A stretch of DNA of 55,893 nucleotides from Ignavibacteriaceae bacterium (GTDB lineage: Bacteria; Bacteroidota; Ignavibacteria; Ignavibacteriales; Ignavibacteriaceae): positions 1-55,893 of the forward strand of contig JARLHC010000167.1 of assembly GCA_031292455.1 (NCBI GenBank), written 5' to 3'. Within the stretch, counting starts at the first letter, position 1, and every line of letters starts with the position of its first letter. The position numbers and the translations under genes are program-made. This document shows positions 1 to 55,893 of the stretch, in pieces. The notes below the pieces were generated by a model that had not been told where the DNA came from, made no database searches, and saw nothing but the letters and a program-made list of their open reading frames with translations.

Positions 1-327
1 ACCAGGAAAGAGGTAAGTGATTAATAAGGCTTATCTCTTTCAAATAAATGTGAAAAAAGGATGCTCTTAAAAATATCGCTTGACATTTAACATAACAGTT
101 AGGTCGCAACTCCGGAAAAAAGAGAAAAAATAAATAAAATAAATTTTTCGTTGGAACCCGGATTAGTTACCTACAGTAACAGTAGGGGGTATTTAAATTT
201 ATTTTTCCGGAGACAATATGCGATAGATGAACGGGAGATGAGCGAGAGATGAACGGCTTTGTAACGGCTCAGGTACTCTCTCCCGTTAAATGTCTCAGAA
301 TGGATCATCAATACCATTGACTGATGA
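1..327. other. Intergenic region with inverted repeats
   Basis: No gene is seen here. A perfect 11-bp inverted repeat, CTCCGGAAAAA (110-120) and TTTTTCCGGAG (202-212), encloses about 80 AT-rich bases. A second pair, AACGGGAGA (230-238) and TCTCCCGTT (279-287), follows. The layout could be a decayed miniature element or a folded leader, but the window edge hides the context. A short open frame over the end of the MDR gene on the other strand is a shadow. Confidence 0.4.
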
Positions 328-1263
328 TCAATTTTTGATTTTAATCACAACCTTCCCTCTTGGATGCCCTTCCCCTAAATGTTTCAAGGCTTCAAGCGTC
401 TGGTTCAGCGGGAATACTTTATCAATCTGGGTTTTTACCTTCCCGGTGCTCACCAATTCCGCCAGGCGGATAAGGTACTGCGTATTTGTATTAGTTAATT
501 GTCCAATAGCTGTCACATTAAGTTTTTTAGCCAATTCCGGATCGGCAGGCGCCAGCAGACTTACAATGATTCCGCCTTGCTTCAGTACCTTTAACGATTT
601 ATTGGTTGTCTCTCCGCTAACCAGGTCAAGCACAGCATCATAATCTTTCAGCATCTCCTCAAACTTTTCGCTTCGGAAATCAATCACCAGATCTGCACCT
701 AAACCTTTAACATAATCCTTATCCTTTGAGCTTGCAGTAGCAGCAACATAACCGCCGAGACTTTTTGCAATCTGTACAGCCAATGAACCGATGCCTCCCG
801 CGGCTCCATGGATAAGGATCTTCTGACCTGCTTTAAGTTTAATATGCTCTTCCAGTGCTTGTAAAGCGCTTACACCTGCCAGCGGCAGGGAAGCTGCCTC
901 TGTAAAACTGATATGATTTGGCTGAAGTGCTGTATTCCCGGCATTGGCAGCAACAAACTGCGCTAATGAACCTGAGCCTCCGTTCAGAACAATTGCCTGC
1001 CCGTATACTCTTCCTCCAATCTTAAAATCTGATACACCCTCCCCAACCTGGACAACTACGCCGGAAAAGTCCCCGCCTAAAGTTGCAGGAAGATGCACCA
1101 TATCTTTTAGATACCCTGCGGCTATTCCTTTATCTACCGGATTAAGACTCGCCGCATAAACCTCCACAAGCACCTGGTTGGCAGCAAGTGTAGGTTTAGT
1201 AGCATTATTATTTATTGTTAACTTTTCGTAACCACCGAATGAATTTATCTGAACTGCAATCAT
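328..1263 (-). CDS. NAD(P)-dependent MDR-family (quinone oxidoreductase-like) reductase
   Basis: A 311-aa medium-chain dehydrogenase/reductase of the zinc-independent quinone-oxidoreductase type, expected to reduce quinones or enones with NADPH in the cytoplasm. The N-terminal GroES-like half carries the usual LGGDFSGVV motif near residue 62. The Rossmann half carries HGAAGGIGS (152-160), the nucleotide-binding loop. Structural zinc cysteines are not seen, which fits the zinc-free branch. The start at 1263 is chosen because GGAG lies 6 bases upstream; the open frame extends further 5' but without family sequence. It stands alone, with no operon partner. Substrate cannot be told from sequence. 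Confidence 0.85.
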   Translation of the reverse strand: MIAVQINSFGGYEKLTINNNATKPTLAANQVLVEVYAASLNPVDKGIAAGYLKDMVHLPATLGGDFSGVVVQVGEGVSDFKIGGRVYGQAIVLNGGSGSLAQFVAANAGNTALQPNHISFTEAASLPLAGVSALQALEEHIKLKAGQKILIHGAAGGIGSLAVQIAKSLGGYVAATASSKDKDYVKGLGADLVIDFRSEKFEEMLKDYDAVLDLVSGETTNKSLKVLKQGGIIVSLLAPADPELAKKLNVTAIGQLTNTNTQYLIRLAELVSTGKVKTQIDKVFPLNQTLEALKHLGEGHPRGKVVIKIKN

Positions 1264-1359
1264 CATATACTCCTTTTTATAAAGTATCGAAAAATAGCAT
1301 TTCTGTTTATAAAAAAAGATGTCCTGTGAGACAGCTAACAGTTCAATAACTCTACTCAT

Positions 1360-1685
1360 GAAAAAATTCGGTAAGCAAGCATACTAGAGGCACCAACACA
1401 GATACCTAAATCCACTCAGCCCCAACTAACAAATGACTATTAACCACCTAACAATTACCTAAGGACCAACTAACAAATGTGTAAGAAAATGCAAAACTCC
1501 TGCCGATGAATTTGAGCCTACCCGAACAGAATATCAAAAAATAAGATAAAGTTAATTCTTTGGGAAGGCACAAATAGGAAAAGATATTTTAGTCGTAGAA
1601 AGAGTTCAAAGTATTTAAATATTTGTCAAGATTAGATAGAATTTAAAAATAATAGACAAATTATAATTAAATAATTTATTCAGTT
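1360..1685. other. Intergenic region, no gene seen
   Basis: An AT-rich gap between the ends of neighbouring minus-strand genes. The 14-mer CCAACTAACAAATG occurs twice, at 1422-1435 and 1466-1479, in a C/A-rich stretch. No open frame, tRNA or clear terminator is visible. Confidence 0.4.
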
Positions 1686-2414
1686 TTAATAAACTGGTAT
1701 TATAGAAAGAATTTTATTCGATTTCTTAAGGTTATGTTTCATACATAGAATCCTAACATTTTTGGCACTAAGACTTGTTCCTCCTTTAGAGTACGGAAGC
1801 TCATGGTCATAGTGTAAATTTTCAGTTGATCCGCATATAACGCATCTACCTTTATCTCTTTTCCACACTTCAATTTTTACCTCAGAAGGAATTAATCTTG
1901 TATGGATGTCATAATATTTTTCTTTGAATTTTTTAATTTCAACCGGCTGAAGGAAATATTTGAATACCTTTCTTTTTCCGGTAAATACAATTTTAGCATC
2001 GATTAAATTGAAATATCCTTTATAGCACCAGATTCCATCTTTCAATTTCTCATAAACTTTTACTTTATGTGCTTCAGAAATAATTCCTTGCTTAAAAGCA
2101 TGTGCTGCTGTAAAGAATTTACCATTTTCAGTCAGGGTGCCATTTTTAGAATTAAGAGGTTGATCGGAATTTTTTGGGTCTAGGCACTCATTCTTAGGCG
2201 CATCATGCCCTTCGTAAATCAAGGTGTTGGTAGCTTTATCAAACTCATCTTCATAGGGAGCTCCTTTCCTTAGGGACATAAGAAAAATTGAATATTGGGG
2301 CTTAATCTTAAAGTTCATTCCCCTTTGTAGATTAACTCCTTCAGCAGCTACCAATTCAGCATAGGAAATAATATCATCGACTTGAAGAGATGATTTAAAG
2401 GAAAGAAGATTCAT
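1686..2414 (-). CDS. HNH endonuclease domain protein
   Basis: A 242-aa protein with a C-terminal HNH nuclease module at about 190-233: a CxxC pair (RCVICG), then YDHELPYSKGG carrying the catalytic DH, then a second zinc pair with spacing CMKH and N in NLKKSNK. This is the classical HNH arrangement seen in McrA-like and many stand-alone DNases. The N-terminal 180 residues are not recognised and may set specificity. The start at 2414 (MNLLSF) is preferred because AGGAAT precedes it; an upstream Met lacks a ribosome site. It stands alone, so a restriction or DNA-damage role is only possible, not shown. Confidence 0.75.
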   Translation of the reverse strand: MNLLSFKSSLQVDDIISYAELVAAEGVNLQRGMNFKIKPQYSIFLMSLRKGAPYEDEFDKATNTLIYEGHDAPKNECLDPKNSDQPLNSKNGTLTENGKFFTAAHAFKQGIISEAHKVKVYEKLKDGIWCYKGYFNLIDAKIVFTGKRKVFKYFLQPVEIKKFKEKYYDIHTRLIPSEVKIEVWKRDKGRCVICGSTENLHYDHELPYSKGGTSLSAKNVRILCMKHNLKKSNKILSIIPVY

Positions 2415-2615
2415 ATGATTATTCCTATTTATAAATAATTTTATAGCACACAAGTTGAAAGTTCTATAATATGTTATTGAAGAGCAATGGGGGCTAAAAA
2501 TTAAATTCTTCTTTACAACTCACGTTCCATAGAGAGGATTCTATTTCTTCAAAATCCTAAATTTCAGACACTATATAATATTGTTTATCTATTAACAATT
2601 TATTCCCCCTTTCAT

Positions 2616-2623
2616 TATATTTG
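2616..2623 (+). promoter_or_regulatory. Candidate Bacteroidota -7 box
   Basis: TATATTTG matches the Bacteroidota -7 consensus TAnnTTTG and lies 36 bp before the start of the membrane-protein pair. A good -33 TTTG at the usual spacing is not seen, so the call is tentative. Confidence 0.35.
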
Positions 2624-2658
2624 TTCACCTGCTTATAAACAAACTGATCGGAGGCGCT

Positions 2659-3054
2659 ATGTACGAACACGGTTACAGTGATTCAGTTTTATTCGCTTTG
2701 CTCAGCTCGGGCATTTTCCTCTTGATTCTTTTCCTCTTCATTATTTTGATGATTGTCTGTACTTGGATTGTATATTCCAAGGCGGACAGGCCGGGGTGGG
2801 CAAGTATTATTCCCATCTATAACACTGTCGTACTTCTGGATATTGTTCAGAAACCTATCTGGTGGATAATATTATTTTTTATCCCCTGCGTAAATATTGT
2901 TTTCATCTTTATCGTCTATATTGAACTGGCAAATGTCTTCGGAAAGGGTACCGGATTTGGATTGGGACTCATATTCCTCCCCTTTATCTTCTGGCCTATA
3001 CTTGCTTTCGGCTCGGCACAATACGAGGGATATAGAATCAATAATGTTCTCTGA
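2659..3054 (+). CDS. DUF5684-type small membrane protein
   Basis: A 131-aa integral membrane protein with about four hydrophobic segments. The pattern KADRPGWASIIPIYN after the first long segment, then a GxGxGFGLGLIFLPFIFWPILAFG stretch near the C-terminus, is that of the DUF5684 family, which is of unknown function. GGAGG lies just before the ATG. The stop overlaps the next gene by 11 bp, so the two are probably translated together. No catalytic residues are apparent. Confidence 0.7.
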   Translation: MYEHGYSDSVLFALLSSGIFLLILFLFIILMIVCTWIVYSKADRPGWASIIPIYNTVVLLDIVQKPIWWIILFFIPCVNIVFIFIVYIELANVFGKGTGFGLGLIFLPFIFWPILAFGSAQYEGYRINNVL

Positions 3055-3412
3055 TTCCCTGAAACAGTTTCTTAAGAGTAAACGCGGATTCATCCTTCTG
3101 ATATCTGCCTTTACTCTTTTCCTTTTCTTTGCAAATCCCTTCTCCTCTGTTATTTTTATTCCGTGCTGGTTCAAAGTATTAACCGGACTTAAATGTCCTG
3201 CCTGCGGCGGCCTCAGGGCTCTGCATCTGATTCTTCATGGAAATATCCGGGATGGATTAAAATATAATTTGCTCCTTGCATCAGCTCCATTTATTCTGTT
3301 TGCCATATATAAAAAAATAAATTTCAATTCCTTGAAATTTATTCTCCCGGTTATTATTATTTTGATCCTATTTACCTGGCTCCGGAATTCATCAGCTTAT
3401 CCCTTTTATTAA
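3044..3412 (+). CDS. DUF2752 membrane protein
   Basis: A 122-aa protein with an N-terminal membrane helix, the hallmark CPACGGLRALHLILHG motif (CPxCGxxRA of DUF2752) and two C-terminal hydrophobic segments. Function of the family is unknown; the paired cysteines may bind metal or be redox active. The ATG at 3044 overlaps the end of the DUF5684 gene, and DUF2752 proteins often sit beside small membrane proteins of this kind. The last codons run into the direct repeat that begins at 3401, and the TAA leads directly into a terminator hairpin. Confidence 0.75.
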   Translation: MFSDSLKQFLKSKRGFILLISAFTLFLFFANPFSSVIFIPCWFKVLTGLKCPACGGLRALHLILHGNIRDGLKYNLLLASAPFILFAIYKKINFNSLKFILPVIIILILFTWLRNSSAYPFY

Positions 3413-3486
3413 AAAAGGCGCCTGTGCTTTTCAACTCTGCGCCTTTTTATATCCAACCGTGCTCGGACCGTAGCTCGGTTCATACT
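3401..3486 (+). repeat. Direct repeat, copy 1 (left of MNT-HEPN)
   Basis: 86 bp almost identical to 4770-4851, differing by a 4-base GTGC insertion after CCAACC. It includes the last codons of the DUF2752 gene, a symmetric terminator, and the phrase CTCGGACCGTAGCTCGGTTC. The two copies enclose only the MNT-HEPN pair, so they look like a duplication created when that pair arrived. Confidence 0.9.
3412..3448 (+). terminator. Bidirectional intrinsic terminator, copy 1
   Basis: AAAAAGGCGC (3412-3421) pairs with GCGCCTTTTT (3439-3448). The A-tract/T-tract symmetry lets it act in both directions. It directly follows the DUF2752 stop codon. Confidence 0.8.
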
Positions 3487-3568
3487 CTATTTCCCTTATT
3501 ATTTACAGAAAGATTTAATCGCAAATGCCCAATTGTCAGTAACCCGCGCTTATCAGGAATAATTGTCC

Positions 3569-3635
3569 CTTGAACTTTATTTATAAACTCCTTACGTTTG
3601 TTTCTAAAAGGAAACATATGTTTCTAAAAGGAAAC
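3569..3635 (+). promoter_or_regulatory. MNT-HEPN promoter with two tandem operators
   Basis: The -33 element TTG (3570-3572), a 20-bp spacer and -7 TACGTTTG (3593-3600) fit the Bacteroidota consensus. Starting on the last base of the -7 box are two identical 16-bp palindromic sites, GTTTCTAAAAGGAAAC, at 3600-3615 and 3620-3635, with GTTTC/GAAAC arms. Their 20-bp phasing puts them on one DNA face. The second site also contains the AAGGA ribosome site of the antitoxin gene. This is the layout of an autorepressed toxin-antitoxin operon, with the HTH of the MNT protein as likely binder. Confidence 0.7.
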
Positions 3636-3642
3636 AATCATT

Positions 3643-4284
3643 ATGATGATAAATAAAGTGCTAAATGAAATCTTCTCTGCGCGCTCAAATGTTACAATAA
3701 TGCGTACTATGAAAAATTCCTTAGTAGGTTTATCAGGAAGGGAAATTTCCAGGATGGCAGGTATAAGCCCTAAAACTTGTCTTGAAACCCTTACTACATT
3801 AGAGAGTCTTGGCCTGGTTAATAGAATCCGGGGGGGAAGAGATCATTTATTCTCATTTAATCGTAATAATTATCTTGTTAAAAAATTGATACTCCCTCTG
3901 TTGGATGCCGAATCAGGCTACCGTGAATCAATATTCAAAAGGATTTCCACAGTTTTAGTATTGCATAGTGTGGGTGTATATCTATTTGGAAGTGTTGCCA
4001 GGGGAGAAGAGACAATTGAAAGTGATTTTGATATTTGTATTTTATATAAGAATGAAACTTCTAAAATCTGGCTTGAATATCTGGTCTCAAGACTCATTCC
4101 ATTAATGTACAAAAATTATGGAATAAACATCGCCCCCTTTTATCTGTCGGTAAATGATTTTGTTGACCGTGCACAACATAATAAATCACCGGTACCTGAA
4201 ATAATCAAAGATGGAATTGTAATATCCGGAATCCAAATAAAAAGGTTGCTAAATGGTAAGAAAAGCACAAAAGTTAACGATTGA
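3643..4284 (+). CDS. HTH-nucleotidyltransferase (MNT-type antitoxin)
   Basis: 213 aa. Residues about 1-70 form a winged helix-turn-helix (GREISRMAGISPKTCLETLTTLESLGLV). Residues about 100-200 form a minimal nucleotidyltransferase with an exact GS-x10-DxD signature: G116, S117, D128, D130. In MNT/HepT systems the MNT protein adenylylates and so silences the HEPN toxin. Here the added DNA-binding domain suggests that it also represses its own promoter, which carries tandem palindromes. The gene overlaps the HEPN gene by 32 bp, which ties their translation. The pair lies between direct repeats and looks acquired. Confidence 0.8.
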   Translation: MMINKVLNEIFSARSNVTIMRTMKNSLVGLSGREISRMAGISPKTCLETLTTLESLGLVNRIRGGRDHLFSFNRNNYLVKKLILPLLDAESGYRESIFKRISTVLVLHSVGVYLFGSVARGEETIESDFDICILYKNETSKIWLEYLVSRLIPLMYKNYGINIAPFYLSVNDFVDRAQHNKSPVPEIIKDGIVISGIQIKRLLNGKKSTKVND

Positions 4285-4657
4285 TAGGGCAAAAGCAATA
4301 AATTATAAAATTGTAGCAGAAAATTTTTATGACGGTGCTTTAGCAGCTGTAGAATATGAATATTGGAACGCAGCGGGTGTCTTGATTGTACATTCTGCTA
4401 TAGCTTATGGTGATGCAGTTACTATCAAGTTTGGTGGCGTAAAAAGTAAAGGAGAGAACCATCAGGCATTGGTTAATCTTTTAGAAAGTCTGATACCTGA
4501 TTCATCCGCTAAGAAAAAGGCCTTGTTACAATTATATAAAATTATTGATTATAAGAATGCCGTCTCTTATAGCGGCGATATCTATGAAAGAGCCGATATT
4601 GATCAACTTTGGAAATATTTGGACAGGTTTCGCCTGGCAGAGCAGCTTTTATTATAA
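4253..4657 (+). CDS. HEPN-domain protein, partner of the MNT protein
   Basis: 134 aa, all-helical, with the HEPN pattern: an amphipathic first helix (KAINYKIVAENFYDGALAAVEYEYWNAAGVLIVHSAIAY), then LLQLYKIIDYKNAVSY and a final helix. HEPN toxins paired with MNT proteins are RNases that use an R-x4-6-H motif. Here the expected place reads YKNAVSYSG, with K for R and no histidine, so the catalytic motif appears lost or changed. It may be an inactive partner, an adaptor, or an unusual toxin. It overlaps the MNT gene and ends before the second direct repeat. Confidence 0.7.
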   Translation: MVRKAQKLTIDRAKAINYKIVAENFYDGALAAVEYEYWNAAGVLIVHSAIAYGDAVTIKFGGVKSKGENHQALVNLLESLIPDSSAKKKALLQLYKIIDYKNAVSYSGDIYERADIDQLWKYLDRFRLAEQLLL

Positions 4658-4769
4658 ATACCGCGTAATATATTGACCATCTTAAGAGAGCGTCTTTACC
4701 ATGAAAGGATAACCTGGGAATTGCCTGGAAAATCTATTACTTTAACAAAAAAATATATTATCTGCCTGC

Positions 4770-4851
4770 CCCTTTTATTAAAAAAGGCGCCTGTGCTTTT
4801 CAACTCTGCGCCTTTTTATATCCAACCTCGGACCGTAGCTCGGTTCATACT
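4770..4851 (+). repeat. Direct repeat, copy 2 (right of MNT-HEPN)
   Basis: 82 bp matching 3401-3486 except for loss of GTGC. It places an identical terminator between the HEPN gene (+) and dps (-). Before the module arrived there was probably one copy, serving as shared terminator of the DUF2752 gene and dps. Confidence 0.9.
4781..4817. terminator. Bidirectional intrinsic terminator, copy 2
   Basis: AAAAAGGCGC (4781-4790) pairs with GCGCCTTTTT (4808-4817). It lies between convergent genes (HEPN on +, dps on -) and can end both. Confidence 0.8.
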
Positions 4852-4905
4852 TTATATATTCTGTTTCTTACTAGCCCTTATTTACTGCCCCGATAATATT
4901 ATAAT

Positions 4906-5376
4906 TTATAAATGTGCTCGTAAGAACCAGGCCATCTTCTCATGCTCTTCCATTAGCCCGGTTATAAAATCGCATGTTCCTGCATCATGATATTCATCTG
5001 CAAAACGGTTTATGTTCTCCCGCAGTTTTACAATAATCGCTTCATGATCCTCTAATAGCTCATGAATAAATCCATGACTGTCATTTTTCTCACGGGTAGC
5101 TTCCGTTAATTGAGTAAGACCTAAAAATTGTTTCAATGATGCGGGTGGAAAATGCCCCAGTTGACGGATCCGTTCAGCAACCTTATCTATAAAATCGTCC
5201 AGTTGCTCATACTGACCTTCAAAAAACTTGTGTTTCTCAAAAAAGTCTTTGCCTTCTACATTCCAATGCGCATTTCTTGTCTTGGTGTAGAGTACATATT
5301 CGTCAGACAGTATATTTGATAATTCATTTGCAACTGCCTGTGTGTTCTTTACTTCTATTCCGATATTTGCCTTCAT
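4906..5376 (-). CDS. dps: Dps-family DNA-protection ferritin
   Basis: 156 aa, the usual Dps length. Dps proteins form 12-subunit shells that oxidise and store iron with peroxide, protecting DNA in starvation and oxidative stress. The ferroxidase ligands of the family are visible: H37 in AHWNV, H49, and D64 and E68 in DKVAERI. The N-terminus is short with few lysines, so DNA binding through a tail is not evident. AAGGAAT precedes the ATG at 5376. It is convergent with the MNT-HEPN pair and shares the terminator inside the second direct repeat. Confidence 0.9.
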   Translation of the reverse strand: MKANIGIEVKNTQAVANELSNILSDEYVLYTKTRNAHWNVEGKDFFEKHKFFEGQYEQLDDFIDKVAERIRQLGHFPPASLKQFLGLTQLTEATREKNDSHGFIHELLEDHEAIIVKLRENINRFADEYHDAGTCDFITGLMEEHEKMAWFLRAHL

Positions 5377-5683
5377 ATTATTCCTTTTTTTTAGCCATTA
5401 AATTTAGAAGTCATTGCCCGGTAAATTCTTGATAAATAACACAGTATTAAATCTTTCCTCTCCTATTCTTTAGTTAATTAGCTATTTCCGTTAACCCCTC
5501 TTTTCCCCCGCTATCTTAATACCACCGTCTGATTTCTTCTGATGAAGCGAATAATTTTTACATATCCATGACAACTTTTCCCCTCATTAATTCCTATATT
5601 TCTTATGTAGTTTAATGATGATATTATTTGAAAAATATAATTCGGCAATTCCCCCGTTATAATTAAATTATGAGGAGGATACT

Positions 5684-6211
5684 ATGTACCGTTATTTGCT
5701 GATCGTATCCGTTGGCTTATTTCTTTTCTACTCCTCCCCTGGATTTTCGCAGGATGACTCTCAGCAGCAATCCCAACCTCAGTTGCAGGCAGATGAACCG
5801 TACCTGCTCTCCCCGAACAGCATCTATGTAGAAGCTTTGGGAAGTGGTCTGTTTTACTCTGTTAACTACGACCGGCTGTTCAGCCACAATATCGGAGGAA
5901 GAATTGGTATTGGCCTTCTGTCCGATGGCCTTAATTCCTTGTACTTTATTCCTGTTACATTAAATTATTTGATAGGAAAAGGAAACTCAAAACTCGAATT
6001 AGGTGCCGGGGTTACAATCGTAGCTGCAGATATTGACTTATTTGGAACCGGGCATAGAACAAGCGGAAGTCTGGTCCTTGGTACCGCCATTATTGGTTAT
6101 AGATATCAGCCGGCCGATGGAGGTTTTCTTTTTAGAATCGGCTTTACTCCATTGTTCTCTGAATTTGGCTCCTTACCTTGGGGTGGATTAAGTCTTGGCG
6201 GCACTTTCTGA
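5684..6211 (+). CDS. Putative outer-membrane beta-barrel protein
   Basis: 175 aa. Residues 1-22 form a signal peptide ending FSQ-D. After a Q-rich linker come alternating hydrophobic strands with Gly/Tyr patterns (YVEALGSGLFYSVNYDRLF, GGRIGIGLL, KLELGAGVTIVA, GGFLFRIGFTPLF), typical of small eight-strand barrels and OmpW-like proteins in this phylum. GAGGAGG gives a strong ribosome site. It stands alone and is convergent with the NmrA-like gene. Ligand and role are unknown. Confidence 0.55.
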   Translation: MYRYLLIVSVGLFLFYSSPGFSQDDSQQQSQPQLQADEPYLLSPNSIYVEALGSGLFYSVNYDRLFSHNIGGRIGIGLLSDGLNSLYFIPVTLNYLIGKGNSKLELGAGVTIVAADIDLFGTGHRTSGSLVLGTAIIGYRYQPADGGFLFRIGFTPLFSEFGSLPWGGLSLGGTF

Positions 6212-6233
6212 TAATTCAATATGTCAGCATATT

Positions 6234-7094
6234 CTATTTCCATGAAGCCGCGTAGTCCTTCGCATATTGGTCAAATAAAATTAGCGGACGCTTAAGAACT
6301 GATTCTGCATCAGGCGAAATTGGTGCGCATAACCCCTTCCTTATTTTTCTGTAAAACTCAGTCCATCGTTCTATCAGGCCGCTTGGAATTCCTCCTTTCA
6401 CAAGTGCCTCTCGTGCTGTGTCCTCACTGATTGGTATGTATAAAATCTCTTTCCCCGCAGCTCTTGAAATCTTCTCGGTTGCCTGGAAAAAACTTAGTGA
6501 TTCATTCCCCGTTAATGTATAAGCCTTTCCTTCATGACCGGCCTCTGTTAACGATGCAAATCCAACTGCGGCTACATCACGCGAATCGATAAACGATATC
6601 CCCGCATCTGCTGCCGGAAGATGCAACGCCCCTGTCGCTTTGATGTCCGCATACATCGGCCCCGAATCTAAGTTTTGCATGAACCAGTTCGGCCTGAGAT
6701 GTGTATATGCTATGCCGGATTCTTCAATGTCCTTCTCAAGTATTCTCAGCATAAAAGTCTCATCCTGTTCAACTCCCATTGCCGTTAGCGCTACAATATG
6801 TCTAATCTTCATCTTCTTTGCTTCTTCAATTAACGGCTTCGCTGCTTTATCTGAATGATTGTCACCGGGACGTACTACCAGGAATATTTTCTCTACCCCG
6901 GCAAGTGCACCCGCAAAGGTTTGAGGCCGGTCATAGTCAAATTCCACTGCTTCAACTGAATTATCAAACCTTGATGAAATTTTAGTGGGGTTCCGCGTAA
7001 CAGCCCGTACTGCTTCACCATGCTTGGTTAGTAACTTAACTACTTCACTGCCAACTCTGCCTGTGGCCCCGATAACAAGTATTCGTTTGGACAT
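6234..7094 (-). CDS. NmrA-like NAD(P)-binding SDR protein
   Basis: 286 aa, atypical short-chain dehydrogenase of the NmrA/HSCARG/QOR2 group. The Rossmann signature GATGRVGS lies at 9-16, with the basic cluster TRNP at about 37 that favours NADP. The family contains NADPH-quinone reductases (QorB-like) and redox sensors; the classical catalytic YxxxK is not evident. GGGAG precedes the ATG by 5 bases. It is transcribed away from the efflux operon. A detoxification role is possible but is inference. Confidence 0.8.
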   Translation of the reverse strand: MSKRILVIGATGRVGSEVVKLLTKHGEAVRAVTRNPTKISSRFDNSVEAVEFDYDRPQTFAGALAGVEKIFLVVRPGDNHSDKAAKPLIEEAKKMKIRHIVALTAMGVEQDETFMLRILEKDIEESGIAYTHLRPNWFMQNLDSGPMYADIKATGALHLPAADAGISFIDSRDVAAVGFASLTEAGHEGKAYTLTGNESLSFFQATEKISRAAGKEILYIPISEDTAREALVKGGIPSGLIERWTEFYRKIRKGLCAPISPDAESVLKRPLILFDQYAKDYAASWK

Positions 7095-7212
7095 AAAAAC
7101 TCCCGTTTATTTGCAGAAAATCATGTAAATGAACTCTAATTCATACATTAAATATAATTCCAATTTCGGAAATAGAATAACTCATTACCCGTTGTTTCCT
7201 GTTATTAGATAG

Positions 7213-7267
7213 TTGTATTTACAATATTTAATTTGTATATTTCGACCTATCAAGTAAAACGGTCGAA
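7213..7267 (+). promoter_or_regulatory. Promoter and operator of the tetR-emrAB-tolC operon
   Basis: TTG (7213-7215), 20 bp, then TATATTTC (7236-7243) gives a Bacteroidota-type promoter. The inverted repeat TTCGACC (7241-7247) and GGTCGAA (7261-7267) overlaps the -7 box and ends three bases before the tetR ATG. This is the expected site for repression by the TetR protein. Confidence 0.7.
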
Positions 7268-7270
7268 ACA

Positions 7271-7879
7271 ATGAACGAAACATTATCAAAGGAAAAGGAA
7301 GAGCAGATTATTCTTGCCGCCAGAAAGGTCTTTGCCCGCTTTGGCTACTCAAAGACTACTATGGAAGATATTTCCGTTGAAATGGATATGGGAAAAGCTT
7401 CATTGTATTACTATTTCCCAACAAAAGAGAACCTTTTCCATGCCGCTATCCTCTATGAACAGGAAGAGTTTATTAAAAGAATGGGACTCCTCTTAAAGAA
7501 ACAGAAAACTGCAGAGGAAAAATTAAAGGCCTATGTAGAGGAAAGATTGAAGTTCTTTCAGGAACTCGTTAACCTCGGTACCCTCTCTTATAATCCGTTC
7601 CATAACAAACAGTCGGTTTCGATCAAAATGTATGAGTCATTCTCGGAAAAAGAAATTGATACTATTAAAAGCATTATTCAGGAAGGAGAAATGAATGGCG
7701 AATTCATGTCCTCCGTCCCCGCTCACTATCCCGGCCTGCTCGTCCACCTTATTCATGGACTCCGGCTTAGGATTATTAAAACCCTTACCGGCTCAGCTAT
7801 GGATTCTAAAGTTTATAAAGAGCTGCGTAACGAAATGATTATGACTATCGATTTATTTATTAAAGCAATTAAAAATTAA
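7271..7879 (+). CDS. TetR-family repressor of the EmrAB efflux operon
   Basis: 202 aa. Residues about 10-56 form the TetR helix-turn-helix, with the family signature TTMEDISVEMDMGKASLYYYFPTKENLF. The rest is an all-helical ligand domain with no recognised fold. It is the first gene of a four-gene plus-strand operon with short gaps to emrA. The palindrome directly upstream suggests autorepression, with release when a toxic compound binds. Inducer unknown. Confidence 0.85.
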   Translation: MNETLSKEKEEQIILAARKVFARFGYSKTTMEDISVEMDMGKASLYYYFPTKENLFHAAILYEQEEFIKRMGLLLKKQKTAEEKLKAYVEERLKFFQELVNLGTLSYNPFHNKQSVSIKMYESFSEKEIDTIKSIIQEGEMNGEFMSSVPAHYPGLLVHLIHGLRLRIIKTLTGSAMDSKVYKELRNEMIMTIDLFIKAIKN

Positions 7880-7902
7880 AGAGCTAAAGGAGTAATTTAA
7901 CA

Positions 7903-8862
7903 TTGGCTGACGAAAAATTAACAACCGCTGACACTATCATCGATGAAGAGGAAATAGAATCAACTCCTATTTACCGGAAAAAAAGAATCCTTATCCCCTT
8001 ATTGATCTTTATCTTTATTGGCGTCGCTGCCTGGTACTGGTATATGGGTAATAAGGGCTATGTCTCTACCGATGATGCCTTTATAGATGCCGATAAAGCA
8101 ACTATAAGTTCAAAAATATTAGGTAGGATCGTTGACCTTAAAGTTGCAGAAGGGGATACCGTCAAGATGGGTCAGGTACTCATTCGCCTCGATACCACTG
8201 ACCTTAAGGCTCAGGAAAAACAGTTTGAAGCTGCAACAGCTAGCGCAACTGAAAGTATTACTCTTGCTAAAGTAAATGTCGAAAAAGCTCAGGAAGATTT
8301 TGACAGGGCAAGTAATCAGTATAAGACTAATATAATTACCAAAGAACAGTATGATCACGCTGTTAAAGCTCTCGATGTCGCTAAAGCTGAATATAATATC
8401 TCTTTAACTAAACCCGCTCTCTCTAAATCCCAACAGGAAGTGGTTCTGGCTCAGCTTAAAAATACAACTATCTATTCTCAGATAGATGGAGTTATTGCTA
8501 AACGATGGGTCCTCGAAGGCGATGTTATCCAGCCCGGACAGCCCGTCTATACTATATTCGATACTAAAAATCTCTGGATAACCGCTGAATTTGAAGAAAC
8601 ACGGCTTGCTCTTATTTCTGTCGGTGATGATGTTGAGATTTCTGTCGATGCATTCCCTGGTCAAAAATTTACTGGTAAGGTATTCCAGATCGGCTCAAAT
8701 ACTGCTTCTCAGTTTTCTTTGATTCCCCCTAATAATGCATCTGGAAATTTTACTAAAGTTACTCAGAGAGTCCCTGTTAAAATATCTATCGATAAAGAAA
8801 AAAATAATGTCACTCTCCTCCCGGGTATGTCTGTCGAAGTTAGAGTTAAGGAAAAGAACTAA
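7903..8862 (+). CDS. emrA: EmrA/HlyD-type membrane fusion protein
   Basis: 319 aa periplasmic adaptor linking an inner-membrane MFS pump to a TolC channel. One membrane helix at about 28-47 follows a charged cytoplasmic tail. Then come the half-lipoyl GYVSTDDAFIDADKATISSKILG, an alpha-helical hairpin (coiled coil about 105-160), the second lipoyl half (YSQIDGVIAKRWVLEGDVIQPGQPV) and a beta-barrel. The start is a TTG at 7903 with AAAGGAG upstream; no ATG is suitably placed. It is two bases from emrB. EmrA is the closest characterised relative by architecture. Confidence 0.85.
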   Translation: MADEKLTTADTIIDEEEIESTPIYRKKRILIPLLIFIFIGVAAWYWYMGNKGYVSTDDAFIDADKATISSKILGRIVDLKVAEGDTVKMGQVLIRLDTTDLKAQEKQFEAATASATESITLAKVNVEKAQEDFDRASNQYKTNIITKEQYDHAVKALDVAKAEYNISLTKPALSKSQQEVVLAQLKNTTIYSQIDGVIAKRWVLEGDVIQPGQPVYTIFDTKNLWITAEFEETRLALISVGDDVEISVDAFPGQKFTGKVFQIGSNTASQFSLIPPNNASGNFTKVTQRVPVKISIDKEKNNVTLLPGMSVEVRVKEKN

Positions 8863-8864
8863 GT

Positions 8865-10472
8865 ATGGCAGATAATATTCGGGACAGGTTCATCGGTAAT
8901 ATTCCATCTATGCATCATGAGCATCCCTCTTATAAATGGTGGGTGCTTGCCAATATTATGGTTGGAACTTTCATGGCCGTTCTCGATGCCACTATCGTTA
9001 ATGTTGGATTGAATAAAATGATGACCGCTTTCGGCACTAATGTCGATAAGATAGAATGGGTCCTCACCGCTTACCTGCTTGTGTTTGCTGTTATGCTTCC
9101 TACTTCTGGCTGGGTTGCAGATCATTTTGGCTATAAAAGAACTTACTTCTTTGCCCTCTTCCTTTTCACTGTCGGGTCATTCCTCTGCTCTCTCTCATGG
9201 AGTGAGGATGCATTGATCGGATTCCGGCTCGTTCAGGGTGCAGGCGCCGGATTCCTTATGCCCGTTGGTATGGCTATTATTACAAGAGAATTTCCACCTG
9301 AAAAAAGAGGTATAGCTCTGGGCTTCTGGGGTATCGCCGCCGCTGCTTCTGTCTCCCTGGGACCAATGGTCGGCGGTTATCTGATAGATAACTATAACTG
9401 GCAGGCTATCTTTGATGTTAATGTACCTGTGGGTATTTTCGGTATGATCGCTACCTATTTTATCCAGCGGGAATATAAAACCGAACATACAAGGTCTTTT
9501 GACTTCCTCGGCTTTATATCTATGTCTGTCTTTTTAACTTTTCTCCTCCTCGCTCTATCCAATGGTAATGCAGCATGGAATACCGGCGGCTGGACTTCCG
9601 ATTTTATCCTTACTTGCTTTGGTCTATCAGTTGTAGGACTCGTTATATTCCTTGCTACCGATCTTTCTATTGAACATCCGTTAATTGAACTAAGTCTCCT
9701 TAAAGATTTTAATTTCTCTATTACTAACGGTATCCTGTTTATTTTTGGAATGGGACTGTTCGGAAGCACTTTCCTTCTCCCTCTGTTTTTGCAAAGCTCT
9801 CTTGACTATACTGTCTTGCAGTCTGGTCTTGTCTTCTTTCCGGTTGGAATAATTCAGGCCTTTATGTCTCCTCTTTCCGGATTTTTGTCCGATAAAATTA
9901 ACCCTAAGATTCCTGCTTTTATCGGGATCATCTTATTGGCTTTTTGTCTGTTCCTGAATAGCTACCTCTCCCTTTGGAGCGAACATTCGCAGATAATGAT
10001 CCCCCTTTATATTAGAGGGTTTGCTATGGGAATGATCTTTACCCCCTTAAGTACTATCGCTCTTAGAAATATACCAAGAAAAAAAATGGCCCAGGCCTCT
10101 GGATTATTTAATGTTATCAGGCAGATTGGCGGAAGTTTTGGCGTTGCCATTTTTGGTGCGTTGCTTACAAGAAGGATTATCTTTCATAATGCCTTAAATG
10201 GCGAATCGGTTGATCAGTATTCTGCACAGTATAAAAGTATTCAGTATGGTATGCAGAATTTTGCAATGCGGGCTACAGGAGGCAATGCTGCCGAAGTCAC
10301 CGCTAAAGCTAAAATGCTTATCGGCCAGCATATCGTAAGCCAGTCTTATGTCCAGGCAATAAATGATGATTTCTTTATTGCGGGTGCAATAACTCTATTA
10401 TGCATTATACCGGTGCTTCTGCTAAAAGTTAAAAAGAAAATGAATGGCGAAAAAATAGTTGCTATGGAATAG
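8865..10472 (+). CDS. emrB: EmrB/QacA (DHA2) multidrug efflux MFS transporter
   Basis: 535 aa, consistent with 14 membrane helices of the DHA2 drug:H+ antiporter family. Visible motifs are the early LDATIVNVGL (motif D1 region), motif A GWVADHFGYKRTYF in loop 2-3, and motif C-like GIAAAASVSLGPMVGGYL in helix 5. It exports hydrophobic drugs using the proton gradient, with EmrA and TolC spanning the envelope. It starts two bases after emrA, so the genes are translationally coupled. A long 14th-helix loop near residues 440-490 is normal for EmrB. Confidence 0.9.
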   Translation: MADNIRDRFIGNIPSMHHEHPSYKWWVLANIMVGTFMAVLDATIVNVGLNKMMTAFGTNVDKIEWVLTAYLLVFAVMLPTSGWVADHFGYKRTYFFALFLFTVGSFLCSLSWSEDALIGFRLVQGAGAGFLMPVGMAIITREFPPEKRGIALGFWGIAAAASVSLGPMVGGYLIDNYNWQAIFDVNVPVGIFGMIATYFIQREYKTEHTRSFDFLGFISMSVFLTFLLLALSNGNAAWNTGGWTSDFILTCFGLSVVGLVIFLATDLSIEHPLIELSLLKDFNFSITNGILFIFGMGLFGSTFLLPLFLQSSLDYTVLQSGLVFFPVGIIQAFMSPLSGFLSDKINPKIPAFIGIILLAFCLFLNSYLSLWSEHSQIMIPLYIRGFAMGMIFTPLSTIALRNIPRKKMAQASGLFNVIRQIGGSFGVAIFGALLTRRIIFHNALNGESVDQYSAQYKSIQYGMQNFAMRATGGNAAEVTAKAKMLIGQHIVSQSYVQAINDDFFIAGAITLLCIIPVLLLKVKKKMNGEKIVAME

Positions 10473-10489
10473 CAAAAAGGATAAATTAA

Positions 10490-11788
10490 ATGAAAATCAG
10501 ATTCTTAATACTATATATTCTATTGTTTCTGTCCCAGGGAATTTATTCCCAGAATAAAGGCGTTGCCATCGACCTTAAGAAAGCTGTGGATTTTACTATT
10601 CAAAGATATCCCTTGATTTCACAGCTCAACCGTCAGGTAGATGCGGTGGATGCTAAGGTGGATCAGCTGAAAAGTAATTACCTCCCTTCGGTTGATGCAG
10701 ATCTTTCTTACGCAAGAGTAGGACCTGTCCAGGTATTTCAGTTTGGATCTCTGTCCGCTCAGCTTTATCCTGAAAATAATTACGACGCTCACGTTGGATT
10801 GGGCTATACGGTTTATGATTTCGGCAAAAGGGATGCAATGGTCGACCTCGTAAGTTCTGGTAAGAATACTGCTCTCGATAATGTCGAAATGGCAAAAACT
10901 AACCTTGCCTATCAGGCCGTCCAGGCCTACTATTCAATTCTGTTTCTCCGGGAGAGCCTGAAACTTAAAGATGAACAGATTGCTAACCTTAATACCCATC
11001 TTCAGAATACTACCGATAAGGTTAAAAGCGGTTCAGCTACCGACTTTGATATCCTTACTACCCAGGTTAAGGTAAGCGCAGTTCAGAACCAGAAAATCGA
11101 TATTGAAAATGAAATTAAAAAACAGGAAATTCAGTTGAAGACCTTGATGGGAATGACTCCTGATGCTCCAATAAATGTAGTCGGCGATTTTAATTACACA
11201 AAAATGAGTCAGAATGCCGATTCCCTTGTTATGCTTGCCCTGCACGACAGGAGTGATCTCAAAGTCGCCCGCGATAATGAAATGACTGCTCAGTTTCAGA
11301 GACTAAATGCACGTAAATATGATATGCCCAGTCTTAATTTTCAGTTCGAATATGGGATTAAAAATGGATTTATTCCAAATATTGATGTCCTTCGTGGAAA
11401 TTTTGCCGCAGCGGTAAGTTTCAAATATCCTATTTATAACGGATCTAAAGAAGATGCGCTCGAACAGGAAGCTGATGCTAATATGTCTTCCTCCCGCTCC
11501 CATAGCGATGAGGTTGAATCTAATATAAGATCGGAAGTCACTAAAGCTCTCTCCGATCTCTCTTCCCTCGAAGTCCAGCTTGATAATATAAAAGTTCAGA
11601 TCGATCAGGCAGCTAAATCGGTTGAAAGGTCTGAAATCCAATATAGGGAAGGTACCCTGCGTAATCTCGATTTGCTGGATGCACAGACAAATTTATCCGA
11701 AGCTAAATTGTCCCGGCTGCAGATAATTTTCAGAAATATAATGGCCGACTATTCCCTGCAGCACGCAATAGGTAAAAAAATATGGTAA
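10490..11788 (+). CDS. TolC-family outer-membrane efflux channel (EmrAB operon)
   Basis: 432 aa with a signal peptide (cleavage near YSQ-N at 20). Two repeated OEP domains follow, with long helices rich in Q, N and A and the family element AYYSILFLRESLKL. The C-terminal half repeats it (SEIQYREGTLRNLDLLDAQTNL). It forms the trimeric exit duct for EmrAB. It is the last gene of the operon, 17 bp after emrB, and is followed by a strong terminator at 11832-11859. Confidence 0.88.
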   Translation: MKIRFLILYILLFLSQGIYSQNKGVAIDLKKAVDFTIQRYPLISQLNRQVDAVDAKVDQLKSNYLPSVDADLSYARVGPVQVFQFGSLSAQLYPENNYDAHVGLGYTVYDFGKRDAMVDLVSSGKNTALDNVEMAKTNLAYQAVQAYYSILFLRESLKLKDEQIANLNTHLQNTTDKVKSGSATDFDILTTQVKVSAVQNQKIDIENEIKKQEIQLKTLMGMTPDAPINVVGDFNYTKMSQNADSLVMLALHDRSDLKVARDNEMTAQFQRLNARKYDMPSLNFQFEYGIKNGFIPNIDVLRGNFAAAVSFKYPIYNGSKEDALEQEADANMSSSRSHSDEVESNIRSEVTKALSDLSSLEVQLDNIKVQIDQAAKSVERSEIQYREGTLRNLDLLDAQTNLSEAKLSRLQIIFRNIMADYSLQHAIGKKIW

Positions 11789-11831
11789 TCTTTCTCCCCA
11801 CTTCAAATTGAATCAAAGGAAATCTAAATTA

Positions 11832-11859
11832 AAAAAGCTGCTCATGAAGGCAGCTTTTT
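11832..11859. terminator. Terminator between the two efflux operons
   Basis: AAAAAGCTGC (11832-11841) pairs with GCAGCTTTTT (11850-11859) around an 8-base loop. It is symmetric, so it can serve both the plus-strand EmrAB operon and the minus-strand RND operon that ends at 11877. Confidence 0.85.
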
Positions 11860-11876
11860 CTATATCCGGTATTAAA

Positions 11877-13223
11877 TTACCTTCCTGTAACTTGCAGGTA
11901 GGTGGTTTTCTTTACTATGTAATTTGCTTTGGAATCTATTAGCTGATCTTCTGTATTCTGGAATAATGCCCGCGCTTCTAATAGGTCGGATACATTAATT
12001 AAACCATTCTTATATCCGTCTTCATTTACTTTCACGTTCTCTTCTGCCTGCAATTTTGATTCCTCACTCAGCAGGTATTGTCTGTATGCATTTGTAAAAT
12101 CCTGCCATGCTTTTTCCATTTGCAGTATCAGTAGCTCTGAGTTGTTCTTGAAGTCGTTTTCGGTTATCTCTTCTTTGATGTTTCTTTCCTGTAACTCGTG
12201 CGATCCGCCCCACCAGCCGGATATTGGGACCGACACTGTTCCGAATAACATCCCTACAGTTCTTTCTTTCCCCTCGTCCAGCTTCATATACAGACCGCTT
12301 AAACCGACACCCGCTTGCGGCAAATATTCACCCCGCTTCATTTTGGTCTGTAGATTCTCTGCCTCAACCGATATTTCAAGCAGGCTGTACTCGCTCCTGT
12401 TCTTCAATGCCTCCTTGCTTTCTACATAATAATTCTGCGGGATATCCTTTATGGCTAATGTATCTTTTAAAGTGAGTGCCGAATCATATGGGACTCCAAT
12501 ATATTGACAGAAAGCCATCTTGGCTAACTTTTTACCATTATCAAGTTTTGATTTATTCAGAAGTACTTCGCTTAATTTAAGTTTCACTTTTAATACGTCG
12601 TTCTTCATTACTAATCCCGATTTATATGAATCTTCAACAATGCTTAAAAGACTTACTAATAATTCCTCATATTTATCTATTGTCTTGCTCTTTTCATTAA
12701 GTGATACTATCTGCCAGTATTGTTCTTCTGTTTTTAAGAGTATCTCATCCTTTGATAATTTGTCTTTTAATTCAGAGACCCGTTCGCCAATAGAAGCAAG
12801 TTTATTACCATAAATAATTCTCCCCCCCGTAAATACGGGTTGAACGGCATTGATAAAACCGATTGTACCCTTTCTCATCATTCCCATTGTAGAACTCGGA
12901 AAATATGCATATTGTGTGGTGCTCCCAAGATTGGCTGGATTGCCGTCATATACCGGAAGGTCTCCCCCCTGGGTCTGGATCTCCATTAGATCTTTCTGTG
13001 CACTCCACATAAGCCCTCCGGCACTTATGCTTGGAAAGTAATTTGTCAGCGCTGACTTCCTTACCTGCCGAGCTGCTTCGATTTCTAACCGGCTGTTCTT
13101 GCTTTTAGAATTATTCTGTAATGCAAGTTGCTTGCATTCATCAAGCGTCATTACTTGTTGTGCGAATAGGGGATTGATGATCAAACTTATTATCATCGCT
13201 ATATAAAAATATACTCTGCTCAT
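11877..13223 (-). CDS. TolC-family outer-membrane efflux channel (RND operon)
   Basis: 448 aa with a signal peptide ending FAQ-Q at about 21. It has two OEP domains; the first opens with MTLDECKQLALQNNSKSKNSRLEIEAARQVRKSALTNYFPS, trimmed here to the usual family start, and the second contains YKNGLINVSDLLEARALFQNT. It is the outer channel of the tripartite RND pump. It is the last gene of its operon; its ATG overlaps the TGA of the permease gene (ATGA), and AGGAGG inside the permease end serves as ribosome site. Confidence 0.87.
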   Translation of the reverse strand: MSRVYFYIAMIISLIINPLFAQQVMTLDECKQLALQNNSKSKNSRLEIEAARQVRKSALTNYFPSISAGGLMWSAQKDLMEIQTQGGDLPVYDGNPANLGSTTQYAYFPSSTMGMMRKGTIGFINAVQPVFTGGRIIYGNKLASIGERVSELKDKLSKDEILLKTEEQYWQIVSLNEKSKTIDKYEELLVSLLSIVEDSYKSGLVMKNDVLKVKLKLSEVLLNKSKLDNGKKLAKMAFCQYIGVPYDSALTLKDTLAIKDIPQNYYVESKEALKNRSEYSLLEISVEAENLQTKMKRGEYLPQAGVGLSGLYMKLDEGKERTVGMLFGTVSVPISGWWGGSHELQERNIKEEITENDFKNNSELLILQMEKAWQDFTNAYRQYLLSEESKLQAEENVKVNEDGYKNGLINVSDLLEARALFQNTEDQLIDSKANYIVKKTTYLQVTGR

Positions 13224-16200
13224 ACTGCCTCCTCTGCTTCCACTTTCTCAAAGTCTGTTCTGTGGAAAAGATAATAGAGTACCGGGATTATCAGTAAGGA
13301 TAAAACTACAGCAAATATTAATCCGAAACATATTACGGATCCAAGAGGACCCCATAACGGTGACCGGCTGATTATCATTGGAATAACCCCTACTGCGGCT
13401 GCTGCCGATGTCAGGAATATAGGACGCATCCTTCTCTTCGCCGCTGAAATTGCCGCTTCTTCCAGTGTGTGCCCATGCTCATGCCGGAGCTCTTCCGCAT
13501 ATGATACATATATTATTCCGTTACGTACAACTATCCCCATTAAACTTATTATCCCCATCAGTGCTGTTACCCCGAATGCATATCCCGTTAATTGTACTCC
13601 CAATGCCGCACCGAATATGCTTAATGGCATTGTCATCATAATAAGTAAAACAGTCTTTAGGTTCCGGAACTGGAATAAAAGAATTATGAATGTTATTGCA
13701 ATAGATACAACCATCGCATAATAAACCGGGGTGATTTCTTCAACTCCAAGTTCATATTCGCCTCCGTACTTAATTGATACTCCTGGTGGCAGTTTTATTT
13801 TGTCAATAAGTGGACGCATCTTATTAAATATTTTTGATGAGTATATCCCCCTCTCTGCATCCATTAAAACTGTAATTGTTGGAACTCCGTTACGTCTGGG
13901 AATTTCACCTTCAGTCCATTCCGGTTTCACATCTGCCAGTTGCCTTACCTGTACTGCCGAAATAAGATATGGTGAGGTTACATATTGATTCATAATATCA
14001 TCAACATTTGTTTTGGTCTTTTTATCAACCTTTAGATTTACATTAACCGGGTAATCATTCTCCCAGATTGTCGAAACTGGAAAACCTTTTGTCCCGACCA
14101 TTAGTGAATAATCCAGTATCTGTTTTGAATAACCGAGACGGCTTACTTCATCTTGTTTGAGATCAAGCGTCACTCCCTGTAGCGGTTGGTCACAGTCAGT
14201 CCTTATCCATTGAGCACCTTTCATGCTTCGCATTATTTCGGATACCTGGGCGGCCGTTTGCTTTAACGTAGAAATGCTGTCACCCGATATCCTTACTTCA
14301 ATAGGTGCTTTACTGTTCGACATTTCTAACTGCTTCCACTTAACATAAGCGTTCGGATTATAATCGCTGTATTTTTTACTGTATTCATTTAGAATATCCC
14401 TGGCTTCTTCACTCGATTCCGTTATTACAAGCAGCTGCCCGTAATGTTTTGCCGGAAAGTTTGGCGCATATAAAGTGTTGAACCTTGGAGAACTTGTGCC
14501 TACGAAAGAAGCTACTTCTTTTATACGCTTGTCATTCTTTAGCAATTTTTCTATCTCTCTCATTACAAGATCCGTCTGATGCAGTGAACTTCCTGCAGGA
14601 AGATATACCTCTACTGCAAATTGGTTCCTCTCAAATGCAGGGAATGTCTGCTGGGGGATGATGGCTAAGAGGATTAATCCAACCACGAAGGATAATCCGC
14701 CGGTAATTACTACATTCCTTTTATTCCTGAATGACTTCTCAAGAATTCTGTCATAAAAAGCTTGTATCCGCATTAAGAATCTGCTTTTTATCCCTTTGTC
14801 GCCTTCTCCTTTTATTCCATGTTTAATAAATATATAACACAATAAAGGAACCATTACTACCGAGACAATAAGCGATATAGTCAGTGCATAAGTTATGGTT
14901 AGCGGTAATGATCTCACGAAATCTCCTGCAAGGCCGTTCATAAGCATTGCCATCGGTACAAAACAAAAAATAAGTATTAAGGTCGCCGAAAAAACCGATC
15001 CGAAAAGATCAGTTACGCTCTGGGAAGCAGCATCATGCGGCGAAATCCCGTTATCAAGTTTTTCAACATAATTATCTATGATTACTATTGCATTGTCTAC
15101 CACCATCCCAAGTACTATGATTAATCCTGCGAGTGATACAGTCTGAAGGTCTACCCCGGTTACCCACATGAACCCTAATGTTATGAGGATTGAAATAGGA
15201 ATTGCCGATGCCGCTACAAGCGCTACTCTTCTTGGAAGAAGCAGAACAGTTACCATGATTACCGAAAATATTGCTAACCCGAATTCTTTTAGAAAATTAT
15301 ATATTGATTTGGAAACAAAATCCGGCATGTCGGAAATAACCCCTGCATGTACATCAGGAGGGACTTCATTTGTAAATTTGTCTATCTCTTTTTTTACTTC
15401 ATCCCCATACTGCACTATATTATGACCGGGTAGCATCTCAAGGGAAACTATTAAGCATTTCTTTCCGTTCAGCCGTATGTACGAATCCGGCTCTTCATAT
15501 TCCCTTACAACTTTTGCTACATCTTTAACCCTTATAACAGTCCCGGTTGGATCAGAAAATATTATCTGGTTGGCAATGTCGCTTTCCGTTTTATAACCCG
15601 ATGGAATATGTATGGGTCTTATAAACTTTCCATCATCTATCTCCCCTGCATAGTTTACCGTCCCCTGCGGCTTCAGCGCTGCAAATATCAAAAGCGGCTT
15701 TATACCGTAATTTGTCAGCTTCGCGTCATCCACATATACATTAATCTCTTCCTTCTGTAAGCCAAAATGCTTCACTCTCGAAGTTGAAGGTATCTTTCTT
15801 ACACCGTCTTCAAACTTCTCAATATACTTTTCCAGTTCCTTGTATGATTTAGTCTCCGATTCAACTGCAAGCAGGATCGCTGATGTATTTCCGAAATCAT
15901 CATCTGCCGATAAAGACATGACTCCTGAAGGTAGCTGTCCCTTGAAATCATTAAGCCCAAGTCTTAGCTTTGCCCAAAATGCTTTGGGATCTTCCTCTTT
16001 CTTTTGTACTTCAACATAAATTACCATTACATTCTCTTTGGAGATTGAATGGGTCTTCTCTTTGTCTACCGCTTCGAATTGGAATAAGTAATTCTCTACT
16101 TTTTTAGTCAGCTGCTCTTCTACCTGCTGGGATGTTGCCCCTGGAAATATCCCTATTATCAATCCCTGCCGTATTTTAAATTCGGGGAATTCATCACGCG

Positions 16201-16309
16201 GCATTTGAATCAGTGCCACAACTCCCAGTAGTACAAGTATGCTTGTTGCTACTATTATGAATTGTTTATAATGAAGTATTATCTCTATTAACGTGCGTTT
16301 GGTTTTCAT
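13220..16309 (-). CDS. RND efflux permease (AcrB/MdtC/CusA superfamily)
   Basis: 1029 aa, the usual size for HAE-type RND pumps: twelve membrane helices and two large periplasmic loops. Helix 4 carries the proton-relay segment GMVVDNAIVIIDNY, with one Asp where AcrB has two, as in many HAE members. Helix 1 is followed by the typical RxEFPEF...GATSQQVE region, and the second half carries the LMGIISLMGIVVRNGI block. The CusA methionine ladder for metals is not evident, so drugs, bile-type compounds or lipids are more likely substrates. It is the middle gene between the adaptor and the tolC homologue. Confidence 0.9.
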   Translation of the reverse strand: MKTKRTLIEIILHYKQFIIVATSILVLLGVVALIQMPRDEFPEFKIRQGLIIGIFPGATSQQVEEQLTKKVENYLFQFEAVDKEKTHSISKENVMVIYVEVQKKEEDPKAFWAKLRLGLNDFKGQLPSGVMSLSADDDFGNTSAILLAVESETKSYKELEKYIEKFEDGVRKIPSTSRVKHFGLQKEEINVYVDDAKLTNYGIKPLLIFAALKPQGTVNYAGEIDDGKFIRPIHIPSGYKTESDIANQIIFSDPTGTVIRVKDVAKVVREYEEPDSYIRLNGKKCLIVSLEMLPGHNIVQYGDEVKKEIDKFTNEVPPDVHAGVISDMPDFVSKSIYNFLKEFGLAIFSVIMVTVLLLPRRVALVAASAIPISILITLGFMWVTGVDLQTVSLAGLIIVLGMVVDNAIVIIDNYVEKLDNGISPHDAASQSVTDLFGSVFSATLILIFCFVPMAMLMNGLAGDFVRSLPLTITYALTISLIVSVVMVPLLCYIFIKHGIKGEGDKGIKSRFLMRIQAFYDRILEKSFRNKRNVVITGGLSFVVGLILLAIIPQQTFPAFERNQFAVEVYLPAGSSLHQTDLVMREIEKLLKNDKRIKEVASFVGTSSPRFNTLYAPNFPAKHYGQLLVITESSEEARDILNEYSKKYSDYNPNAYVKWKQLEMSNSKAPIEVRISGDSISTLKQTAAQVSEIMRSMKGAQWIRTDCDQPLQGVTLDLKQDEVSRLGYSKQILDYSLMVGTKGFPVSTIWENDYPVNVNLKVDKKTKTNVDDIMNQYVTSPYLISAVQVRQLADVKPEWTEGEIPRRNGVPTITVLMDAERGIYSSKIFNKMRPLIDKIKLPPGVSIKYGGEYELGVEEITPVYYAMVVSIAITFIILLFQFRNLKTVLLIMMTMPLSIFGAALGVQLTGYAFGVTALMGIISLMGIVVRNGIIYVSYAEELRHEHGHTLEEAAISAAKRRMRPIFLTSAAAAVGVIPMIISRSPLWGPLGSVICFGLIFAVVLSLLIIPVLYYLFHRTDFEKVEAEEAV

Positions 16310-16327
16310 AAATCTGTCTTTCCCTCT

Positions 16328-17374
16328 TTATTTGTTAGCGATATGAACTAATGAATTGTCCGCAAGTTTTTGCTGGCCGGTAATAACAATCTCCTCTCCC
16401 TCCTTCAGCCCGCCTGTAATTTCAACTCCGTCTCTTAGAAGTTTTCCCGTTCCGACATATCTTCTGTTGGCTCTATTTTGTGCTGTGTTTATTGCATAAA
16501 CAAAACTTTTCCCGGTTTCATCATTCATGACCGCCCTGCTGGGAACGACTATTCCATTCTTATTCCTGGTATTATTTAATGTAACCTTGCAGATCATTCC
16601 CGGTTTTATCTCTCTCTTCCCGTTCGCAATCCCTATCTTGATCTTATATGTGTGCGCTATCGGATTTGCAAGTACTCCGATTTCTTCTACTGTTCCTGTA
16701 AATTCTGCATCGTCTAAAGCTGCAATTTTAATTTCAGATTTGGATCCTTTCTTAATTGATGATATTTCATTTTCTGATATTGATATAAGTGCAAATACCT
16801 TCTCGATTTTTACAATAGTGATAGATGTTATATTGGGTATTGCTTCCATCCCGGGATCAATGGCACGCTTTCCTATAACCCCGTCAATCGGAGAATAAAG
16901 TTTGCAGTCATCCAGATTCTTCTTTGCTATCCCTAATGCCGATTTTGCTTGCTGAAGACTGGTTTCAACTTCTACTATTTTTATTTCCGGTAGGTTGCCG
17001 TTTTTATACATCGGCAATAATCTCTTATATGCATCCTCAGCCTGTTTCTCCAACGCTAAAGACATTTCGTAAGCATTCTTGTAACTTTCATTATTAAGCT
17101 CTGCAAGTGCTTGTCCCTTTTTTATAAAATCTCCTTCGGAAACAAATACCCGGGATACATTCCCTATCGTAGAAAAACTTAGTGGTATCGATTCTGATTC
17201 CTCAATCGTTCCGCTGTATGCAAATTCTTCGTTGGCGGCTGCTCCTTTTACCTGTATAATATCAACGTCTGTTACTCTGCTTTGTGGTGAATTTTCTGCC
17301 TTCCCTGAACAACCGGTTATGGTATAGATCATTCCGATTGTTAATAAGCCGATTAAAAATTTATATTGTTTCAT
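16328..17374 (-). CDS. RND periplasmic adaptor lipoprotein
   Basis: 348 aa membrane fusion protein. A lipobox (ITGC, Cys22) shows lipid anchoring to the membrane. Family order follows: lipoyl half with SFSTIGNVSRVFVSEGDFIKKGQ, a helical hairpin around 90-140, the second lipoyl half CKLYSPIDGVIGKRAIDPGMEA, beta-barrel, and membrane-proximal domain. AAGGAAT precedes the ATG. It is the second gene of the tetR-MFP-RND-tolC operon, 61 bp after tetR and 18 bp before the permease. It recruits TolC to the pump. Confidence 0.9.
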   Translation of the reverse strand: MKQYKFLIGLLTIGMIYTITGCSGKAENSPQSRVTDVDIIQVKGAAANEEFAYSGTIEESESIPLSFSTIGNVSRVFVSEGDFIKKGQALAELNNESYKNAYEMSLALEKQAEDAYKRLLPMYKNGNLPEIKIVEVETSLQQAKSALGIAKKNLDDCKLYSPIDGVIGKRAIDPGMEAIPNITSITIVKIEKVFALISISENEISSIKKGSKSEIKIAALDDAEFTGTVEEIGVLANPIAHTYKIKIGIANGKREIKPGMICKVTLNNTRNKNGIVVPSRAVMNDETGKSFVYAINTAQNRANRRYVGTGKLLRDGVEITGGLKEGEEIVITGQQKLADNSLVHIANK

Positions 17375-17435
17375 ACTTTATTCCTTGTGTAATTAGACTG
17401 ATTTCGTATTTGAGTCGAAGGATGGGTAAAAAATT

Positions 17436-18008
17436 TTATAACCCTTCTGTTATTAAACTTGTTATGATGTCAATTTTTTCTTCATCATCCATTTCAAGGA
17501 AAAGATATAACTCAAGTCCGCGGATAATTCCTACAATTACATTAGCAGCCTTATCAAGCTGCTCTTCCTTTAAAAAATTGAATTCATTTGAATTTATTCC
17601 CTGCTTTAATATTTCTTTTACTATCGCTTCCTCTCTGTTGTCCAGTTGTTTCCGGATCTTATCAATAAATTTTGTGTTTCCTTTTATTTCTCCCTTTACC
17701 AGCGGGTATATACTTGTAGTTTTTTTTATCTCTGTTAAAGTAATGGCAATATATCTTTTCAGTTTTTCTTTTGGTGATTTTATTTGTTCAATAATCGCTC
17801 TTACTCTTATGGCAATATTATTAAGTTCCTCGTTTGTAGCTGCCTCGAATATTTCTTCCTTACTCTTGTAGTAATAATAAAGCGTACTCTTTCCTTTTCC
17901 TGCATCATGTGCAATATCTTCCATCGTCGTTTTGTTCAATCCCCATTTCTGGAATACATGTTTTGCTGCCAGAAGGATCGCTTTCTTTATTTCATCATCT
18001 TTATTCAT
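17436..18008 (-). CDS. TetR-family repressor of the RND operon
   Basis: 190 aa. The N-terminal HTH (KAILLAAKHVFQKWGLNKTTMEDIAHDAGKGKSTLYYYYKSKEEIFEA region) spans about 8-55. The C-terminal domain is helical and unassigned. It heads the RND operon. A GAC-N15-GTC site lies between its promoter and start codon. The other pump's TetR has the same site spacing, so the two repressors may see related DNA. Ligand unknown. Confidence 0.85.
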   Translation of the reverse strand: MNKDDEIKKAILLAAKHVFQKWGLNKTTMEDIAHDAGKGKSTLYYYYKSKEEIFEAATNEELNNIAIRVRAIIEQIKSPKEKLKRYIAITLTEIKKTTSIYPLVKGEIKGNTKFIDKIRKQLDNREEAIVKEILKQGINSNEFNFLKEEQLDKAANVIVGIIRGLELYLFLEMDDEEKIDIITSLITEGL

Positions 18009-18019
18009 TTATTATATCA

Positions 18020-18072
18020 GACGTTTTTCGTTTTACAGTCGAAAACTAATAAAAGAATTGTGACTTTGCAAA
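18020..18072 (-). promoter_or_regulatory. Promoter and operator of the RND efflux operon
   Basis: On the minus strand TTTG (18072-18069), a 20-bp spacer and TAGTTTTC (18048-18041) form a Bacteroidota-type promoter. Immediately downstream is GAC-N15-GTC (18040-18020), 21 bp, beginning with the same TTTCGAC that overlaps the -7 box of the EmrAB operon. The GAC-to-GTC distance is identical in both operons. Confidence 0.6.
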
Positions 18073-18111
18073 TAAAATACAGAATATTGGCTTTTTTGAG
18101 CTAAAACGAAT

Positions 18112-18137
18112 AAAAAAAGCTGCCTTCATAGGCAGCT
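18112..18137 (-). terminator. Terminator of the phosphorylase-protease operon
   Basis: AGCTGCC (18118-18124) and GGCAGCT (18131-18137) form a stem. On the minus strand it is followed by seven Ts, so it ends transcription coming from the protease gene. Confidence 0.8.
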
Positions 18138-18149
18138 CTTATTTATATC

Positions 18150-18221
18150 TTATTGGTGGGGATCCAAATCAGGTGGTCCGGGTTCACTTTTATCCTCTAT
18201 ATCCTTTCCTTCTTCTAACAT
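18150..18221 (-). CDS. Possible 23-aa ORF after the protease gene
   Basis: A very short open frame, ATG to TAA, between the protease stop and the operon terminator. The peptide is acidic and ends with PGPPDLDPHQ. AAGGG lies 13 bases before the ATG, a little far. The in-frame stretch upstream is also open for seven codons. It could be a real small protein, for example a substrate or regulator of the protease, or chance. No homolog is recalled. Confidence 0.25.
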   Translation of the reverse strand: MLEEGKDIEDKSEPGPPDLDPHQ

Positions 18222-18263
18222 CTGATCAATTTTCCCTTCAGATCGCAGTTATAAATGTCTGAC

Positions 18264-19028
18264 TTATTCAACTAAACGGATTGTCCAGAAATCGTCTGAT
18301 AGATTTTCATCAAGCAAATAATCATAAGGCATTGTGAAATATCCAGCTAAACCCCAATTATTCCCCCAGCTGTTCCGTACAATAAAACGTTTTGCATTAT
18401 CATTATATCCTACCGCAAGAACTGCATGACCTCCCATATTTTGTTCATTCTTTTGGGGCATGTTTAATATACCCGAATTGGCTACAAAACCGGACTCAAA
18501 TGACGAATAAACTGTAAAACCAAATATAAACGGATATCCATCTGCCAGACAACCTTTCATTTGGTTTATATCTCTGTTTAATCGATGATATGATTCAACC
18601 TGATGCTTTAGCGCTGCTTTATAGCATTTAACCTGTGGTTTTTTAGTTAGCTTTTGAGGATCGTAGGGCCACATGGTTTCAGGACAGACACCCTGCTTAA
18701 CCACACTCTTTATACCATCGCGGATTTGTGCACCGCTGTCTGAATTTATTGCGTTTTCCATTGAACGCTCGTTATAATATATAAACAACCTTGATGGCAT
18801 AAAATCTTTTGAGCGGTTTTCTCTATCCAATCCGTATTCGAAAGCAGCTCCTATTGCGTTAGCCGTACAACTTCTTATTTGCCCCTGATCATAAATAGGC
18901 GGACACTCTTTTCTTAGGTCTGCTTTTAATGGAAGTTTTTTAACTATAGGTCTGGGTGCAGCATAAATTAAATCTCGGTGATCCGGAATATCTGGAATCC
19001 ATCCATAATGAGCAGTTTTATTTGCCAT
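18264..19028 (-). CDS. Papain-family (C1) cysteine peptidase
   Basis: 254 aa, essentially a bare catalytic domain. The residues of a papain fold are in place: oxyanion Gln48 in DQGQ, Cys54 in SCTANA, His201 in GGHAVLAVGY, and Asn219 in RNSWGNNWG. The N-terminal YGWIPDIPDHRDLIYAAP is typical of bacterial C1A proteins. No signal peptide or autoinhibitory propeptide is seen, so it is probably cytoplasmic or exported by another route. AAGGAAA precedes the ATG. It follows the phosphorylase-like gene by 60 bp on the same strand and shares its terminator. Target unknown. Confidence 0.88.
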   Translation of the reverse strand: MANKTAHYGWIPDIPDHRDLIYAAPRPIVKKLPLKADLRKECPPIYDQGQIRSCTANAIGAAFEYGLDRENRSKDFMPSRLFIYYNERSMENAINSDSGAQIRDGIKSVVKQGVCPETMWPYDPQKLTKKPQVKCYKAALKHQVESYHRLNRDINQMKGCLADGYPFIFGFTVYSSFESGFVANSGILNMPQKNEQNMGGHAVLAVGYNDNAKRFIVRNSWGNNWGLAGYFTMPYDYLLDENLSDDFWTIRLVE

Positions 19029-19088
19029 ATTATTATTTCCTTATGGTTTAATTACAAAATTGAATTATGGTCAGATAATAAATTTCCT

Positions 19089-20162
19089 CTAGGATGCAAT
19101 AATTGACCAGCAGGCAATAGCACTGTTAATAGTCGTCCAGTAACCATATTTTTCATATATGCGGCCTGCCATTTCAACTTGCTGTTTATACGATAAAGTG
19201 CCATCTATCTGTGGATCGCTTGCATTTCTTACCGCTATCCATGCGGGTGCTTTGGTACCTAAATTTTGGCATACTAAACCTAAAGCTGCATCCCCCATTT
19301 CTACAGCTGTTCCAAGCTCCTGCAGGCCGAAATGATCCCTTGAGTCATCAAATGCGAAGAAATCTGTCGTTACCACATCTATTTTTTTATCTGCCGTTAA
19401 AGGCCTTATAATGATCTTTGGCTCTCGTTTAAGAGCAGGTAAACGGTCTAATGTTACTCCCATTAGATTTTTGTTAGCATACGAAATTTCTTTTAATGAA
19501 ATGTTTTTCTTACAGGTATATTCTGATTGGGCAAAAGATGATTTCTTGAAAGTACGCTGGCAATCAAACTTGACCGTTTTGCTTGCTACAACATCCCCTA
19601 AAACAATATTTGAACCAATACCTCCTGCAGTACCGGTTGTGATAACGATAGACGGGTTGGTTTCTGCAATTATTTGCTGCCAATATTCGCATACCGGAAG
19701 TTTTGCGCCGTCTCTGGCAAGATGAAGTTCCGATTTTAAACAGATTATCGATTTATCACCGATTTGAGTTTTAAACCAGAGACCAAGCCTGTCTTCTATT
19801 AGTGCAGGAGCCCCCTTTTTAATAATAGGCTTAAACTCTTTTTTCCAGTTATGTGCATATATGTACCAATCTGTTTTACTCCTGTATCCCGGTGTCAAAA
19901 CATCGGAAAGGGCCAGTGCTTCTGCAACTGTCCATGTGACTACCAGAATATCTGCATTGGGTAATTTATTGTTGGCATCCGGCTTTTTACTCAATGGCTT
20001 TGGAATTGGTATCTTTCCTTTAGGCCATGGTATTGTCGGCAGTGTTCTTGGTGCCATAAAAGCTGGTTGTGGACTTGAAGATTTCAATGCGGTTGTTGAA
20101 TCTTCTGGATCATATGTAAGTATATGATCAATTATTTGATCTTCTGTTTTTGGTGTATTCAT
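19089..20162 (-). CDS. Nucleoside phosphorylase/nucleosidase-like protein
   Basis: 357 aa. After a proline-rich 70-residue N-terminal segment comes a PNP/UDP-type fold: ILVVTWTVAEALAL (72-85), the phosphate- or base-site loop TTGTAGGIGSNIVLGDVVAS (about 175-194), then AVEMGDAALGLV in the place of the family VEMExAA motif, and AVRNASDP near the C-terminus. Relatives cleave glycosidic bonds of nucleosides, MTA or SAH. Similar domains also act as effectors in bacterial NLR-like immunity. The pairing with a protease and the long N-terminal extension argue against plain purine salvage, but function is open. Confidence 0.7.
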   Translation of the reverse strand: MNTPKTEDQIIDHILTYDPEDSTTALKSSSPQPAFMAPRTLPTIPWPKGKIPIPKPLSKKPDANNKLPNADILVVTWTVAEALALSDVLTPGYRSKTDWYIYAHNWKKEFKPIIKKGAPALIEDRLGLWFKTQIGDKSIICLKSELHLARDGAKLPVCEYWQQIIAETNPSIVITTGTAGGIGSNIVLGDVVASKTVKFDCQRTFKKSSFAQSEYTCKKNISLKEISYANKNLMGVTLDRLPALKREPKIIIRPLTADKKIDVVTTDFFAFDDSRDHFGLQELGTAVEMGDAALGLVCQNLGTKAPAWIAVRNASDPQIDGTLSYKQQVEMAGRIYEKYGYWTTINSAIACWSIIAS

Positions 20163-20448
20163 AACGATATCCTTTTATTAATAAAATATTAATTGTTACT
20201 TTGGCACGATTATGAAACTAAACCTATAGGATCACTATAACGTAATTTTGTTTGCTGGATATTTATGCTGAAATGAGAAATAAAAATGAAGAACTAGTCT
20301 AAATAAAATTATCGAATCTTTGTATATAAAATCAAAAGTCCCGATCATTGTTTAAAGTAGTTGGTAGTGAAAGCGACATTAAACCTTCAATAAATTAATA
20401 ATTAATTATTAAAAAGGCAAATAGAAATTATCTCGGTTTTCTCTGCTC
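20163..20448. other. Intergenic region, no gene seen
   Basis: AT-rich gap between two minus-strand transcription units. It should hold the promoter of the phosphorylase-protease operon. No open frame or strong hairpin is seen. Confidence 0.35.
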
Positions 20449-22941
20449 CTATTTTAGGTACATCATCTTCTTTGTAGATGTAAAATTCTTCTTTCCGTCA
20501 AGCGAGTTTGCCTGGATTGAATAGAAATATACACCGCTTGCTAATGAAGATGAACTGAAGTATATCTCGTATGTCCCCGCTTGCTTAATTTCATTTGATA
20601 ACTCGCTTACAAGCTGCCCCAGCGAATTATAAACAGCCAGTTTCACATTGCTGTCAAACGGCAGCGAATACCTTATTCTTGTGCTCGGATTAAATGGGTT
20701 CGGGAAATTATTCTCAAGTGAATAAACATTTGGAATGTAACTTACATTAACCTCTATCTCGTTCGAGTACTTAAATCTGCCGTCATTATCCACTTGTTTT
20801 AATCTGTAAAAATATCTCCCGTTTGTCAGATACTTCTTATCTGTGAATGAATATCGTTTCGGCGAGTTGCTGTTCCCGGAACCCATAACTTCACCGGCTT
20901 TCTCCCAGCTTGCATTTTGATTCTTTCTTTCAATCTCAAAATGATTATTGTTCACTTCTGTTTGTGTTATCCAATCAAGCCTAACTGAATTATTTGCACT
21001 CTTATATGTAAAGGATGTTAATTCAACCGGTAAAGTGATAGAAGCATTAGTTATTAAACCTGTTACTGTGGCTATCCAGATGTTGCCATTGCTATCTGCA
21101 ATTAAAGAGTTCATTGAAGTGATATTATTCTGTGCTGCGAAAATAGTATCCATAATATTTGCCCATGTATTCCCTGTATCGGTTGATTTCAGACAGTATT
21201 TGCCTCCTGCTGAATATAATGTCGAACCAAAGTGGCAAACTGAAGTCAAATTAGCAGTTGCCGCGTAACCGGGTACCGCGATTCTATTCCATGTAGCACC
21301 GCCATTAGTTGTTTTAAGTATGATCCCCGTGCCGACAGAAATACCATTAAGTCCGTCATAAAAATTAATTCCATTAATAGCTAACTGGTCGGTAGTATTT
21401 ACAGTTGACACATTCCAGAAAACTCCCTGATCCGTTGTATATAAAATTGTAGAATGGTTTCCGCCTGCCGCCCCATGATTTGCATCAGCAAAGGAAACAC
21501 AATTAAGAGTTTGGTATGCTTTATTCACCAGATTGGACCACGTAGCCCCGCCATTTGTAGTTTTATAAATAATATCTACATTTGAATTATAGTTCCCGAC
21601 CACAAATCCAATATTTTCATCTATAAAATAAACGCCTGCATTATTTATAGAGTTAGAAACTGAATCACGGATAACCTGAGTCCATGTCAAACCTGCATTT
21701 GTAGTTTTCAGGGCCTGCCCCTTTTGACTGGCAGCAAAACCCAAGCTATCATTCAAAAAATAAATTCCTTTTGACCAAAGACATTTATTGCCGGATACCA
21801 TATAACTCATATCAAACGAGGCACCGGAGTCGGTTGATTTAAAAAATATTCCATCACCCCCGCAAGCATAAATATTATTATTTACAATATTTATTGAAGA
21901 CATAGTTGATGAAGGATGATTATTTTCAACTGCCCATGAATTCCCGAAATCAGAGCTCAAAATTATATTTCCATTACCACCGGAAACAATTAATGTATCA
22001 TAAAATCCTAACACTATGGCTGGAGTAAACCCGGATACTGTTGGCAATGGTATCCAGTTAGTTCCACCATCGGTAGTTCTACATATTACGGTTCCGGGAG
22101 TTGCTGATCCACCAACAGCAATTCCATTCAACTGATCTTTAAAATATATTGATTGAAAATTCACATAAGTTTTATTTCCTGCCGTTTGCACCATTTGATT
22201 CCATGTAACTCCTCCATCAGTTGTTTTAAGAAAAATAGTTGGTTCATAACCCAAAGCCGTAGAGCCCCAGCCGCATGAAACAGCCGTGGTTGCAGAAGTA
22301 AACTTAACTCCCCATTGATCAAGTCTTGAATATGTTAGGCTCGGATCAAAAGCGACACTCCCTTTAGCCCATGTCGTTCCGTTGGTTGTATACCATATAT
22401 TACCATCGGCCCCGGTTGCTATTCCCACAGTAGGACTGTAAAAATCCATGGCTTCCATTGCGGCAGAAATCGTTGCTGTTGTTGTCCAGCTGTTCCCGCC
22501 GTCAGTTGATTTATATATTATTGATGAAGTTCCATTGGTGCATAAAGTAAATCCCAGATTGGCATCGAAAAAATGAATTTTAGTAACAGCATATGTTATA
22601 TTGGGTACAAAAAGTGATTGCCAGGTATCCCCACCATCGGTTGTTTTTAATATCTTTCCGCTATTGCATCCGGCAAATCCTGTCGTTGAATTAATAAAAG
22701 AGATATCAAAAACAAAATTGCTTAAAGAATTTATATGGAACTTATCAATCCAGGTAATTCCCCGGTCAGTTGATTTGAATATACTTTGATTTGCACCTCC
22801 AAGCCAGGCTGTATTCGCATCTGTTGTGCAGCCTCCTTTGATGGCTGGTATTGGTGTATCATAAGCTTTTCGCCATGTTTGAGAATTTGTAAAGGTATTT
22901 AGAAAAAGCGGAATGAATAGAAAGAGTATAATTTTTTTCAA
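20449..22941 (-). CDS. Secreted BNR/YCF48-repeat protein with T9SS sorting domain
   Basis: 830 aa. A signal peptide ends near TNSQ-T (about 21). Roughly residues 25-635 contain about thirteen degenerate BNR/YCF48 motifs of the form (K/S)TTDGGxTW, predicting one or two seven-blade beta-propellers. A fibronectin-like segment with LPVELTSFTYK follows. The last 85 residues form a type IX secretion sorting domain (NNFPNPFNPSTRIRYSLP ... LASGVYFYSIQA ... KMMYLK). The protein is therefore exported by T9SS to the cell surface or medium. The start is TTG with GAGG upstream. In this lineage such proteins are abundant and mostly of unknown ligand. Confidence 0.85.
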   Translation of the reverse strand: MKKIILFLFIPLFLNTFTNSQTWRKAYDTPIPAIKGGCTTDANTAWLGGANQSIFKSTDRGITWIDKFHINSLSNFVFDISFINSTTGFAGCNSGKILKTTDGGDTWQSLFVPNITYAVTKIHFFDANLGFTLCTNGTSSIIYKSTDGGNSWTTTATISAAMEAMDFYSPTVGIATGADGNIWYTTNGTTWAKGSVAFDPSLTYSRLDQWGVKFTSATTAVSCGWGSTALGYEPTIFLKTTDGGVTWNQMVQTAGNKTYVNFQSIYFKDQLNGIAVGGSATPGTVICRTTDGGTNWIPLPTVSGFTPAIVLGFYDTLIVSGGNGNIILSSDFGNSWAVENNHPSSTMSSINIVNNNIYACGGDGIFFKSTDSGASFDMSYMVSGNKCLWSKGIYFLNDSLGFAASQKGQALKTTNAGLTWTQVIRDSVSNSINNAGVYFIDENIGFVVGNYNSNVDIIYKTTNGGATWSNLVNKAYQTLNCVSFADANHGAAGGNHSTILYTTDQGVFWNVSTVNTTDQLAINGINFYDGLNGISVGTGIILKTTNGGATWNRIAVPGYAATANLTSVCHFGSTLYSAGGKYCLKSTDTGNTWANIMDTIFAAQNNITSMNSLIADSNGNIWIATVTGLITNASITLPVELTSFTYKSANNSVRLDWITQTEVNNNHFEIERKNQNASWEKAGEVMGSGNSNSPKRYSFTDKKYLTNGRYFYRLKQVDNDGRFKYSNEIEVNVSYIPNVYSLENNFPNPFNPSTRIRYSLPFDSNVKLAVYNSLGQLVSELSNEIKQAGTYEIYFSSSSLASGVYFYSIQANSLDGKKNFTSTKKMMYLK

Positions 22942-23230
22942 CTTTTACCTCATGAAAAAGAATTGAACTGGTTTGATAAATGAAAGAGATATAAATTGAA
23001 GAGATCAACAGAAAATCATCATAGCTTTATTCAGTGTATCAATAACTCTCAATTGCAGATTTGACTCTTTGAAACCTAATAATAATAAACTAAAGTTTCA
23101 ATCAGAAAATCCCCTTCACCCTGCCCGCATCTTTATAAATATTTTTATGTATTGTCATTAAATTTTTAATTATTTTTATATAAAATAGTCTACTGTAATG
23201 TTTCTGCATTTACAAATTTAGAAATAAATT

Positions 23231-24486
23231 ATGCCGGAATTGTTATTAAATGAATATGCCAAACCGGGGAAACAGCATTTCAAAATATTATTTATTAGCT
23301 GGGCAGGTTGGTTATTCGACTTTTATGATCTTATACTTTTTTCTTTCCTCCTCCTCCCTATAGGACGCGAACTTCACTTTTCAGATATACAATTATCTTA
23401 TGTAATGGGAACCTCCCTTGCCGCTACTGCACTGGGAGGTGTTCTATTCGGTATCCTCTCCGATAGGTATGGCAGAAAATCGGTTCTCAAATTGACTATT
23501 ATTACTTATAGCGTTGGTACATTTCTTTGTGGCCTCGCACCAAATCTCTCTTTGCTTCTTATCTTCAGGATTATTACCGGACTCGGAGTCGGAGGTGAGT
23601 GGGCAACCGGCCAAACTTATATCGGTGAAACTTTTCCTGCAAAAATAAGAGGAAGATATGGGGCAATTATGCAGACCGGCGCTCCCTTCGGAATTCTCCT
23701 GGCTTCTGTGGTCGGCGGTTTCCTGTCTCCCGCTTTGGGCTGGCGGGCTTGTTTCTTCGTTTCTATCCTCCCTGCATTGATTGTGATTTTTATAAGAAAT
23801 AAATTGCCTGAATCAGATGTCTGGATTTTAAGAAGGAATTTTGTCTCCTCACAAAAGAACTTGCCTAAAGAAAAAAGTAAATTTTTCTTGCTCTTTTCTA
23901 ATCAATACAGAAAGCTGTTCCTCTTCTCTCTTATCCTCGCAGTTTTTGATATGTCCGCTTATTGGTTTACTTATTCCTGGCTTCCGGCTTATCTTAACCA
24001 GCAAAGACATTTTACCATGACAAAATCAGCTGTTTGGATGATTGTAACTCAGCTTGGCGGATTAGCAGGATATCTTTCCTTTGGTTTTGCAGCTGATAAA
24101 TTCGGCAGAAGACCCACTTATTCAATTTATTCCGTAGTGATGGCCGTAGGTCTGGTTATGATTACTCTGATGTGGGATTATATAATAATTTACCCTTCCC
24201 TTATTTTGATATTCATGTTTTTAGTAGGTTTCGGTACTGGCATGTTTAGCGGGTATGGTCCTTTATTTGCCGAACTATTTCCTACCGGTATCAGAAATAC
24301 AGCCATGGGCTCCGCATTTAATCTGGCCAGAGGTATCCAATTCTTTACTCCGGTTATTTCGCTTCCATTGCAGTTACATACGGACTGGCTGGAGGAATTT
24401 CAATAGCAGCATTATTCGCCTTATTAACAGGGATATGGATTTGGGTATTTCCTGAAACTAAAGGAAAGAAAATCGAGATATATTAA
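23231..24486 (+). pseudogene. MFS organic-acid/sugar transporter with C-terminal frameshift
   Basis: A 12-helix MFS carrier resembling the sialate/aromatic-acid symporter groups. Motif A is GILSDRYGRKSVLKL after helix 2, and RIITGLGVGGEWATGQTYIGE follows. The first frame stops at 24406 after 391 aa inside the last helices. Reading one base later from TTT at 24357-24359 continues with ASIAVTYGLAGGISIAA and ends WVFPETKGKKIEIY at 24486, the normal MFS ending. One T appears to be missing from a short T run. This may be a real lesion or a sequence error. Its neighbour is the GH28 gene, so sugar-acid uptake is plausible. Confidence 0.8.
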
Positions 24487-24522
24487 TCTCTGCTTCCCGT
24501 GCCGGATCTTTTTAAGCAAAAC

Positions 24523-26043
24523 CTACTTTAATACGCACAATTTCTTTGTTTCATTAAAGCTGCCTGACTGCAGTTTATAGAAATAAACTCCGCTTGCTAA
24601 ATTATTTGCTCTAAACATCAAACTATGTTTGCCGGCCGCCTGCTGCTCATTAACTAATGTTGAAACTTCATTTCCCAAAATATTATATACCCTAAGTGAA
24701 ACAAAGCTGCTTTGTGGTATCTGGTAGCTGATAGTTGTAGTCGGATTAAATGGATTAGGATAATTCTGTTCCAGCAGGTAGCCGTCCGGTACTGCAGGAT
24801 GATTATCATTAATCCCTGTGATTAGCTGGCTTCTTAGCTCATAAATAATCCTTGGCCCTGATGTTACATTAATCAGCATCGTATCTGGATCAGATATTGT
24901 CGCATTTCGCAGTTCAATTCCTTTATATGCTGTAAGTTTCACATTCTGAAGTGTTATGTTGGTAAACGGTTCTTCTGGTACTCCTACAATAATTCCCGTC
25001 ACTGAGCTCGACGAAGAATTCGTTGATGTCAGGTTGATAACATTTATATCATGAAAATATGGAGTTGTGCTCGTTATTGGGTATAAAGTATCCGCGCTTT
25101 GAAGTGGAATTCCTGAATAAAATGCAGTAAAGTAAATCGGGTAGCGGACGTTTGTCATAGTCAGATTGCTGTATGTTATGCCCCGTACATTCCCCCCTCT
25201 GTCACGCTGCGATTTTATCCTTATGCCGTTATCAGTACCGGTAAATGTGCAGCTGTCAACCAGCATGCTGTCAACCCCACCGCTTGTATAACTGCCAATC
25301 GAAACTCCATGGCCGTGCATAAAAGTATTGTTTTTAATAGTTATATCTGTGCTTGCCGCAGTCCATCCCGGATCGGAACTGCTCGATCCGATTGCTATAT
25401 CATCATCTCCGTTATCGATGTAGCAGTTTGTTATTAATACTTTGTGACAGATGCTCGGATCAACTCCGTCGGTGTTCGGTGAATTCGAAGGTGCAATGAT
25501 TCTGATATCATGAACATACACATCATAGCAGTGGTTCGGGCATAAATGGAATTTCGGCGAATTTGTAAGAGTAACTTCTTTTACCTCCAGGTGGACTCCT
25601 TTATCAAGCTGTAGCATCCTTGGCCTCGGCGGATTATCTACTGTAGGCCACCAGACAGAACCCTGTCCGTCTATTGTCCCTTTTCCCTGGATAGTCATGT
25701 TGCTGAAACCGCTCGCGGATATGAAATTTTTAGTGTTGGTCAGCGGAAGTGATGTGTCTGCCCCGTCAGGATAATAATCCTTCATATTGGGCGAAGCCAG
25801 AATTGTAGCCCCGCTGTCTATCTGCATCGTCAGGTTATTTCCTTTTAGTATAAACGGCCCTGTCAGATAAACCCCGGGAGTGAATCTTACCATCCCGCCC
25901 CCCAGATTTGCAATGCTGTCAAAAGCTGCCTGGATGGCTTTTGTATCTTTGTGAATTCCATCTGCATATGCCCCCGGAATTTGGGAATATATACCCGCAG
26001 GAATGACGGTTATAAATGTTAGAATAAGAAAAATCTTTTTCAT
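24523..26043 (-). CDS. GH28 polygalacturonase-like enzyme with T9SS sorting domain
   Basis: 506 aa, secreted: signal peptide ending YSQ-I (about 20), a right-handed beta-helix, and a C-terminal Por/T9SS domain from about 425 (NYPNPFNPTTTISYQIP ... LASGVYFYKLQ). The four GH28 active-site motifs are present: NTDG (190-193) with D192, GDD (212-214), GHG (244-246) and RIK (275-277). The enzyme should hydrolyse polygalacturonic acid or rhamnogalacturonan outside the cell, or at the surface. It is convergent with the broken MFS gene and near a second beta-helix protein. Endo or exo mode cannot be decided. Confidence 0.9.
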   Translation of the reverse strand: MKKIFLILTFITVIPAGIYSQIPGAYADGIHKDTKAIQAAFDSIANLGGGMVRFTPGVYLTGPFILKGNNLTMQIDSGATILASPNMKDYYPDGADTSLPLTNTKNFISASGFSNMTIQGKGTIDGQGSVWWPTVDNPPRPRMLQLDKGVHLEVKEVTLTNSPKFHLCPNHCYDVYVHDIRIIAPSNSPNTDGVDPSICHKVLITNCYIDNGDDDIAIGSSSSDPGWTAASTDITIKNNTFMHGHGVSIGSYTSGGVDSMLVDSCTFTGTDNGIRIKSQRDRGGNVRGITYSNLTMTNVRYPIYFTAFYSGIPLQSADTLYPITSTTPYFHDINVINLTSTNSSSSSVTGIIVGVPEEPFTNITLQNVKLTAYKGIELRNATISDPDTMLINVTSGPRIIYELRSQLITGINDNHPAVPDGYLLEQNYPNPFNPTTTISYQIPQSSFVSLRVYNILGNEVSTLVNEQQAAGKHSLMFRANNLASGVYFYKLQSGSFNETKKLCVLK

Positions 26044-26199
26044 ATAGCTTTATGGTAATATTTATCTTTAAACATATCAAATAAAAGCAAAATCCAAAAT
26101 ACTTCTCATCATAATTGAATTAAGGACTAATTAGTACTAAATTTTAACTGTTAAGCCGGTCAATATCTTTCATTCTGTGTATTACATGGAAATAATTAA

Positions 26200-27912
26200 A
26201 TGAATCTCAGCAAATATTTAGTTCTGCTTTTGTTTCTTCCTATGCGACTGTTTGCCCAAACAACTTCAAATGGTAAGTATGATTTTATTGAACCGGTTGG
26301 GGATAAATATATGTTTTCTCATTTTCAAAAACCTGGCGAACCTGATGTTATTACCTTGCAGAGGGCCTTGGACTATATCTATTTCCGCAATATTGTTATG
26401 ACTCGGTATAAAAATGGATATGGATTAACGGGAGATACAACACTTACCACTCCATCGGAGCTGTTTATAGATAAGAGAATAACATTAACAGATTCCATTC
26501 ATGTGTGGAGTAACGAAACTATATCGTCCGATTTTGCAGGTAATAATTCCAACTGCAATGTCATTACGGTGGACTTAAATGATTCAACTAAAAATGCTGT
26601 TACTCTGTGGAATGGCTGGGGTGGCTCATATAACTCAAGTGTATTTAAGAATTGCTATTTCAATTTTATAAGTCCGGCATATAGCATGTTTTATCTTTTT
26701 AGACCGATGGGGACTACTGTAGATAATTGTTTTATTGAGGGAGGCTTTAAGCTTAAGAACGGTATAATTTTTTCCCAGTCATGCTTTTTTACCCTGCAGA
26801 AAATACAGATACAGGATGTTACCGGTTATGGCGTGTGGATTCCCGTTTATACAAATTATCCCCCGCCTTATGATTGGATAAAAGATCAACAGGGTTTGCC
26901 GAATTTTGGCGGCACCACTACAACTCTGTTAAATGAAGTGAATATTACCCGGAGTAAAATTGGATTGAAAATAGATTGCGGTGCTGTCGGAGAATTATAT
27001 TATACCAACTCATGCATTCAGTGTACTGATAGCTCTGCCCTCGTTTGCGATGGCGGAACTCATTTGAGTATTGATCATTTTTATACTGAGCAGGTTCCTC
27101 TTGTAAAATATCACGTCAAAGGAGACCGGTCTGCGGCTTTTCAGGATGTCGTTCCCGTTATAAAATTAGGCACTTCTTCGGGCGGTAATTATTATAATCT
27201 TGGAAGATATAATATTGCTAATAGTAAAATCGGCGGTAACGTATTTAATAATGGCGTGGGAATTAAAGTAGGATGGGCTGTTAGCTTAAATGTAAGTTAT
27301 ACTTATTTCGATTGGCTGAACCATTCCCTGGAAACTGATTCCAATACTGTTTCCGTCCTGTGGGAAGGTAATCATGAGGATCAGGCAGTAAATAATAAAT
27401 TAACCTGGATTATTGCTTCCGGCAGTATTGCGTCCAATTATGGTATAGCAGATTCTGACAGAATTACAATCATCTCAAGTACCTATTCCGGATGGAAACC
27501 TTCTCCTGTATCAGGCAGCCGGAATAGTATTTCCCCTCCTTTTACTAAAATTCCCTTGAGTGGTAGCTCGGGCACTCCAACATCTTTATCAGAAAACGAA
27601 ATCCATTTTACTGCTGCATCTCTTAACAGTTCAGAGGATATCTCCTTAGATCGATTCTCAAAAGATATTACTCTCGATTCTGTTTATGCTGTCACTAAAT
27701 ATCAGAATTCAAGTGTTACATGGAATTTAAAATATGGATGGAATAGATCGGATAGTTCTCAGGTGTGGACAGTTGATAAAACCACATCCGGAAAATTTAC
27801 CTATGCATCTTTTACTAATGCAGTTATATCACGGAATAATTTGCTTAGGTTAACTATAAGCAGGGTAGTGGGAATAGCAAATGAAATTTTTATTAAGATT
27901 TATTTCCATTAA
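26200..27912 (+). CDS. Secreted protein, probable right-handed beta-helix
   Basis: 570 aa with a signal peptide ending LFAQ-T (about 20). Many short strands with Asn ladders (VFKNCYFNF, TVDNCFIEGGF, FTLQKIQIQDVTGYGVW, YYTNSCIQC, LNVSYTYFDWL) suggest a pectate-lyase-like beta-helix at about 60-400. The C-terminal 110 residues look like a separate beta domain. No T9SS sorting domain and no known catalytic signature are seen. It is divergent from the GH28 gene with 156 bp between, so the two may be co-regulated. It could bind or cleave a polysaccharide, or be a phage-tail-spike-like fibre. Confidence 0.5.
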   Translation: MNLSKYLVLLLFLPMRLFAQTTSNGKYDFIEPVGDKYMFSHFQKPGEPDVITLQRALDYIYFRNIVMTRYKNGYGLTGDTTLTTPSELFIDKRITLTDSIHVWSNETISSDFAGNNSNCNVITVDLNDSTKNAVTLWNGWGGSYNSSVFKNCYFNFISPAYSMFYLFRPMGTTVDNCFIEGGFKLKNGIIFSQSCFFTLQKIQIQDVTGYGVWIPVYTNYPPPYDWIKDQQGLPNFGGTTTTLLNEVNITRSKIGLKIDCGAVGELYYTNSCIQCTDSSALVCDGGTHLSIDHFYTEQVPLVKYHVKGDRSAAFQDVVPVIKLGTSSGGNYYNLGRYNIANSKIGGNVFNNGVGIKVGWAVSLNVSYTYFDWLNHSLETDSNTVSVLWEGNHEDQAVNNKLTWIIASGSIASNYGIADSDRITIISSTYSGWKPSPVSGSRNSISPPFTKIPLSGSSGTPTSLSENEIHFTAASLNSSEDISLDRFSKDITLDSVYAVTKYQNSSVTWNLKYGWNRSDSSQVWTVDKTTSGKFTYASFTNAVISRNNLLRLTISRVVGIANEIFIKIYFH

Positions 27913-27989
27913 TAAATCCTCATCTCCTGCGGTTTGAGCGTCCAAATTCGCTCTGCCTGCTCGGTATTACTTCCCTAAATATTAATAAA

Positions 27990-29660
27990 CTATTCCTCTA
28001 TTGTGCACCCGGGAAGCTGTGTACGCAATTGATTTATCTCTTGAACTGGAATTGAATTCCCTTTCAGATCTAAGGTCTTAAGGTTTCTTAGCTTCCCCAT
28101 TTCGGCAGGCAGTTTGCTTATTAAATTATTAGACAAATTAAGTGACCTTAGATTTATCAAATTGCCTATTCCTTCCGGAAATTCTTCAATTTGGTTATTA
28201 GACAGATCGATCTCCTCCAGTGATACGATATTTAATATGTCATCCGGAAAATCAGTAAATAAATTATTGGCCAAAAGAATTTTCTTAAGGTTAACACATT
28301 GGGAAATCGATGGTGTAAGCATTATAAGCTTGCAGTTACAGAATGAAGCGAACTGAAGTTTTTGTAAATTTCCGAATTTGAAAGGGAGACGGTCAATTGA
28401 TCCATGGTGAATTGTAATCTCTTCAAGATTTTCAAGTCGGGTAACTTCTTTCGGAATCCATTCCAAACCACTGTTAGGAAATTCCAGTGTCTTAAGTTTT
28501 TTCCGACTACCCAGATCTTCTTCTTTGAAAGTTAAATTAACGTGTCCTGTTATGATTAACACTTCAAGATTATCGAGACTGCTTAAGCCATCCGGGATTC
28601 CATCGCATTTAAGCTTTCTGATAATCAATGGATATCTAAAGAATCCGGAACATGAAAATAATTTATTCTCTGCATTCTTTACATATTTGTTCAGCAAAGA
28701 ATCCATACGATTTATATTCCGGTCATCAAAAGCATAGTAATTCTCATTATCAGGATAATATCCTGTTTTTAAACTTTTCTCTAAAAATACGTAAAAGCTG
28801 TCGGCGTCATATTGTTCGGCATAAGTCCATGCGGTCTGATAAAATAATTCCCCTGCGGCTGCCGGGTTGGCATTTATGCTGTCGCTCAGTTCTTTCCTTT
28901 CTTTAACCAAAGGAGCAGTAACAATTCCCCTGAATTCAGTCATGCTCCGTATGTTTTCAAGATCCTTATCATCGTGGATGGCATGATGTACATAAATATA
29001 ACCATTATCAAATGCTTTCCTGAGCCATTTTATTGCTTCAGGTTTATTCCCTTCTATTGAATATGTGCAAGCGATATCATGAAAGAACAAATAATTCAAC
29101 GACGGATCTGTTTTAATAGCATCTTCAAAATATTCGCGGGCTCCTTTAAAATTGCCAAGCCGAAGTTTGTGATAACCTGAACTTTGTTTCATCCTGGCAA
29201 GGAGAAAAGAATCCGGAGCTGTGAGAGTATAATTTTTCAGAACTTTTCTATTTGATGTATCCTTGATTAATGCATATGCATGAATATCGCTCGAATCTAC
29301 ATACGCATTCACAAATCTTTTTCCTGATGCCATATATCCCAGCCTCAACCTTACCGGCAGCCGGATATTTTTAACTTCCTTAACCGAATTTCCATTTTGA
29401 AGAATTAAATTATCGGCAATATATGAGATATCAAATAATTGCCCAGACGGGTAATCTGCCAATGAGCCATCCGGCAAAATTCTCTTCAGAATCAGAGTAA
29501 CTGTATCTCCATCACCAACCATATAAGGGAAAAAATAGATTTCACAAGGTTCCCGGTAAAATGTTGTATCTGATCCGCTTTCATTGGGAAATTTTCCAGA
29601 TGGATATGAGTGCCAACAATAAATTAAAACTGTGAGTAATATGAATATAATATTTTTCAT
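27990..29660 (-). CDS. TPR and leucine-rich-repeat envelope protein
   Basis: 556 aa with a signal peptide or N-terminal anchor (1-21). The middle region (about 165-285) resembles TPRs (YHKLRLGNFKGAREYFEDAIKTDPSLNYLF). From about 340 to 550 there are roughly eight leucine-rich repeats of the 23-residue bacterial type (LRSLNLSNNLISKLPAEMGKL). LRRs bind proteins; no enzyme domain is seen. It is the last gene of a three-gene operon, 12 bp after the 776-aa lipoprotein. It probably works with the two lipoproteins at the cell envelope. Confidence 0.7.
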   Translation of the reverse strand: MKNIIFILLTVLIYCWHSYPSGKFPNESGSDTTFYREPCEIYFFPYMVGDGDTVTLILKRILPDGSLADYPSGQLFDISYIADNLILQNGNSVKEVKNIRLPVRLRLGYMASGKRFVNAYVDSSDIHAYALIKDTSNRKVLKNYTLTAPDSFLLARMKQSSGYHKLRLGNFKGAREYFEDAIKTDPSLNYLFFHDIACTYSIEGNKPEAIKWLRKAFDNGYIYVHHAIHDDKDLENIRSMTEFRGIVTAPLVKERKELSDSINANPAAAGELFYQTAWTYAEQYDADSFYVFLEKSLKTGYYPDNENYYAFDDRNINRMDSLLNKYVKNAENKLFSCSGFFRYPLIIRKLKCDGIPDGLSSLDNLEVLIITGHVNLTFKEEDLGSRKKLKTLEFPNSGLEWIPKEVTRLENLEEITIHHGSIDRLPFKFGNLQKLQFASFCNCKLIMLTPSISQCVNLKKILLANNLFTDFPDDILNIVSLEEIDLSNNQIEEFPEGIGNLINLRSLNLSNNLISKLPAEMGKLRNLKTLDLKGNSIPVQEINQLRTQLPGCTIEE

Positions 29661-29672
29661 GTTGTTCAGGGA

Positions 29673-32003
29673 TTATTTATTCTTTGAGAGATAAGTTCTA
29701 AAATATCCGCACTCTTTTATAATCTCATTATAATAATCGGTGTTATTATATGAATCCTTCAGCTCTTTGAAATACTTTCCAGCGACAAAATCGATTTTAG
29801 GTTTTCTATCCTTCCTGCAGAAATATTTATTCTGTTCACACTTGGCTGCCATGAAACAGCACTTCGCTTTGAAGTCCCGATCATTGGAGAGTTCCATTGC
29901 TTTAAGATAATACTTCAGGGCATTTGAGCAAACGAAAACCCTATGATCAATATTTTCAGTATCAAGCATTATTTCATGTCTTTTCGAAAAGTAGTAATCA
30001 GTGATATTTGTATTATAAAACGTCCGATTATTACCAAAGTAGGTGGAATTATAAAATCCATTGGCAAGCTGAAAACAAAGATCTGCGGCATCGGGCGATT
30101 TCCTATCAATCGATGCCTGGAGTTCCGCCATTCTTTTAACAAAAGTAAATTTAGTATAGGTTATTTTCTTAGCCGCTTCAAAATCGCGATCATGATTATC
30201 ATTTATATGGATATCAAATGGGTCGGCAGGCAGAACTGTTGTACCGACACTGTCAACTGCCGTGAATATTTTATATGCTTCAGGCAGATTTCCGTCAAGA
30301 AAAATTTTTACTCCCTGGTATTCAAGTATATCCACCTTTTTATATTTGTATACAGACAATGCGAGCCTATCGAATGAGGATTTATCTTTTTTATCCATAA
30401 AAGCAAACATTTTGGTAGCATTTGAATTGCTCATATAAATTTCGGAACTCATATACGGGTTAAGAAGTTCAGATTTAATTGTGTCTCCCTGAGCTAAATA
30501 TTCCGCGGATAACTTTTTAAGAATCCAAGTATAAATATCATTATATCTGAGAGTGTCAGGCGGATAATCCGCGTAGCCATATGGGTTTATCGATTTTATT
30601 TTAAGCCATCTCAGGTCTTTAGCAATCGCATTTTCAAAATTCTTGTCAGGATGAGGGTTCTCCTGAACCAGCATGGCAAGATTCAGAAGATGGAGCTGTC
30701 CCTCTACCATGGGATTATTCCTGACTTCATTATTTACCTTTTTAAAATAAGCACGAGCATCATTAAAGTCTGACTTAACGAATGAAAAATACCCTGCAAC
30801 AAGATCCCAGACATATTGTTTTAAGGTATTCTTTTTTTCAGCTGTTTTCCTTACAAATTCAAAAAGGTCGTTATTGATTTTCTTAACTTTGATATTTACA
30901 GTCGTTGGATCGGTAGTCAGCGGGAAATAACTTTTCTCTGCAATTGCCACAGCTCTGGCAAGCAGCACATAAAGAAGATCCGATTTAGGATCTAATTTGT
31001 AAATTTCTTTCATTCCTCTGAGTGGATCGGCATGTATACCTACAAGCTGCCAAATAACTTCCTTTTCCCTGTCAGTCTTTGCAAGTTTTAGACTTTGCTT
31101 CAAGTCCTTTTCTTCCCTCGGGGAAAAACCAACATAAGCTATATCCTCCATTTCCGGATACTGATCATATAAAAGCGAATATAAATAATTGGATTCGCCA
31201 AACTTTTTAGACTTATAAAGAGATCCGGCAGCATACCCAAGAGTCCTGTATTTAATGCTTTTAGAAACTATGAATTGTGGTTCGTTTTTTCGATAGAATG
31301 ATACACAATCACTATACCTTTTGGCATGATAATATAACCGGGCAATCTGAAAAAGATATCGTTCATAAATAAATTTATTTTTAGCATTTACAAGCTGGTT
31401 AAGTCCATCATTAATGATCTGGTCCATATTGGCTTTATTATTACGCGGATCAACTGACGCCTCATATTCTTCCAACCTTTTAAAATAATTATTATCGTAA
31501 GTATCACTCCTTGTGCTGGCATACCAGCTGCTAGAATCGAAGATGTAGGTTGTGAATGTTTCGCATCTTTTAGCAAACCGCAGGTAAACAAGGAATTGCA
31601 TAGAAATATTTTTATCGGGGTAACTCAGAATTGTATTTAAGGCAAGTTTTGTCTTTAGAGGGAATTTCTGGTCTTTAAGAAAATATATAAGTGTATCGAT
31701 CTCACCAATCCTTGCCTGATATAAAATATACCCCAGATCCTTATTAGTTACTAATCCTGAAAAAAATCCTCCCCATTCCTCAATATTGATTGAATCGAAA
31801 TCATGGATATTTGAGTCCTTTTGCCCCCCAACATAAAATATTTCTGAGGTTTTGTAGAAAGGAGTATATATTAGTTCCTGGGGTAAAAAGCTATAAGCCG
31901 GATCCTCCTCACCGTCCCATCCGCAGGCAATAATAATTACAGTCGTAACAATTATTAAAATACTAATTAAAGCAATTATAGATTTTGGTGAAATCTTCTT
32001 CAT
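29673..32003 (-). CDS. Large helical (TPR-like) lipoprotein
   Basis: 776 aa. The signal sequence has lipobox IIAC with Cys27, followed by GWDGEEDP. The body is helical with TPR-like pairs (YLFQIARLYYHAKRYSDCVSFY, AYFKKVNNEVRNNPMVEGQLHLLNLAMLVQ). The opening ACGWD, then a SFLPQEL/PFYKTSE-type segment, recalls a family of Bacteroidota lipoproteins paired with a second lipoprotein just as here. The gene overlaps the upstream lipoprotein gene by 41 bp. Function is unknown; scaffold or surface-assembly roles are guesses. Confidence 0.6.
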   Translation of the reverse strand: MKKISPKSIIALISILIIVTTVIIIACGWDGEEDPAYSFLPQELIYTPFYKTSEIFYVGGQKDSNIHDFDSINIEEWGGFFSGLVTNKDLGYILYQARIGEIDTLIYFLKDQKFPLKTKLALNTILSYPDKNISMQFLVYLRFAKRCETFTTYIFDSSSWYASTRSDTYDNNYFKRLEEYEASVDPRNNKANMDQIINDGLNQLVNAKNKFIYERYLFQIARLYYHAKRYSDCVSFYRKNEPQFIVSKSIKYRTLGYAAGSLYKSKKFGESNYLYSLLYDQYPEMEDIAYVGFSPREEKDLKQSLKLAKTDREKEVIWQLVGIHADPLRGMKEIYKLDPKSDLLYVLLARAVAIAEKSYFPLTTDPTTVNIKVKKINNDLFEFVRKTAEKKNTLKQYVWDLVAGYFSFVKSDFNDARAYFKKVNNEVRNNPMVEGQLHLLNLAMLVQENPHPDKNFENAIAKDLRWLKIKSINPYGYADYPPDTLRYNDIYTWILKKLSAEYLAQGDTIKSELLNPYMSSEIYMSNSNATKMFAFMDKKDKSSFDRLALSVYKYKKVDILEYQGVKIFLDGNLPEAYKIFTAVDSVGTTVLPADPFDIHINDNHDRDFEAAKKITYTKFTFVKRMAELQASIDRKSPDAADLCFQLANGFYNSTYFGNNRTFYNTNITDYYFSKRHEIMLDTENIDHRVFVCSNALKYYLKAMELSNDRDFKAKCCFMAAKCEQNKYFCRKDRKPKIDFVAGKYFKELKDSYNNTDYYNEIIKECGYFRTYLSKNK

Positions 32004-32994
32004 TGTATTTTGTAATTTTTAGTGAATCAAAATCAAATACAGAAATAGTTCTTCTGCTGTTGTTTAAATTTGCCGCTGCCTTTAATGCCGCATCTCTGCA
32101 AAGCCGGGAGTCTGACTCCTCAATCTTTAATAGGTCTCCCTTTATATAATAATTGCCGTGAAGGAAAAAACTTTCTGTCGCAGAATATGAATTTTTCCCC
32201 CATGCCTTAAATCTTTTATCTGTTGCAAGTTCAGGAATCAGCTCTTCATTTAATAACCCGGTGATTTTATTCTCCCTTATATGCACTACCCAGCCGAACA
32301 TCGGAAGAACAACATCAAGAGGAAGAGGATAACTTTTGATTGCTCCGGTATATTTGCCCGCATCTGTTGCATTATAAATTGAATTCAGATTATCCAGTGC
32401 ATTTATCTTTCCCATATTGTAAAACATCAGCATCCCCCTGTCCACAGGCGGTATCCCCGTTCTGTAAGAATACTTTATCTGATGTAGTCTGATCGTTGAA
32501 CTTATAATTTTATTTTCCGTTATAAGCCGTTTCTTAAGATCTGAGATAAGCAAAAAATATTTTGATCTTGTACTCTCACTCCAGTCACAGTCAATCTGCA
32601 ATTCCTTGTATTTCATTTTATTACCGGTAAGTAAGTCATTAACCCGGAATAATATTTTATCCGCAAGCCCATCGACCTGTTGGTCTGGCAAATTGGCAAT
32701 GGCTTTATTGGTAATGTAAACGACAGGAATAATGCTGAAAGAGGTGTCGGGAAGTTTGTTGAGTTTTATTTCACCAAGCGGTATTGGTGCACTTAGAGTG
32801 TTATCCCAGTCTACATCAAATACCCTTAAATAGATTTTTCTTACGTTCAGGTCGGATAAAAAACGAATTTCGGAAGGGGACATTGAAAAACTGGTCTTCC
32901 AGTAATAAACCGCCCTGTCATTATCGCTCCGGTTATTGCTGCATGAGAATGTGATTAATGATATTATTAGAAACAAGAAATTTATTTGTTTCAT
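31963..32994 (-). CDS. Lipoprotein of the paired Bacteroidota family
   Basis: 343 aa. Lipobox TFSC with Cys18. After a Ser/Asn/Asp tether comes YYWKTSFSMSPSEIRFLSDLNVRKIYLRVFDVDWD, a pattern I associate with an uncharacterised Bacteroidota family that may adopt a TIM-barrel-like fold (repeated beta strands such as LQIDCDWS and DVVLPMFGWV). No catalytic assignment can be made, although the acidic strand ends are glycosidase-like. It is the first gene of the operon and overlaps the 776-aa lipoprotein gene, so the two products are probably made in equal amounts. Confidence 0.6.
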   Translation of the reverse strand: MKQINFLFLIISLITFSCSNNRSDNDRAVYYWKTSFSMSPSEIRFLSDLNVRKIYLRVFDVDWDNTLSAPIPLGEIKLNKLPDTSFSIIPVVYITNKAIANLPDQQVDGLADKILFRVNDLLTGNKMKYKELQIDCDWSESTRSKYFLLISDLKKRLITENKIISSTIRLHQIKYSYRTGIPPVDRGMLMFYNMGKINALDNLNSIYNATDAGKYTGAIKSYPLPLDVVLPMFGWVVHIRENKITGLLNEELIPELATDKRFKAWGKNSYSATESFFLHGNYYIKGDLLKIEESDSRLCRDAALKAAANLNNSRRTISVFDFDSLKITKYNEEDFTKIYNCFN

Positions 32995-33015
32995 TCCTGC
33001 AGGCTTTTTTATTAC

Positions 33016-33492
33016 CTAATTTAATATTTCGGAAATTTTATTCTGGAAATCAATTTTGTTGAATGGTCTCGGAATGTAATAATTAAATCCTGCATCCAGG
33101 AAATATTTTTCATCTTCGAACACTGGCTTCACTGTGTATGCTGCAATTGGAGTATTCTCATATCCCGTAACTTTCCGGATCTCCTTTAAGACCTCTATGC
33201 CGTCCATTCCTAATCCAAGATTTATATCCATCAGAATAATCTTAAATTTGTCTTCCTGCACTGCCTTAATAGCTTCCGGCCCCGTACAAACACTTTCAAT
33301 TCTGCAAATCTCTTTCAGATATATCTTTGTTATCCAGACAGTTGGCAAATCATCGATAACCAACAGAACTTTGGGCAAATCTTCCCGGTCATCACTGATA
33401 TTATTTGAATTTAATACAGCCATAAATGTTGATTTAAATTCTTGACAACAATCTGTGTCTAAAATACTAAAAAAGGCATTAAAATCTTTCAA
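33016..33492 (-). CDS. Stand-alone response-regulator receiver protein
   Basis: 158 aa: about 40 N-terminal residues without a known fold, then one receiver domain. The acidic pair is D47-D48, the phospho-acceptor D89 lies in ILMDINLG, and the switch Thr lies in AAYTVKP. The normally invariant Lys of the KPF motif is Arg142 (RPF), which may slow phosphorylation or dephosphorylation. There is no output domain, so it should act through protein contact. The frame opens with TTG at 33492; an internal ATG at 33423 is an alternative start that keeps the whole receiver domain. It lies 22 bp upstream of the lipoprotein operon. Confidence 0.75.
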   Translation of the reverse strand: MKDFNAFFSILDTDCCQEFKSTFMAVLNSNNISDDREDLPKVLLVIDDLPTVWITKIYLKEICRIESVCTGPEAIKAVQEDKFKIILMDINLGLGMDGIEVLKEIRKVTGYENTPIAAYTVKPVFEDEKYFLDAGFNYYIPRPFNKIDFQNKISEILN

Positions 33493-33511
33493 TATTAATG
33501 AATTTACTTAC

Positions 33512-35263
33512 TTACTCATCCTTTAATCCATTATCTGATACAGGTGGTAGCTTTCCCTTTTGCATTGTGTAAAAATATTCATCTTTAATACTTCCTACGC
33601 TTCCGTCGGGAAATTTGTACTCACCTTGTACAAATCCGCCTCCATTTATGAATACGGGAACTTTATCTGGTGTCCCTTTAATAGCTGCGTCAAGTGTCAG
33701 CAGGGCATAAGGTTCAATGACATCAAAATTCGCATAAAGATAATCTGCACCGGGAGTAAAATAACCATGATTAAATTTATTCTTTACAATATTATCAGCA
33801 ACAATACGCGCAAGGTCAAGATATTCTGAATTCTGTGTTTGCCTGAAAATATCTACTAAAGCAAATACGGCAAAGGGATCATCATTTTTAGTCTGGTAAT
33901 TTAATTTAATATCCTTCGCAGGTTCAGTGCCAAAGTCACCAAGACCGCTCCCTTTTGCAATGCTGCGGGCAATTTCCCATAAAGTTTTATCCCGCGTAAC
34001 CATAAAAGCGCGTGCATAAGATATCAATAACATATTGCTTGCTCTGAATGGTCTTAAAACCGTGCCTTTGCGTCCATTGTATCCATCCCGTTTTAAAACA
34101 TAATCAGAAAGATCCCGTCCATCGCTGAACATGGGGCGAAAAAGATTTTTTTTAGGAATATATGAATACCTTGCCAGGGAAGACATTCCCTCTCTGGTCC
34201 ATTCGTAAAATTCCTTACCGCTGTCACCCAGTTCTTGTGCAAGCTGGATTTCCATCAGAGCATTTATCGAGTATATTGTCTCGATATGTTTTTTTAAAAG
34301 TATGGTTCCTTCTAAAGCCTTCGGCCCGAATTCAGGACCGAACTGACGCTGTACGCGGTCGCCATACATTGAAAAAGTATTGCTGTCGGCAGCAGGTTCA
34401 GCGGTTTTTTTGGGCTGCGTAAATTGGTATGCGCCTAATCCGGTTTTAGGATCGCGGCAAAGAACATACTGATTTGCCAGTCGTTTAGCCCATAAAAGCG
34501 CGCCGGTGTCATGTGTAAATTCATAAAGTTTTACGCCGGAATAAATCAGATCATTTCCGGCATCTAAAAATGATAACCCGCGTGCTTCGAAAAATGGTTT
34601 CTGCTGTTCGGATCTGTTGTTCCATATATCTCCGGGAATTAGTCCATACCTTCCGTGCCTGCTTATTTCCAATGTCTTCCAGTTATAAACATGAGCATTC
34701 CAGAAAGCTTTAATAAATTTAACAGTCAACTCCGGATTAACCTCATACCAGAAATCATAAAACGGGTATGCATTTTTTAGTTCATGTACCAGATCTTTAT
34801 CACTGGGACCTACTGCTTTCAAAGATTTAAGGTCAACGAATTTGTGCCCTCCCCATTGAAGCAAACCGCTCGTATCCTGAAAATGAGCAAAATAATATTT
34901 CAGCATATTTGTTGCAGCTGATTTATATTTTTCATCACCGGTAAGATTAGTCAAGCCTGCAAGAACACGCATTAAATTTTGCTGACATGCAAAATCTGCC
35001 AGAACTGCTTCTTCCCCGTTAGGGAAAACCCATTTTACCGGTTCCTTTGTAAATACATTAATTCCATTTACCAATAATGGAGTAGATTTACCGCTATATA
35101 CGTCCTTTCCATCTGTCAGTAAATTATCTACAAACTTAATTACCGTATCCAATCTGGCTTTATCATGAGCGGCAGCATCTGTTGGCTGAGCACTCGCCTG
35201 AAACCATAAATTTGCCGGGAACAAAATGCAAAAGATTGTCAGAACTTTATTGATTTTAAACAT
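33512..35263 (-). CDS. Secreted alpha/alpha-barrel enzyme, probable PL2-like pectate lyase
   Basis: 583 aa with a signal peptide ending ASAQ-P (about 26). The body is helical with a (alpha/alpha) toroid look. The stretches GLLQWGGHKFVDLKSL, GPSDKDLVHELKNAYPFYDFW and FIKAFWNAHVYNWKTLEISRHG recall family-2 polysaccharide lyases (pectate/exopolygalacturonate lyases). That assignment is from memory and not certain; an unsaturated uronyl hydrolase-like or other toroid enzyme is the alternative. No sorting domain follows, so the periplasm is the likely site. ATG at 35263 is preferred (GGAA 8 bases upstream) over an in-frame TTG. It fits pectin use together with the GH28 gene. Confidence 0.6.
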   Translation of the reverse strand: MFKINKVLTIFCILFPANLWFQASAQPTDAAAHDKARLDTVIKFVDNLLTDGKDVYSGKSTPLLVNGINVFTKEPVKWVFPNGEEAVLADFACQQNLMRVLAGLTNLTGDEKYKSAATNMLKYYFAHFQDTSGLLQWGGHKFVDLKSLKAVGPSDKDLVHELKNAYPFYDFWYEVNPELTVKFIKAFWNAHVYNWKTLEISRHGRYGLIPGDIWNNRSEQQKPFFEARGLSFLDAGNDLIYSGVKLYEFTHDTGALLWAKRLANQYVLCRDPKTGLGAYQFTQPKKTAEPAADSNTFSMYGDRVQRQFGPEFGPKALEGTILLKKHIETIYSINALMEIQLAQELGDSGKEFYEWTREGMSSLARYSYIPKKNLFRPMFSDGRDLSDYVLKRDGYNGRKGTVLRPFRASNMLLISYARAFMVTRDKTLWEIARSIAKGSGLGDFGTEPAKDIKLNYQTKNDDPFAVFALVDIFRQTQNSEYLDLARIVADNIVKNKFNHGYFTPGADYLYANFDVIEPYALLTLDAAIKGTPDKVPVFINGGGFVQGEYKFPDGSVGSIKDEYFYTMQKGKLPPVSDNGLKDE

Positions 35264-35346
35264 TAGATGAATTTCCAAATTATTTCTGATACAATATTAA
35301 AATATGAATATAATTTTATAATTAAAGAGTGAAAGATTTCTACTGT

Positions 35347-36036
35347 TTACAACCCGCTCTCAAACGTCTCCGAAATATCTATCGGGTTCGACCCCTCATC
35401 AAGGGTAACAAATACTCCGAATGCTTTCTTTGACTGATACGCCTGAAATTTCATCAAGTCGCCCCCGGGATATTCAACCTTTGCAGAAAACTTTCCATTC
35501 TCATCAATAGGAAACATTTCTGTTTTGAATGTCATAAATTGATATGGGTTTTGTTTATCCTCCTCTGCAGGATTTATTAATGCAATAATTCCCGCCGCCA
35601 TTATTATTGTTGCCGCCTCACGCTTATTAATATCCTTGCTCTCATACCAATCGCAGCTTATCTCCACTCCCGAATTTCCTAACTCAATAGTAGGATTCAA
35701 AATCTCTAACCCGGCTACATCTGAAACAACAATCTTTCCGGTCAAATCTTCAATATTAAATTGACCGTGGTTTGCTATAAACATCCTGTTGTAACTTGTT
35801 TGATTCTCTTCCGGGTTTGGAGCCCAAAGTTTCTTTACCTCGATAATGGATGAAATTGCCCCGGCTATTTTTCCCCCTAAAGCAAACTTTTCTCTCTTTT
35901 CCATTGCCAGTTCAGTCAAAGGATTTTTGCTTTTTTCCGGTCTTTTCTTAATAAAAGTCTTCTTCCCCCTGTGCACAATTACAACATCCCCCAAAACCCC
36001 TGACATTTCTTGCATTAAACCATGTGCTAATGCCAT
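35347..36036 (-). CDS. DUF6266-like protein of unknown function
   Basis: 229 aa without signal peptide or membrane helix. The N-terminal pattern SGVLGDVVIVHRGKKTFIKKRP, then KSKNPLTELAMEKREKF, resembles the start of DUF6266 proteins (SGKxGNVVxxxxxGxxxIRxxP, NPxTxxQxxxRxKF), which are common in Bacteroidota and sometimes thought phage- or surface-related. The rest is beta-rich. AGGAG precedes the ATG. It stands alone next to the tRNA-Lys island boundary, and may belong to an older accessory segment. Confidence 0.5.
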   Translation of the reverse strand: MALAHGLMQEMSGVLGDVVIVHRGKKTFIKKRPEKSKNPLTELAMEKREKFALGGKIAGAISSIIEVKKLWAPNPEENQTSYNRMFIANHGQFNIEDLTGKIVVSDVAGLEILNPTIELGNSGVEISCDWYESKDINKREAATIIMAAGIIALINPAEEDKQNPYQFMTFKTEMFPIDENGKFSAKVEYPGGDLMKFQAYQSKKAFGVFVTLDEGSNPIDISETFESGL

Positions 36037-36840
36037 TTGTTACTCCTATTGTTAATTATTTTATCAAATACTTTAATTTTGATCTGAATTATGCCTTTTC
36101 TTCCAATTTCCTTAACTGATTTCATTTCTCTCTTCATCTCTATTTTACGAGTACCCCTCTATTAATTGTAATTCCACTTTTCCATTTTTTGCCATGAAGC
36201 CTGCTGATGGCGAAAATTATTCCTGATTTTTAGCCATTCCAGAAAATCTGTTGTGCCTTCGGTCACGGGCATTGCCTTGCCGTAAACTTGGAAGAAGGAT
36301 GGCACCATCATGCCGGGCTAAGGAGTCTCATTTACTTCTCTTGCACTTCCCCAAGACAGTTCATACACTGTTTGATATAGGATTTAACGTCTCTTTCCTG
36401 TAAATACTCCCAATCCCTTCGATTTTATCACATAACCTCCGTCACATAAATTTTATAATCAACGATACTCCTCTATTAGTAGTAGCTCCCATTTTTCATT
36501 TATGACCAACTTTTTTGCAATAAATAATCCCTTTTATCAAATTATTTTAAGCACCGCTATGTTCTGATATCAAATAGCGGATAGCATTTGCTTTCACATC
36601 ATGCCCAGCCAGGAGTTTGTTTTTTCGAGTAGCAAAAGGAATTACATATAGAATGAAGAATTAAGATGATGAAGACACTTCGAACTCCCCTGAAAAATCA
36701 CATCCGTCCAAAACAACGAAATATTATAATATTGATTCTAATTTTAATTTATCTTGGACAGAAGTATGAAAAATAAATTTAATGACAAGGTTTTTGCCGA
36801 TGCTGTTACTTTTAAGCGCTGGCTTTATCCCATTGCAATA
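36037..36840. other. Gene-free region left of the tRNA remnant
   Basis: About 800 AT-rich bases without a credible gene. Two diverged copies of a phrase like TACYCCTCTATTARTWGTA occur near 36151 and 36462. Each is followed by a CATTTTT-rich stretch, which hints at decayed repeats. One minus-strand open frame runs over the tRNA remnant and is a shadow. The region probably lay downstream of the original tRNA gene. Confidence 0.4.
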
Positions 36841-36874
36841 AAAAATGGCGCATAAACCTTTCGATTTTGCGCCA
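36841..36874 (-). terminator. Terminator of the tRNA-Lys gene
   Basis: On the minus strand TGGCGCA (36874-36868) pairs with TGCGCCA (36852-36846), followed by a T tract. It lies directly 3' of the tRNA half, where a tRNA terminator belongs. This shows that the tRNA originally stood on the minus strand here. Confidence 0.75.
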
Positions 36875-36878
36875 AATG

Positions 36879-36924
36879 TGCACCCAACCGGGCTCGAACC
36901 GGTGACCTGCTGATTAAGAGTCAG
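36879..36924 (-). tRNA. 3' half of tRNA-Lys(CTT), truncated at the anticodon loop
   Basis: Minus strand, reading from the anticodon arm: CTGA, loop CTCTTAA with anticodon CTT, TCAGC, variable AGGTC, T arm ACCGG-TTCGAGC-CCGGT, acceptor strand TGGGTGC and discriminator A. CCA is not encoded. Upstream of the anticodon stem the tRNA sequence stops: the expected GC before TGA is replaced by TC, and no D arm or 5' acceptor strand follows. The gene is therefore cut by an insertion at the anticodon loop, and the missing 5' half should lie at the far end of the island. Confidence 0.85.
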
Positions 36925-37036
36925 GACACCTAAAATATTTCTCATTATTGAGAGCCGTAACCCCTTATATTATAATAAATTACAGCAATTAAATTTTTGG
37001 TGTTATTCGGGAAGTAGAAATGGAAGTAGTTTTATA
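36914..37036. repeat. att-like direct repeat, left copy
   Basis: Begins with TTAAGAGTCAGGA of the tRNA anticodon arm and continues with AAAATATTTCTCATTATTGA, GAGAGCCGTAACCCCTTAT and, after a diverged stretch, GTAGAAATGGAAGTAGTTTTATA. The same order recurs at 43364-43487. The tRNA-derived start marks it as an attachment site made by site-specific integration. Confidence 0.85.
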
Positions 37037-37124
37037 ATTATATTAATTAATAAATTGCCCACATTCGGGGGATATCTCCTCAACCTAGCCAAGTTTATTC
37101 TCAGTCATATTCATACACTAATTA

Positions 37125-37172
37125 TTGACAGCATTCTTCATTTGCTGTCAATCTATAGTTTTGCTATATTTG
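37125..37172 (+). promoter_or_regulatory. Promoter and operator of the AbiE-like operon
   Basis: TTTG (37141-37144), 20 bp, then TATATTTG (37165-37172) is a full match to the Bacteroidota promoter. The inverted repeat TTGACAGC (37125-37132) and GCTGTCAA (37144-37151) covers the -33 box. AbiEi antitoxins are known to repress their operons by binding inverted repeats, so autoregulation is likely. Confidence 0.75.
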
Positions 37173-37182
37173 AAATAAAATA

Positions 37183-37932
37183 TTGAAGACTATCGCAACT
37201 GACAAATTAAATATCGAAAAATTAAAAGAATGTTTTGCTAATCAACCAATCTTTGAAACAAAAGATCTGATTGAGTTTTACCGAAAATTAGAACCAGACA
37301 TAAAAGCTACCAGCATAAATTGGAGAGTTTACCGCTTAGTTAATATTGGGACTATCAGTAGAATTGGAAAAGGAAAGTTTACAATAAAGAAGGTGAAATT
37401 TTATTTACCCGAAATTTCTTCAAGGATTAAAAATATCCATGCAAAATTGAAGAAAAAATTTCCTCATCTGAGAGTCTGCCTTTGGAATACATCTTCATTT
37501 AATGAATTCATGATTCATCAGCCTGGTAGGTTTTATTTGCTTATCGAAGCAGAAGCAAATGCTGCTGAATCAGTCTTCTTCTTTTTAAAAGAAGCGAATT
37601 ACCCGGTATTTCTGGACCCAACCTCGGATATAATCAATAAATATTTACCTCCAGACAAGGAAACACTTATTATAAAATCCCTTGTATCAGGAGCACCCAC
37701 ACAAAATATACAGAGGATTCTGACAACCACTATTGAAAAAATGCTAGTAGATATATTTTGTGATGATGTAATATTTTCTGCACAACAAGGCTCAGAAATG
37801 CGAATAATTTTTACAGAAGCATTCAGTAAGTATTCAATAAATAAAAACAGAATGCTTCGTTATGCTGATAGGAGAAGGAAAAAGGAAAGTTTCAACAATT
37901 ATTTAACGACTATTCCAAATTATATTTTATGA
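37183..37932 (+). CDS. DUF6577/AbiEi-like antitoxin and regulator
   Basis: 249 aa. The N-terminal 65 residues form a winged-helix module (LIEFYRKLEPDIKATSINWRVYRLVNIGTISRIGKGKFTI), as in AbiEi antitoxins. The middle (RVCLWNTSSFNEFMIHQPGRFYLLIEAE) matches what I recall of DUF6577, a family regularly found beside AbiEii nucleotidyltransferases. Start is TTG, only 11 bases after the -7 box, so the message would be almost leaderless; no later start is suitable. The stop overlaps the next start (ATGA). It is likely the antitoxin and repressor of a type IV toxin-antitoxin and abortive-infection pair. Confidence 0.75.
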   Translation: MKTIATDKLNIEKLKECFANQPIFETKDLIEFYRKLEPDIKATSINWRVYRLVNIGTISRIGKGKFTIKKVKFYLPEISSRIKNIHAKLKKKFPHLRVCLWNTSSFNEFMIHQPGRFYLLIEAEANAAESVFFFLKEANYPVFLDPTSDIINKYLPPDKETLIIKSLVSGAPTQNIQRILTTTIEKMLVDIFCDDVIFSAQQGSEMRIIFTEAFSKYSINKNRMLRYADRRRKKESFNNYLTTIPNYIL

Positions 37933-39002
37933 TAGACCAAACATTGATAACAAAAGATTGGCTAACCAAGGTTGCTAAAGAAAACCGTAACGCCGATAAA
38001 ATATTAGTAGAAAAAGTTATCCGTGCTCTGTTATTACTGGAAGGACTAGTTAAGCAAAAAATAAAATTTGTTTTCAAGGGTGGGACAGCTTTGATGCTTC
38101 TTCTGAATTCTACTAAAAGATTGTCGATTGACATAGATATTATTTTGCCGGAATCTCCTGGTAATTTAGAGGATATATTAGATGCTGCAGCAAAAGAACA
38201 AGGATTTTCAAGAAAAGTGTTGCAGCATAGAATCACCCAGACTGATATAAAGAAAGAGCATTACAAATATTTTTATACTCCAATCCACAAATCGAAAGGA
38301 GAGGAAGACAGTGTACTGCTTGATATTTTATTTGAAGAGGTAAAATATAGTAATGTTATTCATATTCCGATACAATCTTCATTTATACCGTTGGATACAA
38401 AACCACTATTAGTTGATGTTCCATGCTTTGAAGATATTCTTGGGGATAAATTAACTGCTTTTTCACCGAACACAACCGGTATTCCATACTTCAAAAAAGA
38501 AGATAGTATGAGTATGGAAATCATAAAACAACTCTATGATATTGGCAATTTGTTTGATGTAATTTCTAATACAGAAATTCTTAAATCAACCTTTTATAAG
38601 TTTGCAGCACAAGAACTGGTTTATAGGAATCAAGTTAATACCAAAGAGGGTGATGTATTAGAAGATATTTTTCAGACATCACTGTGTATTGTAACAAGAG
38701 GGTCAGATGGCAAAGGCGATTTTAATAAATTACTGGAAGGAATTCAAAGAGTATCAAGATTTATATTTTCCGAAAGTTATCATTTAGATAAAGCTATAAC
38801 TAGTGCCTCAAAAGCAGCTTATTTATCGGTGTTAATAAAATTTGATTCGAAATCAATTGAAAAATTTAAAGATCCTATGCAAGTGAAAGATTGGTCAATT
38901 TCTCCACCGATGAACACAAAACTTAACCGGTTAAAAAAATCAAATCCCGAAGCCTTTTTCTATTGGTACAAAATATTCAAACTATCAAATTTGAGAGAAT
39001 AA
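37929..39002 (+). CDS. AbiEii-type nucleotidyltransferase toxin
   Basis: 357 aa. The nucleotidyltransferase core shows FKGGTALMLLL (GGT at 51-53) and RLSIDIDI (S66, D68, D70), the catalytic signature of AbiEii/MenT-like toxins, which transfer nucleotides to tRNA and stop translation. The C-terminal helical region contains LVDVPCFEDILGDKLTAFSPNTTGIP, the conserved family block (DKL.A). The ATG overlaps the TGA of the DUF6577 gene, the standard layout for AbiEi-AbiEii. It is followed on the same strand, 58 bp on, by the primase-helicase gene. Confidence 0.88.
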   Translation: MIDQTLITKDWLTKVAKENRNADKILVEKVIRALLLLEGLVKQKIKFVFKGGTALMLLLNSTKRLSIDIDIILPESPGNLEDILDAAAKEQGFSRKVLQHRITQTDIKKEHYKYFYTPIHKSKGEEDSVLLDILFEEVKYSNVIHIPIQSSFIPLDTKPLLVDVPCFEDILGDKLTAFSPNTTGIPYFKKEDSMSMEIIKQLYDIGNLFDVISNTEILKSTFYKFAAQELVYRNQVNTKEGDVLEDIFQTSLCIVTRGSDGKGDFNKLLEGIQRVSRFIFSESYHLDKAITSASKAAYLSVLIKFDSKSIEKFKDPMQVKDWSISPPMNTKLNRLKKSNPEAFFYWYKIFKLSNLRE

Positions 39003-39060
39003 TCTTTCTCCTTACAATAACAAATAATAGTCATAATATGTAGTAACCTGAAAAAATCAA

Positions 39061-41505
39061 TTGGAAGAGTTAGATCAAAATATCATTAAAGCCGAAGAAG
39101 AACTTAAGTCGCTTAATGAAAAGCGAAAGGAATTAGTAGATAGAATATCTTCATTAAAACAGAAAAAAGATTTATACGCTAAAGAACCGGATGTTAAATT
39201 TCTGTTGAATAATGAAAATAGTATAAATAATCACTCATCTGAAAAAGTTAAAATTGATTTATTTCGATCATTGTTTAAGGGACGAGTTGATGTTTTTCCT
39301 AAAAGATTTGAAAACACAAAGACTGGAAAATCAGGGTATTCCCCTGCATGTGATAATGAATGGATTCATGGCATCTGCGAAAAACCTAAAATTAAATGCA
39401 GTGACTGTCAACGACAAAACTTCATTCCTGTAACAGACAAGATTATTCGTAATCATCTTACCGGTTTCAAAGATAATTCCCGGTCGAATTCATATTATGT
39501 TATTGGTTTATACCCTTTGCTTCAGAATGATACTTGCTGTTTCCTGGCAGTTGATTTTGATAAATTAGGATGGAAACAAGATGTCTCCGCTTTCTTTGAA
39601 GTTTGTCATGAATTAAATATCCCAGCATCACTTGAAAGATCTCGCTCTGGAAATGGCGGACACATTTGGATATTTTTCTCTGAACCTGTTCCTGCTTCTA
39701 CAGCTAGAAAATTAGGTTCTTTTATCATCACACAAACAATGGCAAAAAGGCCGGAAATTAATTTTGATTCATACGACAGATTTTTCCCAAGCCAGGATTA
39801 TATGCCGAAAGGTGGTTTCGGTAATTTGATTGCTTTGCCTCTTCAAAAAAAAGCACGAGAAAATGGCAATAGTGTTTTTATTGATGATCAATTTGTTCCT
39901 TATAAGGACCAATGGAATTATTTAGGGAATGTTAGACTGCTTTCTAAATTGGAAGCTGAAGAGCTTGTTCGAAGTGCAGCTATAAGTGGAATGATTCTGG
40001 GGATTAAGTCTGTAACTAATGAAGAATGTGAAGAACCATGGAACATAATACCTGGAAAAAAGAGCACCTTATCGTTTAAAACTGGAGAACTACATGACCA
40101 TCTAAAAATAGTTCTGGGAAATCAAATATATATTGAGAAAGAAGGCTTACCACCCTCTTTAATAAATGCACTTATAAGGCTGGCTGCCTTTCAGAATCCC
40201 GAATTCTATAAAGCTCAGGCAATGAGACTACCGACTTTTAATAAACCAAGGATTATTAGCTGTCATGATGATTATCCAAAACATATTGGTTTGCCAAGAG
40301 GTTGTTTGGAGGATGTAAATAATCTATTAAAATCCCTATCAGTTAAAACTGATATTATTGATTATAGATATTCAGGCAAAAATATTGAAGTAAATTTTTT
40401 CGGGGAATTAAAAGAAGATCAAAAGTTGGCAGTAAATACCTTAATTAAGAATGATATCGGAATTCTTGCTGCTACTACTGCATTTGGTAAAACAGTTGCG
40501 GCTATTTATATAATCGCGAAACGAAAAGTTAATACACTTATACTTGTACACCGGCAACAATTAGTTGACCAGTGGGTTTATAAGCTAAGTACTTTTTTAC
40601 AAATAGATCCGAAGGAAATTGGAATAATAGGGGGAGGTAAAAGACGAATAACGGGAAAAATAGATGTGGCAATAATTCAATCGTTAAGCAGGAAGCATGA
40701 GGTTGATGAAATTATTTCCGAATACGGTCAGATAATTGTTGATGAATGTCATCATGTTTCAGCCTATAGTTTTGAACTGGCAGTCAAACAATCCAAAGCT
40801 AAATACTTCTTGGGTCTCTCCGCTACTGTAAACAGGAAAGATGGTCACCACCCGATAGTACTTATGAGTTTGGGCCCAGTAAGATATAGTGTGAATGCAA
40901 AGAAATTTGCGGATGAAAGTTTGATTCATCACAGGGTAATTATTAGAAAGACTGATGTTCATTTTAATGATTTAGAGCAAGATAATTCATATTCCGTTAT
41001 TCACAAGCTTTATTCAGTGATTATTTCAGATAAAGAAAGAAATAGTCTCATTGTGGAAGATGTAATCTCCTCAATAAGCGGTAAAAGATTTCCATTGGTT
41101 TTAACAGAGAGACGAGAGCATATGAAACAATTATATGATCTCATTCTACCAGTTGTAAAAAATGTATTTTTGCTGGAAGCAGGTATAGGGAAGAAAAGAA
41201 GATCGGTGGTAGAAGAAAAGATGAAAAATATTCCACCTAATGAACCCAGAGTAATAATATCAACAGGAAAATATATAGGAGAAGGATTTGATGATCCCAG
41301 GCTTGATACACTGTTCCTTACAATGCCGATTTCCTGGAAAGGAACGATTGCACAATATGCAGGCCGCCTGCACAGAGCACACCATTTGAAAAACGAAGTA
41401 ATTGTTTATGATTATGTCGATAGCAACTCGCGAATGTTTCTCAAAATGTTTTCAAAAAGAATTAAAGGCTATAGAGCAATAGGATATGAGGTAGAGGATA
41501 TTTAG
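39061..41505 (+). CDS. TOTE-type primase-superfamily II helicase fusion
   Basis: 814 aa. A short coiled coil (about 1-40) precedes an archaeo-eukaryotic primase-like domain of the kind named for TOTE conflict systems (about 65-320): a zinc-binding cysteine cluster (CGxC, CSDC), the catalytic VDFDK near 163-167, and SGNGGHIWIFF near 196-206. A superfamily II helicase follows from about 440: Walker A AFGKT (about 473), DECHH (about 561), GLSAT, and motif VI QYAGRLHRAH (about 765). The start is TTG with a poor ribosome site. It probably acts on foreign DNA or RNA in defence. It shares strand and likely transcript with the AbiE-like pair. Confidence 0.82.
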   Translation: MEELDQNIIKAEEELKSLNEKRKELVDRISSLKQKKDLYAKEPDVKFLLNNENSINNHSSEKVKIDLFRSLFKGRVDVFPKRFENTKTGKSGYSPACDNEWIHGICEKPKIKCSDCQRQNFIPVTDKIIRNHLTGFKDNSRSNSYYVIGLYPLLQNDTCCFLAVDFDKLGWKQDVSAFFEVCHELNIPASLERSRSGNGGHIWIFFSEPVPASTARKLGSFIITQTMAKRPEINFDSYDRFFPSQDYMPKGGFGNLIALPLQKKARENGNSVFIDDQFVPYKDQWNYLGNVRLLSKLEAEELVRSAAISGMILGIKSVTNEECEEPWNIIPGKKSTLSFKTGELHDHLKIVLGNQIYIEKEGLPPSLINALIRLAAFQNPEFYKAQAMRLPTFNKPRIISCHDDYPKHIGLPRGCLEDVNNLLKSLSVKTDIIDYRYSGKNIEVNFFGELKEDQKLAVNTLIKNDIGILAATTAFGKTVAAIYIIAKRKVNTLILVHRQQLVDQWVYKLSTFLQIDPKEIGIIGGGKRRITGKIDVAIIQSLSRKHEVDEIISEYGQIIVDECHHVSAYSFELAVKQSKAKYFLGLSATVNRKDGHHPIVLMSLGPVRYSVNAKKFADESLIHHRVIIRKTDVHFNDLEQDNSYSVIHKLYSVIISDKERNSLIVEDVISSISGKRFPLVLTERREHMKQLYDLILPVVKNVFLLEAGIGKKRRSVVEEKMKNIPPNEPRVIISTGKYIGEGFDDPRLDTLFLTMPISWKGTIAQYAGRLHRAHHLKNEVIVYDYVDSNSRMFLKMFSKRIKGYRAIGYEVEDI

Positions 41506-41555
41506 GTGTATATTTGTTAAGCTATTCAGTTTTCCGATAAAGTAATTTGACCATT

Positions 41556-42824
41556 TCATTTTTTTTGAAATGCTTTTTCCATTCTTGATTGTTCTGCTTT
41601 AGGAATATCGTATTTTCCGGCTATAGTTTTCCAATCACTTACTTTATTTCCAATATCATTTATTATTTTTTCAGCCTCATCTTTTTTTAATCTAAAATCT
41701 TCTGCAACCTCAAGTGAAAGATCCAGGCTTAACGAATTATCATTCTCTGAAATATTTAAACTTAGTCCAGTGCCCATTTCATTTGGATTAACATCAAATG
41801 CAGGAGAAAGTATCCATCCTAATTCTGTTAAAATAAAACCATGGTTTCTTAGATGATCATCCGTATTTGAAACACTGATATTGAATACTATTCGTTTCCA
41901 TAATTCTTTCAAATCATTATTTACATTCGCTCCATTTTTGGTGATGAATTTTGCTAACTCAAGATAACTTGCCCCGGCGTGAGATTCTCTATCGTCCGTA
42001 TAACCAAGCATATTCATTGCCGATGCAAAATGGATTCGTTCATCTTGAATCCTGTCAAATCTTTTGACCATAAATGTATGATACCGATTTGAAAACTTTT
42101 CTATTTTAGCTTCAGCAACATTTAATCCGCAGTTTACCGCAAGATTATAAACTACCATTTCCCATCCACCAATATCCTTGGTGTCATTTATGCTGGGAAA
42201 TTTTGCAATCCACAAATTACCCTTAGAATCATGTATGCTTGCTTTTGGCCGTGCGCCACCCAGAGATGATCCGGGGGCAAGCAATATATTTAACCATTTA
42301 AGATGTTCTGAGTCAGATACATCTTCATCCTTCTCAAACTTCAGACTTGCCTCCTGTAACTCACTAACTGATGTGAACGGTGGTGCTGCAAGTTTTTCAT
42401 CCTGATTTAAGAATGGTCCATCTGCATCTTCTTTAAATCTTAAACCGCCAATTCTATTTTTATCATATACTCCTAACAAATAGTCTGATTCTAATAATGT
42501 TTTTGCGGATCTGTTTTCTTTTCGTAATAAAATTGCTTCCCGTCTTTGCATAATGACTCTCCCCCATCTGTCTGGAGAAGAATCAAGAAAAATTCCGAAA
42601 TTATTTTTACTACTTTTTAAATATTGTGTGCCTGTATAAAGTTGCAGATCCGGATCAATAACTTGCAAAAATCTTGACTCCAGCCACCCTTCTGAATACT
42701 CAAATGAAAATATTTCTTTACCTCGTACTACCTCCGAGTAAAGAGTTCCTAATAAAGCGGGATCTTTTAATCCTCTCCAGGAAGCATAAACGAGGATTTC
42801 TCTTCTAGTGTTTGCTTTAGCCAT
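41556..42824 (-). CDS. hipA: HipA-family Ser/Thr kinase toxin
   Basis: 422 aa. Motifs of HipA kinases are visible in order: the Gly-rich SSLGGARPKASI near 190-200, the catalytic Lys strand FMVKRFDR near 252, SNTDDHLRNHG (catalytic loop D and N, near 315) and the metal-binding AFDVNP near 341. HipA of E. coli phosphorylates glutamyl-tRNA synthetase and triggers dormancy. The N-terminal subdomain (LLGTLYSEVVRGKEIFSFEYSEGWL) is complete, so it is a full-length toxin. It overlaps hipB by 8 bp and converges on the primase-helicase gene. Confidence 0.9.
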   Translation of the reverse strand: MAKANTRREILVYASWRGLKDPALLGTLYSEVVRGKEIFSFEYSEGWLESRFLQVIDPDLQLYTGTQYLKSSKNNFGIFLDSSPDRWGRVIMQRREAILLRKENRSAKTLLESDYLLGVYDKNRIGGLRFKEDADGPFLNQDEKLAAPPFTSVSELQEASLKFEKDEDVSDSEHLKWLNILLAPGSSLGGARPKASIHDSKGNLWIAKFPSINDTKDIGGWEMVVYNLAVNCGLNVAEAKIEKFSNRYHTFMVKRFDRIQDERIHFASAMNMLGYTDDRESHAGASYLELAKFITKNGANVNNDLKELWKRIVFNISVSNTDDHLRNHGFILTELGWILSPAFDVNPNEMGTGLSLNISENDNSLSLDLSLEVAEDFRLKKDEAEKIINDIGNKVSDWKTIAGKYDIPKAEQSRMEKAFQKK

Positions 42825-43125
42825 TTCTAATCTCCGGTTTTCTTTTTGGTGCTCTCTTTTTTACAACTAATTTTGCATCCTGAAGCTTACGTCCTAGCTC
42901 ATCATCTTTTGCAATATTTAATAAATCATCCTCTAACCTAAGCACGGATAGAACCTGGGCATAATTGCCAATACCTACATTTGGCTTGCCTCTTTCTATT
43001 TCATATAATGTAGTTCGACCAATTCCTGCTCGTTCGGCAACTTGCTTGGTGCTAAGTTTTCTTCTTAATCGAGCGAGCTTGATATTTTCTCCAAGCTCTC
43101 TTAAAATTTTATTGTATTGTAACAT
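42817..43125 (-). CDS. hipB: HipB-like XRE antitoxin
   Basis: 102 aa. Residues about 16-60 form an XRE helix-turn-helix (LARLRRKLSTKQVAERAGIGRTTLYEIERGKP). The basic tail KKRAPKRKPEIRNG may contact DNA or HipA. The ATG at 43125 has AAAGGAAG upstream; the longer open frame reaches through the promoter and operator and is not real. HipB dimers repress their promoter and neutralise HipA. An inverted repeat brackets the -7 box in front of the gene. Confidence 0.88.
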   Translation of the reverse strand: MLQYNKILRELGENIKLARLRRKLSTKQVAERAGIGRTTLYEIERGKPNVGIGNYAQVLSVLRLEDDLLNIAKDDELGRKLQDAKLVVKKRAPKRKPEIRNG

Positions 43126-43146
43126 GTTGCTTCCTTTAATTATAAC

Positions 43147-43194
43147 GTTCGCTATACCATACAAATATAACACTATTTGTTCATTATAGCGAAC
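43147..43194 (-). promoter_or_regulatory. hipBA promoter bracketed by operator arms
   Basis: GTTCGCTATA (43147-43156) and TATAGCGAAC (43185-43194) are a perfect 10-bp inverted repeat, 28 bases apart. On the minus strand the -7 box TATATTTG lies between them at 43169-43162, and the right arm sits at the -33 position. Bound HipB would cover both promoter elements. Confidence 0.7.
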
Positions 43195-43363
43195 ATTATT
43201 ATAGAATTTTTATCTATTAAGTGCGGATTATTCAACCAAAATGACCTACTGATAAATCGTCAAGACCACATTATGGAATAATCTCATGAAATAATTTCCA
43301 AAATCCTTCGATTATTAACGATTTTTGAGCTTTTTCTCTATCTAATTTAATTTGACCTGTGTG

Positions 43364-43487
43364 TTAAGAGTCAGGATACCCAAAATATTTCTCATTATTG
43401 AGAGCCGTAACCCCTTATTTAACAATAAATTACAGCCCCAAAGTTTTTAGAGTAAATCGGGAAAGTAGAAATGGAAGTAGTTTTATA
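43364..43487. repeat. att-like direct repeat, right copy
   Basis: Repeats 36914-37036: TTAAGAGTCAGGA, AAAATATTTCTCATTATTGA, GAGAGCCGTAACCCCTTAT and GTAGAAATGGAAGTAGTTTTATA in the same order. It is preceded by TGACCTG, also found before the left copy as part of the tRNA variable and T arm, so traces of the tRNA persist here too. It marks the junction of two adjacent inserted segments. Confidence 0.85.
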
Positions 43488-43628
43488 TTCTTTTTATCAT
43501 TTTATTTGGTTTAGAAAATTGCGACTTCAGTAGAAGAGTAATAAATCATAAGGAATATTGTTTATTAAAAAATTTATTTTTCTTGGATTGACTTTTGAAT
43601 ACTGACAACACCATAAGACCACAATTAT

Positions 43629-43798
43629 TTACAATACTTGTATATATTTTCGTATCCTTGTGTAAAACCCAACTCCCCAGCTTTACTCCAATCAAGACAA
43701 ACTCCATCTTTATTACCTAAAAAATATTCCAAATTCCCACGATTATAATATGCTTCTGCATAATTATTGTTAAGCTTGACAAGTATTCGCCGTATGGA
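43629..43798 (-). pseudogene. Fragment of a TPR-repeat gene
   Basis: A minus-strand frame without its own start encodes about 55 residues ending at TAA 43631-43629. It includes LNNNYAEAYYNRGNLEYFLGNKDG and then CLDWSKAGELGF, the standard TPR consensus and a frequent C-terminal ending of TPR proteins. The 5' part of the gene is missing. It is a remnant inside the second accessory segment. Confidence 0.6.
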
Positions 43799-44039
43799 CC
43801 ATTAGAAGGCCGAATTAAAATTATAGAATTTATAAAACCGTGACTCCATAACAAAATATTGATAATTCTAGGGTTTCATTGTATAAAATCCCAAACCATC
43901 CCACCTGCCCGCATAAACCAGTACGATGAGATCCTTTTTTTATTATATCTTCAGGATAAAAGAGTTGTTTAGGTTGACTGTTGGTACGCCCTTTGTTATT
44001 GCCCGTCAGCTTAATGCTCGTCTTGTTACAGCATCAAGA
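43799..44039. other. Intergenic region, no gene seen
   Basis: AT-rich stretch between the TPR remnant and the T9SS protein gene. Short coding-like pieces may be more debris, but none is recognisable. Confidence 0.3.
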
Positions 44040-45446
44040 TCATTTCATCAGGATAAACTTCTTAGCCTCACTGTAATTTCCTGATTCCAATCTGTACAAA
44101 TAGATTCCGCTGGCAAGGTTACTCCCATTAAACTTAACCGAATAGGCGCCAGCAGGTTTATATTCATTTACTATGGTAGCCACTTTACTTCCAATAGCAT
44201 TATAAACGGTGAGCTTGACGTTTCCTTCTTTCGCTAGTGAATAGTTAATCGTGGTGGATGGATTCCATGGGTTCGGGTAGTTCTGGGAGAGCAAATATTT
44301 GTCAGGAACTTCGGAAGACTCATGCTGTATGGCAGTAATTCCTGGGATGGAATATTTCCAAATTTTGGAAACTCCGTCAATACTGCCTGATAGTATAAGA
44401 GCATGGTTGTTGTCCCAGGTTCCGAGATCAAAACCTCCCCAAGAACTCGATTCAGAATTCATAATTGAGAAGAGAGAATCGCCGTTTGCCGAATAAGCTA
44501 TAGCCATAGGGTCATACCAACCCTCGCTAGGTTTTCCAGGTTTATTAGTTGATCCATACACAATACAACCACCGCCAGGTAACTCCTGAACTCCAGACAC
44601 GCAGACCAAGCTATTATTCATACTGCCAAGCCAATGTCTTGTCCAAACTGTATCTCCATTTGTAGGATCCAATTTCATAAGCTCCCAAGTTTCAGTATTT
44701 ATGTACGACCACAAATTAGTCGCTCCGCAATATAGATTTCCTTTATCGTCTGTAGTTAGATAAGGGTCCTCCCGATCAGGATATAACTTTGTCCAAACAA
44801 GATTCCCTAAAGAATCATAATTATAGATATTAGTAATCATATTGGAATAATTTCCTGTTCCATATGTAGAGCGAGACAGATAGAGATTGCCATTCTGAAC
44901 TAATGAGCCCATTAACCAACTCAGTTGCTTATCCATTATAGGAAACGACCGTAAAAAATGCAGTTCGCTACTATAAACGAATACCATCCAATCGTACAAA
45001 TAGGAAGTATTGTTTTTTGTGCTAACCATATAGAATTCGCCGTTACTTTTGTCCTGGCAGATATAAAAAATATAATAACCCGAAGTGATTACCTCTGGTA
45101 ATGGAATGCTTTTTATGATATTACCTGAATAATCCAACAGAATGATAGTTTGACCGGTATCAGTAACCATCAGACTGTTTTGATATATGGACATTGATCG
45201 GCTACTTTCCATGGGTAAATGCCAGAGTGAGTTTCCCTGGTTGTCAAAATTTATATACCAATCAACTCCATCACCAGGAAAGGTACCAGTATATCCATAT
45301 ACTATAAATGAATTATTTGGGGGGATATTTTGCATGAATGTAAAATGTGATAGGTTAATTTCTGTAGTTTTTTCCCAGATTTTTGTCTGGGCAACAGTTG
45401 AGCCTGTCCACATGGATAGGACAACACACATGATAATAAATTTCAT
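44040..45446 (-). CDS. Secreted T9SS-sorted protein of unknown function
   Basis: 468 aa from the preferred ATG at 45446: signal peptide ending TVAQ-T (about 20), then a propeller-like beta region (about 25-380) with repeated strands such as NFDNQGNSLWHLPM, NYDSLGNLVWTKLYPD and LDPTNGDTVWTRHW. This is typical of WD40/PQQ-like repeat proteins. The last 85 residues are a T9SS sorting domain (NYPNPWNPSTTINYSLA ... LASGIYLYRLESG). A longer open frame adds 18 residues without a signal-like start. It stands alone in the island and may be cargo, or an old resident. Confidence 0.75.
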   Translation of the reverse strand: MKFIIMCVVLSMWTGSTVAQTKIWEKTTEINLSHFTFMQNIPPNNSFIVYGYTGTFPGDGVDWYINFDNQGNSLWHLPMESSRSMSIYQNSLMVTDTGQTIILLDYSGNIIKSIPLPEVITSGYYIFYICQDKSNGEFYMVSTKNNTSYLYDWMVFVYSSELHFLRSFPIMDKQLSWLMGSLVQNGNLYLSRSTYGTGNYSNMITNIYNYDSLGNLVWTKLYPDREDPYLTTDDKGNLYCGATNLWSYINTETWELMKLDPTNGDTVWTRHWLGSMNNSLVCVSGVQELPGGGCIVYGSTNKPGKPSEGWYDPMAIAYSANGDSLFSIMNSESSSWGGFDLGTWDNNHALILSGSIDGVSKIWKYSIPGITAIQHESSEVPDKYLLSQNYPNPWNPSTTINYSLAKEGNVKLTVYNAIGSKVATIVNEYKPAGAYSVKFNGSNLASGIYLYRLESGNYSEAKKFILMK

Positions 45447-45696
45447 GAGAATGGATTCATGTCTGGTTACATTATTACGGAAGAATAGAGTTGTATACAT
45501 AAAAGCTCATAACTTTATTTATTCAAATAGAAGATAAGGATATTTAGATTCAGATTAAAGTACTTGCCACTAACAGTTTGAGTACCTACCTAACTAATTC
45601 GCAATACATTTCTCATTTATGTCTGTTTGCCTTTCGATGTTGAACTTTATATGTTAATGACATGCCTCCTATATTCAGAATAAGATCTATACTTAT

Positions 45697-45846
45697 TTGT
45701 GGATATCAGCTTTCGTTGATATACTAAAAAATAATTTTAAGAAGAACTATAAGCTTATCTGGATAGTTGTTGTAGCATTGATCCCTATACTCGGTGCCAT
45801 TTTATACTTTATGATAGGTAGAAAGCAAAAGATTAGTAAAAAATGA
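45697..45846 (+). CDS. Small PLDc_N-like membrane protein (possibly truncated)
   Basis: About 49 aa if the TTG at 45697 is used; the frame is open from 45661. The sequence LWISAFVDILKNNF ... KLIWIVVVALIPILGAILYFMIGRKQKI is the PLDc_N (phospholipase D nuclease N-terminal-like) pattern of small two-helix membrane proteins. Relatives usually have one more hydrophobic segment in front, which is not found in frame here, so the gene may be 5'-truncated. The family has no known activity when alone. Confidence 0.5.
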   Translation: MWISAFVDILKNNFKKNYKLIWIVVVALIPILGAILYFMIGRKQKISKK

Positions 45847-45890
45847 ATTCCTTGGTTATGTATATTAAACAATTATAATCTGGAGAAGTT

Positions 45891-46088
45891 GTGGAAAAGA
45901 AACGGATTCGATCTTTAATGATTATTTTTCTCGTATTTATTATTCCAGGGTATATTCGACTTTTTTATAGCAATGCTTTTGATTCTGTTCGTGCGGTTGT
46001 TATTATGCAGCTGCTGGTTACTGGAATACTGACTGGAATTTTAATTATGATTGCAAAAAATTATTTCAGGCGGAAAAAGATTGAATAG
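45891..46088 (+). CDS. Small two-helix membrane protein
   Basis: 65 aa, GTG start with GGAGAAG just before it. Two hydrophobic segments (about 9-27 and 36-56) lie between basic ends (KKRIR, FRRKKIE). It lies 44 bp after the PLDc_N-like gene on the same strand, and the two may be co-transcribed. No family is recognised; small membrane toxins and immunity proteins look like this, but there is no direct evidence. Confidence 0.45.
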   Translation: MEKKRIRSLMIIFLVFIIPGYIRLFYSNAFDSVRAVVIMQLLVTGILTGILIMIAKNYFRRKKIE

Positions 46089-46235
46089 TGAGTGTCTAAG
46101 CACCTACCTCATTAAAAACAAAATCAAGTGTGTTTTCTCCTTCTCAAGTAAATAATAGATTTGTCAAAGTCAGGGATATTATCTGATAATTTTGTATGGA
46201 TTGTTCTAGGAATGATTCATTATTATTTCGATACA

Positions 46236-47340
46236 TCATTCATCAAAATATTTTTCTTTTAATTCTTCACATATTCCATCCAAACCCGGGAACATAGCCC
46301 CAGCTGTAATGCCCATATACGCTAGTTCATTCATTACGTAATTCCTTTCACTCGTTGGAATATCGAAGGCAAAAAGATAATTATTATTAGTTTCAATCTC
46401 TTTGCTTTGTATATATTCTTCGATGTCATCAACATTTGTAATAGTAGTAATAGATTGCTGAGGTATCATCCTTTTATTTTCAATCGGCAAAAATTCTATA
46501 AAGGACAAATGTGGAAATGGCCTCTCCAATGTTAATACCTGATTATAATCCGTTCTCCATTTTTTTTGATCAAAAACAAATATTCTCACACACTCATTAT
46601 TATTTATTTTTTTTGGGATGTTTCTAAAAGCGAAAAAAGCTGCAATAAAGGGTGAATAAGTCCAATCTAATAAAGGTGTTGGAAAACCATGATGTTGTAA
46701 TAAATTGTAGAAAGCTCCTAAATCATTTGGGTCATTAAAATCGAATAAATGTGGAGTAACTGAACTTATATATTGATGTATCCTTGGTAAATCTGCCAAG
46801 ATAAGTTTAGTTAAATCATATCTCCCTTTCCTGTGAAAAGAAGTTCTTAGTTTATGTGGTATTATTCTGTCCCCTATAAATCATATTACTATTTAAGTAT
46901 TCACTCATCTTTTTTTTGTATGCTTCCCATGAAATTTTTTCACTATGAATTCTTGAATCCTTTCTTGCATGGTCTTTTTTTATGTTTATTTCAACCTTAG
47001 TATCAATATCTGTTTTAATATTAAAAGACACTTCATCTTCCTTAAAGTACCCATTGATAATTGCATTTTTAGGAATAAGAATGTCTGGATATATATTTTT
47101 GATTTTATCAAAATCAATTATTAAAGAAGTAATAGGATCCAAGGTATAAATATTATTTACTCGAAATTCAAATTCAGGGTTTTTATTATTAGTTTGGAAG
47201 TATGCAGCTAAAGCAGGCAGTTCTTTCTTATAAGATACTAAATAGGCGACACCTCTAAAATAATTATCAAATTCATCAATATTTATTAACGTTTTCCCAG
47301 AATCAGTACCATTATATTTCCCAATCCATTGTCCTTTCAT
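46236..47340 (-). pseudogene. FRG-domain protein gene, split by a frameshift
   Basis: Two minus-strand frames make one protein. The first (47340-46852) starts MKGQWIGKYNGT and ends MIYRGQNNTT-stop, where YRGQ is the opening motif of the FRG domain. Shifting frame at about 46851-46858 continues KLRTSFHRKGRYDL and then the second frame, with FGAFYNLLQHHGFPTPLLDWTYSP-like FRG core (HHGFPTPLLDWT) and FAFRN. Two bases seem lost after the NTT codons. FRG-domain proteins are frequent in defence islands, with unknown chemistry. The gene is broken unless the site is recoded or mis-sequenced. Confidence 0.75.
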
Positions 47341-47352
47341 AATGCAACTCAA

Positions 47353-47537
47353 ATATTTATTAAATTAAAAATTATTTAATATAAATTATATAAAAGATAT
47401 TTTAATTATTATAATTTAATTTAGTTCTATAAATTATATAATGGGTTTTTAACGAATTTGTCATCTTTTATCTTTTACCCTTTTCTTCCAGACTTATGGT
47501 TGATGAATAATTTTAATAAATACTTACTTGAGGGCAA
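47353..47537. other. Divergent intergenic region
   Basis: Very AT-rich 185 bp between the divergent FRG-domain and DUF2971 genes. It must hold both promoters; no clear operator is seen. Confidence 0.35.
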
Positions 47538-48443
47538 ATGTTGACTCTTTATAAATACAGAAATTTAAGTACACGTACAGAGGATATCTTTAAGGATAGA
47601 AAGATTTGGCTAGCCCAACCAGCTACGCTTAATGACCCCTTTGAATGCAAATTTGAGGATTTTGAGGCCTCACAACTGCAAGCCAAAGCTCGTGAAACGA
47701 TGGGAATTCAACTGAGTGGATTTGTAATGACCGCTCATATGGCCCATGAAAACAGTGAGGATTTTTTTGGGATAAAGGGGAAAGACATTAAACATCTTTT
47801 ACGCCGAATAAAAAGCGCTAACTCCTTATCCAAAAAGTACCGTATCGCTAATGAGTTTTTTTCTGAACGCGGAGCTATGGGGTTTAGCGATCCCAATGGT
47901 CATGCAAAGTCACTGCAGAATCAAATGAGTGAAGTTGGTGTTTTTAGTCTTTCAGAAGATCCTACCAATATGTTGATGTGGTCACACTATAGTGACAACC
48001 ATAAAGGTCTTGCTATTGGCTTTCTACAAACTCCTGATTCAAAGTTGAGTGACGATAAATTTTGTAGGCCTATAATATACTCTGACGAACCAAATAAATT
48101 TGATTTTAATAAGGGCCATATTGCTGGATTGGTTTATTCTAAAGATGAGGAGGGTTCTGTAAAATCGATGAGTTACATTTCGATTGATGACGTACAAGTA
48201 CAAAAAGCATTATTTACAAAAACTACAGTTTGGGCATATGAAAAAGAATGGCGCTACTTAATGCCGAAGTTTGGCCCCTATGATTTCCCAGCACAAATAT
48301 CGGAGCTGGTTTTTGGATTAAAGTGTTCTGATGATGATTGCATGAAATATATTGACTTGTGTAAAGAGATTGGCGGGGATATCATTTTCAAGAAAGCAGT
48401 TAAGACAAAAGACTCGACATCATTATCATTACAAATACTTTAG
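47538..48443 (+). CDS. DUF2971 domain protein
   Basis: 301 aa, cytoplasmic. The family start LYKYRN ... LWLAQPATLNDPFECKF-like segment (here IWLAQPATLNDPFE) and the central FSLSEDPTNMLMWSHYSDNHKGLAIGF block are the DUF2971 hallmarks. The core is thought to resemble an ART- or RES-like fold, but no activity is established. GAGGG lies just before the ATG. The next gene on the strand begins 37 bp later, which suggests a two-gene unit. DUF2971 genes are common in accessory and defence regions. Confidence 0.8.
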   Translation: MLTLYKYRNLSTRTEDIFKDRKIWLAQPATLNDPFECKFEDFEASQLQAKARETMGIQLSGFVMTAHMAHENSEDFFGIKGKDIKHLLRRIKSANSLSKKYRIANEFFSERGAMGFSDPNGHAKSLQNQMSEVGVFSLSEDPTNMLMWSHYSDNHKGLAIGFLQTPDSKLSDDKFCRPIIYSDEPNKFDFNKGHIAGLVYSKDEEGSVKSMSYISIDDVQVQKALFTKTTVWAYEKEWRYLMPKFGPYDFPAQISELVFGLKCSDDDCMKYIDLCKEIGGDIIFKKAVKTKDSTSLSLQIL

Positions 48444-48480
48444 AATTAACATTGAAAATTTTAAGCCATTTTATTATGAT

Positions 48481-49134
48481 ATGAATTTACAATCTTATTC
48501 TAATCAAATCTCAGCCCTTGAACCAATGAATCAGCTGCAAGAATATAATGTTACCAATTGGAGTAACTATAATTACAATAGTGATGAAATATGTCATGAA
48601 ATTCAAGAAATTTTGAGTGAATATCCCATTGGGATTACCCGACAAAATATTATTGTGCATTATCAAAGTTATCCGCATAATATTTTGAAGGGTTTTTTAA
48701 TGTCTATGATCTGGGGCCATGGGTATGATAATAGAGGACCTTGGAAAGTTTCTAAAATGTTAACAGACTTTCCTGCTGCTATAGAAATACTAAATAATGC
48801 AGCAAATGCAGTAGTCGATCAAGATTTAATTAGGGCCCACAAATCTTTTCGGAATATGCAAAAAATTCGAGTTAATTATTTTTCAAAATATTTATACTTC
48901 TTGGGGAGAGGTCGAAATATAAATAGATATCCTTTGATTTTTGACAATAGGGTTGCAAGTAGTATCTGTAGATTACATGATACCAATTCTGATTGGTTTA
49001 ATTTATTTAATATTCAGTCAAATACTGATGCTGAGTCTTATTTGAGTTACAATAATCTCCTTCATCAGCAATCAGATGAACTAAATATAGAAGCAGAGAA
49101 AATCGAATATTTCCTCTACCTAGGGATATTTTGA
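48481..49134 (+). CDS. OGG-fold (8-oxoguanine glycosylase-like) protein
   Basis: 217 aa from ATG 48481; the longer open frame overlaps the DUF2971 gene and is rejected. The sequence MSMIWGHGYDNRGPWKVSKML, then FFSKYLYFLGRGRN and PLIFDNRVASSICRL, resembles the uncharacterised bacterial family described as having an OGG fold (helix-hairpin-helix DNA glycosylase relatives). A clear catalytic Lys of OGG1 cannot be assigned by eye. It might recognise a modified base or damaged end. No good ribosome site is present, so translation may depend on the upstream gene. Confidence 0.5.
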   Translation: MNLQSYSNQISALEPMNQLQEYNVTNWSNYNYNSDEICHEIQEILSEYPIGITRQNIIVHYQSYPHNILKGFLMSMIWGHGYDNRGPWKVSKMLTDFPAAIEILNNAANAVVDQDLIRAHKSFRNMQKIRVNYFSKYLYFLGRGRNINRYPLIFDNRVASSICRLHDTNSDWFNLFNIQSNTDAESYLSYNNLLHQQSDELNIEAEKIEYFLYLGIF

Positions 49135-49183
49135 ATTTATATGTGTAAGTAGGTGCTTCTTGTGCAACACCGACCCCCACTGT

Positions 49184-49345
49184 TTACCTGTTTGTATTAT
49201 TTCTAATTTTTGAAGCAACCTCATTCATACTTACATGGTTATTTCTTGTCATAGTAAGTTCCATGAACCGCTTTAATTCCTGCGGAGTAATTGTTTTGCT
49301 GAAGTACTTGCCGCGTAATTTTAAGAACTGTCCTTCATTTGGCAT
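49184..49345 (-). CDS. 53-aa small protein, paralogue of the 72-aa gene
   Basis: ATG at 49345 with an excellent AAAGGAGGA ribosome site; stop at 49184. The sequence LRGKYFSKTITPQELKRFMELTM followed by NEVASKIRN matches LHGKYFNGTISPEELKEFINTSM and KEFANRFRN of the 72-aa gene at 49887, so the two are paralogues. It is last in a minus-strand series of four small genes, 115 bp after the 148-aa gene. The KYF-GTxSPEEL pattern recalls the short N-terminal helix motif of FecR-type anti-sigma proteins, but nothing more is present. Confidence 0.65.
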   Translation of the reverse strand: MPNEGQFLKLRGKYFSKTITPQELKRFMELTMTRNNHVSMNEVASKIRNNTNR

Positions 49346-49459
49346 TGTTGATCCTCCTTTTATAAAAATATTATGTGCTTAAAATGTTCACGTGGCACCT
49401 GGCCACTATAATGTAGGTCGTGCAGAATAAATGGTCTTGCACGACCCCCTGAACGACAA

Positions 49460-49906
49460 TTAAGCCGCACTCTTCCTAATAGCCATTGCAATCTCATTTA
49501 CCTCATCAGTAATCGGCAATTCCTTGCTTATTGCTGGCCATACGTTCGGACCATCTACCTCATATTTAATACCTAATGCAATTGCACCAGCTATAATGAC
49601 TCCATTTGAAATGTACATGCCGACAAAACGTTCTAGCTTATGTTTTAAGTGGTAGCTATTATTCCTATGGTTTATCGCCTTTGATCTTATACACTGGCTC
49701 AGAAATGCACAGGCTAACTGGAACTCATTTAATGCGGATTTCAGATCGACACGGCATTTAGCATACAATGGATGATTTAAGGACTGGATGCCTGCATAAG
49801 TTATATTTTTGTTTTGTAATAGAACCATATCCAGGTCTTGTTGTGTATACTGTTGAGATAATCTCAGTAAATTTTCTTGTTGCTGTTTAATTTGTGAAGG
49901 CGTCAT
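49460..49906 (-). CDS. 148-aa small-operon protein with SYxLKH/SNG/GPN motifs
   Basis: The ATG at 49906 has GGAG six bases upstream, so the longer frame is not used; it overlaps the end of the 72-aa gene by 20 bp. The N-terminus is Gln-rich and helical. The C-terminus contains NNSYHLKHKLERFVGMYISNG, trimmed here, then AGAIALGIKYEVDGPNVWPAIS. The order SYxLKH..E, Y(I/V)SNG, AIxLG and GPN resembles a small unknown protein found on proteobacterial plasmids and integrative elements. No function is known to me. Confidence 0.55.
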   Translation of the reverse strand: MTPSQIKQQQENLLRLSQQYTQQDLDMVLLQNKNITYAGIQSLNHPLYAKCRVDLKSALNEFQLACAFLSQCIRSKAINHRNNSYHLKHKLERFVGMYISNGVIIAGAIALGIKYEVDGPNVWPAISKELPITDEVNEIAMAIRKSAA

Positions 49907-50105
49907 ATAGGTCTCCATTGATAATTTGGTGGTCATCTGTTCCCACCGGTTTTGTAGTTTTATAATTTCTAAATCTGTTGGCAAACTCCTTAAGACTTAC
50001 ATTGCCTCGTTGGGCCATGCTGGTATTTATAAATTCTTTTAACTCTTCAGGCGATATTGTGCCATTGAAATACTTGCCATGCAATTTATTTACTCGGTTT
50101 TCCAT
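49887..50105 (-). CDS. 72-aa small protein, paralogue of the 53-aa gene
   Basis: Second gene of the small operon, 9 bp after the 99-aa gene. AGGAC lies nine bases before the ATG. Its first 50 residues are homologous to the 53-aa protein; the last 20 (TTKPVGTDDHQIINGDLYDAFTN) are extra. Both have a short basic N-terminus, a G-T-(I)-(S/T)-P-x-E-L helix start and a K(E/I)xRN tail. Probably a small helical DNA- or protein-binding factor; function unknown. Confidence 0.6.
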   Translation of the reverse strand: MENRVNKLHGKYFNGTISPEELKEFINTSMAQRGNVSLKEFANRFRNYKTTKPVGTDDHQIINGDLYDAFTN

Positions 50106-50114
50106 TTTTATGTC

Positions 50115-50414
50115 CTATTGGAATTGTAAGTGTCTGTAGTATTCGGGTTGAATTCTTTTATTCAGGACCCCTTTATATATGGGTAAATTTGTATCAGTTA
50201 TTATTCTTACCCAATTAAATTTATTTGATATATGTCGAATGGTGTAGGGCGAAACATAGAAGTTCATTTCATGTGATAAGTAATCAGACATTTTATACAT
50301 GCCATTAAATTTTACCCACATTTTGTAAAGCTCTTTTTCACCGTACTTCTTTATGAGTATCTGTGTAACCGATTTTTTATTCGGCTTTCTGTTTTTAGGA
50401 TAATTATGCTTCAA
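50115..50414 (-). CDS. 99-aa putative HTH protein heading the small operon
   Basis: TTG start at 50414 with AGGAGGAG four bases upstream, a strong site. The protein is basic at the N-terminus (KNRKPNKKS) and has the helix-turn-helix-like stretch ELYKMWVKFNGMYKMSDYLSHEM ... SPYTIRHISNKFNWVR, here split, like short regulators that read a site with a recognition helix near 58-65. It heads the four-gene series 50414 to 49184, each gene with its own ribosome site. Possibly the regulator of a small mobile or phage-derived module. Confidence 0.5.
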   Translation of the reverse strand: MKHNYPKNRKPNKKSVTQILIKKYGEKELYKMWVKFNGMYKMSDYLSHEMNFYVSPYTIRHISNKFNWVRIITDTNLPIYKGVLNKRIQPEYYRHLQFQ

Positions 50415-50822
50415 GGTTCTCCTCCTGTTTCAAGATCCCAGGGCAGTTCTGACATTAAGGATCGGTATTATCGGCGAGGGACCGGATTGTTTTGTATGTA
50501 TAGTATAGACCTTTAATTACATATGATGCAAATTTATTTTATTGGATTGAAAGGATCAATGCATCATTAGCATATCTGAAGGAAGTCACTTAGTAAATAA
50601 TGAGCCGGTTAGCCTCTGTTAAACGGTTTTTTATTATAGAATGATTGAGTTTTATAGAAATATAAATTAACTTTATTTGAGCTTATGATAATGTTTGATA
50701 AGGGCGAGCGGGTTAAGATTCCGATTCTATTTCTTCTAATAATTAATTAAAAAGTACTTACTCTTAATTAAGAGGGGGGACTTAAGACTCAATGTTATTA
50801 ATCAACTTTAATGGAGCTTGAT
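50415..50822. other. Intergenic region with promoter-like and hairpin sequences
   Basis: About 400 bp between the divergent small operon and the lipoprotein gene. A weak hairpin with CCG/CGG arms and a T6 tract lies near 50604-50632. GTATAGTATAGAC near 50501 is partly palindromic and could be a control site of the small operon. No gene is seen. Confidence 0.3.
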
Positions 50823-51563
50823 ATGAGGAATGTTATTCTTTCTGTTTTATTCACTTTTATGTTTGTTTTATTATCAAATGGTTGCAAAAAAAATGATGCA
50901 ACAGCACCTGACCCGCCAGCAACTGGAAATTTAATAGGTTCAGTGGAATTAAGAAACGAAAATGGTGATCCTGCTTCTAGCTATAATGCTGTCACAGTAT
51001 CAGTTGAAGGAACTAATTTAAGTAGTCAAACGGATTCGAGTGGAAATTATTCGATCACTGGAATTGAACAGGGTGTAAGAATTATATCATTTTCAAAAAA
51101 TGGTTATGGAACATATAAATCTCGTATTAATATTGATGGAACTCCTTACCAATATATAAACTTAGAACTTTATAAGTTACCTTCTTTCAATGTAAACCAA
51201 TTATCAGCAAAAATAATAACCAATGGAATTGAATTAACTGGCGAACCTACAAATAGTGTACATTATCCAAGGGGAGTAGTAGTTTTTGCATTTACTGATA
51301 GCACTGTCTGCTCTGACCCGAGTAAATATCTTTACGCAAATAATTCTATGATATATCCCGACTCAATTAATTTTACAACTTCAGCGACGGTTTATGAATT
51401 GCTACAAAAAGGATTCAAATCTGGTCAAACAATTTATTTTGTAGCTTATGCTACTATTTCATATAACTACTATACTAATTATTTTGATTGGACATATAAT
51501 AAAACTGTTTATACTTGTATTAGTAATACACCATCAAATAAAGTTAGCGTCAAGCTTCCTTAA
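50823..51563 (+). CDS. Lipoprotein with carboxypeptidase-regulatory-like domain
   Basis: 246 aa from the ATG at 50823, chosen because GGAG lies six bases upstream. Lipobox LLSNGC gives Cys21 after a hydrophobic signal. Residues about 35-110 form a CarboxypepD_reg/SpaA-like beta-sandwich (GNLIGSVELRNENGDPASSYNAVTVSVEG, trimmed; then SGNYSITGIEQGV). A second beta domain follows. Such lipoproteins sit at the outer membrane in this phylum. It has its own terminator. Confidence 0.65.
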   Translation: MRNVILSVLFTFMFVLLSNGCKKNDATAPDPPATGNLIGSVELRNENGDPASSYNAVTVSVEGTNLSSQTDSSGNYSITGIEQGVRIISFSKNGYGTYKSRINIDGTPYQYINLELYKLPSFNVNQLSAKIITNGIELTGEPTNSVHYPRGVVVFAFTDSTVCSDPSKYLYANNSMIYPDSINFTTSATVYELLQKGFKSGQTIYFVAYATISYNYYTNYFDWTYNKTVYTCISNTPSNKVSVKLP

Positions 51564-51625
51564 TTAACCTTGAGTTATTTGAACGGAGGATTTCGAGGAA
51601 TGGTTTAATACGAAAGGATAAATGC

Positions 51626-51656
51626 TAACCGCTCTATAAAAAGGGCGGTTTTTTTA
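51626..51656 (+). terminator. Terminator after the lipoprotein gene
   Basis: AACCGCTC pairs with GGGCGGTT (one mismatch-tolerant position) around TATAAAAA, followed by seven Ts. It lies about 65 bp after the stop codon. Confidence 0.75.
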
Positions 51657-51750
51657 CATCCCCAAATAGCAAATGCTGAGAATTTAAAAACCTATGCCAA
51701 CAGAATTCGCCTTTACGTTTAAGTTATCGTTAAATTCATAAATCAAACAA

Positions 51751-52474
51751 CTATTTTACCTGAGTTAAATCGTTATTACTAAATTCCCATGTTTCGGCTG
51801 GAAGATTCCAATTTTTAGGAATATCGATAATTATTTTTTCTCCTTTTTTGGAAATTTTAGGTTGTTGTTCCCCCACCACCAAATTGACCAGTTATAAAAA
51901 TCTTTTTATCTTTATTTATTGAGATGATTCTTTCATAACCGCCCGGGCAACATTCGGCATTGTCGTCTTCATTAATAATTAGAATATCATTTCCTCCTAT
52001 TTTAAAATTATTTAATAAATATAATCTACTGACATTATTCTGGTAAATTAATTTATTATCCAGAAAAAGTGCCTTACTGACCACATAACCTTCGGCTATT
52101 TTCAAAATCCCATTTTTCAATTTTGTTTTGGAAGTAACTTCACCAATTACAAATTCTGATGAATCACGGAGAGCAAATGTTGATGAACCACCTTTATCTA
52201 TATAAAGATTTCCAAAAAACACTACTTTTTTATCTCGAGACTCTTCTAACTCTTTTTTATAATAATTTTCATCGCATAATAATGTCCATACAAGTTCGGA
52301 TTTTTCTGCAATAATCCACCATTGAGATCTATGGTAAATTAGCTGGCCATTAATCAATGTATCTTTAGCGACAAGCTGATCCTCGGTTTGTGCCCAAGAT
52401 AAGTTTTGCGCAGGGCAGAAAAACCACAATATGAAAAGCACTGAAATAGTTATGAATTGACATTTTTCTGCCAT
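51751..52474 (-). pseudogene. Secreted protein gene with a frameshift at a G5 run
   Basis: From ATG 52474 (GAGG five bases upstream), a signal peptide ends SWAQ-T (about 29), followed by a beta-rich region (VFFGNLYIDKGG, LKIAEGYVVSKALFLDNKLIYQ). The frame stops at 51857 just after a GGTGGTGGGGG run (51870-51874 on the complementary strand). Reading with one G fewer continues EQQPKISKKGEKIIIDIPKNW to a TAG at 51751, which looks like genuine coding sequence. This is either a disrupted gene, a slippage switch or a sequencing error. No family is recognised. Confidence 0.6.
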
Positions 52475-52694
52475 ATTGCCTCTATAAGAATTATTTAAAA
52501 TAAAGTTATGAAACGCGAACTGCAAAAGGAGAATTCATCGAGGCATATATGTGGCTCATCTACGACTAATCATTATAATCTCAAAATAATTTACTTGATA
52601 TTTCTTTTAATTTCAATCATTTGTTCCTTATTTTCAATTTTACACACTGAAGAATTTAATTGCCGGATAATAGTTGAATGAGGATAATTAATTT

Positions 52695-53687
52695 ATGACA
52701 ACAAAACCAGAACCGAAGTGTCACGAATTTTGTGTAGATGACACACCGTATTGTGTTTATGATAGCGGAATCCGAGACATTAATGAAGAATATCTAAACT
52801 CCATCAATCCCAAATTTTATGAGTTTATTGCCCAGCAGAACAGCAATATTCTTAAGAATAACAATGCTGAAAAGGAAAGTAAACAATTTGCGGCAATATT
52901 ATTAAGAAACTATTATTCTCAAGCCCTTGAGACCTTATTTGCACTAATATTTGCAACACTTCAGTCCCCGAATAGTGTTTTAGTATGGATGTTAAGATAT
53001 AGTAATTATGATTTATATAATCTCGTTAAAAAAGTTAACGAAAATCAATCTATAAAAATAAGATTTATTATAAATGAAAAATTTAGTTGGGAATCTGTAA
53101 TTAGGATTATTTTTGATGGTACGCCAGGTAGTGAAACAAAGGAGGAAGTAATTAAAAATTTTACTGGACTTCTAAGTTCTTTTGCTAACGACTACTTAGA
53201 TCAAAACATTAGGAGCGAGTACAATAGTGTAAAGCATGGCTTCAGAGTCAGACCGGGTGGTTTTAGTGCAACTATGAAATCTCCCGAAACTGGAAAGGAC
53301 ATTCCACTATCACAAAGCGAATTTGGTTCGATGTTCTACACAGAAGAAAATATTAAAGGGGAAAAAAATCAATATACTTTAAGGTCTCATGCATTAAACT
53401 GGAATCCAGAAAATAATTTTTATGGAATACACTTTGTCAGTTTATTAATAAACAATCTTCTATTATATCTTAAAAGACTTAATAACATAAAAACTGATGG
53501 GCTTATATATAAAACAGTTTCTAAAGAACAAGTAAATTTGCCGTGGGGGAAGATGTCCGGTTCTGCATCTTTTTCGATTGGATTTTCAATGAAAGTTGAA
53601 TTAATTGATCCGATTAATAAAGACGAAATATTATCTATGTATCATGACACAAATACGAAAGATTTACAAACTGACATTCATAAATAA
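52695..53687 (+). CDS. HEPN-like protein of unknown function
   Basis: 330 aa, no signal peptide. A helical core contains FAAILLRNYYSQALETLFALIFATLQ near 66-92 and EYNSVKHGFRVRPGG near 175-190. The N-S-V-K-H-G element resembles the N/R-x-x-K-H-G motif of several HEPN-like families. GAGG lies upstream of the ATG at moderate distance. It converges on the DUF5677 gene, which has a similar motif. A defence or stress RNase is possible; there is no direct proof. Confidence 0.5.
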   Translation: MTTKPEPKCHEFCVDDTPYCVYDSGIRDINEEYLNSINPKFYEFIAQQNSNILKNNNAEKESKQFAAILLRNYYSQALETLFALIFATLQSPNSVLVWMLRYSNYDLYNLVKKVNENQSIKIRFIINEKFSWESVIRIIFDGTPGSETKEEVIKNFTGLLSSFANDYLDQNIRSEYNSVKHGFRVRPGGFSATMKSPETGKDIPLSQSEFGSMFYTEENIKGEKNQYTLRSHALNWNPENNFYGIHFVSLLINNLLLYLKRLNNIKTDGLIYKTVSKEQVNLPWGKMSGSASFSIGFSMKVELIDPINKDEILSMYHDTNTKDLQTDIHK

Positions 53688-53758
53688 TAATTTAGGATTA
53701 ACATGGATTTTACTGAAAACTAAAAAACAAGCAAAATCATTTTAAGAAATCCTTAAAT

Positions 53759-54622
53759 TTATTGTTTCTTTAGCATTTCCAAATCAGCATAATCCAATAA
53801 TAAATTTTTACATTTTTCAATATCAAATTCAAGATTCAACTCTTCATTGAGTATTATCATTAGAGCTACAATCGACATTGAGAGAAGAACGAAAATTAAC
53901 TTCATTGATCCTGTCTCATTTTTAGTAAGAAAATTTCTTAACTCCTCTGCAGTTTTAAATGAATTATGTGGCCTTTCCACTAATCCGGTTACAACTAAAA
54001 ACCCGTAATAACTCCCATGGATCACCTCTGAACTATCCCTATAAATATCAAAAAAAGCAAAAGTTAGTATATCGCCTACATAATTTCCATATTTTTTATC
54101 GATTACTTCTATTTTCTCTTTTATTGTTTCTTTTGTCCATTGATTAATTTCCTTTCCGTGGTTGTTAGTGTACTCGTTAAGTGCATTTTTCATAATATCT
54201 ACTTCACCAAGTTTTTTTAGAAAGGATTCATCTCCATGAATTAGACTCATTAACTTAGAATTAATTTTTAATTCCCGTTTTTTATCTCTGAACCTTCTTT
54301 GAATACTATATGTTATATTCTTTTTAAGTGATTTTTCCTTTGTAGCGCATATAAACCCAATATTAATAACTGTTTCGATAAAATGTCTTGATAGGACAAG
54401 GCAATCTTTTGTACAATTATTTTTATATAGGATTGAAATACTTCTAAGTGTATGGTTTACAAAGATAATTAGCGGCATGACTATTATGAGTAAGGGATCT
54501 TTTTTATTAATGGATTTTTGTAATTTTTTAAAATTATTTTGATGTTTTTTGAAAAAACTATAATCGGATTTTAGTACTTCAAAAATAGAGTCCAATTTCA
54601 TATCATCAGTATTTTCAACCAT
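53759..54622 (-). CDS. DUF5677 (HEPN-like) protein
   Basis: 287 aa from ATG 54622, which has GGAGG six bases upstream; the longer frame is rejected. The family elements are LVLSRHFIETVINIGFI near 74-90 and FFDIYRDSSEVIHGSYYGF near 200, where R-x6-H gives a HEPN-like RNase signature. A hydrophobic segment (LIFVLLSMSIVALMIIL) near 242 may anchor it or pack in the fold. DUF5677 genes are common in accessory islands. Function unproven. Confidence 0.65.
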   Translation of the reverse strand: MVENTDDMKLDSIFEVLKSDYSFFKKHQNNFKKLQKSINKKDPLLIIVMPLIIFVNHTLRSISILYKNNCTKDCLVLSRHFIETVINIGFICATKEKSLKKNITYSIQRRFRDKKRELKINSKLMSLIHGDESFLKKLGEVDIMKNALNEYTNNHGKEINQWTKETIKEKIEVIDKKYGNYVGDILTFAFFDIYRDSSEVIHGSYYGFLVVTGLVERPHNSFKTAEELRNFLTKNETGSMKLIFVLLSMSIVALMIILNEELNLEFDIEKCKNLLLDYADLEMLKKQ

Positions 54623-54855
54623 TATTTGCCTCCGTAAATCTTTATATAACAATAATTGATTGGCTTATTTTCAAATTAAAAATAACTAAATCGTCAGAAA
54701 AAACAATAAACTAAACCCAACAGAAGTATTTTAGTCTATGTTTTTGTAATCACCTAACGACTTTTAAGTTTACAATTCTAACCTGCCTCAATACTTTTAA
54801 CTCATAATATTTCATTCCATTTGACTTGGGTGACTGTGACTGCATGCCCAACTAA

Positions 54856-54890
54856 CCCCCGCAGCGAAGCGTAGGGGAAGATGTATCCCC
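54856..54890. other. Competing hairpins around a shared GGGG
   Basis: CCCC near 54857 can pair with GGGG at about 54874-54877 over the small stem GC-AGCGAA-GC. The same GGGG can instead pair with CCCC at about 54887-54890. Only one fold can form at a time, an attenuator-like arrangement, though no adjacent gene explains it. Confidence 0.3.
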
Positions 54891-54968
54891 AAATAGTAGT
54901 ACATTCTAAAAATCTTATACTTTCAATTATTTTACTTGGACAGCAAACAGGAATTTATTACGTTTGCA

Positions 54969-55052
54969 TGCTCTTATTGCTACTCAAGGACGATACACAG
55001 GGAGGTTTCAGGTATGCCACCTCCCTGCTCGGTTAATATACTAGTAAGAGCA
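54969..55052 (+). ncRNA. Structured element 1 (two nested strong stems)
   Basis: An 84-base element closed by TGCTCTTA (54969-54976) and TAAGAGCA (55045-55052). It has an inner 9-bp perfect stem CAGGGAGGT (54998-55006) with ACCTCCCTG (55019-55027). A T-rich run follows the closing stem. The G+C is higher than in the flanks. This looks like a folded RNA; strand is assumed from the trailing Ts. No known RNA family is recognised. Confidence 0.45.
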
Positions 55053-55065
55053 CTATTTTTATTTT

Positions 55066-55162
55066 GCCTCTGCTGCCTAATTTAGGTAATGACGTTATAT
55101 GGTTGGAGCTGGTCAAGTATATACCATCCTCCCGCTAGACAGGCATACAAGCAGAGGCCTTT
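55066..55162 (+). ncRNA. Structured element 2, directly upstream of the orphan ORF
   Basis: Closed by GCCTCTGCT (55066-55074) and AGCAGAGGC (55150-55158), followed by CTTTT. Inside are CCTA-ATT-TAGG and a second stem built on ATGGT/ACCAT around a GGAGCTGGTC loop. About 95 bases long, it ends ten bases before the ATG at 55172. It could be a terminator-linked leader (riboswitch-like), a small RNA, or the folded end of a mobile element. Confidence 0.45.
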
Positions 55163-55171
55163 TATATTTAT

Positions 55172-55609
55172 ATGCAAATAACTAAGACTGATTACCTTCG
55201 GCAAAAGCTATATTTTTTTTACAATGCAGGGCGGGATAAAAATATGCCGAACAACATTGATTTTAAAAAACCTATACTTCTTTCCGGACAGGTTATTGAT
55301 GAACTCATTTCCTATTACAAATCCTTTCCTAACTTTACTCAAGTTTTAATGATATTGGAAGCAAAGAATTATATTAGTACACTCAGAAGCGAAGATAAGC
55401 GATTAGAATGGCTCATACGTTTAATTAGGCATGGTAAAAATAAGATGAGAGGTATGTTGTGCTATATAAAAAGTGGTAGTTTCTTCGATAACTACATACC
55501 TGATCCGAATAGGCCAAAGGACAGGCTGTACAAGGGCTTTAAGTACTCTGGTCCAGCTGATCTTAACTTATCAATACCTTGCCCAGACGATACATTTCGA
55601 AAAATTTAA
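55172..55609 (+). CDS. Orphan 145-aa protein
   Basis: No family recognised. The sequence is basic and partly helical (SGQVIDELISYYKSFPNFTQVLMILEAKNYIS, trimmed in sense; LEWLIRLIRHGKNKMRG), with a C-terminal region rich in P and D. The ATG at 55172 has no ribosome site. ATG at 55244 (GGGA seven bases upstream) would give a 121-aa protein and may be the true start. It follows the two structured elements and precedes the IS21 end. Confidence 0.4.
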   Translation: MQITKTDYLRQKLYFFYNAGRDKNMPNNIDFKKPILLSGQVIDELISYYKSFPNFTQVLMILEAKNYISTLRSEDKRLEWLIRLIRHGKNKMRGMLCYIKSGSFFDNYIPDPNRPKDRLYKGFKYSGPADLNLSIPCPDDTFRKI

Positions 55610-55753
55610 CACACATATTTTATAAGTATAGCAGAACCCTTAGTAGTATTGCAGTAACTGCCCATGAGGGGCAGGTTAGGTAGGTTGTGTAAGCGATACC
55701 AGTACATAACCTCTATAAAAACAGCCGTACAGCCTGATCACCTTGTACACCAT

Positions 55754-55893
55754 TGTGTAGTTTCCATTCAAAATTGACCAGTTATTCCGCCGAAAATTGA
55801 CCACCAAAATCTATTAACAGTAATAACTTTCTTCTTTACATTAAGTGAAATATTTAATAACCAAGAAGAAAGGAAATTTAGGTGATCACTATG
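55754..55893 (+). mobile_element. Left end of an IS21-family insertion sequence
   Basis: The end starts near TGTGTAG at 55754 and contains two copies of AAAATTGACCA (55770-55780 and 55793-55803), 23 bp apart, the multiple terminal transposase-binding repeats of IS21-type elements. A transposase start follows at 55882. The rest lies outside the window. Confidence 0.65.
55882..55893 (+). CDS. istA: istA transposase, first four codons only
   Basis: GTG-ATC-ACT-ATG after AAAGGAAA, that is (M)ITM, the N-terminus I recall for IstA proteins of Bacteroidota IS21 elements. Cut by the window edge; the call rests mainly on the repeats upstream. Confidence 0.5.

Follow-up and report, generated by a model that had tools for sequence, protein, structure and literature searches.

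We analysed a stretch of 55,893 nucleotides from an Ignavibacteriaceae genome (contig JARLHC010000167.1), hereafter called the window. It contains an island of 6.45 kb with five genes, an AbiE pair, a primase-helicase gene and a HipBA pair, bounded by two direct repeats of ~140 bp each, the left of which is joined to the 3' remnant of a tRNA-Lys gene. We identified the following features:

36880-36932, minus strand: tRNA-Lys(CTT)-like 3' part, from the anticodon stem to the 3' end
36903-37045: left direct repeat (att-like), starting in the tRNA anticodon arm
37117-37159: inverted repeat, predicted AbiEi operator, with 17-nt arms at 37117-37133 and 37143-37159
37183-37932, plus strand: AbiEi-type antitoxin (DUF6577), TTG start; PF20217, PADLOC
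37929-39002, plus strand: AbiEii nucleotidyltransferase toxin; PF08843, PADLOC; GG-x15-DID, KLTAF and a variant motif IV, KQLYD
39061-41505, plus strand: AEP-TOTE primase fused to an XPB-like superfamily 2 helicase, TTG start; PF22548 and ResIII/DEAD
41556-42824, minus strand: HipA-type kinase toxin, PF07804 (E 7.4e-51), convergent with the helicase
42817-43173, minus strand: HipB-type HTH antitoxin (domain match)
43139-43202: inverted repeat at the hipB start, possible HipB operator; 29-nt arms, 79% complementary
43353-43496: right direct repeat (att-like), 84-86% identity to the left copy, 6450 bp off

The preliminary description of this DNA had recognised three of these genes, placing an AbiEi/DUF6577 gene, an AbiEii gene and a primase-helicase gene on one strand, and had overlooked the convergent HipB-HipA pair and the direct repeats. 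Pfam confirmed all three genes and PADLOC also the AbiE pair. For AbiEi we obtained E-values of 1.9e-70 (PF20217, DUF6577) and 1.2e-83 (PADLOC AbiEi), for AbiEii 1.6e-20 (PF08843) and 4e-133 (PADLOC AbiEii). The AbiEi gene lies directly upstream of the AbiEii gene with a 4-bp overlap, as is expected of AbiE. The available text of PMC3985639 gives the AbiEii motifs as hG[G/S]-x15-DhD (I-II), KLxA-aromatic (III) and (K/R)DxxD (IV). Motifs I-II and III are present in the window AbiEii as GG-x15-DID and DKLTAF; motif IV was not found in its published form, KQLYD being present in the window AbiEii and in 13 of the 16 orthologues listed. KQLYD is a subfamily variant of motif IV, and the pair is best termed AbiE-like. 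A PDB sequence search with AbiEii gave no match at E 0.1. As far as that text describes it, AbiE stabilises plasmids and can confer phage resistance, AbiEi regulates its own expression, and this type IV toxin-antitoxin system resembles the window in its bicistronic, overlapping AbiEi and AbiEii genes, its upstream inverted repeat and its location on mobile DNA. The window differs in the DUF6577 subfamily (PDLC02235/PDLC02299), in KQLYD and in the primase-helicase gene 58 bp downstream. The window AbiE is probably a growth-arresting toxin-antitoxin pair.

The inverted repeat ahead of AbiEi is real: its arms are 82% complementary with a perfect 10-bp core (ATTGACAGCA/TGCTGTCAAT), and when the 143-bp region was randomised, such a core turned up in 22 and 24 per 5000 versions. 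By another repeat score, for which only 12 shuffles were made, we obtained 10.0 compared to a shuffle mean of 5.6 and maximum of 10.5, i.e. the best shuffle was not exceeded. Of 17 AbiEi homologues of the order, 5 have an upstream inverted repeat that outscores all 12 shuffles, and the sequences differ. The repeat is a probable AbiEi operator, and the one at the hipB start a candidate for that of HipB. The single consensus promoter that had been proposed for the operon could not be upheld: TTGACA (37125-37130) is part of the repeat, and no -10 hexamer at a spacing of 16-18 nt is listed by the scan. With 32 promoter-like matches compared to 29.4 in shuffles the region is at chance level. TAnnTTTG at 37165-37172 is readable as what we take to be a Bacteroidota-type -7 motif. 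The 58-bp gap between AbiEii and the helicase had been described as lacking an obvious promoter. It does contain part of a 10-of-12 promoter-like site (38991-39018, running from the last bases of AbiEii into the gap), but this is again at chance level.

In the helicase protein we detected AEP-TOTE (PF22548, E 3.2e-100) and a ResIII/DEAD helicase; AEP, Cys4, AFGKT, DECHH, SAT and motif VI were all found. No C-terminal nuclease domain was matched in the window helicase, and nuclease-type domains are fused to the helicase in the three relatives scanned (L024 and L197 with PLDc_2, L093 with DUF559). The structure model (pTM 0.56) was used for domain folds only. Its AEP domain resembles 7nqd with a TM-score of 0.81 by target, a predicted likeness to CRISPR-associated Prim-Pol (CAPP), from which the window differs in that AEP is fused to an XPB-like helicase. 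The available text of PMC12458937 (citing Aravind, Iyer et al. 2022) lists TPR, OB, TBP and Effector as the parts of TOTE conflict systems, which share with the window the AEP-TOTE primase domain with an SF2 helicase. TPR, OB/cold-shock and TBP had no match in the seven proteins between 35.3 and 45.5 kb or the ten between 46.2 and 55.6 kb, and toxin-antitoxin modules adjoin the effector in place of TPR-OB/CSD and TBP genes. Therefore, the window holds a TOTE-type effector gene and not a TOTE system. No experiments on AEP-TOTE helicases were found in the literature searched.

Relatives of this gene are widespread. The helicase gene of an E. coli plasmid has a match in 868 of 5426 complete E. 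coli genomes, 681 of them with a match over at least 80% of the gene. Phages gave 1103 matching records, none over 80% of the query, and the 20 matches listed begin at about residue 299, i.e. in the helicase part; viral contigs hold 8 helicase relatives. Three loci (L261, L267 and L201) have the helicase divided between ORFs, so selection for it is not constant.

The longest exact match between the two flanks of the island is 37 nt, compared to at most 14 in 200 simulated pairs. The tRNA-Lys remnant matches a tRNA-Lys on contig C11 of the same genome (84% over 45 bp) and a genome of the same genus, G001 (94 bp at 91% identity). ARAGORN found no intact tRNA anywhere in the window and none in the 19.5 kb taken from G001, where the likeness stops at the same anticodon point and this point borders different DNA. 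G001 was considered as an empty site and rejected, as the tRNA-Lys 3' half is cut there as well; no empty site for the island was found. The repeat was also compared to known element ends and this was rejected: across 164 genomes of the order, matches longer than ~43 bp occurred only in its own genome. A 30-bp piece of the repeat had no exact match in viral contigs, and Rfam reported nothing at gathering score in the window. On its right side the island is followed by FRG, DUF2971, OGG-like and DUF5677 genes.

Pfam detected no integrase or relaxase among the five island genes. PMC5704250, in its available text, defines CIMEs and describes toxin-antitoxin and replication modules of IMEs. The island shares with these elements the attL- and attR-like direct repeats at a tRNA gene, the absence of integration and transfer genes of its own and the toxin-antitoxin modules. 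The window and the tRNA cases described below differ in being about 3.8-7.4 kb and built round one primase-helicase gene, and the window lacks a relaxase. As it has att-like ends and no integrase, the island, inserted in a tRNA gene, probably is a cis-mobilizable remnant or else depends on mobilisation in trans, and it may still be mobile today.

The preliminary description had proposed to count how often AbiE adjoins the helicase in other genomes, and had named random neighbours in relatives as a finding against a linked system. Random neighbours were observed in part: they vary, yet AbiE is over-represented among them. Our sample comprised 143 helicase loci in 125 clusters, many of them at contig ends of metagenome assemblies; we excluded loci with a helicase score <200, duplicate entries for one place and both contigs of G044 (L024 and L025). 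The enrichment tests exclude the window, and AbiEii counts take ORFs of at least 200 residues. With a profile that was seeded with helicase-adjacent proteins and may favour such cases, we found AbiEii on the same strand and at most 300 bp upstream of the helicase in 8 clusters besides the window, compared to 0.38 expected; 100,000 random placements gave at most 5. A gene-slot control gave 1.14 expected (P 2.7e-5). AbiEii was co-directional with the helicase in 16 of 18 cases (P 0.0013). It was both adjacent and co-directional in 12 of the 125 clusters, window included, 11 of which also carry AbiEi, and ~90% of the clusters have no adjacent AbiEii. The AbiEi partner was confirmed in all 10 cases checked (9 by PADLOC, L062 by Pfam AbiEi_2). 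Counting the window's, the best PADLOC AbiEi models number eight, from differing subfamilies, and the helicase tree requires 11 changes for 12 AbiE-bearing tips. The spacing between AbiE and the helicase is operon-like in several phyla (-4, 6, 11, 30, 35 and 67 bp). Any neighbours within a small cassette are necessarily close. Two of the eight upstream cases have peculiarities: in L065 AbiEii is truncated with no AbiEi beside it, and in L099 AbiEii is 291 bp from the helicase and separated by a short ORF.

The recurrence emerges only once other AbiE subfamilies are admitted. A phmmer search with the window's AbiEi and AbiEii found none beside 80 helicase loci, and a profile built on AbiE of the order detected AbiEii at 2 of the 80. 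Using Pfam on the immediate neighbours, AbiEii was the joint commonest family at -1, together with ResIII. Pfam alone gave a borderline excess (4 of 89 at -1 compared to at most 4 of 364 elsewhere, P 0.05), and a position effect of P 0.009 if the L099 AbiEii, with its short ORF between, is taken as -1. For these counts the +2/+3 value (at most 1) comes from the first 25 families listed, L099 is presumed to be one of the two AbiEii matches at -2/-3, and four of 146 rows (A5) and one of 136 (A6) were dropped. In set A3 the -1 ORF of L195 was swapped for its -2 gene, and set A4 (from the 89 ORFs at +1) leaves out the second halves of the broken helicases L195 and L201.

Other toxin modules also adjoin the helicase, namely HipBA, HigB, zeta and MNT; HipA lies within ~4.2 kb of it in 9 of the 125 clusters, window included. 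On Arcobacter plasmids an AbiE pair is found near the helicase, upstream in L211, L273 and L274 and downstream in L272. The open-access literature searched holds no description of the AbiE-helicase combination. Such pairings of toxin and helicase arose repeatedly and in bacteria unrelated to one another, suggesting that the helicase belongs to a mobile cassette whose toxin modules are exchangeable.

Within the window's order the two parts mostly occur separately. AbiEi was found in 32 of the 164 genomes, AEP-TOTE in 18 and both in 7, and only the window's own genome has them on a common contig, many assemblies being fragmented. For 20 of the 38 AbiEi matches outside the window we fetched the locus and found AbiEii in 19 and the helicase in none. 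The nearest helicase in the set (G076, 82% identity) is immediately preceded by different genes, which are divergently oriented; it has an AbiEii-family ORF at a distance of 3.1 kb upstream, and its downstream side is beyond the contig end. A fixed three-part system, as originally suggested, is not supported by these observations, nor by the other toxin-antitoxin families adjoining the helicase.

Exact flanking repeats of at least 18 nt surround the helicase in 21 of 143 loci, compared to 1 of 566 shuffled pairs. Nine loci have a repeat located within or next to a tRNA gene, with element sizes of about 3.8-7.4 kb. Two relatives are compact elements: L267, at a tRNA-Pro, consists of an integrase, an AbiE pair and a helicase with a broken frame, and L073, at a tRNA-Met and with its pieces assigned by eye, has a split integrase-like ORF pair, an AbiE pair and a helicase. 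Further toxins within repeat-bounded stretches are zeta (L264, L268), HigB (L033), MNT (L076) and Fic (L201). Helicase relatives on plasmids adjoin tyrosine recombinase trios and TniB/TniQ genes, and some of these plasmids carry their own typed replicons. Two E. coli chromosomes have the helicase inside an element that also contains integrase, YfjI and Gp2-type genes; in one of the two chromosomes it adjoins the tyrT-derived rtT RNA.

The gene identities, the island borders, the recurrence and the varying toxin partners established here lead us to favour, by a modest degree of confidence, a tRNA island with a TOTE-type primase-helicase core and exchangeable AbiE and HipBA modules, in which the toxin would stabilise the island and back up the helicase. 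It would thus be a recurrent, modular mobile cassette of toxin and primase-helicase rather than a fixed three-gene system. A dedicated three-gene defence, in which AbiEii is wired to the helicase and released or activated on helicase failure or detection of invading DNA, was the view of the preliminary description. The operon-like spacing in several phyla, the strong co-directionality and the Arcobacter plasmids, which keep the pair near the helicase despite its differing place, speak for it; we nevertheless consider it decidedly unlikely, given that unrelated toxins occupy comparable places, the best AbiEi models differ, G076 has other upstream genes and the order's AbiE pair usually occurs without a helicase. 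Chance crowding in a defence island, with AbiE, helicase and HipBA as unrelated arrivals at one tRNA hot spot, would fit the convergent and separate HipBA, the genes right of the island and the different DNA at the same tRNA-Lys point in G001. Relative to the helicase, however, AbiEii is far from evenly distributed in position and strand, and this makes the reading very unlikely.

The primase-helicase could also serve to replicate or maintain a selfish integrative element, with AbiE and HipBA as addiction modules and defence secondary. The att-like repeats at tRNA genes, the integrase of L267 and integrase-like ORFs of L073, the recombinase and TniB/TniQ neighbours on plasmids and the two E. 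coli chromosomal elements are consistent with this, as is the description, in the available text of PMC5704250, of replication and toxin-antitoxin modules that maintain IMEs. On the other hand, the fused nuclease-type domains of three relatives fit a DNA-destroying effector better, the helicase is also present on plasmids that have their own typed replicons, and there is no relaxase among the five island genes. We regard this explanation as unlikely.

If the modular cassette is the correct reading, AbiE (upstream, co-directional) and HipBA (convergent) would be modules around the primase-helicase core. Acting at the inverted repeat, AbiEi would repress its own operon, and it would also neutralise AbiEii. 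Loss of the cassette or failure of antitoxin expression, e.g. upon phage takeover, would lead to growth arrest by AbiEii, which may stabilise the island and back up the helicase. The helicase-primase itself may act as a DNA-directed effector through ATP-driven movement and synthesis on invading or damaged DNA, and in some relatives the fused nuclease domains would cut the DNA.

More tentatively, there could be a wide family of ~4-7 kb tRNA-targeting cassettes around a TOTE-type primase-helicase with interchangeable toxin-antitoxin guards (AbiE, HipBA, HigBA, zeta, MNT, Fic). If so, a cell whose helicase cassette is lost or sabotaged would be arrested, and the window would be a doubly guarded example. 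AEP-TOTE helicases are common, and their repeated, independent coupling to toxins on tRNA islands gives a handle on the role of the helicase. It also bears on whether toxin modules guard other weapons, which is testable in E. coli.

The genome of the window comprises 3.36 Mb in 171 contigs, the window being contig C79. The features discussed here are as follows:

36903-37045, left direct repeat (repeat comparison)
37183-41505, AbiEi/DUF6577, AbiEii and primase-helicase, three genes on one strand (family matches)
37929-39002, AbiEii; GG-x15-DID and KLTAF are kept and motif IV reads KQLYD, not (K/R)DxxD
directly 3' of the primase-helicase and convergent, HipB-HipA pair
43353-43496, right direct repeat (repeat comparison)

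The primase-helicase protein has 814 residues and combines an AEP-TOTE primase and an SF2 helicase in one chain, in which the AEP, Cys4 and helicase motifs were all found. By fold comparison it matches XPB-like helicases and CRISPR-associated Prim-Pol. The C-terminal PLDc_2 or DUF559 domains of three other TOTE helicases (L024, L197, L093) are absent from the window protein. KQLYD at motif IV is common to 13 of the 16 AbiEii orthologues listed. A T9SS-type secreted protein is encoded near the three-gene block.

Our helicase set consisted of 143 loci from genome contigs, plasmids, viral contigs and genomes of the window's phylum, forming 125 clusters at 90% identity. An AbiEii of at least 200 residues was present in 16 clusters, window included. 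For the enrichment we removed the window and duplicates, leaving 18 AbiEii. Eight of these (L045, L062, L065, L073, L099, L249, L267 and the Arcobacter cluster) shared the helicase's strand and lay no more than 300 bp upstream of it, where 0.38 were expected; the maximum over 100,000 random placements was five, and a gene-slot control gave an expectation of 1.14 (P = 2.7e-5). Co-directionality with the helicase was observed for 16 of the 18 (P = 0.0013). With Pfam alone the position effect was weaker (P = 0.05, or 0.009 with L099 counted as directly upstream): AbiEii occupied 4/89 genes at position -1, 1/87 at +1, 2/142 at -2/-3 and at most 1/135 at +2/+3. At L049, L240, L261 and L272 the AbiE pair lies downstream of the helicase. 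Taking upstream and downstream cases together, AbiEii therefore adjoins the helicase co-directionally in 12 of the 125 clusters, window included, with AbiEi beside it in 11 (the L065 AbiEii is a fragment without AbiEi). The adjacency that the preliminary description proposed to count in other genomes thus exceeds expectation and, judged from sequence, the pairing is recurrent.

Nine of the ten AbiEi partners checked outside the window match PADLOC AbiEi models, and the tenth, at L062, is an AbiEi_2-Mrr fusion according to Pfam. Eight different models gave the best match, the window's counted. The L062 gene (8020-9114) has a weak Mrr-type nuclease domain next to AbiEi_2; 3' of it come an AbiEii-like gene and a TOTE helicase gene, with a 4-bp overlap between the two. 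In a FastTree helicase tree of 123 rows, with one very long branch (L211), the AbiE label requires 11 changes for 12 bearers. Among four Arcobacter plasmids the pair is upstream in L211, L273 and L274 and downstream in L272, despite helicases that are ~90-93% identical. The L249 helicase has one AbiE pair upstream and a second, different pair downstream, as well as 150-bp repeats 2.3 kb apart.

Across 164 genomes of the window's order, 32 had AbiEi and 18 AEP-TOTE. Both were present in seven, of which only the window's genome had them on one contig, many assemblies being fragmented. We fetched 20 AbiEi loci (of 38 matches outside the window); AbiEii was present in 19 and the helicase in none. 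The nearest helicase in the set (genome G076; 82% identity over 576 columns) has different, divergent genes directly upstream, with an AbiEii-family ORF at a distance of 3.1 kb; the contig ends before its downstream flank. On the two helicase-bearing contigs of G044 no AbiE was seen; the helicase there shows 63-71% identity and a PLD domain at the protein end. As far as gene order tells, the pairing is without vertical conservation in the order. The rare co-occurrence and the G076 upstream genes speak against a fixed form of the three-part system previously envisaged.

The direct repeats of the window are 84-86% identical with a spacing of 6450 bp, and family matches revealed no integrase among the five genes enclosed. 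Both copies start in the anticodon arm of a tRNA-Lys, whose 3' half is completed beyond the left copy; ARAGORN detected no intact tRNA anywhere in the window. Exact identity between the flanks extends over as much as 37 nt, whereas none of 200 simulated pairs exceeded 14 nt. The same-genus genome G001 carries the 3' half of a comparable tRNA-Lys, which stops at the same anticodon point before different DNA; by this comparison the point is a used insertion point. Beside the cut tRNA-Lys of G001, positions 6956-9475 of L295 encode a protein of 839 residues whose N-terminal part weakly matches a cold-shock domain. Left of the window island two 43-nt direct repeats (36152-36194 and 36466-36508) are 74% identical. 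To its right, FRG, DUF2971, OGG-like glycosylase and DUF5677 genes (46236-54652) are perhaps part of a wider defence region.

Of the 143 helicase loci, 21 are flanked by exact repeats no shorter than 18 nt, versus 1 of 566 shuffled pairs, although on plasmids some may be repeated genes and not att sites. The repeat lies in or adjoins a tRNA at nine helicase loci, a count that admits two shorter repeats (L035, 17 nt; L267, 16 nt):

Lys, window
Met, L073
Arg, L261
Pro, L267
Ser, L047
Leu, L076
Val, L050
Leu, L035
Asn, L264 (6 bp outside)

The L035 and L047 cassettes contain scarcely anything besides the helicase. In L267 an integrase and the AbiE pair accompany a helicase that a frame break has divided, and in L073 the helicase comes with the pair and two integrase-like ORFs. 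As the window, L073, L261 and L267 carry AbiE and tRNA repeats, four AbiE-helicase loci are tRNA islands.

Other toxins also neighbour the helicase: HipA within ~4.2 kb in nine clusters (window included), HigBA (L210, L033), RelE/ParE (L279, and three ParE directly upstream), zeta toxin (L264, L268), MNT (L026, L076) and Fic (L201); of all the toxin families beside the helicase, AbiEii is the one for which an excess over background was computed. That AbiE, helicase and HipBA are unrelated arrivals crowded together by chance is, in our estimation, improbable. On alphaproteobacterial plasmids the helicase is directly followed by three consecutive tyrosine recombinase genes (L017, L018, L022) or adjoined by TniB/TniQ genes (L020, L021), and in two E. 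coli chromosomes inspected it belongs to an element that also carries integrase, YfjI and Gp2-type genes. Among complete E. coli genomes, 868 of 5426 had a TOTE helicase match, and 892 of 898 places were chromosomal. In L297 (E. coli) the helicase gene is annotated as broken and an IS3 transposase adjoins it.

A consensus promoter covered by an inverted repeat had been described 5' of AbiEi. The repeat stands, with perfect 10-bp arms; randomising the region gave comparable arms in 22 and 24 of 5000 cases, and by a second score the repeat was not above the best of 12 shuffles. The promoter is not supported, as the scan found no -10 box at normal spacing from the TTGACA inside the repeat. The repeat reads better as a candidate AbiEi operator than as a promoter.

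TOTE denotes TPR, OB, TBP and Effector in PMC12458937, and no TPR, OB or TBP partner was matched among 17 window proteins scanned. The component parts are already known. The combination had been noted as not known to be a described system, and we too found no account of the AbiE-helicase pairing, a weak indication since it covers the open-access literature only. For AbiE systems, plasmid stabilisation and phage resistance are both possible and AbiEi autoregulates, according to PMC3985639; PLD-type or DUF559 domains are fused to the helicase in three relatives scanned (L024, L197, L093). The nuclease-type fusions point to a DNA-directed effector. Given these AbiE properties and fusions, we lean, somewhat beyond even chances, towards a mobile cassette with a primase-helicase effector and exchangeable toxin modules; AbiE autoregulation in the window, the effector role and present-day mobility are what we infer. 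The primase-helicase would be the effector that the cassette carries, exchangeable toxin modules would sit beside it, and the toxin may serve both as cassette stabiliser and as abortive back-up.
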